Below, piece after piece: positions 1-64,000 of a DNA stretch of 64,000 nt. The translations under genes were made by a program, and so were the position numbers. How positions within the stretch are numbered: the stretch's first letter is position 1; each line of letters starts with the position of its first letter. The notes under the pieces are model-generated. The model saw only the letters and a program-made list of their open reading frames with translations, was not told where the DNA came from and did not search any database. Origin of the DNA: Isoetes taiwanensis (taxonomy: Eukaryota > Streptophyta > Lycopodiopsida > Isoetales > Isoetaceae); contig JAJEKV010000021.1 of NCBI GenBank assembly GCA_021234155.1, positions 12,275,760-12,339,759 on the forward strand, written 5' to 3'.

Positions 1-1282
1 CTCATTTCTGGAGTCTGGAGTTTGGAGATCTTCTAAAAGTCGAAGTTCTTGTTACAGTGGGTCTTTATATGATTTTTGAGACTTTTCAAGTTTTTTGTGG
101 TAAAATCTTTGTTGCTGGAGTTCGTGAAGCCGGTGCTTGTTGTTTACCTGAGTTCCTAGAGCTATTGGAGGTTGGGAGTTGTCAGTTCTTTTTTTCGAGT
201 TTCAAAGATCTGCATGTCAATGTTTTCTTTGTCTTTTATATTTTTTACAAGCATGTGTCTAATAGAAATTATTCTGTATACATTTTTTGGGCAGTAGTCG
301 ACTGCAACTGCATGCATTGTTTGTTTCTTGGAGTATTATCCAGTAGAAAAACACATTGTAGATAAGTTATTTGTGCAAGTGCCTGATTCTAGTGGAGCTC
401 AACGTTTCTGGAAAAAGGGAGTATGAAATGAGAAATAGAAAACTTTAGTTTGTCTTATAAACTTGATTACGTTTGAAATTGTGATCTTAGAAACTGTGAT
501 TTAGAACTATTAAATGGAACTATGAAACTGTGATTTTGGTGCTAGGGAACCTGCCCTTTGATTAGTATCATTGATCACAGAAAGCTGTAATTTTGTTGTT
601 GATCAATAATGAAATGAATTTCGTAAAAACTTGATGATCAATGATGTGAAAGGAAAATATGTAATCTGTGTTCTTGCAGTGTAACAATATACCAGGGGCA
701 AAAATTGCCTATTTAAAACAAGCTTTAAAAAATCGAGAAATTTCCCCTTCCAATGGTTTACGAAGGCTGAACATACAAAACTGAGCCAGAATTGAGTTAA
801 TCCGGTGTGTTGGGCTATCTAAACATGGGGGTAAGTTTTCAAGATTAACTAAGGAAAAGGATTTACCCATGGCAACCACGTAAAGATTGGGTTGTTGAAA
901 TTTTGAAGTATCTACCAATCCTAAAGTGCCACGTGTACATCATTCTATTAGGGAATTGTCAATTAGTTGCAATTCTGTTAATCTACTTACATTCTTATAT
1001 CCTACATACATTCTTGATGCCCAACTGTTTTTCCAGAACACGTACTAAACACATACTAATATTTTTCTTTAAAACCCATTTTGCTTGCATTCTGATAAGT
1101 TCAAATCTTTCGATTTCTCATCATATTCATCATGATATCATTCAACTCTTCTCGGGAAATATACAGCATCACAATATTGCAATTCTGAAATGAACCACCT
1201 GTAATGCTACCAATATTCACTTCCATATCCATCGCCTTTCTCACAAATGGATCACTCTCGGACAAGACATCAATGTCTTTGT
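1..1282. other. No supportable gene
   Basis: AT-rich sequence with only short open frames. None shows a recognisable domain, codon bias or splice structure. It lies 3' of the minus-strand recombinase relic that begins at about 1283 and may include its 3' untranslated region. Confidence 0.4.
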
Positions 1283-1969
1283 TTAATTGGATGTCGAAAA
1301 CTCCATTGCGTAAAACAGCATTACAACTAGATCAACGGAAGAAACTACCTGACCTGAAGGTATCTCGACAATATAAGACAATCCAACAACAGAAGATGGG
1401 ACATGTAGACTACTTAATACACCATTGATAGCAGAACTAAGAGTACCTATTTTGGTTTGCTGAATTGCAGGATCTGACACCGCTTTGGTTTGCTGAACTG
1501 CAGAATCTGACAGAATGTGATCCTTAAGGCCAATACCATCACGGTCCAGCTCATCTAGCTTTTCCAACTCCTTAGAGTACACATCTTGATACATTCTCCT
1601 CTGCTTGTTATCATCAAATGGTTTACTCAACACAGACATAGCACATTTTGCTTCCACTTCCTTGTTCTTGTCATATCTAGAAACAAAAGAAAATTACAAG
1701 TTAGAAACATAACGAAGAAAATTTAGGAACATAACTAAGAAAAAAAATACCTACTATATGCCTTTGCTGTCCTTTGTCCTGTAATGCGCATCCCAACATT
1801 TTGTGGAACCCCAGCCCGAACCATTCTAGAAATGGCAAGAGTAATGACCGCATTCTTGCCTCAAAACTTTCCTTCCACACCAACTATTTTCAAAGATATA
1901 CTTCATCCACCCAAATAACTTTCTTGCACTAACCCCCGTTGATTGAATTATACCATACATTTCCTCTCT

Positions 1970-2000
<31 letters not shown>

Positions 2001-3340
2001 GAGAGTAAGAATTTCCTCTCTGATTAACAATCAGTTGCATAAAACAGAATTGAGATGTAACTGTCCCATCATCATTAGGCTTTGGATCATGTAAATGCCT
2101 TTAACAAATTTTTATCGCCAAAACTACATCAGCCTCATAACATCTACAAGCCAATCTAAATTGCTCTTCTTGGTAATGATTCATGTCCATGGTCGTAATT
2201 TTATTAGTCCGCCATCATATTCCAAGTACTCACCGCCATTTTCTGCTCCAACACAAAAAAAAACTGACATTACCAACAAAAATGAAGCTCCTTTTGACCA
2301 CAATTGCAAATCTAGATACGCAGAATAGTATAGAAATTTGCCCATTCAGAAAAAAGAAAACAATTAACTAGGCACTAGTTAATCAACTAAAACTTGCAAA
2401 TAAAACAGAACAACTAAAAAATCAAACAATTAAAAAATAAAATCAAACAACTAAAATATTACCTTGGTGCTCAATATCAGCCAGCAATGCTCACTCGTCA
2501 GCATATGCTATCTAATCCACTTTCTTACGCTTCTTACAGACTCTAGGAGTTCTTCTAGACCTTTGCATTGTCGCCACACAAGCTAAACACGCCCTCTCAA
2601 AGATAGGACTTTCTCTTATATCAAAGGGATATTGTTGTACACCAGTTCTCGCAATTGTAAGTTTTTGATGTCTTCTAATGATGCTACCAAATTTTCTGAA
2701 CATGTCCTGCATATTGGATAAAAAAGAAGAAAGCATAAGAAAAAAGAATAAAACTGAAATGCAAGAAAAAAAAACTAAACTTACGATTCAGTTGGATAGA
2801 ATTGGCCATTGCATTTTGTCACTTGGAGCATAAATCTCTCAAGCTGTACAGAGAACTCTTGAAGGTCCATGCCCTCAATCCTCCTATCAACCGAAAGCCC
2901 TACAAACTCCCTCCAGAGATCAAATCTCTTTCTGGCCCATTGAATTTTATCGACAGACTTTTGAGCACCACCTGCATCTACTTTCCTCTAAAGTTCTTCA
3001 TCAACTTCTACAAAAGGCACTCGGATTCCACCATCAAGTACAATAGGATTTGAAGGCATTTCAAGTCTATTGAACATTCCAGATTCTTCAACATCATGCA
3101 TGTATGCATCTATTGCCTCATCACCAAACTAACAAACTATATCAGACTCAAATTCTTATAACCCCCTACTGCCAGCCTCATTTGCAATATGTTTACCAAA
3201 GCCACTGCATTCCACGCCCTTTCTTTTAGATGCATCAAGCACCCCCCCTCCCTGGCCATTCTGCTTTGCTGAATCAGAAGAAAGATTGGAAATATCGCTT
3301 AAAGCAGGTCTGCTCCCATCAAGAACCACATTCTGCTTAC
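1283..3340 (-). pseudogene. Crypton/DUF3504-type tyrosine recombinase relic, multi-exon
   Basis: Seen on the minus strand. A long exon (about 3340-2785) encodes an N-terminal region containing KIQWARKRFDLW and ERFMLQVTKCNGQFYP, and ends at a GTAAG donor. A second piece (about 2736-2465) encodes FRKFGSIIRRHQ, FDIRESPIFERA and a basic KKRKK stretch. A third (about 2265-2190) has GGEYLEYDGGLIKLRP. A fourth (about 1870-1755) has RMVRAGVPQNVGMRITGQRT and splices over a GTATTT...TAG intron to a piece starting YDKNKEVEAK. This order matches the DUF3504 (Crypton-derived, KCTD1/QRICH1/ZMYM-type) tyrosine recombinase fold: core-binding helices, an EYLE strand, then GHxxxxxxxxY. The final Tyr sits nine residues after the position of the conserved His, which is Gln here. 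Several in-frame stops (TAA, TAG, TGA) mark it as decayed. The family call is by pattern; exon borders are approximate. Confidence 0.5.
1971..2000. repeat. Poly-T homopolymer
   Basis: A run of about 28 T residues after a short CT-rich stretch (CTCTCTCTTTT). On the minus strand it would be a poly(A) run inside the recombinase relic, probably intronic. Confidence 0.8.
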
Positions 3341-3984
3341 CATGCCATAACTAGTTAATCTTGATAGATCAACTATAATTAAGCTTAATATAATGATAAA
3401 AGAAATGTAGAGAAGACATATAGCCATTTCCCGCCTCAGATGTTGCAACAACAACATACAACACATGCAACAACAGATCAGAAGGTTATCGTCATAATCT
3501 GAGACATGCAAAGCCATAAAACAACAATAACAAAATTACCTTGAATACACATAATCCAGATTTACAGTTGCCTTCAGAACAAGAAAAGCTTTTGCCATGG
3601 AAAAAAGAGGCTAGAACTTGCATATGACGATGTCTTAGAAAGAACAGAGTAAAGTTTAGCAAGAAATCATTACAAGTAGCCACCCCCCACCTCCACACAC
3701 CGCATCGCGAAAACTATACAAAAATCACAAGTCCTTTTACGAAGCTTTAGCCAATCTTGTAAAAACAAAAAAAAAACAAGCCAATCACGCCGTAAGGATC
3801 ATTCACACGCCGGCTAAAGCGCCATTTCACCTCAAAGCCGCGAATCGAACGACGAAATATTGTTCCGGCTATGGCAACGCCATAGCCGACAGAACAGAGT
3901 TGTGGAAAGCGAAGGAAAGAAATAAGAAGAAAAAAAAAATTATACCACCACGTCAGAATTTCACCAAAATCAAAACTTCATGTT
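3341..3984. other. No supportable gene; possible 5' part of the recombinase relic
   Basis: Short minus-strand open frames continue upstream of the recombinase exon but show no recognisable motif. The GC-richer stretch around 3780-3900 may be the former first exon or promoter. This is inference only. Confidence 0.3.
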
Positions 3985-4645
3985 AGAAGAATGTCCTTTT
4001 ACAGGACATTCTGATGTGTCAGCCACGCATCCGCACTGACGCGCATCGGCATGGCTTCCATTAGGGATTTTTTGAGATCATAAAAGGGCCTTCTAAGAAC
4101 TGCTGACTAAGCTATATGAACTACCAATTAGAAAACGACTGGTAATCAAATCAAGAAACAGTTATAACTAACTCACTGGATCACATTTTCTAGTATAAGT
4201 TTTGATAGAAAAGTCCAAATGAGCTCTCGTTTGGTGCAATAGATAGATCTCATTGAGATCTTTCCAACCTTGGGTGGTTTGCATATCTTTTAGCCCCGTA
4301 GGATAGTAAAAAATAGTAAAAACCATATTTTTTGGAGTTTTGACAATCATAAGTTGTTAAAATATGTGCGAAGCACCTAAGATTGGAAAGATCTCAACGA
4401 GATCTATCTATTGCACTAAACGAGAGCTCATTTGGACTTTTCTATCAATAGTTATGCTAAAAAATGTGATCCAGTGAGTTAGTTATAACAGTTTTGCTGA
4501 CTGGACCCGTCAGGCTCTGATTTCTGATTGGTAGTTCATTTACCTTCATTTGGCTTAGTTGGCATGTTTTGAAGGCCCTTTTTTAATCTCAAAAAAACCC
4601 TAATGCATGTCGGAATATCCTATACAAGGATATTCTTATATACAG
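3985..4645. repeat. Long foldback (MITE-like) element
   Basis: The left arm (about 3988-4270) and right arm (about 4378-4640) are imperfect inverted repeats. Examples are the pair around GAAAAGTCCAAATGAGCTC at ~4210 and its complement at ~4420, the pair GATCTCATTGAGATC / GATCTCAACGAGATC, and AAGGGCCTTC at ~4085 matching GAAGGCCC at ~4573. The loop is about 100 bp. Both outer tips carry their own small palindromes (TGTCCTTTTACAGGACA and ATATCCTATACAAGGATAT). There is no coding capacity. It is most likely a non-autonomous foldback transposon or a hairpin-forming small-RNA source. Confidence 0.7.
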
Positions 4646-4964
4646 AACAGACATTAACTTTTATTTCTGACTCAAATTCATCCAAACCAAGCTGCTACAG
4701 GTCAAATCGCGTCTTATTAAGGCAAATGGGTTCTTTCTAACCAATTTCAGTCTAACCCAACGTGGCCCAACACAATTTTTATTCTATTTTGATAAATTCT
4801 AACAGCTTCAAAAACTCTTTCAAAGACTTCTTTCAGCCTTCGATCAAGTTAAAAGGCCATACTAGCATGAAAATTATGACAAAGACAGGGTTAGACCCAT
4901 CCATAGCATAACTATTGGTTGCTAACTGAAATGCCGAATTTCGGATCATATTAGAGCCGTAATA

Positions 4965-5282
4965 GTTTCTGGTTCCACTTTCCACTTTATACATATTTCT
5001 GGTTCCACTTTCCACTTTATGCATGTATGCACTCACCTGATCTCCTCTCATGGCTTTTCTCATGGGATTCTTCCTCTTTAACTTCTACTCAAATTTTCAC
5101 CCTTCAACTTCTACTCAAATCTTCACCCTTCTTTTGGTACATATAGTGCATATTCCTCTTTCTGCTACTCAACACCTAGAATTGGGCCTTTAGACAACCT
5201 AAAAAGAAAGAGTGCATATTCCTCTTTTTGTTACTCAAACACCTAGGGTTGGCCCTTCGGGCAACCTAAAAAGAAAGAGGTC
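4965..5282. repeat. Cluster of three short tandem duplications
   Basis: A ~29-bp unit containing TTCTGGTTCCACTTTCCACT occurs twice at about 4968-5023. A ~25-bp unit with ACTTCTACTCAAAT is duplicated at about 5080-5130. A ~70-bp unit containing GTGCATATTCCTCTTT and ending CAACCTAAAAAGAAAGAG is duplicated at about 5145-5280. Such adjacent duplications suggest replication slippage. Confidence 0.7.
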
Positions 5283-6518
5283 CTTTGTTTTATTCCATCT
5301 ACTAAGTGCATTGATGTATGTCATCGAGATGTGTATGGTTAACTTTTGCACGTGGCATTTAGCTTCAAATACAATACAGACAATATACATTACATAAGCA
5401 AAACTCAACATGCCTCTTAACATGTCAAAAATTGTGTGAAAATAGAGTTATCCCATCTTTGGTGATTCCGTCTCGGTGACCATCTTCCCGCAAAATCACC
5501 AGCCCTTCACCAACGGGTTCCGTTTCGAATACCCCGTTTCTGGTACCTGACATGGCAGGTACCTTCTGGCAAATATAGTCTGAAATATCCTGCGCATTGG
5601 AATATCCTGTTTGTACACGTCTCTTCTTCCCAGCTATTGCATCTCGTTCATTTCTACTCCAGCGACGGTGAGAGTCTAAGCTCCTTCTGCAAGGGCTTTG
5701 GCAGTGGCGATGGTCCTCAAATCGACGGATTCTACAGCAGAGGTCTAGGAGCTCCCACTAGAGCTCCTTTTTTATCGATTTTGAGATGCTCTTGGGAGGT
5801 TTCTTCCAGTAGATCCAAGGTCCCTTCCGGATCTGTGTGTTTGCTCTTTGTGGGTTGATCTGGGCTCTATTTTTACTCTATTTGCTCTCTTAGATCTTTA
5901 CGGATGTGTTAGCCATGATTTGGATTGATAACTCCTTTGGCTTGGTCTGCGTTCGTGATTCTGCTTGCTTAGTTAATGCTTTATTCTTGCTCTGTTAATG
6001 CTTTGTTCAAGGATAACTCTGGAAACAAAGCCCTTAATGTTACAACGAGTTTGGGTTTGGATTTATTCAGGATCAGGAAGCACAAAGAGATTTATTTAGG
6101 ATCAGGAAGCATCGGCATCTGGAATAAAGCCCTTAAGGCCATCCGATCGGCCATGACCTTCCAGATCCATGGCAAAGGCTGCGTTTGATCATAAAAGCAC
6201 ACCATTCTTAGAAAAACACAGCATTTCCTCTCCTTTTTCCCCTGATTGCAGTTATGGCGATGGGCTTTGGTGAGGCCTATCTGGCCTGGAGGTTCGAATC
6301 AACCAGCCCAGAAGTAAACAGGCTTCGTTGCTTATTGATTCAGCCAGAGCTTGTTTTTTTGCACCATTGATTTGGGCATATTACTTAATTTCATTCACGA
6401 TCTTCAAGTAATGTAGGCTCCTGAACCATTTTCTATGGAATCGTCAGAAGATTCTTTTGTCATTCAACCATCTGCCAACAATTTTTTCTTCCCTGTCTGC
6501 AGTTATTACAGACTAGTA
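5283..6518. other. No supportable gene
   Basis: Short open frames without domains. Two short GGAATATCC-type motifs near 5580-5610 resemble the tip palindromes of the foldback element at 3985-4645. Nothing else is recognised. Confidence 0.4.
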
Positions 6519-6553
6519 ATGGTGCCCAGCGTTGCTGGGCATAAATTAGGAAC
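6519..6553. repeat. Conserved hairpin motif preceding polypyrimidine tract (copy 1)
   Basis: The motif contains TGCCCAGC-GTT-GCTGGGCA, a perfect 8-bp stem with a 3-nt loop, followed by ATAAATTAGGAAC. Nearly the same sequence occurs at 60472-60507, again just before a polypyrimidine tract, so motif and tract are parts of one repeat family. Confidence 0.7.
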
Positions 6554-6567
6554 CTTTAAATTCTCCC

Positions 6568-7905
6568 TTTATTCATTCTCCCTTTTTTTTCTTTTTTCTA
6601 ACCCCCTTCTCCCTTCCATAAAAACCTTCCCTTCCCCTTCCTCTTTTTTGTCTCTCTTTTTCTGATCGCCTTTTTCCCTTCCTTTTTCCACTACCCTTTT
6701 TTCCTTTTCTTTTCCACTTCCTCTTCCTTTTCCTTTTCCTCTTCTCTTTCCCATTTCCATGCATGTTTTTCGTTCTCTTTTGTTTACCTTTTCATGTGCC
6801 CTTTTCTTCCTTTCCCCACCCTCTTCCTCTTGATCTCGTGCCCTTTTCCCCATCTCTTTTCCCATTTCCCTCTCCCCTTTTCCTCATGCCCTTTTTGTTT
6901 TCCCTTCCCTTTTCCCTTTTCCGCTTCCCTTTTCCTTTCAACTTTCCATTCCCTTTTCATACTTTTCCCACCCTTTCGCTTTGCTCTGTGCCCTTTTTCC
7001 CTTTCCTTTCCCTTTCATCTTCCTTTTTATTTTCCCTTTCCCTTTTCATATGCCTCTTTCCATTCCCTTTTCTCAACCTTTTTTTTATGTGCCCCTTTTC
7101 CTTCTTTCCCCATCCTCTTCCCCCTTTTCCCCTTTCCACTTTCTCCTTTCCTATTTTTTTTTCCCCTTTCCCATACTATTTTCCCTTTCTTTTTCCCATT
7201 TCCTCACCCTTTCCGTCTTCCCTTTTTTCCCGTGCCCTTTTCTCCTTCCTCTTTTCCTCTTTATCTATTCCTTGCTCGCTACCCTTTGCCTATTCTACCT
7301 TCCCCTCCACCCTTTTCCTCCATTTTCCATCCTTTCCCTCTCTCTTTTTGTCGATGCTCTTTTTGCTTCTGTTTTCCTCTTTCTTCACCCCTCCTCTTTC
7401 TTCCCTTTTTTCCACACCCTTTCCTTTTTCCTCTTTTTTTTTCGCTCCCTTTCCCAAGTTCTCTTTTGCCCTTTTCCCCCTCTTTTTTCTTTTTCCTTTC
7501 CCTTTCCCTTTCCTATACGCTTTGTTCATCTCCTTCTTCCCAACCTTTTCTTATTTTCCCATTACCTTTTTCTCCTTTTCCCACCCTTTTACTTCTTACC
7601 CTTCCTCCCGGCCCTTTTTTCCTTCCCTTTCCCCCTCCCCTATTCATTTTTCTATCCCCTTTCCTATTTCCTTTTATCTTTTCCTTTTCTCCTTCTCTTT
7701 CCCTTTTCCTCTTCCTTACATTTTTTTTATTCCTTTTCTCTCTTCCCCTTTTTATTTTTCTAATTCCTCTTTTCCATTTTTTTTTTTTTTTTTTTCATAT
7801 TGTCATTTCTCCTTTTCCTTTCTTTCTTTTGTCCTTTCTTCCCTTGTCCTTTCTTTCAATTTTCTTTCAATTTTCCCTCCTTTTCCCCTTTTCCCTTTCA
7901 TCGCT
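6568..7905. repeat. Polypyrimidine tract, ~1.3 kb
   Basis: Almost pure C/T on the plus strand, built of irregular CCCTTTTCC/TTCCCTTT units with occasional A or G. Long open frames of over 370 codons exist in all three plus frames only because pyrimidine-only codons contain no stops. They encode Phe/Pro/Ser/Leu-only strings and are not genes. Such tracts can form triplex (H-)DNA. Confidence 0.9.
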
Positions 7906-8059
7906 TGATCGTCGATTGAGTGAATCATATTGAAGCCTTAGCAATTTTAGTTGAAGACACGCGATATATCATTTCCACCGTTAGTCAATCAAATCCTCAA
8001 CCGTTCGATCTAGGGCTCCATTGAAGACACACGCTATAATTTTATAATATAAAGAAGAT

Positions 8060-8365
8060 GATTCAAAGGTCTCCAAGGTGATTCCTTCCCGAGGAATATA
8101 GTACGCGGTGATTCCATGGGAAGAATCTTACTTGTATGTGATTCCATCGGACGGATCAATTCCATGTGATTCTCAAGGCGTGGAATAAATGGTGATTCCA
8201 CGGCTAAGAATATAATATGTGATTCCATCTGACGGAATCAATTCCATGTGATTCCTTCAAGGTGGAATAAACGGTGATTCCACTCAAGAAAGAATAGTAC
8301 AATATGTGATTCCATCGGTGGGATCAATTCCATGTGATTCCGCCGTGGAATAAAAGGCTAGTGAT
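8060..8365. repeat. ~81-87-bp tandem repeat (GTGATTCCATC units)
   Basis: Three clear units begin with TGTGATTCCATC at 8137, 8218 and 8305. Each continues with GGATCAATTCCATGTGATTC and a GTGGAATAAA segment, and there are degenerate flanking units on both sides. Within a unit GTGATTCCA itself recurs two or three times, so the array has a higher-order structure. Open frames here only translate the repeat. Confidence 0.75.
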
Positions 8366-8601
8366 TCCGTCCCATGGATACATCGTAACACTTGAGAACC
8401 GGCTGTGTATCCAAACGGCTGTCGACAAATGAACGGGCCTCCTGAATGGATCTCGCTCCCGGAGAGTTTGTGATTCCACAGGATTGTAGTCATCGCAACG
8501 GAATTCCCAAAACCGCGATAAGTCTATTTTCACCCTCAACAATCTAACATGCCAAACCAAACCACCTCAAGTGCAACTTCCATTGACTAGTTATAGTTTC
8601 T

Positions 8602-8703
8602 GTATTGACAGGCTATGCTTTGTCTCTCTTGAATGGATCTTTTTTCCTCTTCGTATTGACAGGCTATGCTTTGTCTCTCTTGAATGGATCTTTTTCCTCT
8701 TTG
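8602..8703. repeat. 51-bp perfect tandem duplication
   Basis: The unit starting GTATTGACAGGCTATGC at 8602 is repeated from 8653 almost without change. Confidence 0.9.
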
Positions 8704-9533
8704 TACATAGAAAACGCCTGAACATAGGCCTAGGTGATTTTCACATCATCGTTTTTGGAATTTCCTCTTGTAATATTGTTTATAAAATAGGAATCTTAAC
8801 ACTGTCCCAAGCCAGAATCTTTTATGTGCCAACCATTACAGATTTCACTCTGGTTGTGAAAATGCACTACAGTTGTATTGGAAGCCGTAATGGCATGGCT
8901 TCAAGATTGTGGCATTTCCTCGAATACAACAGAAGATAATTACGAGAAAAATGAAGATCCCACAAGCATTGAATAGAAGACATACTCCTCTATAAACCTT
9001 CTTAGTCCATCACCTGATATTGGTATGCCAACTGCCACCTTTGCAGTGCAAGTAATGAAATAAAATCCAATTCACCAGCAATTCATATCCTTTCTTATCG
9101 TACAAGTTTCATCTCGTGTATTAACCATCCCGTCCAAATGTACACTGGTTTTTTAATATAAAATTCTTCAGAACAATTGATGACTTTAGAAGCTCCTATA
9201 TGGATGCATTATCCCAAGCTGGAGACAAAGGAGGAACAAATCTCCGCTCCAATGCTCCTTGAAGAAGCAGAAATGGGATGTGCTACTTTCTGCACATCAG
9301 AATGTTAACTATAATACTGAATACTATGATTACAACAGAAAATAGATTGGCAGGGCCAATTAGACCAGCACTGTGAGTTTTCTTCACATCATTCCCTGTA
9401 ATATCAGCTATTGCCCTTCGGGCCTTTCATTCTGGTTACTGTGGACATAGTAAAATAACAGAAGCAGGTAGCAAAATTTGACAGGCTTCAGGGACAACTG
9501 GGCGGGCACCAGCAGGAGGAACAAGGTGTATCC

Positions 9534-12500
9534 TTAATGGGCTTTACCATTCCCAGAGCTCAGGACTTCCAAGATTTCTCCTCCACCATTCTGCTTATTG
9601 TGCAAAAACGACCCCTTTGCTCCCTTCTTGTCTGGCATCGACAAAAGCTGATTCCGTGTTTTCTGATCTGCTTGAACTGCTCGCCTTGCAGCTTGTTGGA
9701 GCCGGGCGCCATGGCCCTCTAGAAAGTCTTCTATATCGGCAGCAGAGTAACCAGCCTGAAGTAGTGGCCCAGACTGATAAATCCGCTCAGACTGACTCTC
9801 GAAACCCTGCACCAAAATTTTGAGTAAGGTCTTTGAAAGCCTTAGTAATTGTAGTTCAAAAAGATACTAAGATACCTGTACAATAACAACTAATTTAACT
9901 GAACTTGAAGGTTCTGCTGGAAGGAGAATGCAAAAATACCGCATTGCCATTTGCTGGTGGATCTCTTTTGCAAGAAAGTTCAATTTCCTTCTGCACGTCA
10001 GCATCTTGATGGTACTTGTCCAAATGCCGCTCTGACAAGTCCTGTTTGTCTGTCCTGCTTCCATTCACTTCAGTTTTCTTGTACTCGCCCCATCTATTCC
10101 CTCCCTTTCCGATGTTTACCATCCCGGCGTTCTCTGCGATGGTCTCCACTGGTTCCATGTCTAACCCCAACCGAATTGGAAAAGTTGGATGAGTCATTAG
10201 CACCAGGCTGACTAGTAAAGTCAGTCACAGTAACAGGCTTAGATGTGCGAGGCATCATCCTTGGGGGAGCCATCCTCACATCGCCCTTTACTCTTTCTAC
10301 CCCATGCTTGTCCAACCCCACCTGGATTTGTTACTGGTCCAGATCGTGATGAAAGAGGTGCCTGTACAAACTGGTGTGATGCAGGTGCAGGGGATGTACC
10401 AGATACTTCGGATGTTCGGTGTGGTTCAAGTGGAAAACCAATAGCAGTATCTTCAGTCAAAGGTGGGAACTTTTCACTCTTGCTCTTTGCTGAATGAGCA
10501 TGTATGCGCCGCTTCTGAAGAAAGATTATACATGTTAGAGAACACTGACCTAATGCTTGATCAGTTAATTGTAAATCTCGGGGCTTACTTGCAAGGAAAC
10601 TGGCAATTCTGCATTTGCATCTGGAGCAGGCACAGCTTTGCTTCGCTCCCTTGACCCTCTACGTGCATCTGATGCTCCATGCCTGCCACCTGCTGCCCGT
10701 TGCCTGAAAGATGTTGAAGATTATAATCAATGCTTTCATTGCAGGCCTCATAGGGTATTAGAAAAGATGCAACATGTGCAAGGGACAATGATGCATTTCA
10801 TAATGTATCGCAGTGATGATGCTATTACACAGAAAACAAACTCTAATCTTTGGGCTTTTACACATTACTTTGCAGTATCACAGATTACTCAAAAGGTGCA
10901 AAGCTGGACGGCACAAGTTATGAGAAATCTTTTCTGCTTCAAAAATCCTCCTTCTGCACTCTCTCTATGAGAAGCCACAAAATAAAGATATTGTCTTTGC
11001 AATAGTGCCTGAACCATTACATCAAAGTAACTTGACTCTACATCTTACTTGTCCATTCAAAACATGGATTGTTCACACAAATCTAGGAAGCATGTATCAG
11101 CTTCATAATGGATGGCCATGGGCATATTCAGCTTGAAAACTATATTACTACTCCAGCTTTCAAGTTAGGCAGCTCATAATTCATTCAAAGCATGACAATG
11201 CTACAGAGAAACAGATATCCATAATAATAACTGGCATACCTTCTACTTTCTTCATCACGTGTTTTTGCATCAAACTCCTTGCTTGGTGGATACTGTGGCA
11301 AGCTTGAGGGGTCACATGCATAAGGCTTTGTAGTGAAGAACTAGAAATAACATCAAACATTATGTCAGCTTTTAGGTAAGAATATCATGCACCAAAACTG
11401 AACAAGGTCAGGCTAGTCTCAGGGAAGTTTAGCTTCAAAGTTTGTTTTCTCTTTGTTCTCAAAAGGCATATAATACAGGACCAAACCATATAATCATTGT
11501 CCTAAATTAATGAAGGCCATTCCATGGTTAGGGTTAAGCTTTCTGACAAGCAGCCAAACGAGCTAATGAACCTGGACCATTTCTTTTCACACACAAGAAG
11601 GAAAAAAAAAAAAAAGGGAAGATTATAAAAGCAAAAATTAAGCTTTAGGCAAACCAGGAAATGGCCATTACCTCAGTTTTTAATGCTGCAGCAGCAGTCC
11701 CTCTATCAGCTGGCTCAATTGCAAGAAGAGTCTCGAGCAGAGACAATGCTGTGGAGGGAAAATCTTTGAAAGTTTCTGATATGCATCGCTTATATGGTTG
11801 TTGAGGCTTAAAAATAGTAGCATGAGGTAGCTTTGATTTCTTCCAATACTCTTCTGATGGCGAACCGCATAGTTTAAAAATTTTATGTAGCTGCTCGACC
11901 TGAAATTTTGTTGAATTGGTTTCTAAAAGTTAGTACCATCTAATTGCATGCAGTAAAGGCAAATGATTTCAATTTATTAAAACTTTACCCTACTGTTAGG
12001 AATGCTGCTATGATAGTCATAAATTAACACTAACCTCTGTGCGGCCTGGCATAATAGGCTTCCCTGCTAACAATTCTGCCAAAATGCAGCCTGTACTCCA
12101 TAGATCTACAGCAACACCATAATCTGTCGCACCTAATAATAGTTCAGGTGGACGATACCAAAGTGTAACAACCCTGCTGGTCAAAACCTGCTTTTGATCT
12201 GGGTTAAACATTGTTGCTAGACCAAAGTCAGCTATCTTTAGTATGCCTCCGTTATCAAGGAGGAGATTGGAACCTTTAATATCACGATGCAAAATACCCC
12301 CCGACTGTGACAGTGATCAAGTCCACGGCAATTGCTGTAGGTAGCACTTCACCTGCAAAAAGGAAGAAAATCAGTCTCGTTTTTGCACCAAGTACATCAT
12401 AATAAGAAGTTCAGTTATGGTGTATCAAATAGCAAACCTGTGGTTGCGCGTAAACATTACACCGGGACATGCAGCAAGTCCAGCCAGATCATGCTCCATA

Positions 12501-13265
12501 TATTCAAATACAAGATATAGGCTGCAAGACATTCGAGAAGTGACTAACCCTCCAACTTTACAACGTTTGGATGATCAAGTCACAACACTTGAATTTCTCG
12601 GCCATAAATTTAACGCCTCTGGTTCCATATTATCAAACCGGACCTTTTCAAGGCAACAACCTTACCACTTCCAGGTCCCGAGCTTTATATACATTACTAT
12701 AGGTGCCCTGCCCAATCTGCAAGGGACTTATGCATTAGCTTTCAAGATAAAAAATATTTGATGTCTATTGGCCTTTGCTTAACTGATCCACAATTCAATA
12801 ATTAATTTAAAATTGTTCTATTATTTTTCAGGTCTAGAAGTTAAATATTAGCTAGCCAAACATAATTGGCAGAAATGCCGAACAACCCAAACTTAAGAGT
12901 TTACCTTGCAAGCTTTTCAAAAAGAATCTGCACGCCGGGATCCAGCCCCTGATAGCCTCACCAGCAACAGCAGAAAGCCAAGCTGGCCATCCAGCTGCCA
13001 CTTGCTCAGCGGTTACATGTTTTGGAATGTTTCTGGGGCTTCCAGAAGGGACTCTTTGTTTCTTTTCATTCTGTTCCTCTGAAAAATTTGCACTATGTGT
13101 AAGCCCATTTGCTCTGCTTTTATCCTTTGGCCGCAAATCTTCCTTCACTATTCCATTGATATTGTCGATCCTCGCTGATCCACTTCTTACAGAACGCTGC
13201 CTCATACTAGCAATCCTAGGAGCTTTTTCATCAAAGATTTGTGTCTCCTCTCGGCGAAGCCTCCC
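9534..13265 (-). CDS. Plant CDK-related Ser/Thr kinase (At1g54610-like family), with indels in several exons
   Basis: A multi-exon minus-strand gene. Exons read from the sequence: ~13265-12905 (basic N-terminus, then GWPAWLSAVAGEAI, the pre-kinase motif typical of this family), 12716-12438 (IGQGTYSNVY P-loop, VALK lysine, EYMEHDLAGL), 12352-12035 (HRDIKGSN catalytic loop, DFG, SRVVTLWYRPPELLLG activation segment, GRTE), 11899-11672 (intact; C-lobe with FKLCGSPSEEYWK), 11340-11240 (intact), 10703-10589 (intact), 10514-9876, and 9806-9534 (SGPL...DIEDFLEGH...QQAARRA, the conserved C-terminal tail). Introns are GT/AG. The family acts as nuclear or membrane-associated CDK-like kinases; the cyclin partner is unknown. 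Exons 12905-13265, 12438-12716, the start of 12035-12352 and 9876-10514 contain one-base gains or losses, mostly in homopolymers. The gene is therefore either a live gene with assembly errors or a young pseudogene. The initiator exon was not found; Met at 13205 is one possibility. Confidence 0.85.
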
Positions 13266-14030
13266 CTACCACATAAACAACCCATTTTCTAATCGTGCTT
13301 AATACAATCACCAGAAAATCCGAATAGCAGGTCCCAACATGGTACAAGTTGCTTCAGATGTAAATCATATCTGAAATCTAATAATACCTTTTGAGCTTCG
13401 AAGATGAAGAATAATCTCTAAAATCTAACTGACAGACCAGTTCTTTCCAGGATCATCTCTTTCTAAGCAAAAATCTTAGACCTCTGCCAGCATCACATAC
13501 AGTCTTGCAAAGAGGGTCAACTATTCTATGCATTATCAGTTCTTGACATTGTAGATTACATACAGCCATAACTTGCTAAGATCCGTGTAACTTTACAAGG
13601 TCATTCTCAAAATACTACTTCCACAAACCGATCACACAAAATGGCGGGTACAAATATCAACTCAACGACTGCAACGAGAATAAACCACTGACCTTGAAGG
13701 CTTGAAGCGCAAGCCCATCTATCTTGTAGTTACTACATCAAATAAAGCCGCTGAAACCCGCCATTGAAGCGCCTTTTACAGAAAGGACCCACATCGAAAG
13801 CAACAATGCACATCTGGATCAGAAATAAATTTGGCGTGTATACGTGCGCTGCCCTGTTCCTAAGAATATATCGATTCTGTGCTAAGATCCAGCCTCATTA
13901 AACGGCGTTTCTTCGACGGCGGGGCTCGCCGGAGACGAGGAACAATCTGGTATAGTTTTAGGACGCCATAGCCAAAGCACGGGCCAAGCTTCGAGCTCGT
14001 TGTTCCCTCCATAGCAGCACTCCTTCTCTT
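13266..14030 (-). promoter_or_regulatory. Probable 5' leader or first intron of the kinase gene
   Basis: No further kinase-family coding sequence is seen. A 50-codon minus-strand frame starts with an ATG at about 14014, in a GC-rich stretch (CGACGGCGGGGCTCGCCGG) typical of a plant 5' UTR or first exon. It shows no N-myristoylation motif of the family. Assignment is by position. Confidence 0.3.
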
Positions 14031-14045
14031 GGGTCCTTAATAGTT

Positions 14046-14145
14046 TGTTACGTCCCCTAACGGCGCCGTTAAGGACGTAAGACTGATCTAAGATGCGTGC
14101 CGTGCAGGTCCTTAACGGCGCTGTTAAGGTACGCCGTTAACGCCC
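14046..14145 (-). promoter_or_regulatory. Palindromic AACGG/CCGTT promoter cluster
   Basis: The sequence holds the perfect palindrome TAACGGCGCCGTTA at about 14057, a near copy CCTTAACGGCGCTGTTAAGG at about 14110, and CGCCGTTAACG just after. Each holds the AACGG core of plant MSA (MYB3R-bound, G2/M) elements on both strands. It lies immediately upstream of the presumed 5' end of the CDK-related gene. A cell-cycle role is inferred from the motif only. Confidence 0.35.
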
Positions 14146-17100
14146 CGGATGCTTAGAATATTCCCTTTCAACTGTTTCCTCTCTTTTTTTTAAGGTTGCA
14201 ACGTGGTGATAATTTAACTAATGTCGACCAGTTCTTTTTTTTTTTCTACTCTTTTGGGAAAAGACTCCCCCACAAAGGTCATTTTCGAAGAGGAAAAAAA
14301 ATTGTATATGACATCCCGCACTCAAGCTTGTCCATTTGCTTGGTCGTTATAAATTGAAAACTCTATGTTCTCACATGGGTCCCTACCATGCCCCAGCATG
14401 TCTCCTCAACTGAAACCCCCACCTCTGCAGTCGGCAGTCGCACCGGCCTTATCATTCCCTCATACTTCGCATCTTCATCCCTATGTCACCAACTGCACAC
14501 TGATTGCAACTCTATCCTCTCTCCACAGCTCATCAGCATACCTACTGTGTAATCATCTCCGAATCCGCTCCCTCTGACTTATGCATTTCCTCTGTTGAGT
14601 GCTAACTCATACAATAGGTGAGGAAGTAAGATCATCTCCCATTCTAGGATTCTGTGATGCATCCCATCACGGGAAACTGTGGCCCCTCTGATGATACTTC
14701 GCTTATCATGTTCCTTGGACTCTTCAATATATTTTTCATAATATTAGCAAGAGTAACGTGACACAATGAGGGGCAGATGAACCATGTCTTCTAGTCGTTC
14801 GTGTCCATGCAAGCCCCAACAATAAATATTATTTGTGCAGTGTGATCGAGCACATCAAACAAAAAGGTCGGCCTATATGCTCGGCGTCTCTTTAGCATAA
14901 CAACTCAAAATAAAACAAAAATGCTAGTTCCAATCGTATCTTGTTTTAGTACTTTTGACTAAGCCAACATTCACACTTGGTATTGGGTGACAAAAGAAAT
15001 ATGCATCATACCATAATGATTCTCTCTATCTATCTAATGCCTATTGCATAGATCTGAAACAATAAAGCATATTGTTTTGAAAAACAATCTTATTTTATAT
15101 ACATCTTCACTATCTTCTATAATAGGATTTTGATATGATCTGATGGCACACTCGTTGTGGACCACAAGATTGGAAAGTGCACTATGAATTGTCGAACTTG
15201 CATATATGGTTAGAAGGTTGTAATGTGAATTGTCGCATTTGTTCATATCATTAAGTTTCCTGCTGCCCTAGTGAATGTGTTTAGGATCGATGTCTCTAAA
15301 CAATTAGGGTTTTATGAACACAATCGTATCCTCATGCATTGAAGACCATGGGATTAGAATGTTGGACACATCTAGCAAGATGGGAACAGTAGATCGCACT
15401 CCTTGATTAAAGTATACTCCCACATTGTGGTATACATTCAATATTGTACTACTAGGGTATACTCCCGCATTGTGGTATATAGTATTGTACTATGCTAGGG
15501 TTTTAGGTACCGTAGATTGCATGCCTTTAGATATTGTTTTTTTTTTCTTTTCTTTTCTTTTTTAAACATGGGGTCAAACCATTGGCAATTGCATAAAAAA
15601 AACATGAAACTGTATGCGCACTCTAGATGTACGCATTAGTACATCCACGAGATTACACCACCAAATCATATAAAGACCTTAGGGAAAAAAAGTATAAAAA
15701 TACAAAAACAACCCCATGTGGTAGAAGTATGGAGTGGTCGCGATCTCCTGACACCAAACGGAGTTATTAGATAGATAGATACATTTTTAACGTCCATGAG
15801 AAGCTCACTAAATGATCATGGGCACTTTCACAACGAAACATCGAACGTGTGACCTTGGACATGGCAGCTTATGGTCTTACCATGGGAAATAACCATTCCA
15901 ATATAATAACTTTATGAGGAAAGTTCGTTTTCTTGAGGTGTTTCATGACTTGGTTTTCCATGGTTTTAACATCCAAAAAGCAATATTATGGCACTTTTCT
16001 GTGTTACTTTATCTTCCATCAAGTGTCTTTAGGAGCTCAAGAAACTTTTGGAATACCTAAAATTGAAAGGTAAGGGAGTGAGCAATAAGAGAACTAATAT
16101 ACAAAAAACAAATTTGGATGGAATTTTACATACTGCACATTTTGCATAATATAAGCATTGTACATAGACTATTCTTAAAATCTTTGTCTACTCCAATCAA
16201 ATAACAAAAACATAATCTCAGGTTTTTGGGGAAACCCATGAGGATAGAAAATGGACTAAGAGCAATATAATGGATGAATATAAGATCTGAACTAGAAGCA
16301 ATATATCGACGATCTAAATGCACCAATAGACTACACGCCGCAAGCGTCAGCACTACCAACTCCAAATGCCAAGAACGCAAAGATGTCGATATGCTTTCAA
16401 AATCGCCTCGACTGCAAAAATGGTAATGGATCTTGCAAAAGTAAACTCAAGCAAAAACAAAATCCGTCAAATCTTTGTTAGCATCCCTAAAAAGCGACTC
16501 AATTCAACAAAGAACGTCCAAAATCTCCAATCCATCGAAAAACCCTACAGAAAATAAAAAAACTAAGTTCTCTAAAATGGGTCAGGGTAGAACATCTGCC
16601 TAACGAGGTAAACCCATCTACAAACTATTACAAGGAAGAACATCCACCCATGACTAATCTATGACCAAACAATGGGCTTGGGAAGAACATCTAATTAGTA
16701 GGAATAATCATTTGCAAAACTAGACGGGGAAGAACATCTACGCCTATCTAGATTGAACATTCGATAATCTTAAACAACCTAGTCAAGAAAAGGCGCAAGA
16801 AAAATACGTGAATATGCTCTTAGCCTAACGTTATTGCATCAACAACAAAACCCGAATGAGGAGGGAGGAAAAACTAGAAACACAAGAGAGACAAAAATTG
16901 AAAAACGCCAAGAAGAAGGTCGATGTAAAAACTAGAAACCCAAGTCATATATAGAGGATAAATAAGGTGTTGTGCACGGAGGGTTGCCCTTTGAGCGTGT
17001 TTTCATGTTTTTTGTAGTCATCTCGTTTTCATGGTTTTTGTTGGGCCACTTGATGTGTCGGGGGTTATTAATAGTTTGAAATGGGGGTTTTGTTTTGTGT

Positions 17101-19795
17101 TATTTGTTTTCTTTACGGACCAAGCCTGTTTGTAGCATGGTGCTTATGACTTGAGATCCCTGACATGAGATGTTTATTATTCCTTTGCCCGTGCTTTTAC
17201 ATATCTTGTAGCAAGAGGCATTATTTTATTGTTTTTATGTTCTAAAGGGTCAACAACAATTCCACCCACCTAGATATGAGACCTTTAGGAATGATAGCCA
17301 TATATGAGCATTGATGCAAAAGCGTGCAATAAGGGGATACAATGACGAGGAAAAAAATACTTAATATTTTGAATATCGACTTCAACTCTTGTATCCGCTA
17401 AGCATTTTATTGTATTCCACACTTTTTCCTCATCCTCAATACTTATAAAATCTCGCTCTTCCTCAAGATCTTTAATCCGCTCCTCGCATCAAGAATGTCG
17501 ACATTTATAACATCCATTAGCTTACCCTTCCTTTCCAAAGCCAAAAAAGAGTTCTATTCTTTAGCGAATCAGGTAACCAATACTTCAATGTTGGGAGGCC
17601 ACAAATACAAATTCTCCTGCAAAATGATTGTTTCAACAATTTCTCGTGGTTGCTCTCCTCACAACGTATCTGATTCAATATCATGTTGTAACTCAGATGG
17701 AAAGCACTGCAAAGGACAAAGGCATCAACATCATCAGAATCAAATAAATTATCCTATTTAGTTATTGAAAAGTCTATCCTTATGCATCACTTGTTATATG
17801 GATCAGCAACTCCCTTAACAATTGATTTTGCTGCTATAGGCTCTAGCTTCTCGTCAACCATAACAATGCAAGTACCTATGGCATCGAGGCCTCAAACATC
17901 CAAAGACAACCACTCATTTGTACGTATTCTCCACTAGTTATCACCAACTTGGTGCCATCAAATTTGCGCATTAATCGTAAATACAACCGTCTTTGCAGGC
18001 ATGTTTAACCCAATGCTAAAAATCTCTGTAGCAAACAAGCACTGGAACATATAAACATTTTGGCTTAGTATGATCAGCCACATTGACAGAGACTACATTC
18101 ATTGCTTTTTGAAAATTATCATCTCGAAATGTTCCTTTTTCATCTATCACTACAACAGGCCATCAGCTCCAGAAGGAAAGATCACGTGCCGAAGGGGTGT
18201 ATGTCAAAAATCAGTGTAAACGATGCAAATACGGGAATGCCACATGAGACAGCTTTGTTCCCTATTCTCCTCGGGATTCATAATGTTGTCGCTGGAAAAA
18301 AAAAAAGGGAGGGGTTAGCCACAGCACTTAGGGTTCTGAGTTGGTTCTGAATACTACGACGGATAAGGGTTGAAAACTTACCATTTCGACACGCTTTGTG
18401 ACGCCATCTCGCTTCTTCCAACTTAGAAGAATGGCAAGGCCGATCTTGCATAGAAACATGCCCACGGTGCCGCTTAGCCGCCACACCAAAAGACAAAGAA
18501 CAATCGCGACTGCCAATTTACAAGCAAGAGTACGTTTGGAGCAGTCATCAGCATATCCTATGTATATTCTAAGCATATACTTAGGATATGCCATAAACCC
18601 ACATAAGCGAGGGTTTGCCCCCCTAGGGGCAACCCAAAAAGATGCAAAAAAAAGGTCCAACCTATTTTCATCTCTCCAAAAATGATGGTTCTATGTTTGA
18701 TTCTTGAAATACTCCAACCAAACAACAAAAACATCATCCCAAGGCCGAAAAAAGATGAACACTCCACCACATCATGTGTGTTTATGGTGTAGCATATCAT
18801 AACAATGCATAGCTAGAAATATTTTTGCATTAGATAAAACTATATTGCAAAAAACAATAAAGAAAAGCAACTACATTGCATGACTGTCACATCATATTTT
18901 ATAATGAATTAACTACGTTACATTCTCATTCATTCCAGTTGTTACTGACCATATCATGTCTTGTTGAATGGATACTCCCAATCCAAAGTCAAGGACCAAG
19001 CTCACCAAGATCCATCCAAAAGCTTATGTTAAAGTAAAACCGTAATAAAGACTTGGGAACTATAGGCTTCACTACTTCAGTCAGGCTTCAAATTAAGATT
19101 TAAAATGTTCAATAAGAACTAACTAATCATAGAAATTTTAAAGAATTGAGAGGCTCAATCAGAGCTGCAGTAGGCTTTATGATCCATGATACAATTATTG
19201 CAATCATTCAGTATAGCAAGATGCTAAATGAATATAAGTTCAAAAACCATCAATTTAAGCATGATTTCTCACAAATGTCCAATGAATACCTGGAAGGATC
19301 TTCTATTCCGTACTTTGGCCTCAGTTTGCTGCTGTAACAAATGCACAGAGCAAATAGAATAAATTCCAATAAGATGTGCAAAGCTTTTTGCTGAAAGTAG
19401 GCAGAAAGGATTTAAACAAATTGATTCCTCTAATGAAAATATAGAGACATACAATAATTCTTGCACTACTTTTACAAGTCAAAGTTTTTCCCTCACCAAT
19501 AAGAGCTCCCGTAAAACACCGTAAAGCATCTAACAACTAGTGTTCCTGGAGGTGGCATGTCGGCATCAAAGAAGATGCAGCTACGAAATCCTCCTAGATT
19601 AGAATTCGCCCCTAAAAATATTTTGTCAATGAAACTTTATATTCTTTACCATAGACTATTGTTAGACTTTTTTTTTTACCTTAGGCCATTATTAAGGCTT
19701 TTTATTATCCACGCACATTATTTGCCATAATTGCCAACAAATGCTAAAGCTTTGCAAAAATAGGGCAACATTATTGTAGATAGAAGTCTCCTCTA
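14146..19795. other. Gene-poor interval
   Basis: About 5.6 kb with no frame showing a domain or consistent coding signal. Minor features: a ~60-bp duplication (ACTCCCACATTGTGGTATA / ACTCCCGCATTGTGGTATA) at about 15410-15490; four spaced GAAGAACATC motifs at about 16580-16740; and a palindrome-rich stretch with CATATCC / GGATATG at about 18550-18592. Confidence 0.5.
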
Positions 19796-19799
19796 TCTC

Positions 19800-20190
19800 G
19801 AGACTATGTGCCTGTTGCAAGCTAAGCCATGTGTTATTGAAGATGAAAGCCATACTCTTCTGAGTTGCCCTGCTTTTGAGATAGTCCGGAGTCATTTTTT
19901 GACCTTAGCATTCCATTCCACGCTTCCACAACTACCATCTGTGCATGACTTAGCATTATACATACTTGAGGTTCTAGATGAACGTCATCAATTACTGAGC
20001 CCTCAGTAGTCATTATCTCTGATTGTCTAGTATCATCATTACTGCAAAGGTTTTTCCCTTGAAAACCTTTTGAGGCAGGGGTTTTTTAATCCTAGTAGTA
20101 ATGATTGTACTAGCCCATTGTATGGGTCCCATGACCTATTGGTCTCCGTGGACGTTAAAAAAATATATTCTATTCTATTCTATTCTATAT
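19800..20190 (+). mobile_element. LINE 3'-end fragment with (ATTCT)n tail
   Basis: A 5'-truncated LINE. The open frame holds the C-terminal motif IEDESHTLLSCPAFEIVRSHF, like the IEDExHxxLxCPxYxxIR tail shared by the other LINEs here. It ends at a stop near 20007 and is followed by a ~150-bp 3' UTR and the simple tail TATTCTATTCTATTCT at about 20165-20188. Confidence 0.65.
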
Positions 20191-20616
20191 ACATCTAATT
20201 GTATGCTTTAAAAACCTTAGATTTCATGAGGAAATATGTTTTAACCATACCTGGTCGCCATTGCCTTGTATTTTTTGGCCGGGATGGTTCATCTAATGGC
20301 GAGGCAACCTTTCTCCCATAGGACTAGTACTAAATCCACTAGCAAAAAATGTGGTTGTGGTTTACCATAGGGGGCTCACTTTTTATGACCATGCCATGTC
20401 CAAAAATGAGTGTATTAGTATATCCCCATTGGTATTCTCAAGAACACATATGTACTGAGGATATTACATTGTAAAGCTACATGAAGTTGTCATTACCTAC
20501 ATTTTGCCCAAGATGGTTCATGCAATGACGAGGCAACATTGACTTACCATGGGGGTTCACTACTTTCATGACCATGCCATGCCTGTAATGCAAGATTCAT
20601 CAATGTTACCCCCAAC

Positions 20617-20665
20617 TGTGTGTGTGGGTGTTGGGGGTTGGGGGGGGAGGGGGGGAGGGGGGAGG

Positions 20666-20698
<33 letters not shown>
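20617..20698. repeat. Compound microsatellite (GT, G-rich, GGGA, GA)n
   Basis: GTGTGTGTGGGTG grades into G/GGGA runs and then (GA)14. It abuts the 3' end of the minus-strand SINE, whose simple (CT)n tail it probably is. Confidence 0.85.
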
Positions 20699-20703
<5 letters not shown>

Positions 20704-20897
20704 TAATGTCATGCCACTAGGCAATATCGAACTAGACATGTGACCACACACCACACCGCATTGCTAAGTTGGGCTCACGCCCCCAACCACTTTACATTGC
20801 GCCTGAGGGTTTTGACACCCAACAGAGAGTGCAGAGTGGTCTCAACTCGAGACCTATAGTTGCAAGAACTAGTGTGTTACCACTAGACCAAACACTA
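20699..20897 (-). mobile_element. tRNA-derived SINE
   Basis: On the minus strand the 5' end has an A-box-like TGGTCTAGTGGTAAC (20890-20876) and a B-box-like GGTCTCGAGTTGAGACC (20854-20838), as in RNA polymerase III promoters of tRNA-derived SINEs. A ~130-bp unrelated body follows and ends in ATTAAAATACTCTCTC with a long CT tail. It has no coding capacity. It needs LINE machinery in trans, and the neighbouring LINE shows a similar CT-rich tail. Confidence 0.6.
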
Positions 20898-20900
20898 GGG

Positions 20901-20902
<2 letters not shown>

Positions 20903-20942
<40 letters not shown>
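20903..20942. repeat. (GA)n microsatellite, LINE tail
   Basis: Pure GA repeat directly followed by GATGAGATGAGATGAAATGA, the terminal sequence of the minus-strand LINE next to it. Confidence 0.9.
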
Positions 20943-20945
<3 letters not shown>

Positions 20946-21790
20946 GATGAGATGAAATGAAATTTGATTATTACGCCCTCAGGAGGTCTATAAAGCATTC
21001 AAATTTTGTGCATTCAACATTACAAAAACAAATCATCTAATGCATCCTCTCGATAGTAATGCATTAGTCTCTTCTACCTCTAACTCGCTTATTTTTAAAG
21101 TTCTTAAAACATCGCCCCTACACTCTAAATATCAATGATATATCTCCCAACACGTGATCCCGAAAATTAAAGAAAGCCATCAACATGTCAAAGATATACA
21201 TCATACTTCTCTCGAATATCTCAGAGAAGGGGCAATGTAGAAATACATGTTCCTCATCTTTAAGTATCCCCCGCCACATATCTTACAATGCCTAAGCTCG
21301 TGGAGGAATTTCATTCTACCTGCCTATTTCAACACCAAGCCTATGTGAGCTCAACCTCATCCTATAGATGGCATGCATATGGCTCGTGGAAATCCCGTCT
21401 GTTAAATACGTCACCTCATGTAATGTAGGATTATTATGGGTCTTATAAAATTCCATTTTACTACCCCATCTCTCCATGTGAAGAACATTCATTTTGATCC
21501 ATGTGCAGATATCATCTTTATACAAAGCTAAATCATGAATGTTCATCTCCCATTGTGCCATCCATTGAGTAGCATCAGCAAACCAGCCCTTAACCCGTGT
21601 CTCCTCCAAACCCAAACGTGTTAAGCTTTCTTCAGGCATAATATACAGCACCTTATAGACATAATTAAGGAGTCTACAAAGTGCTTCTCGCCCCAATGTG
21701 AGCATCCCACATTCTCACGACATCGTGATCATAGGGAATTTGCATTTGTGTTCCAAGTTCAGCCGAAAGGATTTCTTTTTGAAGAGAGGC
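20943..21790 (-). mobile_element. LINE fragment (C-terminal ORF2 and 3' UTR)
   Basis: A frame at 21705-21316 encodes the post-RT region (RLSSHRLGVEIGR, MKMEFY-like KMEFYKTHNNPTLHE) shared with the LINEs at 22087 and 38881. The frame further upstream includes LSAELGTQMQIPYDHDV, the element's conserved (L)xELGxxxQxPY motif. The cysteine-rich C-terminus is frame-disrupted. The 3' end shows the family's CATTTCATTTCATCTC terminus. It is 5'-truncated at about 21790. Confidence 0.75.
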
Positions 21791-21853
21791 CTTGGCCACA
21801 TGCATGAGGAGGGACAATTCCCGAGAGATAATTTTTGGCAGAGGGGAGAGAAG

Positions 21854-21881
21854 GTCGAGAGTGGGCAAACCCACTCTCGAC
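21854..21881. repeat. Perfect 12-bp hairpin
   Basis: GTCGAGAGTGGG-CAAA-CCCACTCTCGAC is a perfect stem with a 4-nt loop, in a short non-LINE stretch between two LINE fragments. It has no trailing T run, so it is not a classical terminator. Confidence 0.85.
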
Positions 21882-22079
21882 TTTGAGAGAAAATGCGGGC
21901 TAACAGCTGCTAGGCCTATTCCCATTAAGCCCAGGCCGTTAAGCAAGAGCCCACCGGAAATCCCCCCCTCCCCCCCCTCCCCTCCTTTTTTGGCTCCAAT
22001 TCCCTGAACGCACTATAAGAATGGGAATTCTCACCCATTCATGAACTATCCCGAAATAGCCTTCAATGGAGGCATCATT

Positions 22080-24030
22080 GACTCTACTACTCATCTTCAT
22101 CATATAAATCAAGTAAATGTTTATAATTTGAAATAGACATCTCTCCCATTTTCATCACCTCTATTAGAAAGTCTCTAATAGTAGTAGCTTCAAGCGTAAA
22201 AAATTCAAGAAGCATTTTAACATTCGTGAACTGGAATCTGTGCCTTATGTTCAGATAGGCAGGGCAAAGCAGTATCAAATGTTCTTCATCCTCAATCTCG
22301 TCACAGCCGCATACTTTGCATGTTCTTCTACATCTAGGAAGGTTCCCCCATCTTCCTACTTCCACTCCCAAATGGGGAGAGCTAAGCCTTAGTCTGCACA
22401 CAGTTTGCCCTTTGTAAGAAGAGAGATTTCTGCTAAGGTGTGGTGCTTCTTGCAAGGACGGATTTATGATCCTCCTATAAAAGTCCATTTTCATGCCAGC
22501 GGTGTGCCATAATTTCCATTTCACATTCGCGTATACCCAAGCTCTTATGTTGTTCCCTTCATTAGGCATTTCATCTAACGACATCCCCCATTTAGTTAGC
22601 CACTCTTGAATATTTGTATACCAAACTTGTTGGCTGCTTTGACTTATAGAAAGGCGGGGAAGACTATTGTCGTCCATCTTGAGCACCTTTTTCACATACC
22701 TCAATGTCGGACATAATGCTTCTGCTTCGAGGGGCATCATGCCTACTTCTGCTAGTCGCATAGGATAAGGTGTTTGCATTTTACAGCCTAATTATGTTAT
22801 CAAAAATTTCTTTTGTACCTTCTCGATCCTCTTCGAAGCATCTAGAGAAAGACCTGACCCCCATACCTCACATCCATTATGCATAATATAATTTTTTCTT
22901 TAGTCCCCAATCAAAAATTTCTGCTTTTTTACATTTTCTCTCGCAGCGCATAATGCTTTCAACCCCCATCTCGCTTTTTGTTTTGTCGCTTTTACTCCAA
23001 ATTATAATTATGATCAACTTTGAGTCCCAAGTACTTATAGGTATGTGCAATTTGTACCGTATTTCCTTTATAAAAGAAATCGTAATCAAGTACCGACCTT
23101 CCAAAGATGAAGATCTTGGTCTTGTCTAGATTGAGTCGTAGCTCTGAGTTCTGGCAAAAAGTGTGTAAGGCATCTAGATGTCTTTGCATAGCAACAACCA
23201 TTCTAGCAAAAAGCACTATGTCATCTGCATATAGGAGCAATAAGATAGTATATCCTGCAATGGAGGTACCATCTCCGCTATTGCGCCCCATCCAATCTTC
23301 CAATTCATCTATATAAAGCCCAAAAAGGGTTGGAGATAAGGGGCAGCCCTGCTTAACATCCATATTGCTAGTAACCCCGTCTTTGCATTTATTACTCAAA
23401 GGGTACGATAATTGAATTGTTACCTTTTCATACAACTGAGCGACCACATTTCTTAATTCAAGAGGTACTCCCAACTTTTCCATTTTGTTATATATATTGT
23501 GTTCTCTTAAGCATGTCGAACGCTTTTGTAAGATCTATAAAAAGCGTAAAGCATGGTTTCTTTATCTTCTTAACTGCATCTACTGCTATTCTGAAAGTGA
23601 CCAAGTGGTCAATAGTGGATTTATTTGGGCGAAACCCGGCTTGCCCTTTGGCTCTCATATCATTTTCTTCAACCCATGTGCTAATTTTTTGCTCTAGAAT
23701 GGTGGCGAGCAACTTAGCAAAAATGCTACCTACCATGATCATCCTGTAATTACCAGGGTCATGTAGATCCCCTGATCTATAAATTGGTGTCACTTTGTTC
23801 ACTTGCCAATCAGCAGGAAGGCCATTCGTTAAATTTGTTGTAAATTGTAAGGTCGGCCCATTTGACCATCTCTGCAACTAAGCCTGTTACATCTGTAGCT
23901 TTTCCATTGGAAAGTCTCTTTATTCCCAAGGACACCTCAATTAATGTTATTTGTAGCTTTTCCCCATCGTTAGGCATGGTTCCATCGACACCATAGAGAA
24001 GTGAAGTGAAGTATATTACGTCCATGGGAG
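22080..24030 (-). mobile_element. LINE ORF2 fragment: reverse transcriptase and C-terminal domain
   Basis: Three overlapping frames. 24025-23810 and 23877-23488 carry fingers and palm motifs (NGKATDVTGLVAEMVKWA, GQAGFRPNKSTIDHL, FIDLTKAFD). 23483-22992 carries VKQGCPLSPTLFGLYIDEL and the catalytic YADD. 22779-22087 carries the C-terminal region (MQTPYPMRLAE, LGVEVGRWGNLPR) and a Cys-rich motif CKVCGCDEIEDEEHL...CPAY. Frameshifts separate the pieces. No endonuclease is present, so it is 5'-truncated. Confidence 0.9.
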
Positions 24031-24057
24031 GCCTAAAAGGCCTATTAGACGACAGCT

Positions 24058-25260
24058 TTAAATATTTGCATAAAAAAGTAGATGAGTCTCTGCGTCCTCA
24101 TCTAGCTCATCACTCTCACTCATGTTATCAACAACTTCCCATAAGTTGTTTAGTTTTTTAATACAGCTTTCTCTAAACTGTAAAAGTTCTATCAAATAAG
24201 CTCCAATTAAAATCCCTTCTAGGGTGAAGAATGTTTGGAGATTTTCAGCACGTATACCAAACTTATCTCGTATACCTGTGTAGGCAACACAAGATAACAA
24301 GGCATGTTCCTCGTCTTCGACTTTGTCTTCCCCACATACCGGGCAAGATCTTTCTCGCTTCTAGGCACCACGTGACCCCACCTTCCCCGCTTCCACCGCC
24401 GATGGTGTGAACTAAGACGGATTCTCACCGATATTATGTCTTTTTGTATAGAAATATTCTCTCCCGTAGCCCGCCTTTCTCCAAATTAGGATTCATTGTT
24501 TGCTTGTAAAGGATCATCTTGGTTTTCGGCCGGCCGAGTTTCTTCCAACTTTCTCAAATACCCAAAGGCCTTAGATCTACCTCGCACTCAAATCGCTTCC
24601 TTATGTCAATATCCCATTTTGCAAACCAGCTTTTCTACATCTTTAAACCATCCCTTGTCCCTGCTAGATTGCATAGCCATTTGAGGAACTCTTGATGGTT
24701 CCATTTGTAGCAATTTCTGAAGATATCTGATACACCTTAAGATGGCTTCACCCTCTAATGGCATGGTCCCACTTTCTGCCAACATCATGGGATATGGAGT
24801 TTGGGCTTTTACCCCTAACTCTAATCTCAAGAATTTCTTCAGGACTTGCTCTACATCATCCCAAAGACCTTGAGGCAAACTTGGTCCCCAAATTTCACAT
24901 CCATATAAAACCACACTTTGTACTAGTGAATCAAAAAGTCTTATTTTAAGATGCCAGGACCACAAGAATGCTTTCCTGCACATACTCTGCATAGCATACA
25001 GGGCCTTATGCCCGCCATCAATCCTCTGATTAACACAAGCATTCCATCTATGATTTCTGTGGAATATCAGTCCTAAATATTTATAGGAGTCACATGGGCT
25101 TACCATATTTCCCTGATATGTGAAGGATGCTTGCTCAATAGATCCGGAATCGGCCATAGTATTCATCTTTTTCCAAGTTTATTTGCATCCCCTCGTGGTC
25201 ATCACAAAATCTCGCCAATCCATTCCAAAGGTTCTCGCAGATATGCTCCTTAGAGCGTGA
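24058..25260 (-). mobile_element. LINE ORF2 fragment, second subfamily
   Basis: 25166-24606 encodes YKYLGLIFHRNHRWN, then LELGVKAQTPYPMMLAESG. Frames at 24428-24219 and 24300-24058 give the degraded Cys-rich C-terminus and an acidic tail. It shares architecture with the LINE at 22080-24030 but is clearly diverged. It lies head-to-tail on the same strand, and RT palm motifs are missing. Confidence 0.85.
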
Positions 25261-25523
25261 AAAATCACGACATCACAAGATACATCAACATCAAAAGCAA
25301 AAGCACATATCCATGGATTTCAACACCGCCTCGACAATTCTCCCCAACACTTCCTCGAAGTTTATCAAATATGTAGCATAATAACAGGGGGTTTTGTGTT
25401 TTCACACGCTTTTCACTAAGGTTTTCCTATGATTTCGTGATGTATTCAAATGGATGTATTAATGCGCATATCTAGAGTGCACCATTTCTCGAGCCATTGA
25501 TTTTCACCTTTTTTTTTCCAATG

Positions 25524-25684
25524 GTCAACAACCAATGGCTCACAACAAAAGCCTTTTTGTGCGTGTGTGGCGATAATGGTCAACAACCAATGGCTCACAA
25601 CAAAAGCCCTTTTGTGTGTGTGTGCATGATAGTCAACAACCAATGGCTCACAACAAAAGCCCTTTTTTGTGTGTGTGGTGCATA
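25524..25684. repeat. ~54-bp tandem repeat, three units
   Basis: Units beginning GTCAACAACCAATGGCTCAC start at 25524, 25579 and 25632. Each ends in a variable TTTTTGTGTGTGTG stretch, so a short GT microsatellite is embedded in every unit. Confidence 0.9.
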
Positions 25685-26539
25685 ATGGGCACATGAAGGG
25701 CTTGAAGGGCGCATGTAGTGTAGCCTCCACCGGGCAACACATTTCTTATTATAACTTTTGATCCGTGAGCTCGCTTGAGATGATTTTTATTGCTTTGGAA
25801 AGCTCTCCCGAGATCTTTTGATAGCATATGATATGGATATGTTTGTTAAGCTTATCTATGCTAAAACAGCAATTTTTCGGCCGGGTTTGGTAGGCTTTCA
25901 CATCCTACCAAATTGATTAATACAGATTGCGCTTATTGGATATTGTTTTATGGCTCATTCAATGAAGGTTGCAAAAATTACCATGCATTTTTAGATTTTG
26001 AGGCGCTTATTAAGCAAATTCCAAGGTTTCTAGATCCTTCTCAAACAAGCGTAAAAGTTTCCCACTTTGGTTTCTCACCACAAGAATCCATGGAGGCCAA
26101 AGGTCACCGTTGAATTCCGCTTGAAAAATGTTTGTGTATGGGTGTTGCAAACTTTATGACTTTCAGAATAATGGGATCAATCCGCTCTATCTTTATGGTA
26201 ACTTTTACTTATGTTCTATTTGTTTTATTGTGATGAAATTCAAAAGCTACAGGTGATGAAAGCCTCAAATGAATTCTAGTTTTTTTCTGGTTTGAATTCT
26301 AAAATTTTTGTCACACCGGGGGGGGACGTCCCTAAGGCCCCGAAGGGGCCAAAAAATTTTGTTTGCAACACAAACCATTAACATCCAACATATAAAAACC
26401 AACAACATAACAACCAACACATAACAACCATTGACATTAACAACCAACACATAACTACCATTGACATTAATTAACACAACCATTGGGTCCAACACATTTA
26501 AATTAAAATCCCCCTTAAACCCCCTTTGGTTTGGGTGCA
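25685..26539. other. No supportable gene; ACAACC-rich imperfect repeats
   Basis: There is no recognisable coding sequence. At about 26375-26475 the motif AACAACCAACACATAAC(T)ACCATTGACATTAA recurs two to three times. Confidence 0.45.
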
Positions 26540-27570
26540 TATTCACACGGGGGTGACATAGGGCAGCCCAAATAATGTGGGGGACATAGGACAGCCCTGT
26601 TTAACCCCGATTGTGCTCTCCGTAAAATCTGGTTTTTCCAAAGAGAGAGGCCATGAGAGCTGAACCAAGATTTTCTCATAAAGAAGCCTTACCGCATCTT
26701 GCAAGTCCTTTGGGACATTTAATTGTTCCATGCGATCCCACAGTTGAGCTCGTGGAACCTTATCAAAAGCTTTTTTGAAATCAACAAAAGCTACATAAAC
26801 AGGTTTTTTCGTACCTTTTACCATGTCAAAAATAACCTTGAGCACTAACAAATGGTCCAAAGTCGACCTATTAGTCCGAAAACCCGCCTCGCGGATTCTC
26901 GCTTTTTTATGGTTGGACTCCGCCCATGCACCGATCTTCTTTTTCTAAAATAGTCGCAATGAGTTTTGAGAATATGTCGCCACCAAAATTGTCCTATAAT
27001 TATTCACTTCCAATAAAGATCCGCTTTTATGTATAGGAATCACCCCTGCTTATCTACCAATCCATCTGAATTCCTTGAGACATAGCTACTGTGAGCATTC
27101 TCGCAATGATTAAATGGATTTCTTTGCCTGCCCACTTCGTGATGTTCTCAAGCGACAAAATTTCGCCACATCCTTTGCCTTACCATTTGCCAGATGTTGT
27201 ATGCCTTCTGATACATCATCCGCCGAGATTATGAGTTCCGATCTGATCTGTGGGCCTGCCACATGTCCACAATTGTACAAACTATCTACATGATCCCACA
27301 TTACTAAGTGGCTGAAATAGGTAGTTCTTTTCCTCAAGAAGTTTGTTTTAGGACTGTCCAAAATGATTTGGGGTCAGCAAGAAATTTAAAACACAGATCC
27401 TCCTGATGTTTCTGGGTAAATCCTCTCTTCTTATCCCTGACTATTCTCTTGTATTATTTTTTAAAATAGTCTTTATGCTATGTATCTGCTTTCCTCCAAT
27501 GGAATTTTGCATCTCTACATTCCTTGTCAAACCATGATTTACATGGCAGGGTAAAAGCATGAAAGGGTGT
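26540..27570 (-). mobile_element. LINE ORF2 fragment (fingers/palm of RT)
   Basis: 26860-26543 encodes YVAFVDFKKAFDKVPR and GVKQGCPMSPTLFG. Upstream, 27361-27110 carries VSEGIQHLANGKAKDV, and about 27560-27370 carries the linker motif CKSWFDKECRDAKFHW and FLADPKSFW. It ends before YADD, so it is truncated 3' as well as 5', which is unusual for target-primed insertion. Frameshifts and stops are present. Confidence 0.8.
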
Positions 27571-27689
27571 CTATAAATGTAGCCCTTTTTGTACATATAC
27601 ATATGTACCGAATGCACATTTTTGGAATAACTGTCCATCATGACCCGCTAGTAATCGCCATGATTAATGGCTATCCACCACTAAAACCG

Positions 27690-30600
27690 CACAATTTTTG
27701 ATTTTGAAATTCTTTCCCAAATTCTTTTTGGTTTGTTTCCTCGCTCACTATCCCCGCCTTCTCTCTCGCTTGAATTCGATCACGAATTTTCATCCAGCTA
27801 TGGCCCCAAAACGCCCCCTGATGAGTGCTTTGCTCATCATCACGCCTTCAAGCAAGAAGCCGCTTCCCGCAAGGAATTTTACCTCCAAGGAGTTTACGCT
27901 TGGGTTCTCAAGTGATCCAAGCCAAAGACCTCCGCGGATAAACATGCAGAGGCCTACATACCCAACCTAGAGATGGTTATGAACGAGGTATGGGGTGAAG
28001 CTCCAAAAATAGACGAGGATTCAAGGAAGGGAGAATCCGTAACGCATGGAAAGATGATTTTTTTAAATATTATGAATTGGTTTATGGCAAGAAACAAAGT
28101 TACAAACCATTATATTTCTACCTATTTTGCCGAGCATTTGCTCTTCACTTGAAGGGATGGCTTGTTGATTGATGGACGTGGCTAGGACCGCCAAAGATCT
28201 TGCCAAAACCCTCATTTCAGACGCTACAGAGGACTCTACAAATGTAAATCCTCAAATATCAAACAGACATCGTGATTGCGCCAGAATATTAGAGCCCCGG
28301 GTTATTCTAGATCGATGTTGACACAATAAAACCGCTTACTTAAGCATGGGTTGGAGGAGAAAACTAACCTATTGAATGAAGTAGAAGCACCGAAGAAAAA
28401 AGGAGGGATGCATTGAAGGTCATCACCGGATTGAGGGTAGAAAGGATATGCTATCCAAGATCCGCAGCAGACCGGCCGTAAAATAGATGAGACAAAACAG
28501 AATTTGACAAATTGTCCCGTGATCCCGCTGGAAATCAAGTTATCTTCTGAGTGTTGAGTACAAGTTGGAAGACTTGGTTATGAGTAGACATGAGAAAGAG
28601 CAAAGACTCTTCTAAGCTAGAAATTGGTTTGCGTGAAGCAACTAAAGATATTGAAAGGCATGAAATCTCAATTGAACAAGCAAAGGAAAAACTTAATTGC
28701 ATTGAATTGGTTCAGCAAAGGCATTCACAGATTTTGATTTCATGGGGAGAGCAGACCTATTGTTCTCAAGACCCGAGGCCCTACCCTGTAGGAGCTACTT
28801 ATAGAGCAGCTCATCACATTCGGGCCATGTACTTGCTAGGCCAAGGCTTTGGCAAAACGGGTTTGTTGTCGCTAGCTCCATGTAGAGATGCTTATTGTCT
28901 CTTCCGCTTGTGTTATCTCGTCCATGAAAGACGTAATTGCATAAAAGGTTGCATCCGATGAGGGCATTCGATTCAGCTTGGTTTCCTCGGCCGGAAAGGT
29001 ATGCATTGCTCTCAACCAATTTAAACTTATATTTCTCTTAATTCATATTTGTTATTGTAATGTGCATAGTTCTACATGTATGGCTTTCAAAGGCATTGCT
29101 ATTCCTTGTACATGTATAACTTTTAGTGTAAATCAGAAGCAGAGGTACATAGGCATATATTTGCTTGTTTATTGATGCTTTTATTTTTGAGCTTGACCGC
29201 AGCTTGTATCAGCTTGTACATGTATCTAATGGACTCTACATCCGCAAATAGATGTACATGCATTTATTTTTAGAGTGCATCCAGAGATGGATTCATAAGT
29301 ATGTGCATTTTTACATATATGTGCTTTTTTGGGCATAGATCTACATTCCCTAACCGATACCGGGTACATCCGGGTACATCCGGTGCATTGATGTACATCT
29401 ATGTACATTGAGGAACATGTACATGTACATTTGACTACGCTTAAATGTAGTTACGCATATTTGGTACATTTTATGTACATGAAATGTACATGTTGAAGCG
29501 TAATGTTTTATATTTCTCATTGTTTAAGTTCTATTTTCATGTTCTTTTATGTCTATTGAAATTTAGATCATTTGTTTGTTTGCGATGAGGTCGCTCCTAT
29601 CCCGTATGCCTTTAATGGTCGATGTTCTTGAGCCATCTCAGATCGACTCTCTTTACGATGTTATTGAGCATAAGGCATCGAATCAGAGACCCTCAACCTT
29701 CCAGCCCGTGATCACCAATGACATTTACAAAGGCCGCATTAGAACCATCTCGCAATGCTGCCTCCCTCGAACATGGCAAAGTGAAGTTGAGGAAATAGAG
29801 AGGATGGCACTTGAGAAAGCTAAAGCAGCTTGTGTGCAGAGCCTTCAATGATCACCGCAATGTAAACACTTTCATCACCAAGTGCTAAATTAGTAATTGA
29901 GAAGATCCTAAGAAAGATTCAGCTTCGCCTCAAAGATCATCCGGCAAAAAGCCGCCTGACCTCGCTACGTAAGAAGCTACAAAGGACACAGATCCAGATT
30001 TTATCCCGTGAGATACCAGTGGAAGAGGAAGTTGAGTTGGTAGTTGAGTCCACTCCAAAGAGGAGGCAAAAGAATGCCGGGTGATGTAACTCCCCGAAGA
30101 GGAAAAAAACAAGCAAAATCTTCCAAAGAATAAAAAATGTCCTCCTAAAAAGAAAATCTCCAGTGCAAAAAGTGCCACCACCACCAAGAAAGAGGTATGT
30201 CCAAGATGAACTAATTTTGTTAAACATCTCAGATTTATGATAATTAACCACATTTTTTTTGTGGATAGGACACGATCACAGTGCCTGGAAGGAAGCCGAT
30301 CCCCGATCCTTCCGAAGTCGGAACCTAAGAGGAGCTACAGCAAATATTGATGTGATAACAAATAAGGTGCAAAGCATTCACGTAAGATGTCAAGCTGTGT
30401 GATGAATTTACAAGGTGAGTAATATACAATTGATTACAATAGATATATTCTTTTGCTAATGTTGTTGTTTCCTTTGTACGCTTTAGTGAACCGACCGAAA
30501 AGGTTGGTTCCATTCACTTTTATAGGGACCGCCCTCCTAAGCCCGCACCCTCTATCTTTCAAAGTGATGTTGACGAAGTTCTCACTGAAGTCGGACTTGA

Positions 30601-32830
30601 CCTCTAAGATGGTAGATGTCTATGGGAGGTAGGCTAACATTTCAACGTATTTATGTTATTTCATTCCCTAAGTCACTCATCTTATGTATTAATATGTATT
30701 CTGATTTGTGTGCGTGTACCTTTGTAGCGGCCTTCCATCCGATTGGAAACACAAGTTTTTATGGTTCGACCGACACCTTCCAGAATTTTGTGAATTCCCT
30801 CAAGAACGGGGGGGGGGGCATGCACGTAACACTAACATAAAGGAAGGGCTGGATGGCATTTTGATTGCAAGATGCCAATTCATATTTGTTCCACTCCCGC
30901 AAGGCCCAAATGTGGCATTGGCAATACTTGTGCTTGCCGGTCCAAAGGAAAAGCACTTTTCCATCTATAGCTAGCCCAAGTATATAGATCCTCTCCCCAC
31001 CAAAGGCTATGTACCGATGCTAAAGTGGTCCGTAAGTAAGTATGAGTTTCGCTTTTTGTTTTTATGATTTGATTATTCTCATATTGCAATTTCTTATGCT
31101 TGATTTATTCTCACATTGCAATTTTGCGTGTTTCATAAGCTTGTGATCAATAACATGATGCTCGGATCCAACAGCTTAAGCCATGGTAGGAAGAACTTTG
31201 ATGCTCCCGTGTTCTCGGCCCTAAAATGCCGTAAACTAGTACCAAAGAACCTTTGCATGTACATTGTGGCTTACATGCACAAATTCATAGATGCCGTGGT
31301 TGATGCACGCCCAAGCTCCATTTTTGTAAGTAGAACATGTCATTTTCCTATTAGTTATTTGTTGGTATAGTCCTCTAATACTTGTGCACCATGCATGATG
31401 ACACCCATTTGGTTCACCGATGCCTATGCCAAGTCACTGGAGGGATCATCTAATGGAGGCATTAATTGTAGAAGGCTAGATGAATATACAAGCAGCTTGT
31501 TCCTACACGTGGTAGATAGTCCCTTTGACTTGTTTGTAAATTACAGCTTTGTATGAGCCATGTCCGAGCTTTTTTGTACTCAATAAGTAATGAAAAAATT
31601 AATTTATTTGTCTCACTTACACCGTGCAAATAACAATCGTAATTATCAATGTGTTTTCTCAATTGTGTGATCCAAATGTAATTATAAATTGTGAATCTCA
31701 AGTGTTTTCTTGCCGACAGTGAATCATCTAATTCGTGGAGAAAGCTCATTATCTTTGACTTAAATTCGTGGTTGGGCAAGAGTGTGCACAAGAATGAAAA
31801 TATTAACTCAAGATACCAACAGATCCGTAAAGATGAGCTTCAATTTAATATAGGAAACATGTTTTTTACCATGCAGCCGTGGTTAGCATCATCAAGTAGC
31901 ATTTGTAAGAGAAGGGTTTGATGTTGCCATCCGGTCTTCACTCACTTCTAAAAAAAATCTTCACCCAATTGTGGAACATATTTGTGATGCTTTTTCCATA
32001 AAGTCAAGTTTGTTTACGTACCAGAGCAAGTTGTTGGACTCCGCCACACAATTACACCCTAATCAACCCTCAAAAGGGGTTGTTTGTGAAACCATTAGTC
32101 ATGGTATGGAAAGAGTACCCGTGAGTACTATGGACATACAGCCTCGACGACGACGAAAAAGATACAAATCCACTTTGAATCCTCAGAGGAAGCTACATAT
32201 GTCCTTTCTCTTGGACACCGATATTAGCCGGTGACGATTGCTTGTCATGGAGCTCATGCCATGGCTTAATGGATTCAAAATGGTCAAGATGGTATAGTTT
32301 ATGTGAAAGAGCATCCAATGACTAATGTAGCAGATAGCATATCGAAAGCAGTGTGGAACAGATTTTGTCGGGCAAACTATGGCAAAGAACTTGGGTGCTC
32401 ACGCCCTAAATTTAGTCAATATACCTGAGCAAGGAATGGAGAAATCGCCATCATGTTATTGGCCTCGACTAGCCCATTGTTGGTACGACTTTGACCGATG
32501 TACAAATTCAAATGTTATGAATATATGTATCAAAGTTTTTGTTCATTTCACTTGAGTACTTGCTTTTATCGCCTCTCTTATTGGTACAATTATGAGTGTG
32601 TATACATAATTAAGTGATCTTCATTTGCTTTGTAGATGAATGGACTCAAACACAAAAGACTATTAAGAAACTAAGAGATAGAGTTCTCACAACCCGTGAG
32701 GTAATACAAACCAACACAAGCCGCAAGTACATAGGGTTGGGGACCGATTATCGCCTTCTATACCGCCGTTCTCGAACTTTGGGGAAAAGGTTGAGCAAAT
32801 TGAAAGTTATGAGGAACGAGCAACCATGAA
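27690..32830 (+). pseudogene. Decayed coding stretches of unknown origin (plus strand)
   Basis: Discontinuous frames look once-coding but show no certain domain. They include about 27733-28010 (SRKEFYLQGVYAWVLK, then MVMNEVWGEAPKI in another frame), 28590-28750, 29576-29851 (MRSLLSRMPLMVDVLEPSQ...ERMALEKAKAACVQSLQ), 30708-31020 (LPSDWKHKFLWFDRHLPEF, IARCQFIFVPL...ALAILVLAGP), and 32620-32829 (basic, KKLRDRVLTTREVIQ). The 30.7-31.0 kb piece weakly resembles the core of Ulp1-type cysteine proteases found in some plant DNA transposons, but the His-Trp pair is not seen. Together with the minus-strand relics at 33.5-36.7 kb it may be one large decayed DNA transposon. Confidence 0.35.
29218..29500. 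repeat. TGTACAT-rich cluster 1
   Basis: TGTACAT(G/C/T) or GTACATC occurs more than ten times in under 300 bp, singly and in pairs. Similar clusters lie at 33248-33312 and 35276-35540. Confidence 0.75.
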
Positions 32831-33247
32831 ATGTATATTGGCAAAGAAATCACTTGTTGCACAACCCTTGGGGAAGGCACGGTCCCGGAAGATGCAGCCA
32901 TGTAGGATGGAAAGGTTTGCCGCTGGCACGCTATAGAAACCGCATGGACTACCGCTTTAGAGGATATCTCTTCACCTCTCTACGGCCGGAAGACATGATG
33001 CAATAGTCATAAGATATCGTGCTCCTACCGACATTTTGAAGCTTGATCATGAATTATGAGCCATGCTCATTTTCGGTGTGTATTGTATTTATGTCCTCAA
33101 TATAAATATATCAACCATTTGTACATGAAAACCTCGCCCATTTCTTATCTTTGCCATGACCTAAAACTATTTTTAATGTTTATGCAATTCAACTTTCTTG
33201 TGTTCAATTCTAATCAACTTACACTTAACAAATTTTTATAATATTTC

Positions 33248-33312
33248 GAATGTACAATGATGTACATAAGATGTACATTGTTGTACATCTTATGTACATT
33301 GATGTACATAAT
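33248..33312. repeat. TGTACAT-rich cluster 2
   Basis: Five to six ATGTACAT(A/T) units in ~60 bp, mirror-like around the centre because TGTACA is itself palindromic. Confidence 0.8.
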
Positions 33313-33519
33313 GCACTTCAAGTAGTCCAGCTCTTCAGCCTTATCTTTATATGAACAAAGTATTACAATATTTCGAAAGTACTACAGATCCGACTTAGTC
33401 CATGTCATCTACAATTGTCGGAAGTTGTGATAACAATGTCTCATGGACTTCATCCGCAAGTGAAATGTCAGGCTTGCCCCCTTCAAATTTTGTTTTTACT
33501 TTCTTGAATGGGATTCAAA

Positions 33520-35282
33520 CCCCAATCACAGATTCTCGTGTACCAAAACATTCTTAGTAGGAAGCAGCTTTATACTTATTGTGGCACCGATTAGTTCATA
33601 ATATTGTCCTTCAATGACACTAGTGCCAAGAGAGTATTCATTTCCATAGTCATCAATTGAATCTTCTTCCAATGCATGCTTTTCCCCGGTGCACATGAGA
33701 ACATAGTATGAAACACCTTCCACATTGTCCGGTGTCGCAAAAAGACACAAATACATCTCAAAATAAATATGTTGTCATCTAAACCAAATTCGCCCCTCCT
33801 CAGATACAAAACATCCACATCATTTTCAGCTTCAACACGAGAAGCAATATGATCCGTGGGTTCCAAACTTTTAGAGACCATTCTCCACAATGTTTAATGT
33901 TCTCACAATTCAACCAATTGAAGTTCATGCAAGCATCACAAAAGCACGAGAGTGGTCTGCATAGCAACTTTGTTGGATCTGGCTGGTTTATAGTTGACAT
34001 AGAATGTATCTCACGAAAACCGTGTAAAGTCTTGCAATTGAATGCTTGCCGCCGCTCACATCTGCTTTTCCAACCTCCCAAAACACCCTTTCACAATCCG
34101 ATTCCTTGGCCCTTAAAACCGCATAAGCCGCTTTCAGACTGCACCGGCATGCCATTTTGTTTTCTCTCGCCGCTCTCAAGCCACAACTTTGCTATACCAG
34201 CCTCGCCATCATGTGTGCCTTCCCATGGCCGATCCAAAGAAATTCCATATCACTTTAATTTTATTTTCAACATGGTATCTACAGATTCCATACCATGCCC
34301 GCAGATTTGAATTGAGATGCACAACGGTTTATGTGTCCACCTCCATTATTCTTAAGCCACCCCAAAATGTAATTTAAAACCATGTTGCACAAAATGAGTG
34401 TCATGCTTCCCCGCATCCAAAACATAGAAATGCACCGCTTTTTTTAAGCTTACCTTCTATTTTCATCATTGAAATATGGACCAAAATACTAATTTGATCA
34501 GATTCCAATGCTCGATTGCACTTCGTCCCCTCGGTTTCAATGTGTAGTTCTCTCAAAGTCAACAAATGCATAAACACACTATTATCCCGGAGTTTCTCAA
34601 CACATCTTTTAAACTGCTTTGCTCGGCCAAGCAGGCCAGAAAAGTTATGATCTCAGAACTTAGCAAGTTGATTTTTCATGTTCTTTAACAAAACAGATGC
34701 TTTGTCATTCTGATCAACTAATCTAAGCCTTCGATGTACCTTTTTGGATGGCTCATTGACATATGCATATACTTGCCACCACATTCTCAATTCCATCTTC
34801 CTCGCTTGGACAGATGTCTAATTTCTTCACTCCACATTCATCACATTCACCTTTGATGCATTTCGTTTATGCCATTCATCCGTCACATATTTCTCGCAAA
34901 CCTGCTGACCTCCACAAGATACTAACATTATCAAAAGTCTTCTTGTTTGCTTGACATACTCCATTGTTTTGTCGGATGCACGTACATTAATCGCAGCAAA
35001 GAAGTGCAATTAACATGTAGGGATCTCCTCATATCATTGAAGGCCTTTTCAGACAGATCTTCTTGCTCATGTTTGACACAACAACATGTGTTTCTCTCCT
35101 TCAATTTCCTTATGCAATCGGTTTCGTGATACTGAACCGTCAAGGCTAATTTTGGTATCGTGGATTCGATATACAAACCGCTGATAAAGCTCGATCGCAA
35201 TAACAAAAGCATTAAAGACCATGTTAGCAAAATGATGTCGGCAACCGATGCCAAAAGAGTATTGAACTATACTATTGTACAA
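33520..35282 (-). pseudogene. Decayed coding stretches of unknown origin (minus strand)
   Basis: Frames at 35282-34931 (FGIGCRHHFANMVFNAFVIA), 35009-34827 (CGGQQVCEKYVTDEWHKRN), 34179-33988, 34081-33800 (LHGFREIHSMSTINQPDPT, then PLSCFCDACMNFNW with a CxCxxC cluster) and 33756-33526 together read like one long protein broken by stops and frameshifts. The pattern of an HGxRxxH motif followed by an SCFCxxC zinc-like cluster and an acidic C-terminal stretch recalls C-terminal regions of eukaryotic transposon proteins, but I cannot name a family. Confidence 0.4.
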
Positions 35283-35545
35283 TTAATGTATGTTCTATGT
35301 ACATAAAATGTCCATCCAACAGCCTCCATCGACCACATCAGACATCTAATGTACATCTAATGTACATCAAGACATCTAATGTACAGCAACAGCCTCCATC
35401 GATTCCTGTATCAGACATCCAATGTACATCCAATGTACATCCAATGTACATCCAGTGTACATCTAATGTACATCTAATTAATGTTTTAATATTAGTACAT
35501 CACATTAATGTTACAATATTAGTACAACTAATGTACATATGTATG
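35276..35545. repeat. TGTACATC-rich cluster 3
   Basis: Tandem and dispersed units such as CAATGTACATC and TAATGTACATC occur at least eleven times, along with a ~65-bp duplication containing AACAGCCTCCATCGA at about 35318 and 35388. Confidence 0.8.
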
Positions 35546-36112
35546 ATTTGTTTGGCTTCATTACCTGAAAGTACACTAAAATGTAAAATGATGTAATTTT
35601 GATATTCAATTACATGTAAATGCAGCTGCATGGACATGTAAGTGTTAATGGATGTACATCTAAAAAGCAAGGGGGATTCACCTTTATCACATGAGTATAT
35701 GCCACATGCGTGCTTAAGGTGAGAAGAAACACCCCTATATACGTACGCAAAACTGTTGGAAAAACACCCCTTCCGTGGAGAAAATACACTAGAATGTCAT
35801 TAAGAGGGGGATTTAAACCCCTAGTATACGTACGAAAACATCGAGAAAAAACCCCCTTCCATACACTCACTAGGTTTATACGGGTCTTCTGTGTGAACCC
35901 CCCTTGCTAAAAAATACCTAATAGCACATCACTGCAAGATTTCTGCTACTATGTAAACAATGTAAAAATGTAAACAATGTAAAATGCAATACATTTCATG
36001 AAAACCATGTGTATTCATTAACAAAAATCACTCGAATGTAACTAGAATGTACGTAAGAAAGTCATGAAAGAATTTTGGAAGAAAACATAATCTCCAAAAC
36101 CAATTGATTCAA

Positions 36113-36700
36113 TTACAAGAGCAAACCTCGTGAGATATCAAGGTATTGTATTGCTTGTGTTCTCCTCTTCATGACATCTCTAACCTTTGATGAAACTTTG
36201 GTATTGTCAAGCCAAAATTCACTTAACCCGACATTTGATTGAATCATCGATTCTATTTGATCTCTATGATCCTTCCCGCCAAAGCCCATACATTTGCTCC
36301 ACTTAATGACATTATCTTCCTTCTCTCTCGCTTTTGGATAAATTTCTTGGTGTATCTTTAGCAATTTTGAAGAAACATTCTTGTTTATATCTCCTTTTTT
36401 CCAACAATCATTGATAATGTGAATGTTTTGCACCAATTTATCTTTTTCTATTAGCGGACTTTACTTCTTGAAGCCCATCTTTCAAGTTTCGATTATTGAT
36501 TTCATAACAATAACTTCGGAAGGATTTCCAATTACGTGTTCAAAAAAGAAAAAGCCTCGTCATCTTGCAAACCAACGAGCACAAAAACTAATCTTTGATT
36601 CGACGGCGTTTTGCCAAAGAATCGAGGATGCAATCCATCGATCTGTCAACACGCCGCTTTTATTTGTTTTGTGGCATAACACCGCCAATGTCGGCATACT
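36113..36700 (-). pseudogene. Decayed ORF of unknown origin
   Basis: The frame at 36436-36113 (DCWKKGDINKNVSSKLLKI, WSKCMGFGGKDHRDQIES) extends upstream through a stop to about 36510 in the same style. It is lysine-rich and has no domain I recognise. It is probably part of the same decayed element as 33520-35282. Confidence 0.3.
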
Positions 36701-36999
36701 TGGCTTTTAGAACCATCACTTCCATTGGAATTCTCACCCTCCATGAACATTGAAATTGATTTGTATTTTTGTAGATTCAATTGGCATGTGTTTGCTTCGA
36801 ATTCGCTCTGTTCGCCCCCGTGAAAGGGGGAATTTCGGGGAGGGACGGATCCATTCGAATTGGTTCGGTGGTTCGGTGGTTAACCAAGAATTTCGGGGGC
36901 ACTGTCAGGGATGATCTTGCAATCATTGCATATCTGACACAAAACGACAAACCATAGTATCTTGATGTACATCTAAAATGTACCCCAAAAAAGCACAAA

Positions 37000-38830
37000 T
37001 TCGTCCTTCAATTCAGTACGATGTACATACACCCTTTCATGCTTTTACCCGGCAGTCCCTTAGCTGCCCGGCTGGCTCTAAAAACCTCATTTGCAGACGC
37101 TAACAGAATTCCAGTGATTTGTTTACTAGCTATGTCAACGTCCCCATCCATCTGATACCGCTGGAGCTTGTCTTCAACACATGATTTATATGTATCTTTC
37201 AGCCCGGGCCTCATATGCGATCCTTTCTTCATTACTAGTATGATCTCTGTGCTTGATCTTGTTACTGGTAAAGCTAGCAGCAACGGATTATGGTCTGATT
37301 CAATTTGCTCTTCTCCTATTGTAAAAGAGATGACCTGATCCAAAGCATCAGCAGAAATCATTACATAATCAATCAGACTTCGGCTCTACATGTGGTTTTA
37401 AAGGAGTCTGGAAATCTGCTCAAACCATTACATACCAATAGGTTAGCGCTGGCACATAGACGGAGATGTTGTCTACCAGATTTGGTGACTATTTTATCTA
37501 CCGAATTTCTGTTCCACCCATTGAGGTTCTCATTCATCATTTTCAGCCATCTCGGATCATTATCCTCTGATAGAATTGGCGCTTGCCAGTTGCTTGTGCG
37601 TCCATTAAAATCTCCTGATAGAATAACAATCCCTTTGTCTTGGTATTTTATTATATCCTGTTCCAGATCAAAGAATAGATCATCACAGAAGCCTCTACAT
37701 CGAAAATGTTTGCTTATGTCGGGGTGCAAAATAACATATAGCCATATAATAGAGTTTCTGTGAGCCTGAGATTTCTATCCACATGTATTGGTTGTTTCTG
37801 TCTTTCTTGACACCATGTATCAGATCAGCCCAGGCATGCCTCACATAGCATGCCACGCCTCCATTCCCATTATCTCCATCTCTGAATCTCATATTTTTAA
37901 CAGAATATATTAACTCAAATCCTTCAATTTCTGGCAGCTCATACAGGTCATGCTCTTTAGATTCTACAAAACATATCATATCTACATCGACAAGAAGCCC
38001 CTGCATGCTGAACGTCTTATCAATTGTCAATCTGTTGATATTCCAGATGACAATTCTCAGACCTCCCACGCCTTCCTAATCTGATACAACAGCCTTGCCT
38101 TTCGCCCATTTGACTGTTTTGTTATTTTGCTTTGCTTCTTTGAATTTTGCAACTTCTTGCTTCTTCTCTTCTAATTGTTCTTTAGTCAAGTCATCATTTA
38201 TCCAGATGAATTTTCCCTTGAGCGCAAATCTCTGCTTCAATACCTGGAATCTTGTATCACGGTTGGAGAATTTTACTAGGACATGGCGGGTTCCCATGCC
38301 TTTCTTCCCGACACGGAACGCTCCAGTGATTTCTGGTTTAGAAACATGCATTTCATCAATAAAAAACTTCTCAACTCTTGCCTTTGTGTCCTCATTTTCT
38401 GATTCCGGCAGTCCGACTATTCGAAGATTGAGAGCTCTTTGCTTGCGATCCTGAGTTTCCACATATCCTTCAAAAGCATTTTTGAGCTGCTCGATCTCTG
38501 CCATAATCGGTCTTCTGATGTTGCTTGCAAAACTATGATTTCTGACTTCACCGTATCAATTTCTCCACGCATTTGCTCCATATTGGCACGCAACGCTTCA
38601 TTTTCTGCCCTAAGGTGTCTGATTTCCATCATCAAATTGTCTTCTCTTCTGGCCGATTCTTGCCGAAATTCAGTAAGTTCCTTCCAGATTGCTGCTAATG
38701 AAATCTCTTTCCCCGATCCCGAAGTCTCTCCCTCAGAATCGTATTCCTTCTGCTGTGTTTTTTTTTTTTTGGCCATGATACGATTTTCACAAGGCACTAG
38801 GCGCACAAGGCACTAGGGCTAAAAAAGAGA
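37000..38830 (-). mobile_element. LINE with intact-looking 5' half, truncated before RT
   Basis: This is the 5' part of a LINE: ORF1 near 38773-38076, then an AP-endonuclease domain at 38069-37008. In the endonuclease the GGLRIVIWNINRL start, a CFVESKEHDL metal-site segment, LSGDFNGR, and the DALDQVISFT...ESDHNPLLL C-terminal motif all appear, split by frameshifts. Sequence stops matching at about 37000, before any reverse transcriptase, so the element has lost its 3' half by a later rearrangement. Confidence 0.85.
38076..38773 (-). CDS. LINE ORF1 protein (coiled coil plus RRM-like domain), one frameshift
   Basis: The frame starting at 38773 with MAKKKKTQQKEYDSEG has a basic/acidic head, then a long heptad-rich coiled coil (about residues 40-95: REDNLMMEIRHLRAENEALR). 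A frame change near 38480-38440 leads into RKQRALNLRIVGLPESEN...RHVLVKFSNRD, an RRM-like RNA-binding fold followed by a basic C-terminal domain, as in L1-type ORF1 (Transposase_22) nucleic-acid chaperones. ORF2 begins only ~10 bp downstream. The A run at the start (13 A on the sense strand) may be an indel site. Confidence 0.75.
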
Positions 38831-38880
38831 GGGAGGGGGAGGGAGGGAGGGAGGAGGGGAGGGAGGGAGGGAGCGAGAGA
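38826..38880. repeat. (GGGA)n microsatellite, LINE tail
   Basis: An irregular GGGA/GGAG run directly next to TGAAATGAAATG, the terminus of the minus-strand LINE at 38881-41790. It is also the exact junction with the 5' end of the LINE at 37000-38830. Confidence 0.9.
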
Positions 38881-41790
38881 TGAAATGAAATGTTTATTGT
38901 GTCTATGAGACCATCAGGTCTAGAAGATGATATATTCTACAGACAGTATTGCTTAATCACATATCATCTAATATGGCCTCAAGTGGGGCAGCATTAGGCT
39001 CGCTCTCTTCTTTTTCATAGTCGTCCAACAGTTGCATATAATTTTTAATTGATACTTCTCTCATCTTCATCACATCGGATAAGAAATTTCCGATAGTCTG
39101 GACCGGTTTTCCAAAGAAATCATGCAAAGAAATATTATCTGGAATACCATAGAGATTTCTAATATTCTGGTAGGCAGGGCAATGTAATACCAAATGGTTC
39201 TCATCCTCTATCTCATCATCTCCACATACTCTGTATGTACGTCTGTATCTTGGAAGATTCCCCCATCTCCCAACCTCTACTCCCAAATGATGAGAACTTA
39301 GCTTAATTTGCATATCATATACCTTTTCTTGTATGAAACTTTGCCTGCAAGATGGGGCGCTGCACATAAATTGGGATTAATTACCTGCCTGTAGAAACTC
39401 ATCTTTGTTCCAGGATTACCCCACATTTTGTGATGCACATTAATTTTTACCCAGTTCCGTAATACTGCTTGATCATTGGGTACATTATCAATTGACATGC
39501 CCCATTTTCCAAGCCATTTCTGTATGTCTGCATACCAGCCTTTTATCTTGCTTTGTTCCATGGCTAATCTCGGGAGCCTTTCATTTTCCATCTCGGTGAC
39601 CTTTGCCGCATATTTTAGTGTGCAATATATAGCTTCTACTTCGAGTGGCATCATGTCCGAATCAACCAACATCATTGGATAAGGAGTTTGCATCTTTACT
39701 CCTAATTCTGTCAATAGGAATTTCTTTTGTATCTTTTCCACATGTGAATCTTGTGATAATCCCGGCCCCCATGCCTTACATCCATAGAGCACCACGAATC
39801 TCACTAAGGACTCACATAACATCTTTTTAAGCTTCCAATCAACAATTTTAGCTTTTCTGCATTTTCTTTGCATAGCAAATAATGCTTTTGTACCTCCATC
39901 CGTCCGATTGCTCAACAGCCTTATTCCAGGTATAATTATGGTCAATTATCACCCCTAGATATTTATATATACTAGATATCTCCACCTCCTGACCATCATA
40001 GAAAAAATGAAAGTCCCGCATTCTAGTTCCAAATATCAGAATCTTGGTTTTTTTAAGATTGACTTTCATCTCAGTAACCTTATAGAAAGAGACAAGAGTT
40101 CTAAATGCTTTTGCATGTCAGCAGCATTTCTAGCAAATATAACAATATCATCAGCATAGAGCAACAGTGTGATCACATACCCTACAATCATGGTACCTTC
40201 ACCTCCATGTGTTTTTAGCCAAGCTTCAAGCTGGTCTATATAAGTGGACAGCCCTGCTTCACCCCTATGTTGCTCACTATGTCCTCGTCACATTCCTTAC
40301 GCAGCGGAAAGGAAAGTTGCACTACTACCTTTCCATACAGAATGGATGGGATACCCAAATCCACTAGCCTTTGCCATAAATTTGTCTGTTTACCATGTCA
40401 AAAGCTTTGCTAAAATCTACAAATACAGCATACATAGGCTTCTGTTTTCCAACTACCGAGTCCATCATTACGCGAAGAGTGACCAAATGATCAGTTGTGG
40501 ACTTCTTAGGTCTAAAACCTGCCTGCCCTATTGCTCTAGCATTATGCCCTTCTGTCCAAATGCTTATCTTCCGCTCAAGTATGGAAGCAAACAATTTCGC
40601 ATAAAGGCTACCAACCATAATGGTACGATAGTTACCTAGAACCGACTCATCCCCTGATTTATGTAATGGCACCCTATTAACCTGCCATGTAGCAGAAAAG
40701 CCATCCCTCAAGGCCATATTAAACATATCCATTAGTTTATTTGCTGTTTCTTCTCCAGCCCATTTAAGCATTTCGGCCACCAGGCCATAAGCATCAGTAG
40801 CTTTACCATTAGCCAATCTTTTGAGTCCCTTCTGAACATCCTCTATAGTAAAAATAAGCGTATCAGCCATATTGCACATCTCTTCTATCATCTTAGCCTC
40901 CACCCCCGGTACATTATATAGCTTTTGCACATGTGCCATAAGTGCGTCCACCTGCAGCCCATCACCCTTATGTTTCAAAGGTTTAAGTCTGCTCCAAAAT
41001 TTCTTTGGGTCAACCAACAGTTCTCCTACCATTTTCTGGTGTTTGTGATGCAGGTATGCCCGCTTTTTGTTTTTGATCAACTTAACATATATCTTTCTTT
41101 CTCGTTCTTTATCCATCCCTTGTGCTGCTTTGAACCTTAGCCGTTGTTGCTTACATTCTGTATCAAACCAGCCATTACATGGTAGTCCCATCCGTTGACG
41201 ATGGGATACAAATATTCATCCACTGATTCGAGCAGTATCTTAGTCAATGCATCTCTCATATCATGTATTGTGACAGGCCATGCATAAGATAACATTTTCT
41301 GATTGCACCTTTTGCTGTAGTAAGTTGCTTTATTGTAATTGGGATGAACCCGTTTGCTCTTGGATACACCCTTCTGCCGCACATGCTGCCATTGCACATG
41401 GATCGTAATGATTATTGGTACATGATCCGAATTTTCATTTTCATCACCAATATACAGGCTAATAATCTGTTCTGCAAAGGAGGGTTTAGCAATAATATAA
41501 TCTATTACGCTTGCATTTTTACAAGTACATTTACCGGAGCCCGGGTATCTATCTGTGCCATTAAAAATTACCATATTAAACCCCCTGCACAAGTGCAAGA
41601 CATGGCGCCCCTGAGGCGTTGGCCATTTCACCCTGTCATCTGATACCCTGTTCCATCCAGTTGTCTGTAGTTCATCTTTATCCAACATTTCCAACCATTC
41701 CGCCTCTCCATCTGGACTGACCATAGCTGCCTGATGATTTTTAGGCACTCTTATTGGGTTGCAGCTACCGAACTCTCCCAACAGGCTCAC
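38881..41790 (-). mobile_element. LINE, partial endonuclease through 3' end
   Basis: 41829-41137 gives the C-terminal half of the endonuclease (LLGEFGSCN in the place of the LLGDFN motif, VIDYIIAKPSF, ENSDHVPIII). 41191-40364 gives the linker and RT fingers/palm (CNGWFDTECKQQRLRF, LANGKATDAYGLVAEMLKWA, GQAGFRPKKSTTDHL, FVDFSKAFD). A frame-broken segment at ~40230-40080 contains the YADD region (TLLLYADDIVIFA in pieces). 39945-38957 gives KMQTPYPMMLVDS, LGVEVGRWGNLPRYRRTYR and the CGDDEIEDENHLVLHCPAY zinc-type tail. It ends with a stop at 38957, a short 3' UTR and CATTTCATTTCATCTC. It is 5'-truncated at the junction with the plus-strand LINE. Confidence 0.9.
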
Positions 41791-43577
41791 AATCATGCAA
41801 TATGCGGATGATACCTTCTTCTTTCTCAAGTTTGATGACTCCAGTTTTGTATCTTTTCATGGTGCATTTGGATTGATATTAGGGATACATCTGAATGCGG
41901 CAAAATGTGCTGTTCTATGGCCCTTTGATGAGGATATTGATCCGAGAGTTAATGGCCTTGGCTTCCGAGCTCTTAAAAATGAGGCCACTAAATTGCTGGG
42001 GCTACTCTTGGTTCTTTCCGATAACCTGAACGGGATGTGGACTTCTATCCTAGACACCTTGAGGAAAAAGGTCCAACTATGGTCATCCAAAGGTCTCTCT
42101 ACCGCTGGCAAGATAGCAATTGCTAATGCCATTCTGGCAGCATCTCATGTCTACTACTCCTTGGCTATTGTGGCTCAGAAAGGTGTTTACAATCAAATCC
42201 AAACCATCATCAGAAAATTTATATGGAGGGGAAGGAATGCATAAAGTGGCTTGGTCTGAAATTTGTATTGACAGGAGAGATAGTGGTTTGGGTTGCAAGG
42301 ATCTGGCTATTCAAGCTCAGGTATTGGCTGGAAAATATGTATGGAGGGCATTGCATGATACCTCTTCCCCTGCACTACACTTTGTTAAGCATTGGCTTCA
42401 AAAATGCAAGCTTAAAAGTAAGCCATCCTTAACCCATATTGAACTTGGCTCCTTTTTCTATAGCTATAAAATTGCTCCAGGCACATCCTCAGTGATGAGG
42501 AAGTTCTAGAGGCTTGGTTGAAAGTTCAAACTCTTTTTGCTCCGTTGGACGCACCAAGGGAGGCTGGGAAGTTGAGTATATTTTGGAATACACGGATATG
42601 GTCTAGAAATAACCTTCCCCTTGCACTCATATACCCTCGCATTTTCACTAAATGGAGACAATCAGGTATCACTAAGGTTGGGCACCTTTGGGATGGTATG
42701 CGATGGCTTTCTTGGTCCCGTTTTAAAAGAAAGGTCCCTGGAGCAGGGGAGGGATATAGGAAGATTTTTAGCGAATTATGCGGTACCTTGGATGCTCTAT
42801 CTGGCAGAGATGGTCCTAGTGATCAATGGGCTTATCAAGGGGAGGAGAGATATATTGTCAATACTATCTACCGTCTTCTTTGTCCAGGTTCCCCTCTAAA
42901 AGCTGCTGGAAGGTTGGCTATTGGTTCTTCTCAAACTGCACAATTGTTAACCAGTTCATGGGCTACTCTTTGTTCTAGGAAACTACAGTTTTTTAGATGG
43001 TTGGCATTACAAGGGGAACTAAGCACTATGGAGAGACTCCATCAAAATGGGATTTGCCCTATTGATAGCTGTCCTCTGGGATGCAACATCACAGAAACCC
43101 TATCACATTTATTTTTTTGCCCCAAGATATGGGAGTTTTGGGTATGGGCATGCCCTCTCATTAAGGTTAGCATGCAACAATGTCTATAGCCAAGGATCAT
43201 TGGGGTAATGGATGGGGACATAGTCTCAGCTTCGTTGGTGAAGATAGCACTGTGGTCATTATGACAGGTGTGGAGTTGCGGTAGGAGGACAACACTTTTC
43301 TTTGGATAGGCTGAAGAACACCTTCAATGTCGAGGTGGCACTCATGGCTTTAGCCCATCAAAAGAAATTTGGGCGAAATTATAACACAGATCTGGACAGG
43401 ATTGGTAAGATCCAAAGATTTTACATGTTCTTCAAATGTCATTGGATATCTAAGGATGATACGAGCGCCGGCTTGCAAAGGTTGGCCATTGGCTAAAGCT
43501 TTATTACTCTGTATACTATTTTATATTTTAATATACCATATTCTTACCCTCTTAAAAAAAAAAAAAAAAAAAAAAAA
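41786..43577 (+). mobile_element. Plant L1-type LINE, 5'-truncated, with poly(A) tail
   Basis: It starts inside the RT palm (MQYADDTFFFLKF), continues with GLSTAGKIAIANAILAASHVYY and KFIWRGRNA, and ends with a zf-RVT domain (FFRWLALQGELSTMERLHQ, CPLGCNITETLSHLFFCPK). These are features of plant L1 elements, unlike the other LINEs here. Frameshifts occur at about 42244 and 42510. The 3' UTR ends in 24 A residues (43554-43577), marking a classical target-primed insertion. Its 5' end abuts the LINE at 38881-41790, into which it probably inserted. Confidence 0.9.
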
Positions 43578-43842
43578 TCTCTTTAAGAAACATACCTAAA
43601 ATTGACCTTTTTGAGTTAAAGTTGAGAGTTTTTAAAGATTAAGATTTTTTTACCTGCACTTTGGCTCCAGTTTCCTTTTGTATAACAACATACTTTAAAA
43701 AAGCAAAATTTACAAATGTTAATACAATCTATGCAAGTAAGACAAAAAAATCATCAGATTTGAAGAGAAAAAGTAGTATTTAATTTTTTTCAATCAACAC
43801 TTTTGGCTGTTAAAATATTGTTATCTATAAATAAATATTGGA
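43578..43842. other. AT-rich spacer
   Basis: No coding or repeat signal. It separates the L1 poly(A) tail from the LTR of the Ty3/gypsy element. Confidence 0.5.
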
Positions 43843-44439
43843 TGTGACGTCCCCTACTCATATACGGTGCACTCACCGTATACAAACAGGAGTTCATCCC
43901 CCATACCAGCTCCATGCTGATACAAGGCCCTCCACATGTCACTGCAACCTTGACGAGTTCCAGTGGGAAGAATGAAGGGGTCATTTTACCCTATCTCCCT
44001 CAGGGCCTACCTAGCTGCGGAAGCGTAAACATACATGTCAGTACACATACAGCGATAGCACATGACCATCACGAAGGATGGCTCACCACATATCTGCATA
44101 GACAAAGATCAGCACATCACACATGGAGATTCTACCCAAGGCTTAGACTCAAGAGGGATGACTGACGGCTTGGGCCTCCAGAAGTTATTGCAGACAGAAT
44201 TCATGGCAATGGATTTGGCTGGCATAAGAACATGGCTTAGGGTAGTCCACTCCATCCGCCCCTCCTGTGCACACTTTGCAGAGTAGGTTGAAAAGTGTTG
44301 GGACCTGACTGTAGCCCGCCGGATACATAGCCAAAGGGGCTACCCCTGGGTTGCATCGCCCCAGTTCCGATGGGGCAGGTAGGGATTGCTCCCACCAGAG
44401 GTTGGCATGCTGACTCAAGGTGACTAGAGGGCCACTGCC

Positions 44440-46922
44440 AGGGCTCAAATTTGACGGCTTTCACGCCTGTTTTTGGCATTTTTGCCTGTCAAAACAAGCA
44501 AAAATAAAATTTGTATTGCAAATGAAAGGTGGCCAATGACCAAATGCCTGTCATACAGAAGGGCCATCAAAATACATATTTGTCATTTGAAAGGCTAGAA
44601 ATTTAAATTGTCCTGTCATTTTTTTTTATTTTCTTATCTTTTTGTAAATAAAATTTTATTTATTTATTTTTATTTTATTTATCTAATGCTCACTTAGGAC
44701 CTTTAGAGGCCATGGAGCACTAATTCAAAAATGATCAGTGTGTCTCCACCTTGCTTATATACTCTCCTAACAAATATGGTTCCAAATTCAACAATGCTGG
44801 AAAGTCTTCCATGTGTATGCTGAACTCAACTCTAATATGCTCATAAGCTGAGCAATGTAGAAATGTATGTGCCTCATCCTCTACATCTCCCGAACCACAT
44901 ATCTCACACTTCCTGTCTCCCATGGGAACTTTGAACCACCTGCCTACTTCAATTCACAGGCGATGAGAACTGGTTCTGTACCTGGCTATAATTTGTTTAT
45001 ATGCTTTTGGAATATCTGAACATAAGTAAGCTTGGCTTTTGTAATCTATAATGCTGTTGACTTCTCTTCTATAGTGTACCATTCTACTACCTGGGGCAGC
45101 CCATAAGTAATCTATTGCAAGTCTTTCCAATATGGCTCTTGCCTCCTTTTTGTCACTAGGCCAATTGGCTTCTGACAGCCCCCATTTATTAGCCCAATTC
45201 CAAAAATCTCTTAGCCACCCTTGCTCAGCATTAGCCATAGCTTGATGGGAGATTCGAGCTGGACTCTGTTCTCTAAGCCTATTTACAAAATTTATAGATT
45301 GGTATAGAGCTTCAAGCTCTAAGGGGAACATCCCAGCTTCTGCAAGCATGATTGCATATGGAATTTGAGCTTTGATTCCCAGCTCCTCCCGCAAGAACAT
45401 TTTCTGCACGCCTTGTGGCGTGACGTTAAAATCTCTTCTTCTTCTTCTTCTATTTGGCTCCATAGCCTTGCTGAGCATCCTGGCCCCCATACTGGAGTTC
45501 CATATAGGAATAATGTTTGTACTAATGTTTTGAAAAGCATTTTTTTCAGCTCCCAATCTATTAGAGATGCTTTATGACACCTCGTAAGCATACTATACAA
45601 AGCTGATTTACCTCCCATGACTCTTATTTTCACACATTCCTTCCAATTGTATTTTGAAGCAAAATCAATGCCTAAATATTTGTAGCAGTCTACTATTTCA
45701 AGTGTATGTCCCTGGTAAAAGAAATCGGGTCTCTCCTTGGTTCCAAATATCATGATTTTGGACTTTCATCCCCTTTGTCATGCAAAATAATTCTAGCCCG
45801 TGCAAGTGCTTCTGCAATATTTGTTTCTTGTTGGCTAATAACACCACATCATCTGCATATAATAAGAGCTGGAAAAGGTATGTACCTATTTGTGTGCCTG
45901 ATAGAGACTGATTTTTCAGCCATTCTTCTAGTTCATCAATGAATATGCCAAATAGAGTTGGAGATAACGGGCACCCCTGACGTACCCCCACCGTGCTTTT
46001 CACTAATGTGCTTAAATTCATAGAAACTTTAATCAATACCTCTGAATATAATGAGCTATGGCTTCTCTAATTTCTTTAGGGACCCCAATCTGTATCATTC
46101 TCTCACTCAGTTTATCTCTTGGAACAGAGTCAAATGCTTTTGCAAAGTCAATAAATGCCACAAACAATGCTGCATTTGGATTTCTAGCCTTCTCCACTAA
46201 TACTCGAAGTGCAAGGGCATGGTCTAAGGTATTATGCCCCTTCCTAAAACCAGCCTGGTATGGCGAGCGCTTGCTATGTTCTTCTGCCCAAGAACTAAGT
46301 TTATATTCCAAGAGACTGGCCATAATTTTAGCAAATGTATTTCCAATTAGAATTGTTCTGTAATTTGCTACATCCTTCTTGTCACCTGCTTTGTGAATTG
46401 GATGGACCATATTGGTCCTCCAACTATCAGGCAAACCACTTTTGAACCCTTCATTTATCAAGCCTGTAAGTGTGGACAAAGTCCTCTGTCCGCCCAATTT
46501 TAGGAGCTCCACACACACGCCATCCAAATCAAATGCTTTATTATTAGCCATATCACTTAATATCTCCTTCACCTCATGTTCTTTAAAAGCAATGCATGCG
46601 CTGGAGGCCATTCTTGACATGCTATTCTGACCACTCTTTTCATAGAGGTCTTTTACTAATTGCATCAGGGCATCTTCCCTTAAACTGGAGCGCTCAAATC
46701 TGCCCTTAAACATATCCCAGAAGGCTTTTGGTGTATGTTTGAGGTGTTTATAATAGACTTTATAACGTTCTTTTTTTTTACATAAAAAATAGTTTCTGTC
46801 ATTTGGGATTTTTGTCTTGCATTTGAAAGGTTAAAATTGAAAGACTTCCTGTCAAGAGAAAGGCGTAAATTTTTTTCGCCTGTCCCCAAGAAAATTAGGG
46901 GTAGCCTTCAAATTTGAGCACT
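44440..46922. mobile_element. MULE-like non-autonomous element carrying a LINE fragment
   Basis: The ends are 20-bp terminal inverted repeats with two mismatches: AGGGCTCAAATTTGACGGCT at the left and the complement of AGTGCTCAAATTTGAAGGCT at the right. They are flanked by the 10-bp direct duplication GGCCACTGCC (44430-44439 and 46923-46932). TIRs plus a 9-11-bp target duplication are typical of Mutator-like elements. The interior is a LINE ORF2 segment plus flanking AT-rich sequence with repeated CCTTTCAAATG(A)CA motifs near both ends. No transposase is seen. The superfamily call is inferred. Confidence 0.6.
44735..46713 (-). pseudogene. LINE ORF2 fragment inside the MULE-like element
   Basis: 46713-46033 encodes the RT fingers (NNKAFDLDGVCVELLKLGG, YQAGFRKGHNTLDHA, FIDFAKAFDSVPRDKL). 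46036-45698 encodes VGVRQGCPLSPTLFGIFIDE and YADD. 45753-45319 and 45556-44954 give the connection region (GIKAQIPYAIMLAEAGM), and 44923-44735 the CEICGSGDVEDEAHTF tail. Frameshifts occur at ~46035, ~45765, ~45440 (next to a short CTT microsatellite expansion) and ~44950. It is a close relative of the plus-strand copy at 48211-49749. Confidence 0.9.
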
Positions 46923-47614
46923 GGCCACTGCCCGTACTCGACTTGAACTCCATGGAAGGTGTCCACCACCCCAAGAGTGTCGAACCCATGCAAAGCCCTC
47001 ACGCAGTGACAGAGCATTAGGTCTAGTGCACTATGGTCCCCGATAGGCTTTACTACCAGAGGGACGTGATCATGAGTCAGGACATGCACCTCCTTGTAAG
47101 TCAGTCTAGTCCCTCCACCCACAACCAGGTTTGGTTCTTGTACACAGACCGAATTTAATAGTGCATTAAAGAGGGCTAGCTAGGAGCATCAACTACTAGG
47201 CTTTAAGGCCTCTACCCCCCTTCCCAATACAATGATTCCACAGAGATCACATACATATCATAGAAGAACTAAAGAATGAGATTTAATCTAAATCACAGAG
47301 TTAGGTTCTTTAGTTATGGCTTGATATCTAGAGGTCTAGATGGCTGCTATGGGCAAATCAATAGGCTAAACCTACTTATTCTATGTCTGGGAGGCGGTTT
47401 AGACTATTGAATTGGCAAAATACCTGATCCCTGGCTTGCTCCTCCTGCTCTGAATGCATCCATGCTGCAGAACTGCTCGAAGATGAAACTAGAAAGGGAA
47501 GCTGATGAGCTAGGCTGCTCAGACAGACTTCGGGAGGCGAGATTGGCTCTTGGAGCAAGCAAAACGGAGTTCTAGAAGGTTGTGGACGAAAATGGAAAGT
47601 TAGGGTTTCATATA

Positions 47615-47624
47615 CCTTATATAG
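47615..47624 (-). promoter_or_regulatory. LTR TATA box
   Basis: CTATATAAGG on the minus strand, about 250 bp inside the LTR from its U3 end, in the correct orientation to drive the element. The predicted transcription start, and so the U3/R border, would be ~30 nt further at about 47585. Confidence 0.55.
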
Positions 47625-47875
47625 ACTAAGGGTTAGGGCTAGGGTCTCCATTAACCCTTGAGCATGTGGGATAAATGGGTGTGGCCCACTTGCCTATATT
47701 AATTAAGTGGGCTAAAGTGTGCACATGAATAAATGTGCACACACTTGCAAGTTGCCCCCTAGGGTGCTACTTGCTTAGCTAGACGTCGGCGTACACGTCA
47801 ATCGGGATGGCGTGTACGCGTGACGAGGCAGTACAGTATACGTCCTGGGACCGTATGCTCCGCTGGAATGTCACA

Positions 47876-47887
47876 TTCTCCCCACCT
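47876..47887 (-). other. Polypurine tract of the Ty3/gypsy element
   Basis: AGGTGGGGAGAA on the minus strand, directly followed by TGTGACATTCC, the start of the 3' LTR. It is the expected plus-strand DNA priming site. Confidence 0.75.
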
Positions 47888-48210
47888 TGAAATGATGCCA
47901 TCCGCGGCATCGTGGGTCTCCCCACCTTGGGATCTTCTTGTCCTGCAACCAACTTGATGCATACAATTTATTATTACTATACTTACACAATTATTAGAAT
48001 TACTCTAAGGTAATATTTTTAAAATATTACTACGACATTACATTATCCCAAATAACTTATCAATTCATAACTCCATTAAAGTAAGGTACTTATTAGCCTC
48101 ACTTAATACAACATTTAAGTTTATCAAAATTCAACAATTTCATATACATTTATCCTTCGAGGTACTCTTCATTCCTTGCACACATTCCTTCGAGGTACTT
48201 ATGATCATCG

Positions 48211-49918
48211 GCATAATACCTTAGACCATGCCCTTGCACTTCGAGTATTAGTGGAGAAGGCTAGAAATCCAAATGCAGCATTGTTTGTGGCATTTATTGA
48301 CTTTGCAAAAGCATTTGACTCTATTCCAAGAGATAAACTGAGTGAGAGAATGATACAGATTGGGGTCCTTGAAGAAATTAGAGAAGCCATAGCTCAGTTA
48401 TATTCAGAGGTATTGATTAAAGTTTCTATGAATTTAAGCACATTAGTGAAAAGCACGGTGGGGGTACGTCAGGGGTGCCCGTTATCTTCAACTCTATTTG
48501 GCATATTCATTGATGAACTAGAAGAATGGCTGAAAAATCAGTCTCTATCAGGCACACAAATAGGTACATACCTTTTCCAGCTCTTATTATATGCAGATGA
48601 TGTGGTGTTATTAGCCAACAAGAAACAAATATTGCAGAAGCACTTGCACGTGCTAGAATTATTTTGCATGGCAAAGGGGATGAAAGTGAATGTGGCTAAA
48701 TCCAAAATCATGATATTTGGAACCAAGGAGAGACCCGATTTCTTTTACCAGGGACATACACTTGAAATAGTACACTGCTACAAATATTTAGGCATTGATT
48801 TTGCTTCAAAATACAGTTGGAAGGAATGTGTGAAAAGAAGAGTCATGGGAGGTAAATCAGCTTTGTATAGTATGCTTACGAGGTGTCATAAAGCATCTCT
48901 AATAGATTGGGAGCTGAAAAAAATGCTTTTCAAAACATTAGTACAAACAGTATTGCTATATGGAACTCCGGTATTGGGGCCAGGATGCTCAGCAAGGCTA
49001 TGAAGCCAAATAGAAGCCGTGCAGAAAATGTTCTTGCGGGAGGAGCTGGGAATCAAAGCTCAAATTCCATATGTAATCATGCTTGCAGAAGCTGGGATGT
49101 TCCCCTTAGAGCTTGAAGCTCTATACCAATCTATAAATTTTGTAAATAGGCTTAGAGAACAGAGTCCAGCTCGAATCTCCCATCAAGCTATGGCTAATGC
49201 TGAGCAAGGGTGGCTAAGAGATTTTTGGAATTGGGCTAATAAATGGGGGCTGTCAGAAGCCAATTGGCCTAGTGACAAAAAGGAGGCAAGAGCCATATTG
49301 GAAAGACTTGCAATAGATTACTTATGGGCTGCCCTAGGTAGTAGAATGGTACACTATAGAAGAGAAGTCAACAGCATTATAGATTACAAAAGCCAAGCTT
49401 ACTTATGTTCAGATATTCCAAAAGCATATAAACAAATTATAGCCAATTATAGCCGTGGGTAAAAGCATGTTAACCACTTTTGGAACTCATCATACACTAG
49501 GTATACGAATTGAAACTAATACAAAAATCCAAAATAAAAGTCAAGTGGTTCAAAGTTCCCATGGGAGACATGAAGTGTGAGATATGTGGTTCGGGAGATG
49601 TAGAGGATGAGGCACATACATTTCTACATTGCTCAGCTTATGAGCATATTAGAGTTGAGTTCGGCATACACATGGAAGACTTTCCAGCATTGTTGAATTT
49701 GGAACCATATTTGTTAGGAGAGTATATAAGCAAGGTGGAGACACACTGATCATTTTTGATAAAGTTGTAAATATTAGTGCTCCATGGCCTCTCAAGGTCC
49801 TAAGTGAGCATTAGATAAATAATGGCTACCTTTCATTTGCAATACAAATTTTATTTTTGCTTGTTTTGACAGGCAAAAATGCCAAAAGCAGGCGTGAAAG
49901 CCGTCAAATTTGAGCCCT
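48211..49918 (+). mobile_element. LINE ORF2 fragment, second copy, inverted relative to the first
   Basis: 48211-49003 encodes RT from HNTLDHALALRVLVEKAR through YADD to YLGIDFASKYSWKE. 49019-49462 encodes GIKAQIPYVIMLAEAGM and MVHYRREVNSII, and 49510-49749 the CEICGSGDVEDEAHTF tail. The right end is AGCCGTCAAATTTGAGCCCT, the same TIR-like terminus as in the copy at 44440, but the left terminus is missing: similarity starts abruptly at 48211 after a short TTCGAGGTACT duplication. It lies in the 3' UTR of the retrotransposon. Point differences from the first copy are few. Confidence 0.85.
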
Positions 49919-50261
49919 GGTTGCAAGTCTTCGTAGCTCGACCTCCTTGCCCTCCGGAGCGCTCTATTGGCCTGCAGGTCGACACTACGTTAGTACCATT
50001 TAAATTATTAATAGAATTATGGTTATAAGGTAACCACCCATCTAATTAACTAAATGGATGCATGACTAATCTCCCGGCGTAGGAAGAGGATGCTTCTTCC
50101 ATCGTGGCCGTGGAGACAGCGCCCTATAATGCCTAGGATGACACTCATGCATACACCTTTAGTTGCCTTGGGCGTGAAGGTGGCGTCCTTCCCGTAGGCA
50201 TTGACTAGAGGTGCTTTCCTATCAATGCATTCTCGAATGGCCTCTTATCTCTCGAGGTTAT

Positions 50262-50284
50262 CTACTTCCGTGGGACGGAAGTAG
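50262..50284. repeat. Perfect hairpin in the retrotransposon 3' UTR
   Basis: CTACTTCCGT-GGG-ACGGAAGTAG: a 10-bp perfect stem with a 3-nt loop, between the pol stop and the nested LINE. Confidence 0.8.
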
Positions 50285-50469
50285 ACTTTTTAATCTACCT
50301 TACAACTAATCCAAGCAAAACCGCGGTCATGTCTACAATGACATTACACCATGTCCTAAAGATCATCGTAGTGGTCCCATCATCGGTAACAACGCATGCA
50401 ACCCATACCTAGCATAGGCTGCATGCGTAGATTAATCTTAACTACACATCAATTAATCTAAACATAAAT

Positions 50470-52095
50470 CGACATGCCTGAGCCGATTACTTCGGAGATG
50501 ACCTTGCCGTCCCATTGCTCCATGAACTGCGGGTACTGCCTTATGAGGTCCTTCTTAAGTACCTATGTCGCGTCTTCCACCGGCAAGTGTTTCCACTTGA
50601 CCAAATATTGGAGGAACTCTGATCTCCTTGTTTTCTTGAAGGCTTCATCAAGAATCAATTCTGGAACTATCTCCAGCTGCTCTTCTGTCATTTCTAACAA
50701 CGTTGGTGTGTCCAAGACTTCTTTTGGATTTGGAGTATGCTTCTTCAACAAACTCACGTGGAAGACTTTATGAATTTTCAGGTGTGCTGGCAGCTCTAAC
50801 TTGTAGGATTGGTTACCTACTCTCTTGGCTATTCTGAAGGGGCCAGCCCACCTTGGAGCAAGCTTCTTACAATTTCCGATGCGGAGCTTCACCTGCTTCA
50901 CTTTGATCTTGAGCCAGACATTGTCGCCAACCTGGAACTCTCTAACCGTTCGATGCTTGTCGGCAACGCTCTTTTGGCGACGCCTTGCTGCAAGAAGATA
51001 CCCTCAGACTTCTTCTACCAGCTGCTGCATGACGGCCAACATTTCCTGCGAAACTTCTACCTTTGACACAGAATTGTGCCAAGTGTCTGGAGTTAGACAT
51101 TGGTAGCCGTAGTTGATCATAAACGGCGACATCTGGGATGATTCCTGCTTGGTGCTATTATAAGCAAACTCAACCAAGTGAATGTACTCTTCCCACTTAC
51201 TCTGCTTGTTCCAGACATAGTTTCTTAGCATATCTTCCAAGATTCTGTTGGTCCGTTCTGTTTGCCCATCCGTCTGAGGATGATAGGCCGTGCTCATGGA
51301 CAGCTTCGTCTGGATCGTCGCAAAAAGATCCTGCCAAAAGGCACTCATGAACTTCGGGTCTCTGTCGGAGATGATCTCTCTCGGCATGCCATGGAGCCTG
51401 AAGATTTCTTTGGTGAAGAGAGCCGCTGTATCCAAGGCTGTGTCGATGGTCCTGCAAGGCACAAAGTGTGCCATCTTCGACAGCTTGTCGACCACAACCA
51501 TCAGGGCATCTTTTCCTCTTGCTGTCCTCGGGAGCCCTGTTATGAAGTCCATAGTGATGACTTCCCACTTAGCGTTCGGCACCGCTAATGGTTCCAATGC
51601 CCCTGGAATTTGAAGCTGCTCTGCCTTCGTCTGCTGACACAACTGGCACTCCTTGATGTAGCGAGCTATCTGCTTCTTCATCCTTGGCCAATAACAGCTG
51701 CTGCGCACTTTGAAATATGTCTTCATAAATCCTGCATGGCCAGCTATTGGACTGTTGTGGGTGTCGTGGAGAATCAACTTCCTCACTCCTGATGATTCCG
51801 GCACACACAACTTATTCTTATGGTACAAAAGGTTACCTTCCTTCTTAAAATTCTTGAAGGTCTCCCTCTCCGTATCTGTTATTGCCTCCCTGCACAAGCT
51901 CGCCCACACTTCCTTGAAGTCTGCATCTGTCGGCAAGGTTTCTTCGATCTTCTTTCCGAAGTCACTGGTGAGCGTCGAAATTGCATTGCAATGGACTCTT
52001 ATTGTCAGAGGATGCCTTGAAAGTGCATCTGCTACCACATTGAGCTTCCCCGACTTATAAACTATATCAAAGTCATATTCTTCGAGGAACTCCAT
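50470..52095 (-). pseudogene. Integrase with C-terminal chromodomain-like region (pol part)
   Basis: One reading frame. A HHCC zinc-binding segment (HDTHNSPIAGHAGFMKTYF, ECQLCQQ) is followed by the catalytic core with Asp in ITMDFITGLP, Asp in IISDRDPKF and Glu in TDGQTERTN, then a GPFRIAKRVG...FHVSLLKK linker and a chromodomain-like LVKWKHLPVEDA. A TGA at 51004-51006 and a TAG at 50560-50562 interrupt it. The latter falls exactly at the conserved Trp after VEDAT, i.e. TGG to TAG. After it the frame stays open to about 50470. The integrase catalytic triad itself is intact. Integrase chromodomains can target insertion to marked nucleosomes. Confidence 0.9.
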
Positions 52096-53440
52096 CTACC
52101 TTCGCTGCCTCAGGTTGAGATGTGGTTGCGTGAACACGTATTGGAGGCTCTGATGGTCTGTGTCCAGCTGGAACTTCCTCCCCAACAGGTAGTGCCTCCA
52201 AATTCTTAGTGCTCTGACAACTGCAAGCAACTCTTGATCATGAGTCGGGTAGCGCGTTTCGGCGTCGTTCATCTTCCGGGAGTCGTAAGCCACTACTCGC
52301 TCTTCCTGCATCAGCTCTGCACCTGTGGCAATCTTACTTGCATCCGTCGCCACAAGTTTGTCCTTCTCGGGGTCTGGCAGGGTCAGGACGGGGCGGTTGT
52401 CAAAGCTTCCTTCAACATCTCGAATCTTGCTTGGGCTTTCTTCTGCCAGTGATCTGCCCAATCCTTTACTTTTTTTGCCCTCGTCAAATCTGTTAGTGGG
52501 GCCGCTATTTTTGCAAAGTTCTTCACGAACTTCCTGTAATACCCTGCTAGGCCAAGAAAGCTTCTGACCTCATGGATGTTCTTTGGCGCCGGCCACTGTA
52601 TGACTGCTTCAATCTTGGCAGGATCCGTCGAAATCCCCTCCGATGAGATCACATGCCCCAGATATTCTACCTTCTCTGTTACGAAGTGGCATTTCGACAA
52701 CTTAGCGTATAACTGGTGCCTTCTTAGCTTCTCGAGCACTTTCCTTAGGTGTTGAACGTGTTCTTCCAGGGATTTGCTGTACACCAAGATATCAATACTA
52801 TCACAAAAGTATCCAAAAACTCCCTGAAGATGTCGTTCATGAGCCTCATGAACGTTGCTGGGGCATTTGACAAGCCAAACGGCATTACGGTGAACTCATA
52901 ATGCCCATACCTAGTCCTGAATGCTGTTTTGTGGACGTTTTCTTCCTTAATCCTGATCTGATGGTACCCTGAACTTAGGTCTATCTTGGAGAAAACCTTC
53001 GCCCCTTGGAGCTGGTCCATCAAGTCGTCCGATCTGGGGAGTGCATACTTATTCTTGATGGTGTGCTTGTTCAACTGCCTGTAATCTATGCACATCCTCA
53101 AGCTGCTATCCTTCTTCTTCACAAAAAAGATGGGTGCCCCAAATGGTGAGACGCTAGGTCTAATGAACCCTAGGTCAAGCAACTCCTGCAATTGCTTCTT
53201 CAACTCGGTCAGCTCTTGCGTCGTCATCTTGTATGGAGCTTTGCTCGTCGGCTTCGTACCTGGTTCGAGTGCTATCTCGCACTTGACTCCTCTGTAAGGA
53301 GGAATCTGCTTGATCTCGTCTGGGAAGAGATCATGGAACTCCTTGACCAACTTAGCTATCTGCCTTGGCAATTTGCTGAGCACCTTATCTTCCTTGCTTT
53401 CTTCTGACTCGGGCTCCTCAATCTGAAGCTTGAAGACAGA
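52096..53440 (-). pseudogene. Reverse transcriptase and RNase H (pol part), disabled
   Basis: RT motifs in order: [52 protein letters not shown]. The catalytic loop should follow near 52800, but a ~7-nt deletion removes part of the xDD motif and shifts the frame. The thumb continues at 52787 ([44 protein letters not shown]). RNase H (LVATDASKIATGAEL, ELLAVVRALRIWRHYL, DTDHQSLQYVF) occupies 52461-52096 in a third frame and ends at a TAG in place of a Trp codon. This copy cannot make active RT. Confidence 0.92.
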
Positions 53441-53768
53441 CTATCTGCTCGCTCTTTATGCACTTGAGCAGCCGCTTACTAGACATATACTGCATGATAG
53501 GAACAATTTCCTTACCTGTAATTTCTATGATTTTGCCGTTGGGCGCCGTGAGGGTCACCTTCCGCTTCCCACAATCAATGATGGCTTCTGCTGGTCCAAG
53601 ATACTCCATTCCTATGATCAAATCATACTTCCCGATGTTCATCACTTCTGCCCCCATTTGAATGTTGATCCCTGGCAAATCGATGTCGAAATTTATCCTC
53701 TTGCCTGCCGTGAACACCACGGGTCTCGGCTTTGACTTCAACGGCTTGAGCTTCAACATCTCAACCAT
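53418..53768 (-). pseudogene. Retroviral-type aspartic protease (pol part), frameshifted
   Basis: The active-site IDTG lies at the end of the gag frame (about 53800). A run of five G residues there shifts the frame, and the rest of the protease follows in this frame (INFDIDLPGINIQMGAEVMN, YDLIIGMEYLGPAEAIIDC, whose GMEYL is the flap/helix segment of Ty3-type proteases). One G fewer would join gag and protease, as expected for a single gag-pol frame. A second shift near 53435 separates it from RT. Confidence 0.8.
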
Positions 53769-55221
53769 TCTTGGAGACGCAAAGTTGTGGGTGCTCCCCC
53801 GTATCTATCAGGACTATGAAGGATTTGGCCTTGGCCTTCCCTACTGTGGAGATTACCTGATACTGATTTTCTGCTTGGTCTGAATCTATGGCAACAAAAA
53901 TGTGACACTCACCCTGAATGAAGTCGTGTGCCTCCCCGCCGTCGTCGTCAGAGGGAGTCTCCCATCCACCCAACTCTGCTAATGCTGCATTCATGACAAA
54001 AGGGTAGTTTGCTGTTCTGTGGCCTGGCTGGAAGCATCTGAAGCAGAGCTGTTTCTCAATGCACTCCTGCCTCTTCTCCTTAGGCATTGCTTGTAAAAAG
54101 GATCGCACTGCTTTCGAATAATTTGACCCCTCTTGCTTATCCTTGAAGAATACCTGTTTCTTCTCCTGCTGCTTCCCATAATTGCCACTGTATGGAGCTT
54201 TTGCTGGTCCTGGACTAGCTGTTCTAGGGCTATAACTTCCCGTTGCTTTGCCCTTATCCTGATAGTACTGCTGTTTCTGCCCGCTGTTCTGAGGGCCGGA
54301 TCCTTGCAGGCTGACTCCTTTCGACTCCCCTTCTGATACTGTTCGAGGGTTAATTGCTCTTACCAGCTTCCTTATCTCATCATTTAATCCCTCGATGTAC
54401 CCTTCCACTGCATGACGCTCACTTAGCTTTGGCACATAAAGCCTCAGTTTCATAAACTCTTCCGTATATTTCTGCACGGACTTGTTGCCATGCTGTAGCC
54501 GATAGAATTGCTGCATCATATGACATTTGTGCTCCCTTGGCACATAGTGGCGCTTGAATGCCTTTGAGAATTTCCGAAACCTGTAGCTGTCTCGGTTCAG
54601 TCCATGTGCTTTGGCGTATCCCTTCCACCAAATGCGAGCTGCGCCCTTGAGGTTGGCTGTTGCCACCCTGCCTTTGTCTTTGTCCTTCATTCCGTATGCA
54701 TTCCCATATTCCCTCATCTCGTCCAGCCCGGCCTCTGCCTCCATGCCTGACCGACTATCCCCTGAGAACTGCTCAAGCTTTCTTGCCTTCCATACATTAC
54801 TCAGCGCCGAGTCTACTTTCTTCTGGTAGTCTGAGGTCTTTGTGTCCTTGGGTCTGCCGTCTCTACGGTCCTGCACCTGTTCTACCTCTTCCTCGGAGTC
54901 GGAGTCCGAATCTGAGCTTGTGTTGGAGGAATCCGTGCTTGGGGACCTCCTTCTCTTGCTCTTCTTCTTATCCTTTCCTGCCTTTCGAGGTGGTGCTTGC
55001 GGCAACTGGACATTGTCATCTGGGCCAACTCCTGCTTGTGCTGCCAGAAAAGCCTTTATTTCTTGAAGATCCGATCTCATCTGCGACATCTCCTCTTCGG
55101 GGGTCATGGGACCGAATTCTTCGTACAGGTTCCTTGCTGGATGCTGTCTGGCCAGGGTCTGTTCATCTCTACGGACTTGCCGCTCTTGTTCGACTGTTCC
55201 TGGACCTCTAGCTGCATACAC
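53761..55221 (-). CDS. Gag polyprotein of the Ty3/gypsy element
   Basis: A 486-codon uninterrupted frame. It has an N-terminal charged region, a basic KDKKKSKRRRSPSTDSS stretch followed by an acidic Ser/Asp/Glu run (about residues 80-115), and a retrotransposon-gag capsid domain (about 180-300: AARIWWKGYAKAHGL, MMQQFYRLQHGNKSVQKYTEEF, EGYIEGLNDEIRKLV). A Gln/Ser/Gly-rich linker and a zinc knuckle CFRCFQPGHRTANY (about 405) follow, and the frame runs into the protease IDTG. The last knuckle position should be Cys but is Tyr (TAC), so metal binding is probably impaired. Met at 55221 is the only candidate start upstream of the capsid with a long open frame. Confidence 0.9.
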   Translation of the reverse strand: MYAARGPGTVEQERQVRRDEQTLARQHPARNLYEEFGPMTPEEEMSQMRSDLQEIKAFLAAQAGVGPDDNVQLPQAPPRKAGKDKKKSKRRRSPSTDSSNTSSDSDSDSEEEVEQVQDRRDGRPKDTKTSDYQKKVDSALSNVWKARKLEQFSGDSRSGMEAEAGLDEMREYGNAYGMKDKDKGRVATANLKGAARIWWKGYAKAHGLNRDSYRFRKFSKAFKRHYVPREHKCHMMQQFYRLQHGNKSVQKYTEEFMKLRLYVPKLSERHAVEGYIEGLNDEIRKLVRAINPRTVSEGESKGVSLQGSGPQNSGQKQQYYQDKGKATGSYSPRTASPGPAKAPYSGNYGKQQEKKQVFFKDKQEGSNYSKAVRSFLQAMPKEKRQECIEKQLCFRCFQPGHRTANYPFVMNAALAELGGWETPSDDDGGEAHDFIQGECHIFVAIDSDQAENQYQVISTVGKAKAKSFIVLIDTGEHPQLCVSKNG

Positions 55222-55384
55222 AAGTAGATCATAGCCTTACGGTTAGCTTTATTTGTTTTGCATTATATGTGTTTGCTGATATAGTTGTGGAATCAAAATA
55301 CATCAACAAAACATTTAGAATGCAAAAGAAAATGTATTTATATATAGGAACTTAATTACAATGCTTCCGGGATCAAGAGTCTAA

Positions 55385-56925
55385 CTATTCTTGGAATCGC
55401 CGGAAGGATGGATTATCCAGAAGAAACTTCTTAACTTGGGCCGTTCCTACCGAGCGTCCCAAGTTTATGAGGATGTTCGTTGGTGTCCCGCCCTGCAAGG
55501 CTGCCACCAAGTCTTCTACCCTGCAGTCGGAAGTGTAGGCCGCGGTCACTGCTAATCTTCCTTGCCATCGGTAGGGTACGGCGAAGTCGAAGATATTAAT
55601 TGCCATCGTTCTCTTGACTAGGATGACATGGTCAACTGTTGGGATCAGTCGAGCATGCCTTCCAAAGCCTGAGAGTGCGATGAGTATGAACACTCCTTCT
55701 TCGCCCCTTGGGCTGAATTTGCGATGGATGACCACTATTCTCCCGTCCATCAGCAGAGGAAGATAATACCTTAGCGACCTGTCCCTGCCCGTCGCTGTTG
55801 ATTCGTCGTCAGGTCGGGCACCGACTCTATGTCTTCCCGCATATTCATCGACGTCAGTCTCTGTAAGTTCTCCGTGGTCTCTGATTGTTGATGTGATTCT
55901 CCTCAGGTCGATCTCGCCCCTTCTCTGAATATCTGTAGGAGCTGGTGTCGAAGAATTTGGCATCAAAATGTTCGTGGTCTTGCCACGGATCCCCATCCAT
56001 TCTTGGATGGCGTAGAATTCTTCTTCGGACGGCAGATCCCGAGCTTCCATCATTTGCCGAATGCTGCTGTACGCCTGGATATCTGAAGTCGACTCCCCAG
56101 TGTAGGTGTCGGCTTCTCTTACATGTATCGGGAAGTCGGAAGCCTCCCGGTCGATGAAGTCATCCAGATCTGGTTGTTGCTGCAGAAGATACAGCAATTC
56201 ATCAAGTTGGTACTCCCTGGCTCTGCATTCGGGGAAGTTCTGGATGTCACTCAGGAGCAGGTACTCCTGGCCGTTGATGATGATGGGGGCTAGGCTTGTG
56301 ATACCTAGCCCGAGCGGGGGAGCGATCCTTAGGGTCTGCCGGTCATGTTCGAAAGCCGGTATCTCCTGCTCTGCTAGCTGCCGCTCTTGGTTGGGGTCGA
56401 GCTCGACGTAGTCTTCATCATCTGAGTCAAGCGCTTCGTCTTCGGCTCTTCCTTCTTGCTCCACTTGATATTGCAAGAGGAGCTGACCCTCTGCTGAAGA
56501 GGCTAAGGGGTCTACATCCATGGTAGGGATAGAGGGTTCCCCGATTGGCTTTTGGGCATGGTGAGAAAGAAAGATGGCTAGGGCAACGGTGTAGGAGAAA
56601 TACTTGGCCCTATTAGCTGACATGACCATGTAGTCTGGCAACCTAGCAACTTTGTTGTTTAGATATTTGGCAATGTCGGGGACATCATCTAAGGCTGCTT
56701 GGACGGATTGCTTGGGAACAAAATATCCTGTACAAGGGAGAAGCTGTACTAAGGATGGTCCTACTCTAGCTTGGAACTCAGTCATGACTTCCATATAGGA
56801 TGGGGCTGCCTGCAAGGTGGCTTGGACATCTATCTCCTCTAGAAAACTTGGAAAATGGCATTGACATCAGCCTCAGCTACATGGGCACTGGCGCTGTACC
56901 ATCGCCTGAAATCTGCAGTTGCCAT
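55385..56925 (-). CDS. Accessory ORF of the retrotransposon, unknown function (~510 aa, one frameshift)
   Basis: The frame is open from 56815 to 55385 (476 codons). In-frame sequence continues upstream to a better start, ATG at 56925 (MATADFRRWYSASAHVAEAD), with one lost base at about 56845 near a TTTTC run. Visible features: an acidic patch (DEALDSDDEDYVELDPNQE, about residues 175-195); a QEYLLL strand; a Glu/Asp-rich middle; and a C-terminal half with mixed hydrophobic strands (YYLPLLMDGRIVVIHRKFS, VFILIALSGFGR). There is no signal peptide, membrane segment, zinc finger or catalytic motif I recognise. It sits between the H3-like gene and gag and is preceded by its own pair of 63-bp palindromes. 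That context suggests a function linked to the H3-like protein, for instance a chaperone-like partner, but this is speculation. Confidence 0.7.
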
Positions 56926-57240
56926 TGATCTTGAGTAAACTGGACTAACAAACAGCTGTTGAAGCACCTAAGGGAGCTGGGAAATCGCCTAAAAGTTGGA
57001 AGCAAACCTGTAGGATGCTAAGTGAGAAATGGGGATCTATTTATAGGCAAAGGAGAAACCCTAATTTTTGGACAGCTTGGAAAAATCTTGAGGTTGGGCA
57101 ATTCACATCTATTTTGAGGTCAAAATGAAGATCGAAAAGCTAATTTGAGGGTTTGAGCATGAATAAGACTATCTAATGATCCTATTGCAACAAACTTGAG
57201 GTCAATTGGAGGTGGCATGAAAGAGAAAATGTTGAAAGTA

Positions 57241-57303
57241 CTCAAGGTGTGCGCTGGGGGGCTGACCTAAAATTTAGGTCGAGGTCCTGACACATACCAT
57301 GAG
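57241..57303 (-). promoter_or_regulatory. 63-bp palindromic element, copy 1
   Basis: Imperfect dyad: CTCAAGGTGTGCGC at the left, (C)ATACCATGAG at the right, with the central palindrome GACCTAAAATTTAGGTC. It lies ~320 bp upstream of the unknown accessory ORF start (minus strand). It is diverged from copy 2 in its outer arms. Confidence 0.7.
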
Positions 57304-57442
57304 CAATTTGCCCCTAATCGGTCAAGACTTGTTTAAACAAGATGAACTAAGGGTCAAAACATGATGTCTCACCGAGATATGCAAGATTGACCCCTTATTT
57401 GGTTGATTTGGAGATGTTTGGGACTACTTTTGGTGTGAAATA

Positions 57443-57505
57443 CTCACGGTGTGCGCCTGGGGCCTGACCTAAAATTTAGGTCGGGGTCCTGGCGCATACC
57501 GTGAG
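57443..57505 (-). promoter_or_regulatory. 63-bp palindromic element, copy 2
   Basis: The best-preserved copy. The outer arms CTCACGGTGTGCGCC and GGCGCATACCGTGAG are complementary except one base, and the centre is GACCTAAAATTTAGGTC. It lies 202 bp from copy 1, between the H3-like gene stop and the unknown ORF. Confidence 0.8.
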
Positions 57506-57651
57506 CAACTTCTCACTAATTGACCATAAGATGTAGAATTTGACTAAAACAAAAAGCAATTATTGCTAGCTCGACCTAATTAACAATATTTATGCATTTA
57601 GAATTTACTCAAAACAACTTTTTATTAACAAAATTTATTATTTACAAGGTT

Positions 57652-58897
57652 TTATCTTTCTCCTTTAATGGAACTGGCCAAGCGCATGTCCTTGGTCATC
57701 AGAGTTACCCTCTTGGCGTGTATAGTGCACGTCGTGGAGTCTTCAAAATGCTGCACCAGCTTCTGCTCAGCTGCTTCTTGCAAGGCTAGCAGCATCTCGC
57801 CTGTGACTCTCTTGCTGGAATCGAACTCCTGCACAACCTCCTTGACGAGCCTGGCAAATGGTGCTCGCGGGATGAGAAGACCATAGCCTCTCTGAAAATG
57901 CCGGATCTCCCGGATTGCTTGTGATAGCTTCGATCCGGACTTCCTGGCTAATGGCTTCTTGGGGGGAACCGGATTCTCTGGAGGTGGCTTGAGCGTCTGC
58001 TTCTTTGAGGGCCGTTCTCCTTCAACATAGGTGACCTTGTTCGCCTGGTAGTAGGAGTTGTAGGCCTCCCACTTCTTCATATATTCCTGGCAGGCCTTCA
58101 ACTTCTTTTGGTAGACCCTGCGATGGTCTACCACATAAGACTCTCGGGCAGGTCGTGGTAGCTTCTTCGGATCTTTGTCCTTCACCCACGTGGGGTAAGG
58201 TGGGGGTGTCTGTACCTGTTGATCCCTGTCCGTTCGATCCTGGTCTGTTCGATCCTCCTCTGTTGGCTTGGAGGAGCTCCCACCTTCTTGATGAGGATTG
58301 TAATCTTCATCGTCTGAGTCGTCCGAGGATGCGGGCTGGTCGGCCGGCCGTTCGTTGATGACGATCTTGGTCCTTGGTGTTGTCTTGATCTTCCTCTTGG
58401 GCTCCACCTTGTCTTTTGCCCTTGAGTTTCTTCTTTTGTTCTGCCTCCCTTTCTTCTCTTTTCCTCTTCTTCTCGGCCTTTTTCTTCTCGCGGCGTCGTG
58501 CCTTCGCCTCGTGCATCTTGATCCAGGCCTCGAGCTGTTCTTCTTCGGTTGGCTCGGGAGTGGGCTCCCTCTGCTCCTCCTGTGCCTTGGCCGCCTGCTC
58601 TCGTTCTTGTTTCTCCCTTTCCATTTGCTCGAACACTCTCTGAATTTCGTCATTCTCTGATCCAATGTCTGCTCCTTCGCCCACCTGCTGGTTGATGCCG
58701 TCAACCAGATCTTCTAGTGATCCTTGCTCGGATCCCTCCTCCTGCAGCTCCTCTGAAGTGCTCTCCTCGCCTGATGAAGGTTGGCCTCCCCCTGCGAGAA
58801 GTTGCTCCCGAAGCAGCTGCTGTATGCGCCTCTTGTCTTGGGCGCTGGGTGTTTCACCTCGTCGAGGAATCCTAGCAGTCTGTTTGGTGCGCGCCAT
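57652..58897 (-). CDS. Retrotransposon-encoded histone H3-like protein with long linker (~414 aa, one frameshift)
   Basis: Start ATG at 58897 (GACATGG context). The first residues, MARTKQTAR, equal the histone H3 N-terminus, then IPRRGETPSAQ replaces KSTGGKAPRKQ. Residues ~20-155 are Gln/Glu/Lys-rich and probably helical (QMEREKQEREQAAKAQEEQ, EAKARRREKKKAEKKRKRE). At 58419-58421 one extra G shifts the frame; the downstream frame continues with an acidic DDSDDEDYNP stretch, a Pro-rich region and LARKSGSK. The last 88 codons (57918-57655) are an H3 histone fold: REIRHFQ, LLIPRAPFARLVKEV, LALQEAAE, HAKRVTLMTKD, ending IKGER. By hand about 48 of 88 residues equal canonical H3, with no gap. H3-H3 interface residues (Cys110, His113, Arg116, Asp123, Leu126, Ile130 equivalents) and DNA-contact Arg83 and Thr118 are kept. 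REIRHFQ and LLIP resemble plant CENH3, but loop 1 has canonical H3 length. It lies between PBS and gag. Confidence 0.9.
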
Positions 58898-59111
58898 GTC
58901 TTACTTCACGTTAATCGGAGCTCTGGCGCCCAAAAATCGCCTCGAAGTGCGGAGCTAACTTCTAGACATGAAGTCTACAAATGAGAGGGGTCTGGGTCTA
59001 TTTATAGTTTGGGCAAATTTTAGGTCAAATTCTAAGTTGCTCCTTTCTATGTGTCAAAGCATCTATTAACCTAAAACATGTACTTACTTCAGAGTTTTCT
59101 AAGCAATTTTA

Positions 59112-59174
59112 CTCATGTTGTGCGCTAGAGGGCTGATCTAATATTTAGATTAAGGCTCTGGCGCATACTGTGAG
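59112..59174 (-). promoter_or_regulatory. 63-bp palindromic element, copy 3
   Basis: Diverged copy: CTCATGTTGTGCGC...GATCTAATATTTAGATT...GCGCATACTGTGAG. Compensatory changes keep the central dyad. It is ~215 bp upstream of the H3-like start codon. Confidence 0.7.
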
Positions 59175-59307
59175 CAATTTTACATTTTTAACTAAAAATC
59201 TATCCTAGGGGTGTGATATACAATTCTAGCTAACTCTTACCTTAAAATTTGATTTAGCATATTATCTTGTTAAGATTCTTCAAGTTGAAGGTGATTATGG
59301 CCAGTTA

Positions 59308-59370
59308 CTCATGGTGTGCGCCTGGGGCTCAACCTAAAATTTAGGTTGGTGCTCTGGCGCATACCGTGAG
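59308..59370 (-). promoter_or_regulatory. 63-bp palindromic element, copy 4
   Basis: CTCATGGTGTGCGCC...AACCTAAAATTTAGGTT...GGCGCATACCGTGAG, 196 bp from copy 3 and ~200 bp downstream of the PBS. As with copies 1-2, the pair precedes an accessory gene. Confidence 0.75.
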
Positions 59371-59565
59371 CAATTTCTACATTTGGTCCAAATTTAGTTC
59401 AACTTTTTAGTTTTCTTGGTTTTCAATTCTTCTAACTGTTACTAGCTTAGCATAACTACAAAAAAATGAGAAACTTTTTCCCACTTTTTCGAGGTTTGAG
59501 GATCTTACTAAGTTAGTACTACTGGGAGCATGGCCAGTGCTTCGCTCTTGGTCTCCAAGAACATT

Positions 59566-59577
59566 GCTCTGATACCA
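59566..59577 (-). other. Primer-binding site, initiator tRNA-Met
   Basis: TGGTATCAGAGC on the minus strand, complementary to the 3' end of plant initiator tRNA-Met. It is one base from the LTR end GTCACA. Confidence 0.9.
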
Positions 59578-59578
59578 C

Positions 59579-59608
59579 TGTGACGTCCCCTACTCATATA
59601 CGGTGCAC
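59579..59608 (-). repeat. Truncated 5' LTR (30 bp)
   Basis: Identical to 43843-43872 of the 3' LTR; similarity stops after GGTGCAC. The remainder of the 5' LTR is replaced by unrelated sequence that ends in a (TCTA)n tail. Confidence 0.8.
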
Positions 59609-59997
<389 letters not shown>

Positions 59998-60471
59998 CAC
60001 CCTTTAATGATGATGGGGGCTACCAAGCACTGCACTTGTCTCCAGGAAAGAATAGACATGAACCATGGTGCTCGAATGACACTATCAGTTATTCGTGAAG
60101 TTTTTGTACCATTGTATCTTTATTTTTTATTTAGTACATTGCAGAAGTGGTTTGATGGCATTGGACAATAATATCTTCTAGCATTTTGGCTCCAAAGCTT
60201 TTCTACCACTTAGAACATTGCAGCCCTTCCTAACATGGCCAAATTCTAGAAATTAGTGTTAACCGAAGTCATTTACGCTTATCTTACAAATGTGCATCTG
60301 TAACCATCATTTTTTAGGCTGGCTTAGTAGTTATAACAATGTTTTATATACTCACAGGAGGAGTTCAGATTCACAATTTAAAGATTTTTTAGAATGGTTT
60401 GCATCTTCAGTTAGAATATTTTAAAATAGTTTACATCATGATTAGAACTTATCGTTATGATGGAAGTAGAA

Positions 60472-60507
60472 ATGATGCCCAACGTTGCTGGGCATAAGCT
60501 AGGAACT
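60472..60507. repeat. Conserved hairpin motif preceding polypyrimidine tract (copy 2)
   Basis: ATGATGCCCAACGTTGCTGG followed by GCATAAGCTAGGAACT. It differs from 6519-6553 at only a few bases and again lies just upstream (here ~80 bp) of a polypyrimidine tract on the same strand. Confidence 0.7.
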
Positions 60508-60582
60508 GTAAGTGATACAATGTAGCCACTGTTATCAATTCACATATACAAAATTACACAATGAAGAGTATTCAACCAGCTT

Positions 60583-61376
60583 TCCTGCTTCCTCCTTCCT
60601 TTTTTCTTTTTCCTTTTGCCTTTTCCCCAACTTTCCTTTTCAAAAATTTCCCTTTCCCCTTTTCCTTTTTCCTTTTTTTTCCATTTCCCCATCCCCTTTT
60701 CCATTATCCCATTTCTCATTTCCCTTTCTTCATTTCTGCTTCCTTGTTTTCCTTTTCTTTTTTTTCCCTCCCCTTTTTCCTTCTCTTTTCTCACATTTTT
60801 GTTTTCCATTTTTTTCTTTCTTTTTCCTTTTTTCCCTTTTTCCCTCCCTTTATCTTTTTTATTTCCCTTATCCATTTTCTCATTCCTCGCTTTCCCTTTT
60901 TCTTTTTTCCCTCCCCTTTCTATTTTCCATTCTTTTCTCATTTCCCTTTTCCCTTTTTCCATTCCCACTGTTCTCCATTTCTCATTCTCATCTGCCTTTG
61001 TCCTTTTATGCTTCCCTTTTCCACTTTCCCAATCTCTACTCCCTTTTCCCCTTCCTATTTTCCTCTTCCCCCTTTCCTTTTTCTATTTTTTTCCATCTTT
61101 TTTTTACTGCCACTTTTTGCTTTCTCGTTCTTTTCCTTTTTCTATTTTCCCTTTTACCATTCACACCTATTCTCCTTTTCCCATCCTCATTTCCCTTTCT
61201 TTTCACGCTTCTCTTTTTTCTTTTCCATTTTTCCACTCCCCACCTTTCTTTTTCGTCTTTTCCCTTTTTCCATTTCCCCTCTCCTTATTGTCTTTCTTTT
61301 TTTCCCTTTTGTCCCTTCTCTTTTTCTCCATTTTTCTTTTCCATTGTTTTCTTTCTTTTTTCTTTTCTCCCCTTTC
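60583..61376. repeat. Polypyrimidine tract, ~0.8 kb
   Basis: Irregular TTCC/CCCTTTT units on the plus strand, as at 6568-7905. Long stop-free frames here are artefacts of the composition. Confidence 0.9.
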
Positions 61377-64000
61377 TAGGGAAAGGTTCTTGGAAGTGGA
61401 GTTCCATTGAGCTGGATGAGTGAAAATACAATGACCCATAAGGGTACCCACAATGAGGCCCCAACATGAGTGAATATGAGTGAAAAAATCCAACAATGAC
61501 CGCAACCATATAACTAGCTTAAAACATATAACTAGGCCCACGACCCACAAAGTTCCCGAACCCAAAACCGCATCCAAAGCCCGTCCAAGTCAGAATTGAC
61601 TAGACCAAAGCTGCACCTCGGCCCGCAACCCTCAAATATCGACTCCCAACCCCCACCCCAACTAGAAGGGGTAGAAGTGAAAACTGCAACTGCAACCACC
61701 TCGGAACTGCTGAAAATCGGCTATCATCTCAGTGTCAAGAAAGAGGATTGCGCCGAACTGCAAAACACAATCACACAGATGGTTAATGTGGAAAGGTTAG
61801 GAGCCCTATGGCCAAGCATGCAACGTGTTCGAAAGTCAAGCAGAGCACAAGAATCTGATGAGAAAAATAGCAGAATAGAGAAATTATAAAGAATCTTCGG
61901 AATCGACATTGCTACGCCGAGAGAGAAAATATATAGGTACACTAGGCCCAACTGTGGGGGTCTTCCCTTCAGTACCCTCTGGAAGCCACAAAGCTATGCC
62001 AGGAAAAGAAAATAGGCACATCCAATAGAAGAATCCTTTGGAGCCTACTCAGAAGTGACAAGTGCTACAACGGGAGAGAGAGAGAGAGAGAGAGCAAAAG
62101 CACGATTAATAGCCAACTGAGAAACAACCCGATGTCATGACATGAACCTACGCAAAAACAAAGAAAATACGTAGAAAATATGCAAGAAATATGATACGAA
62201 TATCCTTATGGTCGTCACACCCGATACAGATCCGGGTGGATAATACCCTTTTGATGAAGATTCTGTATAGTTAGAGCAAGATTTCGAGCCGCTTCAAGAA
62301 GATCCTGTATAGTTAGAGCCGCTTCCTTTCGTGATAGCCCCGCCTTTCTTGGCGACACTTCAAGCCCCGGTGTCCATCGTCTTTGACTAGCGATCGATTG
62401 CCATAGCTAGAGCGATAATGAAACCCATCGATCACAAAGTCAAAGGGAAACAAACACAATAGCAGGCGGGAAACAAACACAAGCATTAGGCAACCAATGG
62501 GATTGCATGACCTAGATCGAAATCTAGGCCGTCCATCTTGGCCCATCTTGGCCGTTTAATGAGATACATATTGTCAATAGCACATTTATAAGTTTACAAA
62601 AATGTGGTTTAATAGTACCCTATGTAAGATTACATGGTTTCCAAATTATGCGGTTTCTGCCCTTTCCTAAATTACATGGGAAGGACCTTATGGAAGTCAT
62701 TACCATGCCTCTTATACAAAGCAAGTCACAAATACGTGTTTTTAATGTTTCTAAGATAGACATATGCTTACCTAATAACTACAAATCAAGCAATAGGCTA
62801 ATACTACATAGTAGTATCACCATATGAAAGATCATCAACAGCACGAGTGCAGAAAATACCAGCTTTGGTGCCTCTTAAAAATGAATCCCAAAGGCATATT
62901 AAGAGCCTAAATTCAAAAGCATATCCTACCAAATTGCCAATAGATGTGAATCTATTATGGATAGTTTCGTTAAATGTAGAACCCTGCACTGCAAGTAACA
63001 CAAGCACATGCCAAGGACCAGCACGAAGCAGCTTTGCAAGTTCCATTAATAATGTAACCTTCCAGTCACCACTATAGCCATTCTTCAGTCATACTCTACA
63101 ATGGTCATGGGGTTTATACAAGTGATTTTCCTAGAAATCCTTTGACTACATATGAATACACTGGTTCACAGCTTGACATCTCTAGTTTAGCATATGTAAA
63201 GGCTACCGAGATCACAAAAATCCCTTATGGATCTAATGTTCAGATTGTAACCCTAGAAACCATCAATTTCTAAGCTTGAAGCCCATCCCTTTCACCTGCA
63301 TGGTCATGGCTTTTATGGGGTTAATTGACAACTTTTGGGTGACATGGCAAGATATGAGTGGTATGGACTGGATGACTAGGTATTTTTGCAAGAAAGTGGA
63401 CAATGTAAGAAATTGGACAACTCTTTAAGGTTTTTGTATCGGAATTTGGCAAGGATGAAACAAAGGGAACTTTAAGAACTTAGAGAAATTTTTTGTTACC
63501 CTTGTGGCACCAACGAACAGCATGGAAAAGATGATGTGGCAATCCAAGTGGTGACATGGCATGCCAAGTAAGCAAGGACAAGTGTTGACTAGGCCAAAAT
63601 GAAAAGATGTGCATCTTTCGTTTTCCATTTGATGATGTTGGCAAATCTTGGGTGACATGGCAAGATATTGGTGACCTAGACATGATGACTAGGATTTCAT
63701 GCAAGAAATATGGGTGTTAGTTGCTCGTAACATAGCTACCCAACAATGGTTGTCGAACAAGGAGTAGGTGTTCTGGCACCTCACTCTCCAATGACTCCTC
63801 TTGACTATTTTTGATCAAATTAGATTCCATTTGCCTTTTCTTTTGTTAAAAAATACTAAGAATACCCTTCTCCTAAAATGTTGTCTACCCAAATTATCCA
63901 AAAAGTTGAATTTCCCAAGTTTATGTTACCACCTCATGTCAAAGATTCCCAAGTCACCATGCAAAAATCTTATGTTTCAAAAGAGTAAAAAGTAACTAGT
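61377..64000. other. No supportable gene
   Basis: Short frames only; a 97-codon plus-strand frame at 61596-61889 has no recognisable motif. Other contents are a (GA)n run at 62073-62092 and a diverged duplication containing GGGTGACATGGCAAGATAT at about 63339 and 63650. Confidence 0.5.

Follow-up and report, generated by a model that had tools for sequence, protein, structure and literature searches.

A chromodomain-bearing Ty3/gypsy lineage of Isoetes taiwanensis encodes a histone H3-like protein whose fold is kept by selection

Introduction

Can a retrotransposon keep a histone as a gene of its own? Histones are known from cells and from some DNA viruses; the locus described here belongs to a retrotransposon lineage that keeps one under strong selection. 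It lies in a stretch of 64,000 nucleotides from the lycophyte Isoetes taiwanensis (assembly GCA_021234155.1, contig JAJEKV010000021.1, positions 12,275,760 to 12,339,759), which we call the window and whose internal numbering we use throughout. On its minus strand, positions 57652–58897 encode an H3-like protein of about 415 residues within a chromodomain-bearing Ty3/gypsy element. We asked whether the resemblance to H3 is real, whether other copies of the element carry the gene, whether it evolves under constraint, and what the element might do with it.

Results

An H3 start and an H3 fold at opposite ends of one protein

The H3-like protein starts with MARTKQTAR, runs through a charged linker of about 300 residues and ends in a C-terminal H3 fold. 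In the window it is divided between two minus-strand frames. Frame A (58307–58897, 196 aa) starts at the ATG at 58897, opens with MARTKQTARIPRRGE and contains the start and the first half of the linker, while frame B (57652–58704, 350 aa, stop at 57652) contains the second half of the linker and the fold (57655–57918, frame B residues 263–350). The two are out of register, with one frame change within 58307–58704; in uninterrupted copies, the frame A part runs into the fold in a single frame. The window copy of the element is dead.

Frame B residues 250–346 matched the Pfam family Histone (PF00125) with 84.3 bits (cut-off 26.4, E = 1e-23), and the solved chains closest to frame B by sequence are H3s (E = 4e-23). 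Against the H3 of 7ux9, the fold aligned without gaps over a core of canonical length with exactly 48 of 88 residues identical. An earlier sequence-only reading of this DNA had arrived at about 48 of 88 by hand for an ungapped 88-residue fold, had proposed a Pfam Histone check of the two frames, and had placed the ORF of a Ty3/gypsy element, with its H3 start and H3 fold at opposite ends, between primer binding site and gag; all of this was borne out once the frames, the primer binding site and gag had been located. The protein departs from canonical H3 in size (about 415 against about 136 residues), and in place of a tail with K9, K14, K27 and K36 the window protein matches H3 residues 1–8 only, preceded by a methionine (58871–58897, minus strand).

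Chance resemblance to H3 was ruled out by the Pfam and PDB matches, by the ungapped identity and by a simulation of H3 decaying without selection to the same identity. With one indel assumed per ten substitutions, 0 of 2000 simulated runs remained free of both stops and indels, and 209 of 2000 remained free of stops alone.

As modelled by AlphaFold, frame B (mean pLDDT 59.7, pTM 0.29) has the helices of the fold at residues 259–274, 280–294, 302–320 and 337–346, with block means of 53–87. The linker was predicted poorly apart from a long helix at residues 187–221 (58042–58146, minus strand), for which block means reach 82–92 over residues 191–220. When this model was submitted to Foldseek, each of the top 50 rows was a structure of a nucleosome, octamer or tetrasome (E = 1e-6 to 5e-6, 44–53% identity), with target TM-scores of 0.49–0.63. 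In the predicted structure the histone fold family is clear and the packing is loose.

The surrounding element is a chromovirus

The features flanking the ORF, all on the minus strand, are those of an LTR retrotransposon. The primer binding site TGGTATCAGAGC (59566–59577) is present as an exact 12-mer in 25 of 36 loci (L001–L030 and L061–L066, L001 being the window copy) and adjoins the final 30 bases of the 5′ LTR (59579–59608). This LTR is interrupted at 59608/59609, so its full length is not visible in the window copy; the 3′ LTR end (43843–43901) was matched by eye to LTR ends in other copies. Past the interruption lie a long TCTA tandem repeat (59819–60000) and then a pyrimidine-rich tract (about 60580–61380).

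The gag frame (53761–55221) matched Retrotrans_gag (7.7e-16) and Ty3_capsid (1.2e-12). It is followed by a pol broken into several frames (51004–53440), the pieces of which, searched apart, matched the Pfam families RVT_1, RNase H, H2C2 and rve, so that gag, reverse transcriptase, RNase H and integrase stand in gypsy order. The integrase C-terminus (50566–51003) consists of SH3_Tf2-1 (1.6e-22) and a chromodomain cut by a stop (Chromo, E = 3.7e-5), whose 24.0 bits fall slightly below the cut-off of 25.1 and which we still counted as a chromodomain. On the basis of gag and a broken pol with reverse transcriptase, RNase H, integrase and chromodomain, the element is a chromovirus. At what we take to be the aromatic cage positions in the chromodomain alignment, the first and last cage residues are missing by eye, as in plant type II chromodomains. 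Type II is used here as defined in a passage of PMC6317226. Between pol and the 3′ LTR we observed by eye frames that resemble non-LTR reverse transcriptases; 44438–45562 and 48901–49920, also in this interval, are inverted copies (87–98% identical) of a stretch resembling a non-LTR element.

Between the H3 ORF and gag lies a further frame, ORF2 (55385–56815, minus strand, 476 aa), which is matched in L061–L066; a start, MATADFRRWY (56925–56842), sits in another frame in the window copy. ORF2 gave no Pfam match at E up to 1, no homologue among 7999 candidates scored and no PDB match at E up to 10, and its single-sequence structure model was uninformative (mean pLDDT 33.5).

The H3 ORF recurs across the genome

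Searching the genome (1.66 Gb, 1110 contigs) with frame B yielded, from 20448 first-look candidates, at least 116 scored places including the window, 57–100% identical and spread over many contigs. Among L001–L030, the frame from the ATG is unbroken from the start to the end of the fold in two copies, L008 (415 aa, MARTKQTAR) and L026 (416 aa, MVRTKQTAQ).

A sample picked without regard to H3 was taken from the gag side. Of 88 gag loci, seven have open frames of more than 1160 aa, and for six of these we fetched 5.3 kb of upstream DNA. Five of the six (L061–L065) carry the H3 ORF, uninterrupted in L061 (427 aa, C-terminal end altered) and with a degraded fold in L064. In the sixth, L066, similarity to the others begins at about position 3203 and the whole 5′ part is missing; positions 1–3202 hold sequence with what looks by eye like a receptor-like-kinase-type frame. 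This replacement may reflect truncation, a nested insertion or gene capture. The kinase-like stretch and H3 residue K53, which is of the plant type, both point to a land-plant host. Among the matches listed, 13 of the 88 gag loci have an H3 match within 6 kb upstream on the same strand, a count of pairs typed by eye in which the upstream DNA itself was inspected in L061–L066 only. The distance from H3 match to gag is 2123–2441 nt in 11 of the 13, and 3526 and 4696 nt in the other two.

The fold evolves under constraint close to that of the capsid

Of the 36 loci, 29 entered the analysis of selection on the fold (L011, L021, L023, L024, L027, L064 and L066 were dropped for stops, gaps or lack of a fold). 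Across the 338 of 406 pairs with finite positive dS, median dN was 0.071, median dS 1.02 and median dN/dS 0.073, and none of the 338 pairs reached a dN/dS of 1. Pooled ratios were then compared by region, each from the loci that cover it (14–31 copies, stop-bearing ones dropped). Within the H3 ORF they were 0.34 for the N-terminal 45 residues, 0.24 for the first part of the linker, 0.20 for its middle, 0.19 for the helix part and 0.070 for the fold, which is the most constrained part of the ORF tested. The corresponding values were 0.18 and 0.25 for ORF2, 0.14 for the gag N-terminus, 0.041 for the capsid (104 of 153 pairs) and 0.094 for the gag C-terminus.

Nonsynonymous and synonymous variants of the fold stand at 52:106 where common to at least two copies and at 66:24 where private, against a neutral expectation of 3.5:1. 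Constraint on shared variants together with nearly neutral private changes is what a gene would show if selection holds it during replication of the lineage and lets it go once a copy has inserted. Copies chosen by protein-match ranking favour low dN, and six loci only were picked regardless of H3; among the gag-picked copies, dN/dS was 0.07–0.12 in the three of six pairs whose synonymous sites are not saturated. A fold dN/dS of about 0.07, near the capsid value of about 0.04, marks an element gene under selection rather than a captured pseudogene. In the sampled copies, the fold of the H3 ORF is kept by selection, copy after copy.

The sequence-only reading had named copies lacking the ORF as a sign of a chance insertion, and a dN/dS near 1 as an argument against function; the genome-wide recurrence, the gag-picked sample and the fold ratios gave the opposite picture. 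A single inserted H3 pseudogene was likewise ruled out by the number of genomic places and by the dN/dS of the fold.

The tail varies while presumed interface residues of the fold are retained

After three N-termini with stops had been dropped, 22 were readable. MARTKQTAR is exact in 14 of them and K4 is kept in 21, while the residue at H3 position 9 is K in 13, V in seven, I in one (the window copy) and shifted in one. Within the fold, 35 of 88 positions hold the canonical residue in 27 or more of the 29 copies, including C110, H113, K115, R116, D123, L126 and I130, which we take to be contacts in the tetramer (the H4/H3 interface) and with chaperones. Fixed departures from canonical H3 include R63P, L65A, Q68A and R72K, and residues 87–90 of helix alpha2 read EMLL. 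These positions are presumably contact sites for DNA and chaperones, and with such departures the element H3 could be kept from entering ordinary nucleosomes. The alpha2 site at 87–90 is termed a chaperone recognition site in a passage of PMC9145170. From its EMLL sequence, the comparison suggests a different deposition route for the H3 of the window's family, family A.

A related family has the same gene order

With canonical H3 as query, the best 150 of 9022 candidates comprised 15 host H3 genes (96–98% identical) and 135 further places, which are 71–86% identical over about residues 25–135; many of the latter lie in open frames of 420–567 aa, and a stop occurs in six of the 135. One copy of a related family, family B, was read. 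Its H3 ORF is about 400 aa long from its ATG (MAITKRAPDPTTLS), with the open frame extending further upstream, and begins MAITKRAPD, an N-terminal part unlike that of the window protein that is followed by a charged linker. The fold of this copy is identical to host H3 at 76 of 88 residues and groups with canonical H3 in the tree (support 96/90). Its pN of 0.11 from host H3, against a saturated pS of 0.93, indicates an old constrained gene rather than a recent capture.

The ORF directly downstream in this copy (L072:419–1498) is homologous to the window ORF2: BLASTP gave 27% identity over 343 aa (E = 5e-13), and profile scores were 19.1 and 10.7 bits, with 200 shuffles against the second model reaching at most 1.5. 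Further 3′ of this ORF2 lies a gag that is 58% identical to the window gag over 64 residues (E = 1e-24). The order H3-fold ORF, ORF2, gag is common to the family B copy and the window element. Genome-wide, 40 of 113 ORF2-type places have, among the matches listed, an H3 match 452–562 nt upstream on the same strand (35 from the canonical H3 query and five from the query with the database protein P0050). As a side observation, a frame of the ORF2 type (about 500 aa, dN/dS 0.18–0.25) accompanies the H3 ORF in both families.

Common to families A and B is a fold that follows a long extension; the tail is not shared. Some family A copies have lost K9 and family B starts differently, observations that argue against a reading centred on K9 and against a role as K9 decoy, and that would suit a function for which the ordinary tail is unnecessary or even a hindrance.

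Palindromic hairpins precede both ORFs

Four palindromic hairpins of about 85 nt each lie on the minus strand of the window, one pair upstream of the H3 ORF (59300–59387 and 59104–59191) and one pair in the interval between the H3 ORF and ORF2, ahead of the latter (57435–57522 and 57233–57320). With a covariance model built from them, 201 matches were obtained in 35 other loci, counting both strands. When the count is restricted to the element strand, at least one match occurs in 34 of these 35 loci, at least three occur in 23, and four in 17. In the 85 ungapped matches, 92.0% of pairs are formed, a figure biased upward because the matches were selected with the covariance model itself, and two-sided changes occur in 11 of 23 pairs (127 cells). 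Six slid controls gave 21–47% of pairs formed and two-sided changes in 4–8 pairs (4–60 cells). The hairpins could be protein-binding DNA sites, or else RNA hairpins or signals; an Rfam search of the window returned nothing at gathering scores.

Discussion

What the element might do with its own H3

The retention of the fold in copy after copy and the same gene order in family B argue for a regular gene of the lineage rather than a chance capture, and together the results suggest that the element uses its H3 to handle or reshape host chromatin. We consider it fairly probable that the H3 ORF is a regular gene of this chromovirus lineage whose product forms a pair with host H4 and either enters chromatin or docks onto it, most likely to counter silencing. 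On this account, a host H3 would have been acquired by an ancestral element in the distant past, jointly with ORF2 or next to it. The protein would pair with host H4 as H3 does, and would so enter or dock onto nucleosomes; histone-like pairing of this kind, which we infer from the retained residues that we recall as the H4/H3 interface, is likely. In place of the usual H3 tail and its silencing sites K9 and K27, there would then be the charged extension of about 300 residues. The most plausible use would be to protect the chromatin of the element's own copies, or its new DNA, from silencing, with guidance of the chromodomain integrase as second choice. Taken by itself, anti-silencing is a reasonable candidate that falls somewhat short of being probable. 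That the whole LTR lineage builds chromatin from its own H3 and host H4 on its copies, in nucleosomes free of the tail that is prone to silencing, and thereby sets its own chromatin state and evades K9/K27 silencing, would be a bolder claim, and we regard it as doubtful.

Several other explanations were weighed against this one. Passive capture, a single uptake of a host H3 that was then propagated as a functionless passenger, has a precedent in the capture and amplification of H3 by hAT DNA transposons in Dothideomycetes (described in parts of PMC6710886), but it is extremely unlikely here: the fold has a dN/dS of about 0.07 with synonymous sites near saturation, is constrained nearly at capsid level and occurs in the same gene order in family B. 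The constraint refutes passive capture unless the low dN is purely an artefact of choosing best matches, and the gag-picked copies speak against that. A derivation from, or mimicry of, centromeric CENH3, by which the element would reach or mark centromeres, has more in its favour and yet appears unlikely. The four full folds among the gag-picked copies have 48–52 identities to the eudicot CENH3 proteins P0080 or P0012 against 44–48 to canonical H3, and by eye the motifs RHFQ, LLIPxAPF, RVTxExL and TLMRKD are held in common. CRM chromoviruses target centromeres, and a clade of the element with plant CENH3, represented by angiosperm entries only, was not rejected (p-AU 0.26 and 0.064). Against this, alignment scores are level or favour canonical H3 (241 versus 228 at best, in L061; 231 versus 234 in L065), and the tree groups the element fold with CENH3 with a support of only 50/65. 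The element fold also lacks the longer loop 1 of CENH3; its loop has canonical H3 length, as the alignment is ungapped with H3 and takes a one-residue gap there with CENH3. In addition, the family B fold groups with canonical H3, the N-terminus reads MARTKQTAR, and the scored copies are scattered over many contigs.

The remaining alternatives concern function rather than origin. As an integration tether or target marker, the protein would bind chromatin and hand the site over to the integrase, whose chromodomain belongs to the same element; the partners of plant type II chromodomains are described as not identified in passages of PMC6317226 and PMC3350952. A chromodomain reading the tail would meet a variable sequence, though, and this use seems rather unlikely. 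Packaging, with the protein condensing element cDNA or RNA within or after the particle, would suit the highly charged linker and resembles a role discussed for the histones of Marseilleviridae (PMC9145170, in part); a lone H3-type fold would, on the other hand, need host H4. That the element H3 keeps what we recall as H4/H3 interface residues also weighs against packaging, which we judge quite unlikely. A decoy that soaks up H4, H3 chaperones or H3K4 readers would explain an H3 start with K4 kept in all but one of the readable copies, but family B starts differently, and a tail alone would need no fold under near-capsid constraint; such a role is improbable, as is any use beyond anti-silencing, integration or tethering, packaging and decoy.

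Relation to known systems

The sequence-only reading knew of no described system of this kind, and our search of openly readable papers likewise found no description of a retroelement with its own histone. The closest systems that may work alike are viral single H3s and bracovirus H4. The former, from Manila clam xenomavirus, Dishui Lake phycodnavirus and sylvanvirus, are lone H3-type histones of selfish genomes, some with lengthened N-terminal tails, and are thought to enter host nucleosomes; they belong to DNA viruses, and their folds are 73–87% identical to a host H3 (passages of PMC9145170). The window element, in contrast, is an LTR retroelement with many copies, a linker of about 300 residues and a fold with identity down to about 54%. 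The main text of that review (PMC9145170) contains no occurrence of 'retrotranspos'. Bracovirus H4 (CpBV-H4/CvBV-H4) is a parasite histone with an extended tail that joins host nucleosomes and alters expression (parts of PMC5423620 and PMC9145170); it is an H4 rather than an H3, and a polydnavirus virulence gene rather than a mobile element's own component.

The nearest mobile-element case is the transduplication of H3 by hAT elements in Dothideomycetes, which multiplied it to hundreds of copies. There the vehicle is a DNA transposon, the copies are RIP-inactivated in six species, those of P. tritici-repentis being called potentially active, and the passages of PMC6710886 concerned mention neither a long linker nor selection. 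The nearest functional model is VANC of the Arabidopsis VANDAL elements, a candidate for working alike in that an element-encoded protein acts on chromatin against silencing and the elements hold repeated target motifs; VANDAL is a DNA transposon, and the parts of PMC5735166 concerned name no histone. The window lineage, for its part, has the conserved palindromes described above. Plant Ty3/gypsy eORF elements have an extra ORF in their 5′ part and a chromoviral pol, but the main text of their survey (PMC6317226) uses 'histone' once, for the binding of H3 by chromodomains, and calls no eORF a histone. In a review of plant gene capture (PMC13317346), the word is absent from the main text. None of the nearest systems is a retroelement with its own histone.

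The finding makes the life of such elements under histone-based silencing testable, since one can ask whether, and at which sites, the element H3 becomes part of nucleosomes. A candidate chromatin partner for elements with this kind of chromodomain is a further gain. So is a natural experiment in H3 divergence: in the two families, identity to host H3 ranges from about 54% to 86% in a protein that apparently still works.

Similar proteins elsewhere

Database proteins with the same plan of tail, linker and fold include P0072 (402 aa, MARTKQTARK) and P0011 (281 aa, MPRTKQTARV), as well as P0050, P0013 and P0092, which are 72–92% identical to P0013, lie on contigs of 126–393 kb and include one that starts MTKTKMTKRK (P0050) and one without a full fold (P0092). 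If the lineage did build chromatin with its own histone, proteins such as P0011, P0072 and P0050 would make this a recurrent strategy. The fold trees neither show nor reject kinship of family A with canonical H3, plant CENH3, P0011 or the P0072 group, nor do they show or reject a single clade of the element with P0072-, P0011- and P0050-type proteins. In the I. taiwanensis genome, none of the 92 places listed for P0050 corresponds to P0050 at full length, these places being host H3 genes and H3 folds. Scans of viral contigs gave no relative. A match between the linkers of the window protein and of P0072 and P0008 disappears under composition correction. P0072, P0008, P0051 and P0071 form a separate group of 324–402 aa with glutamate/arginine-rich linkers and an H3-type fold.
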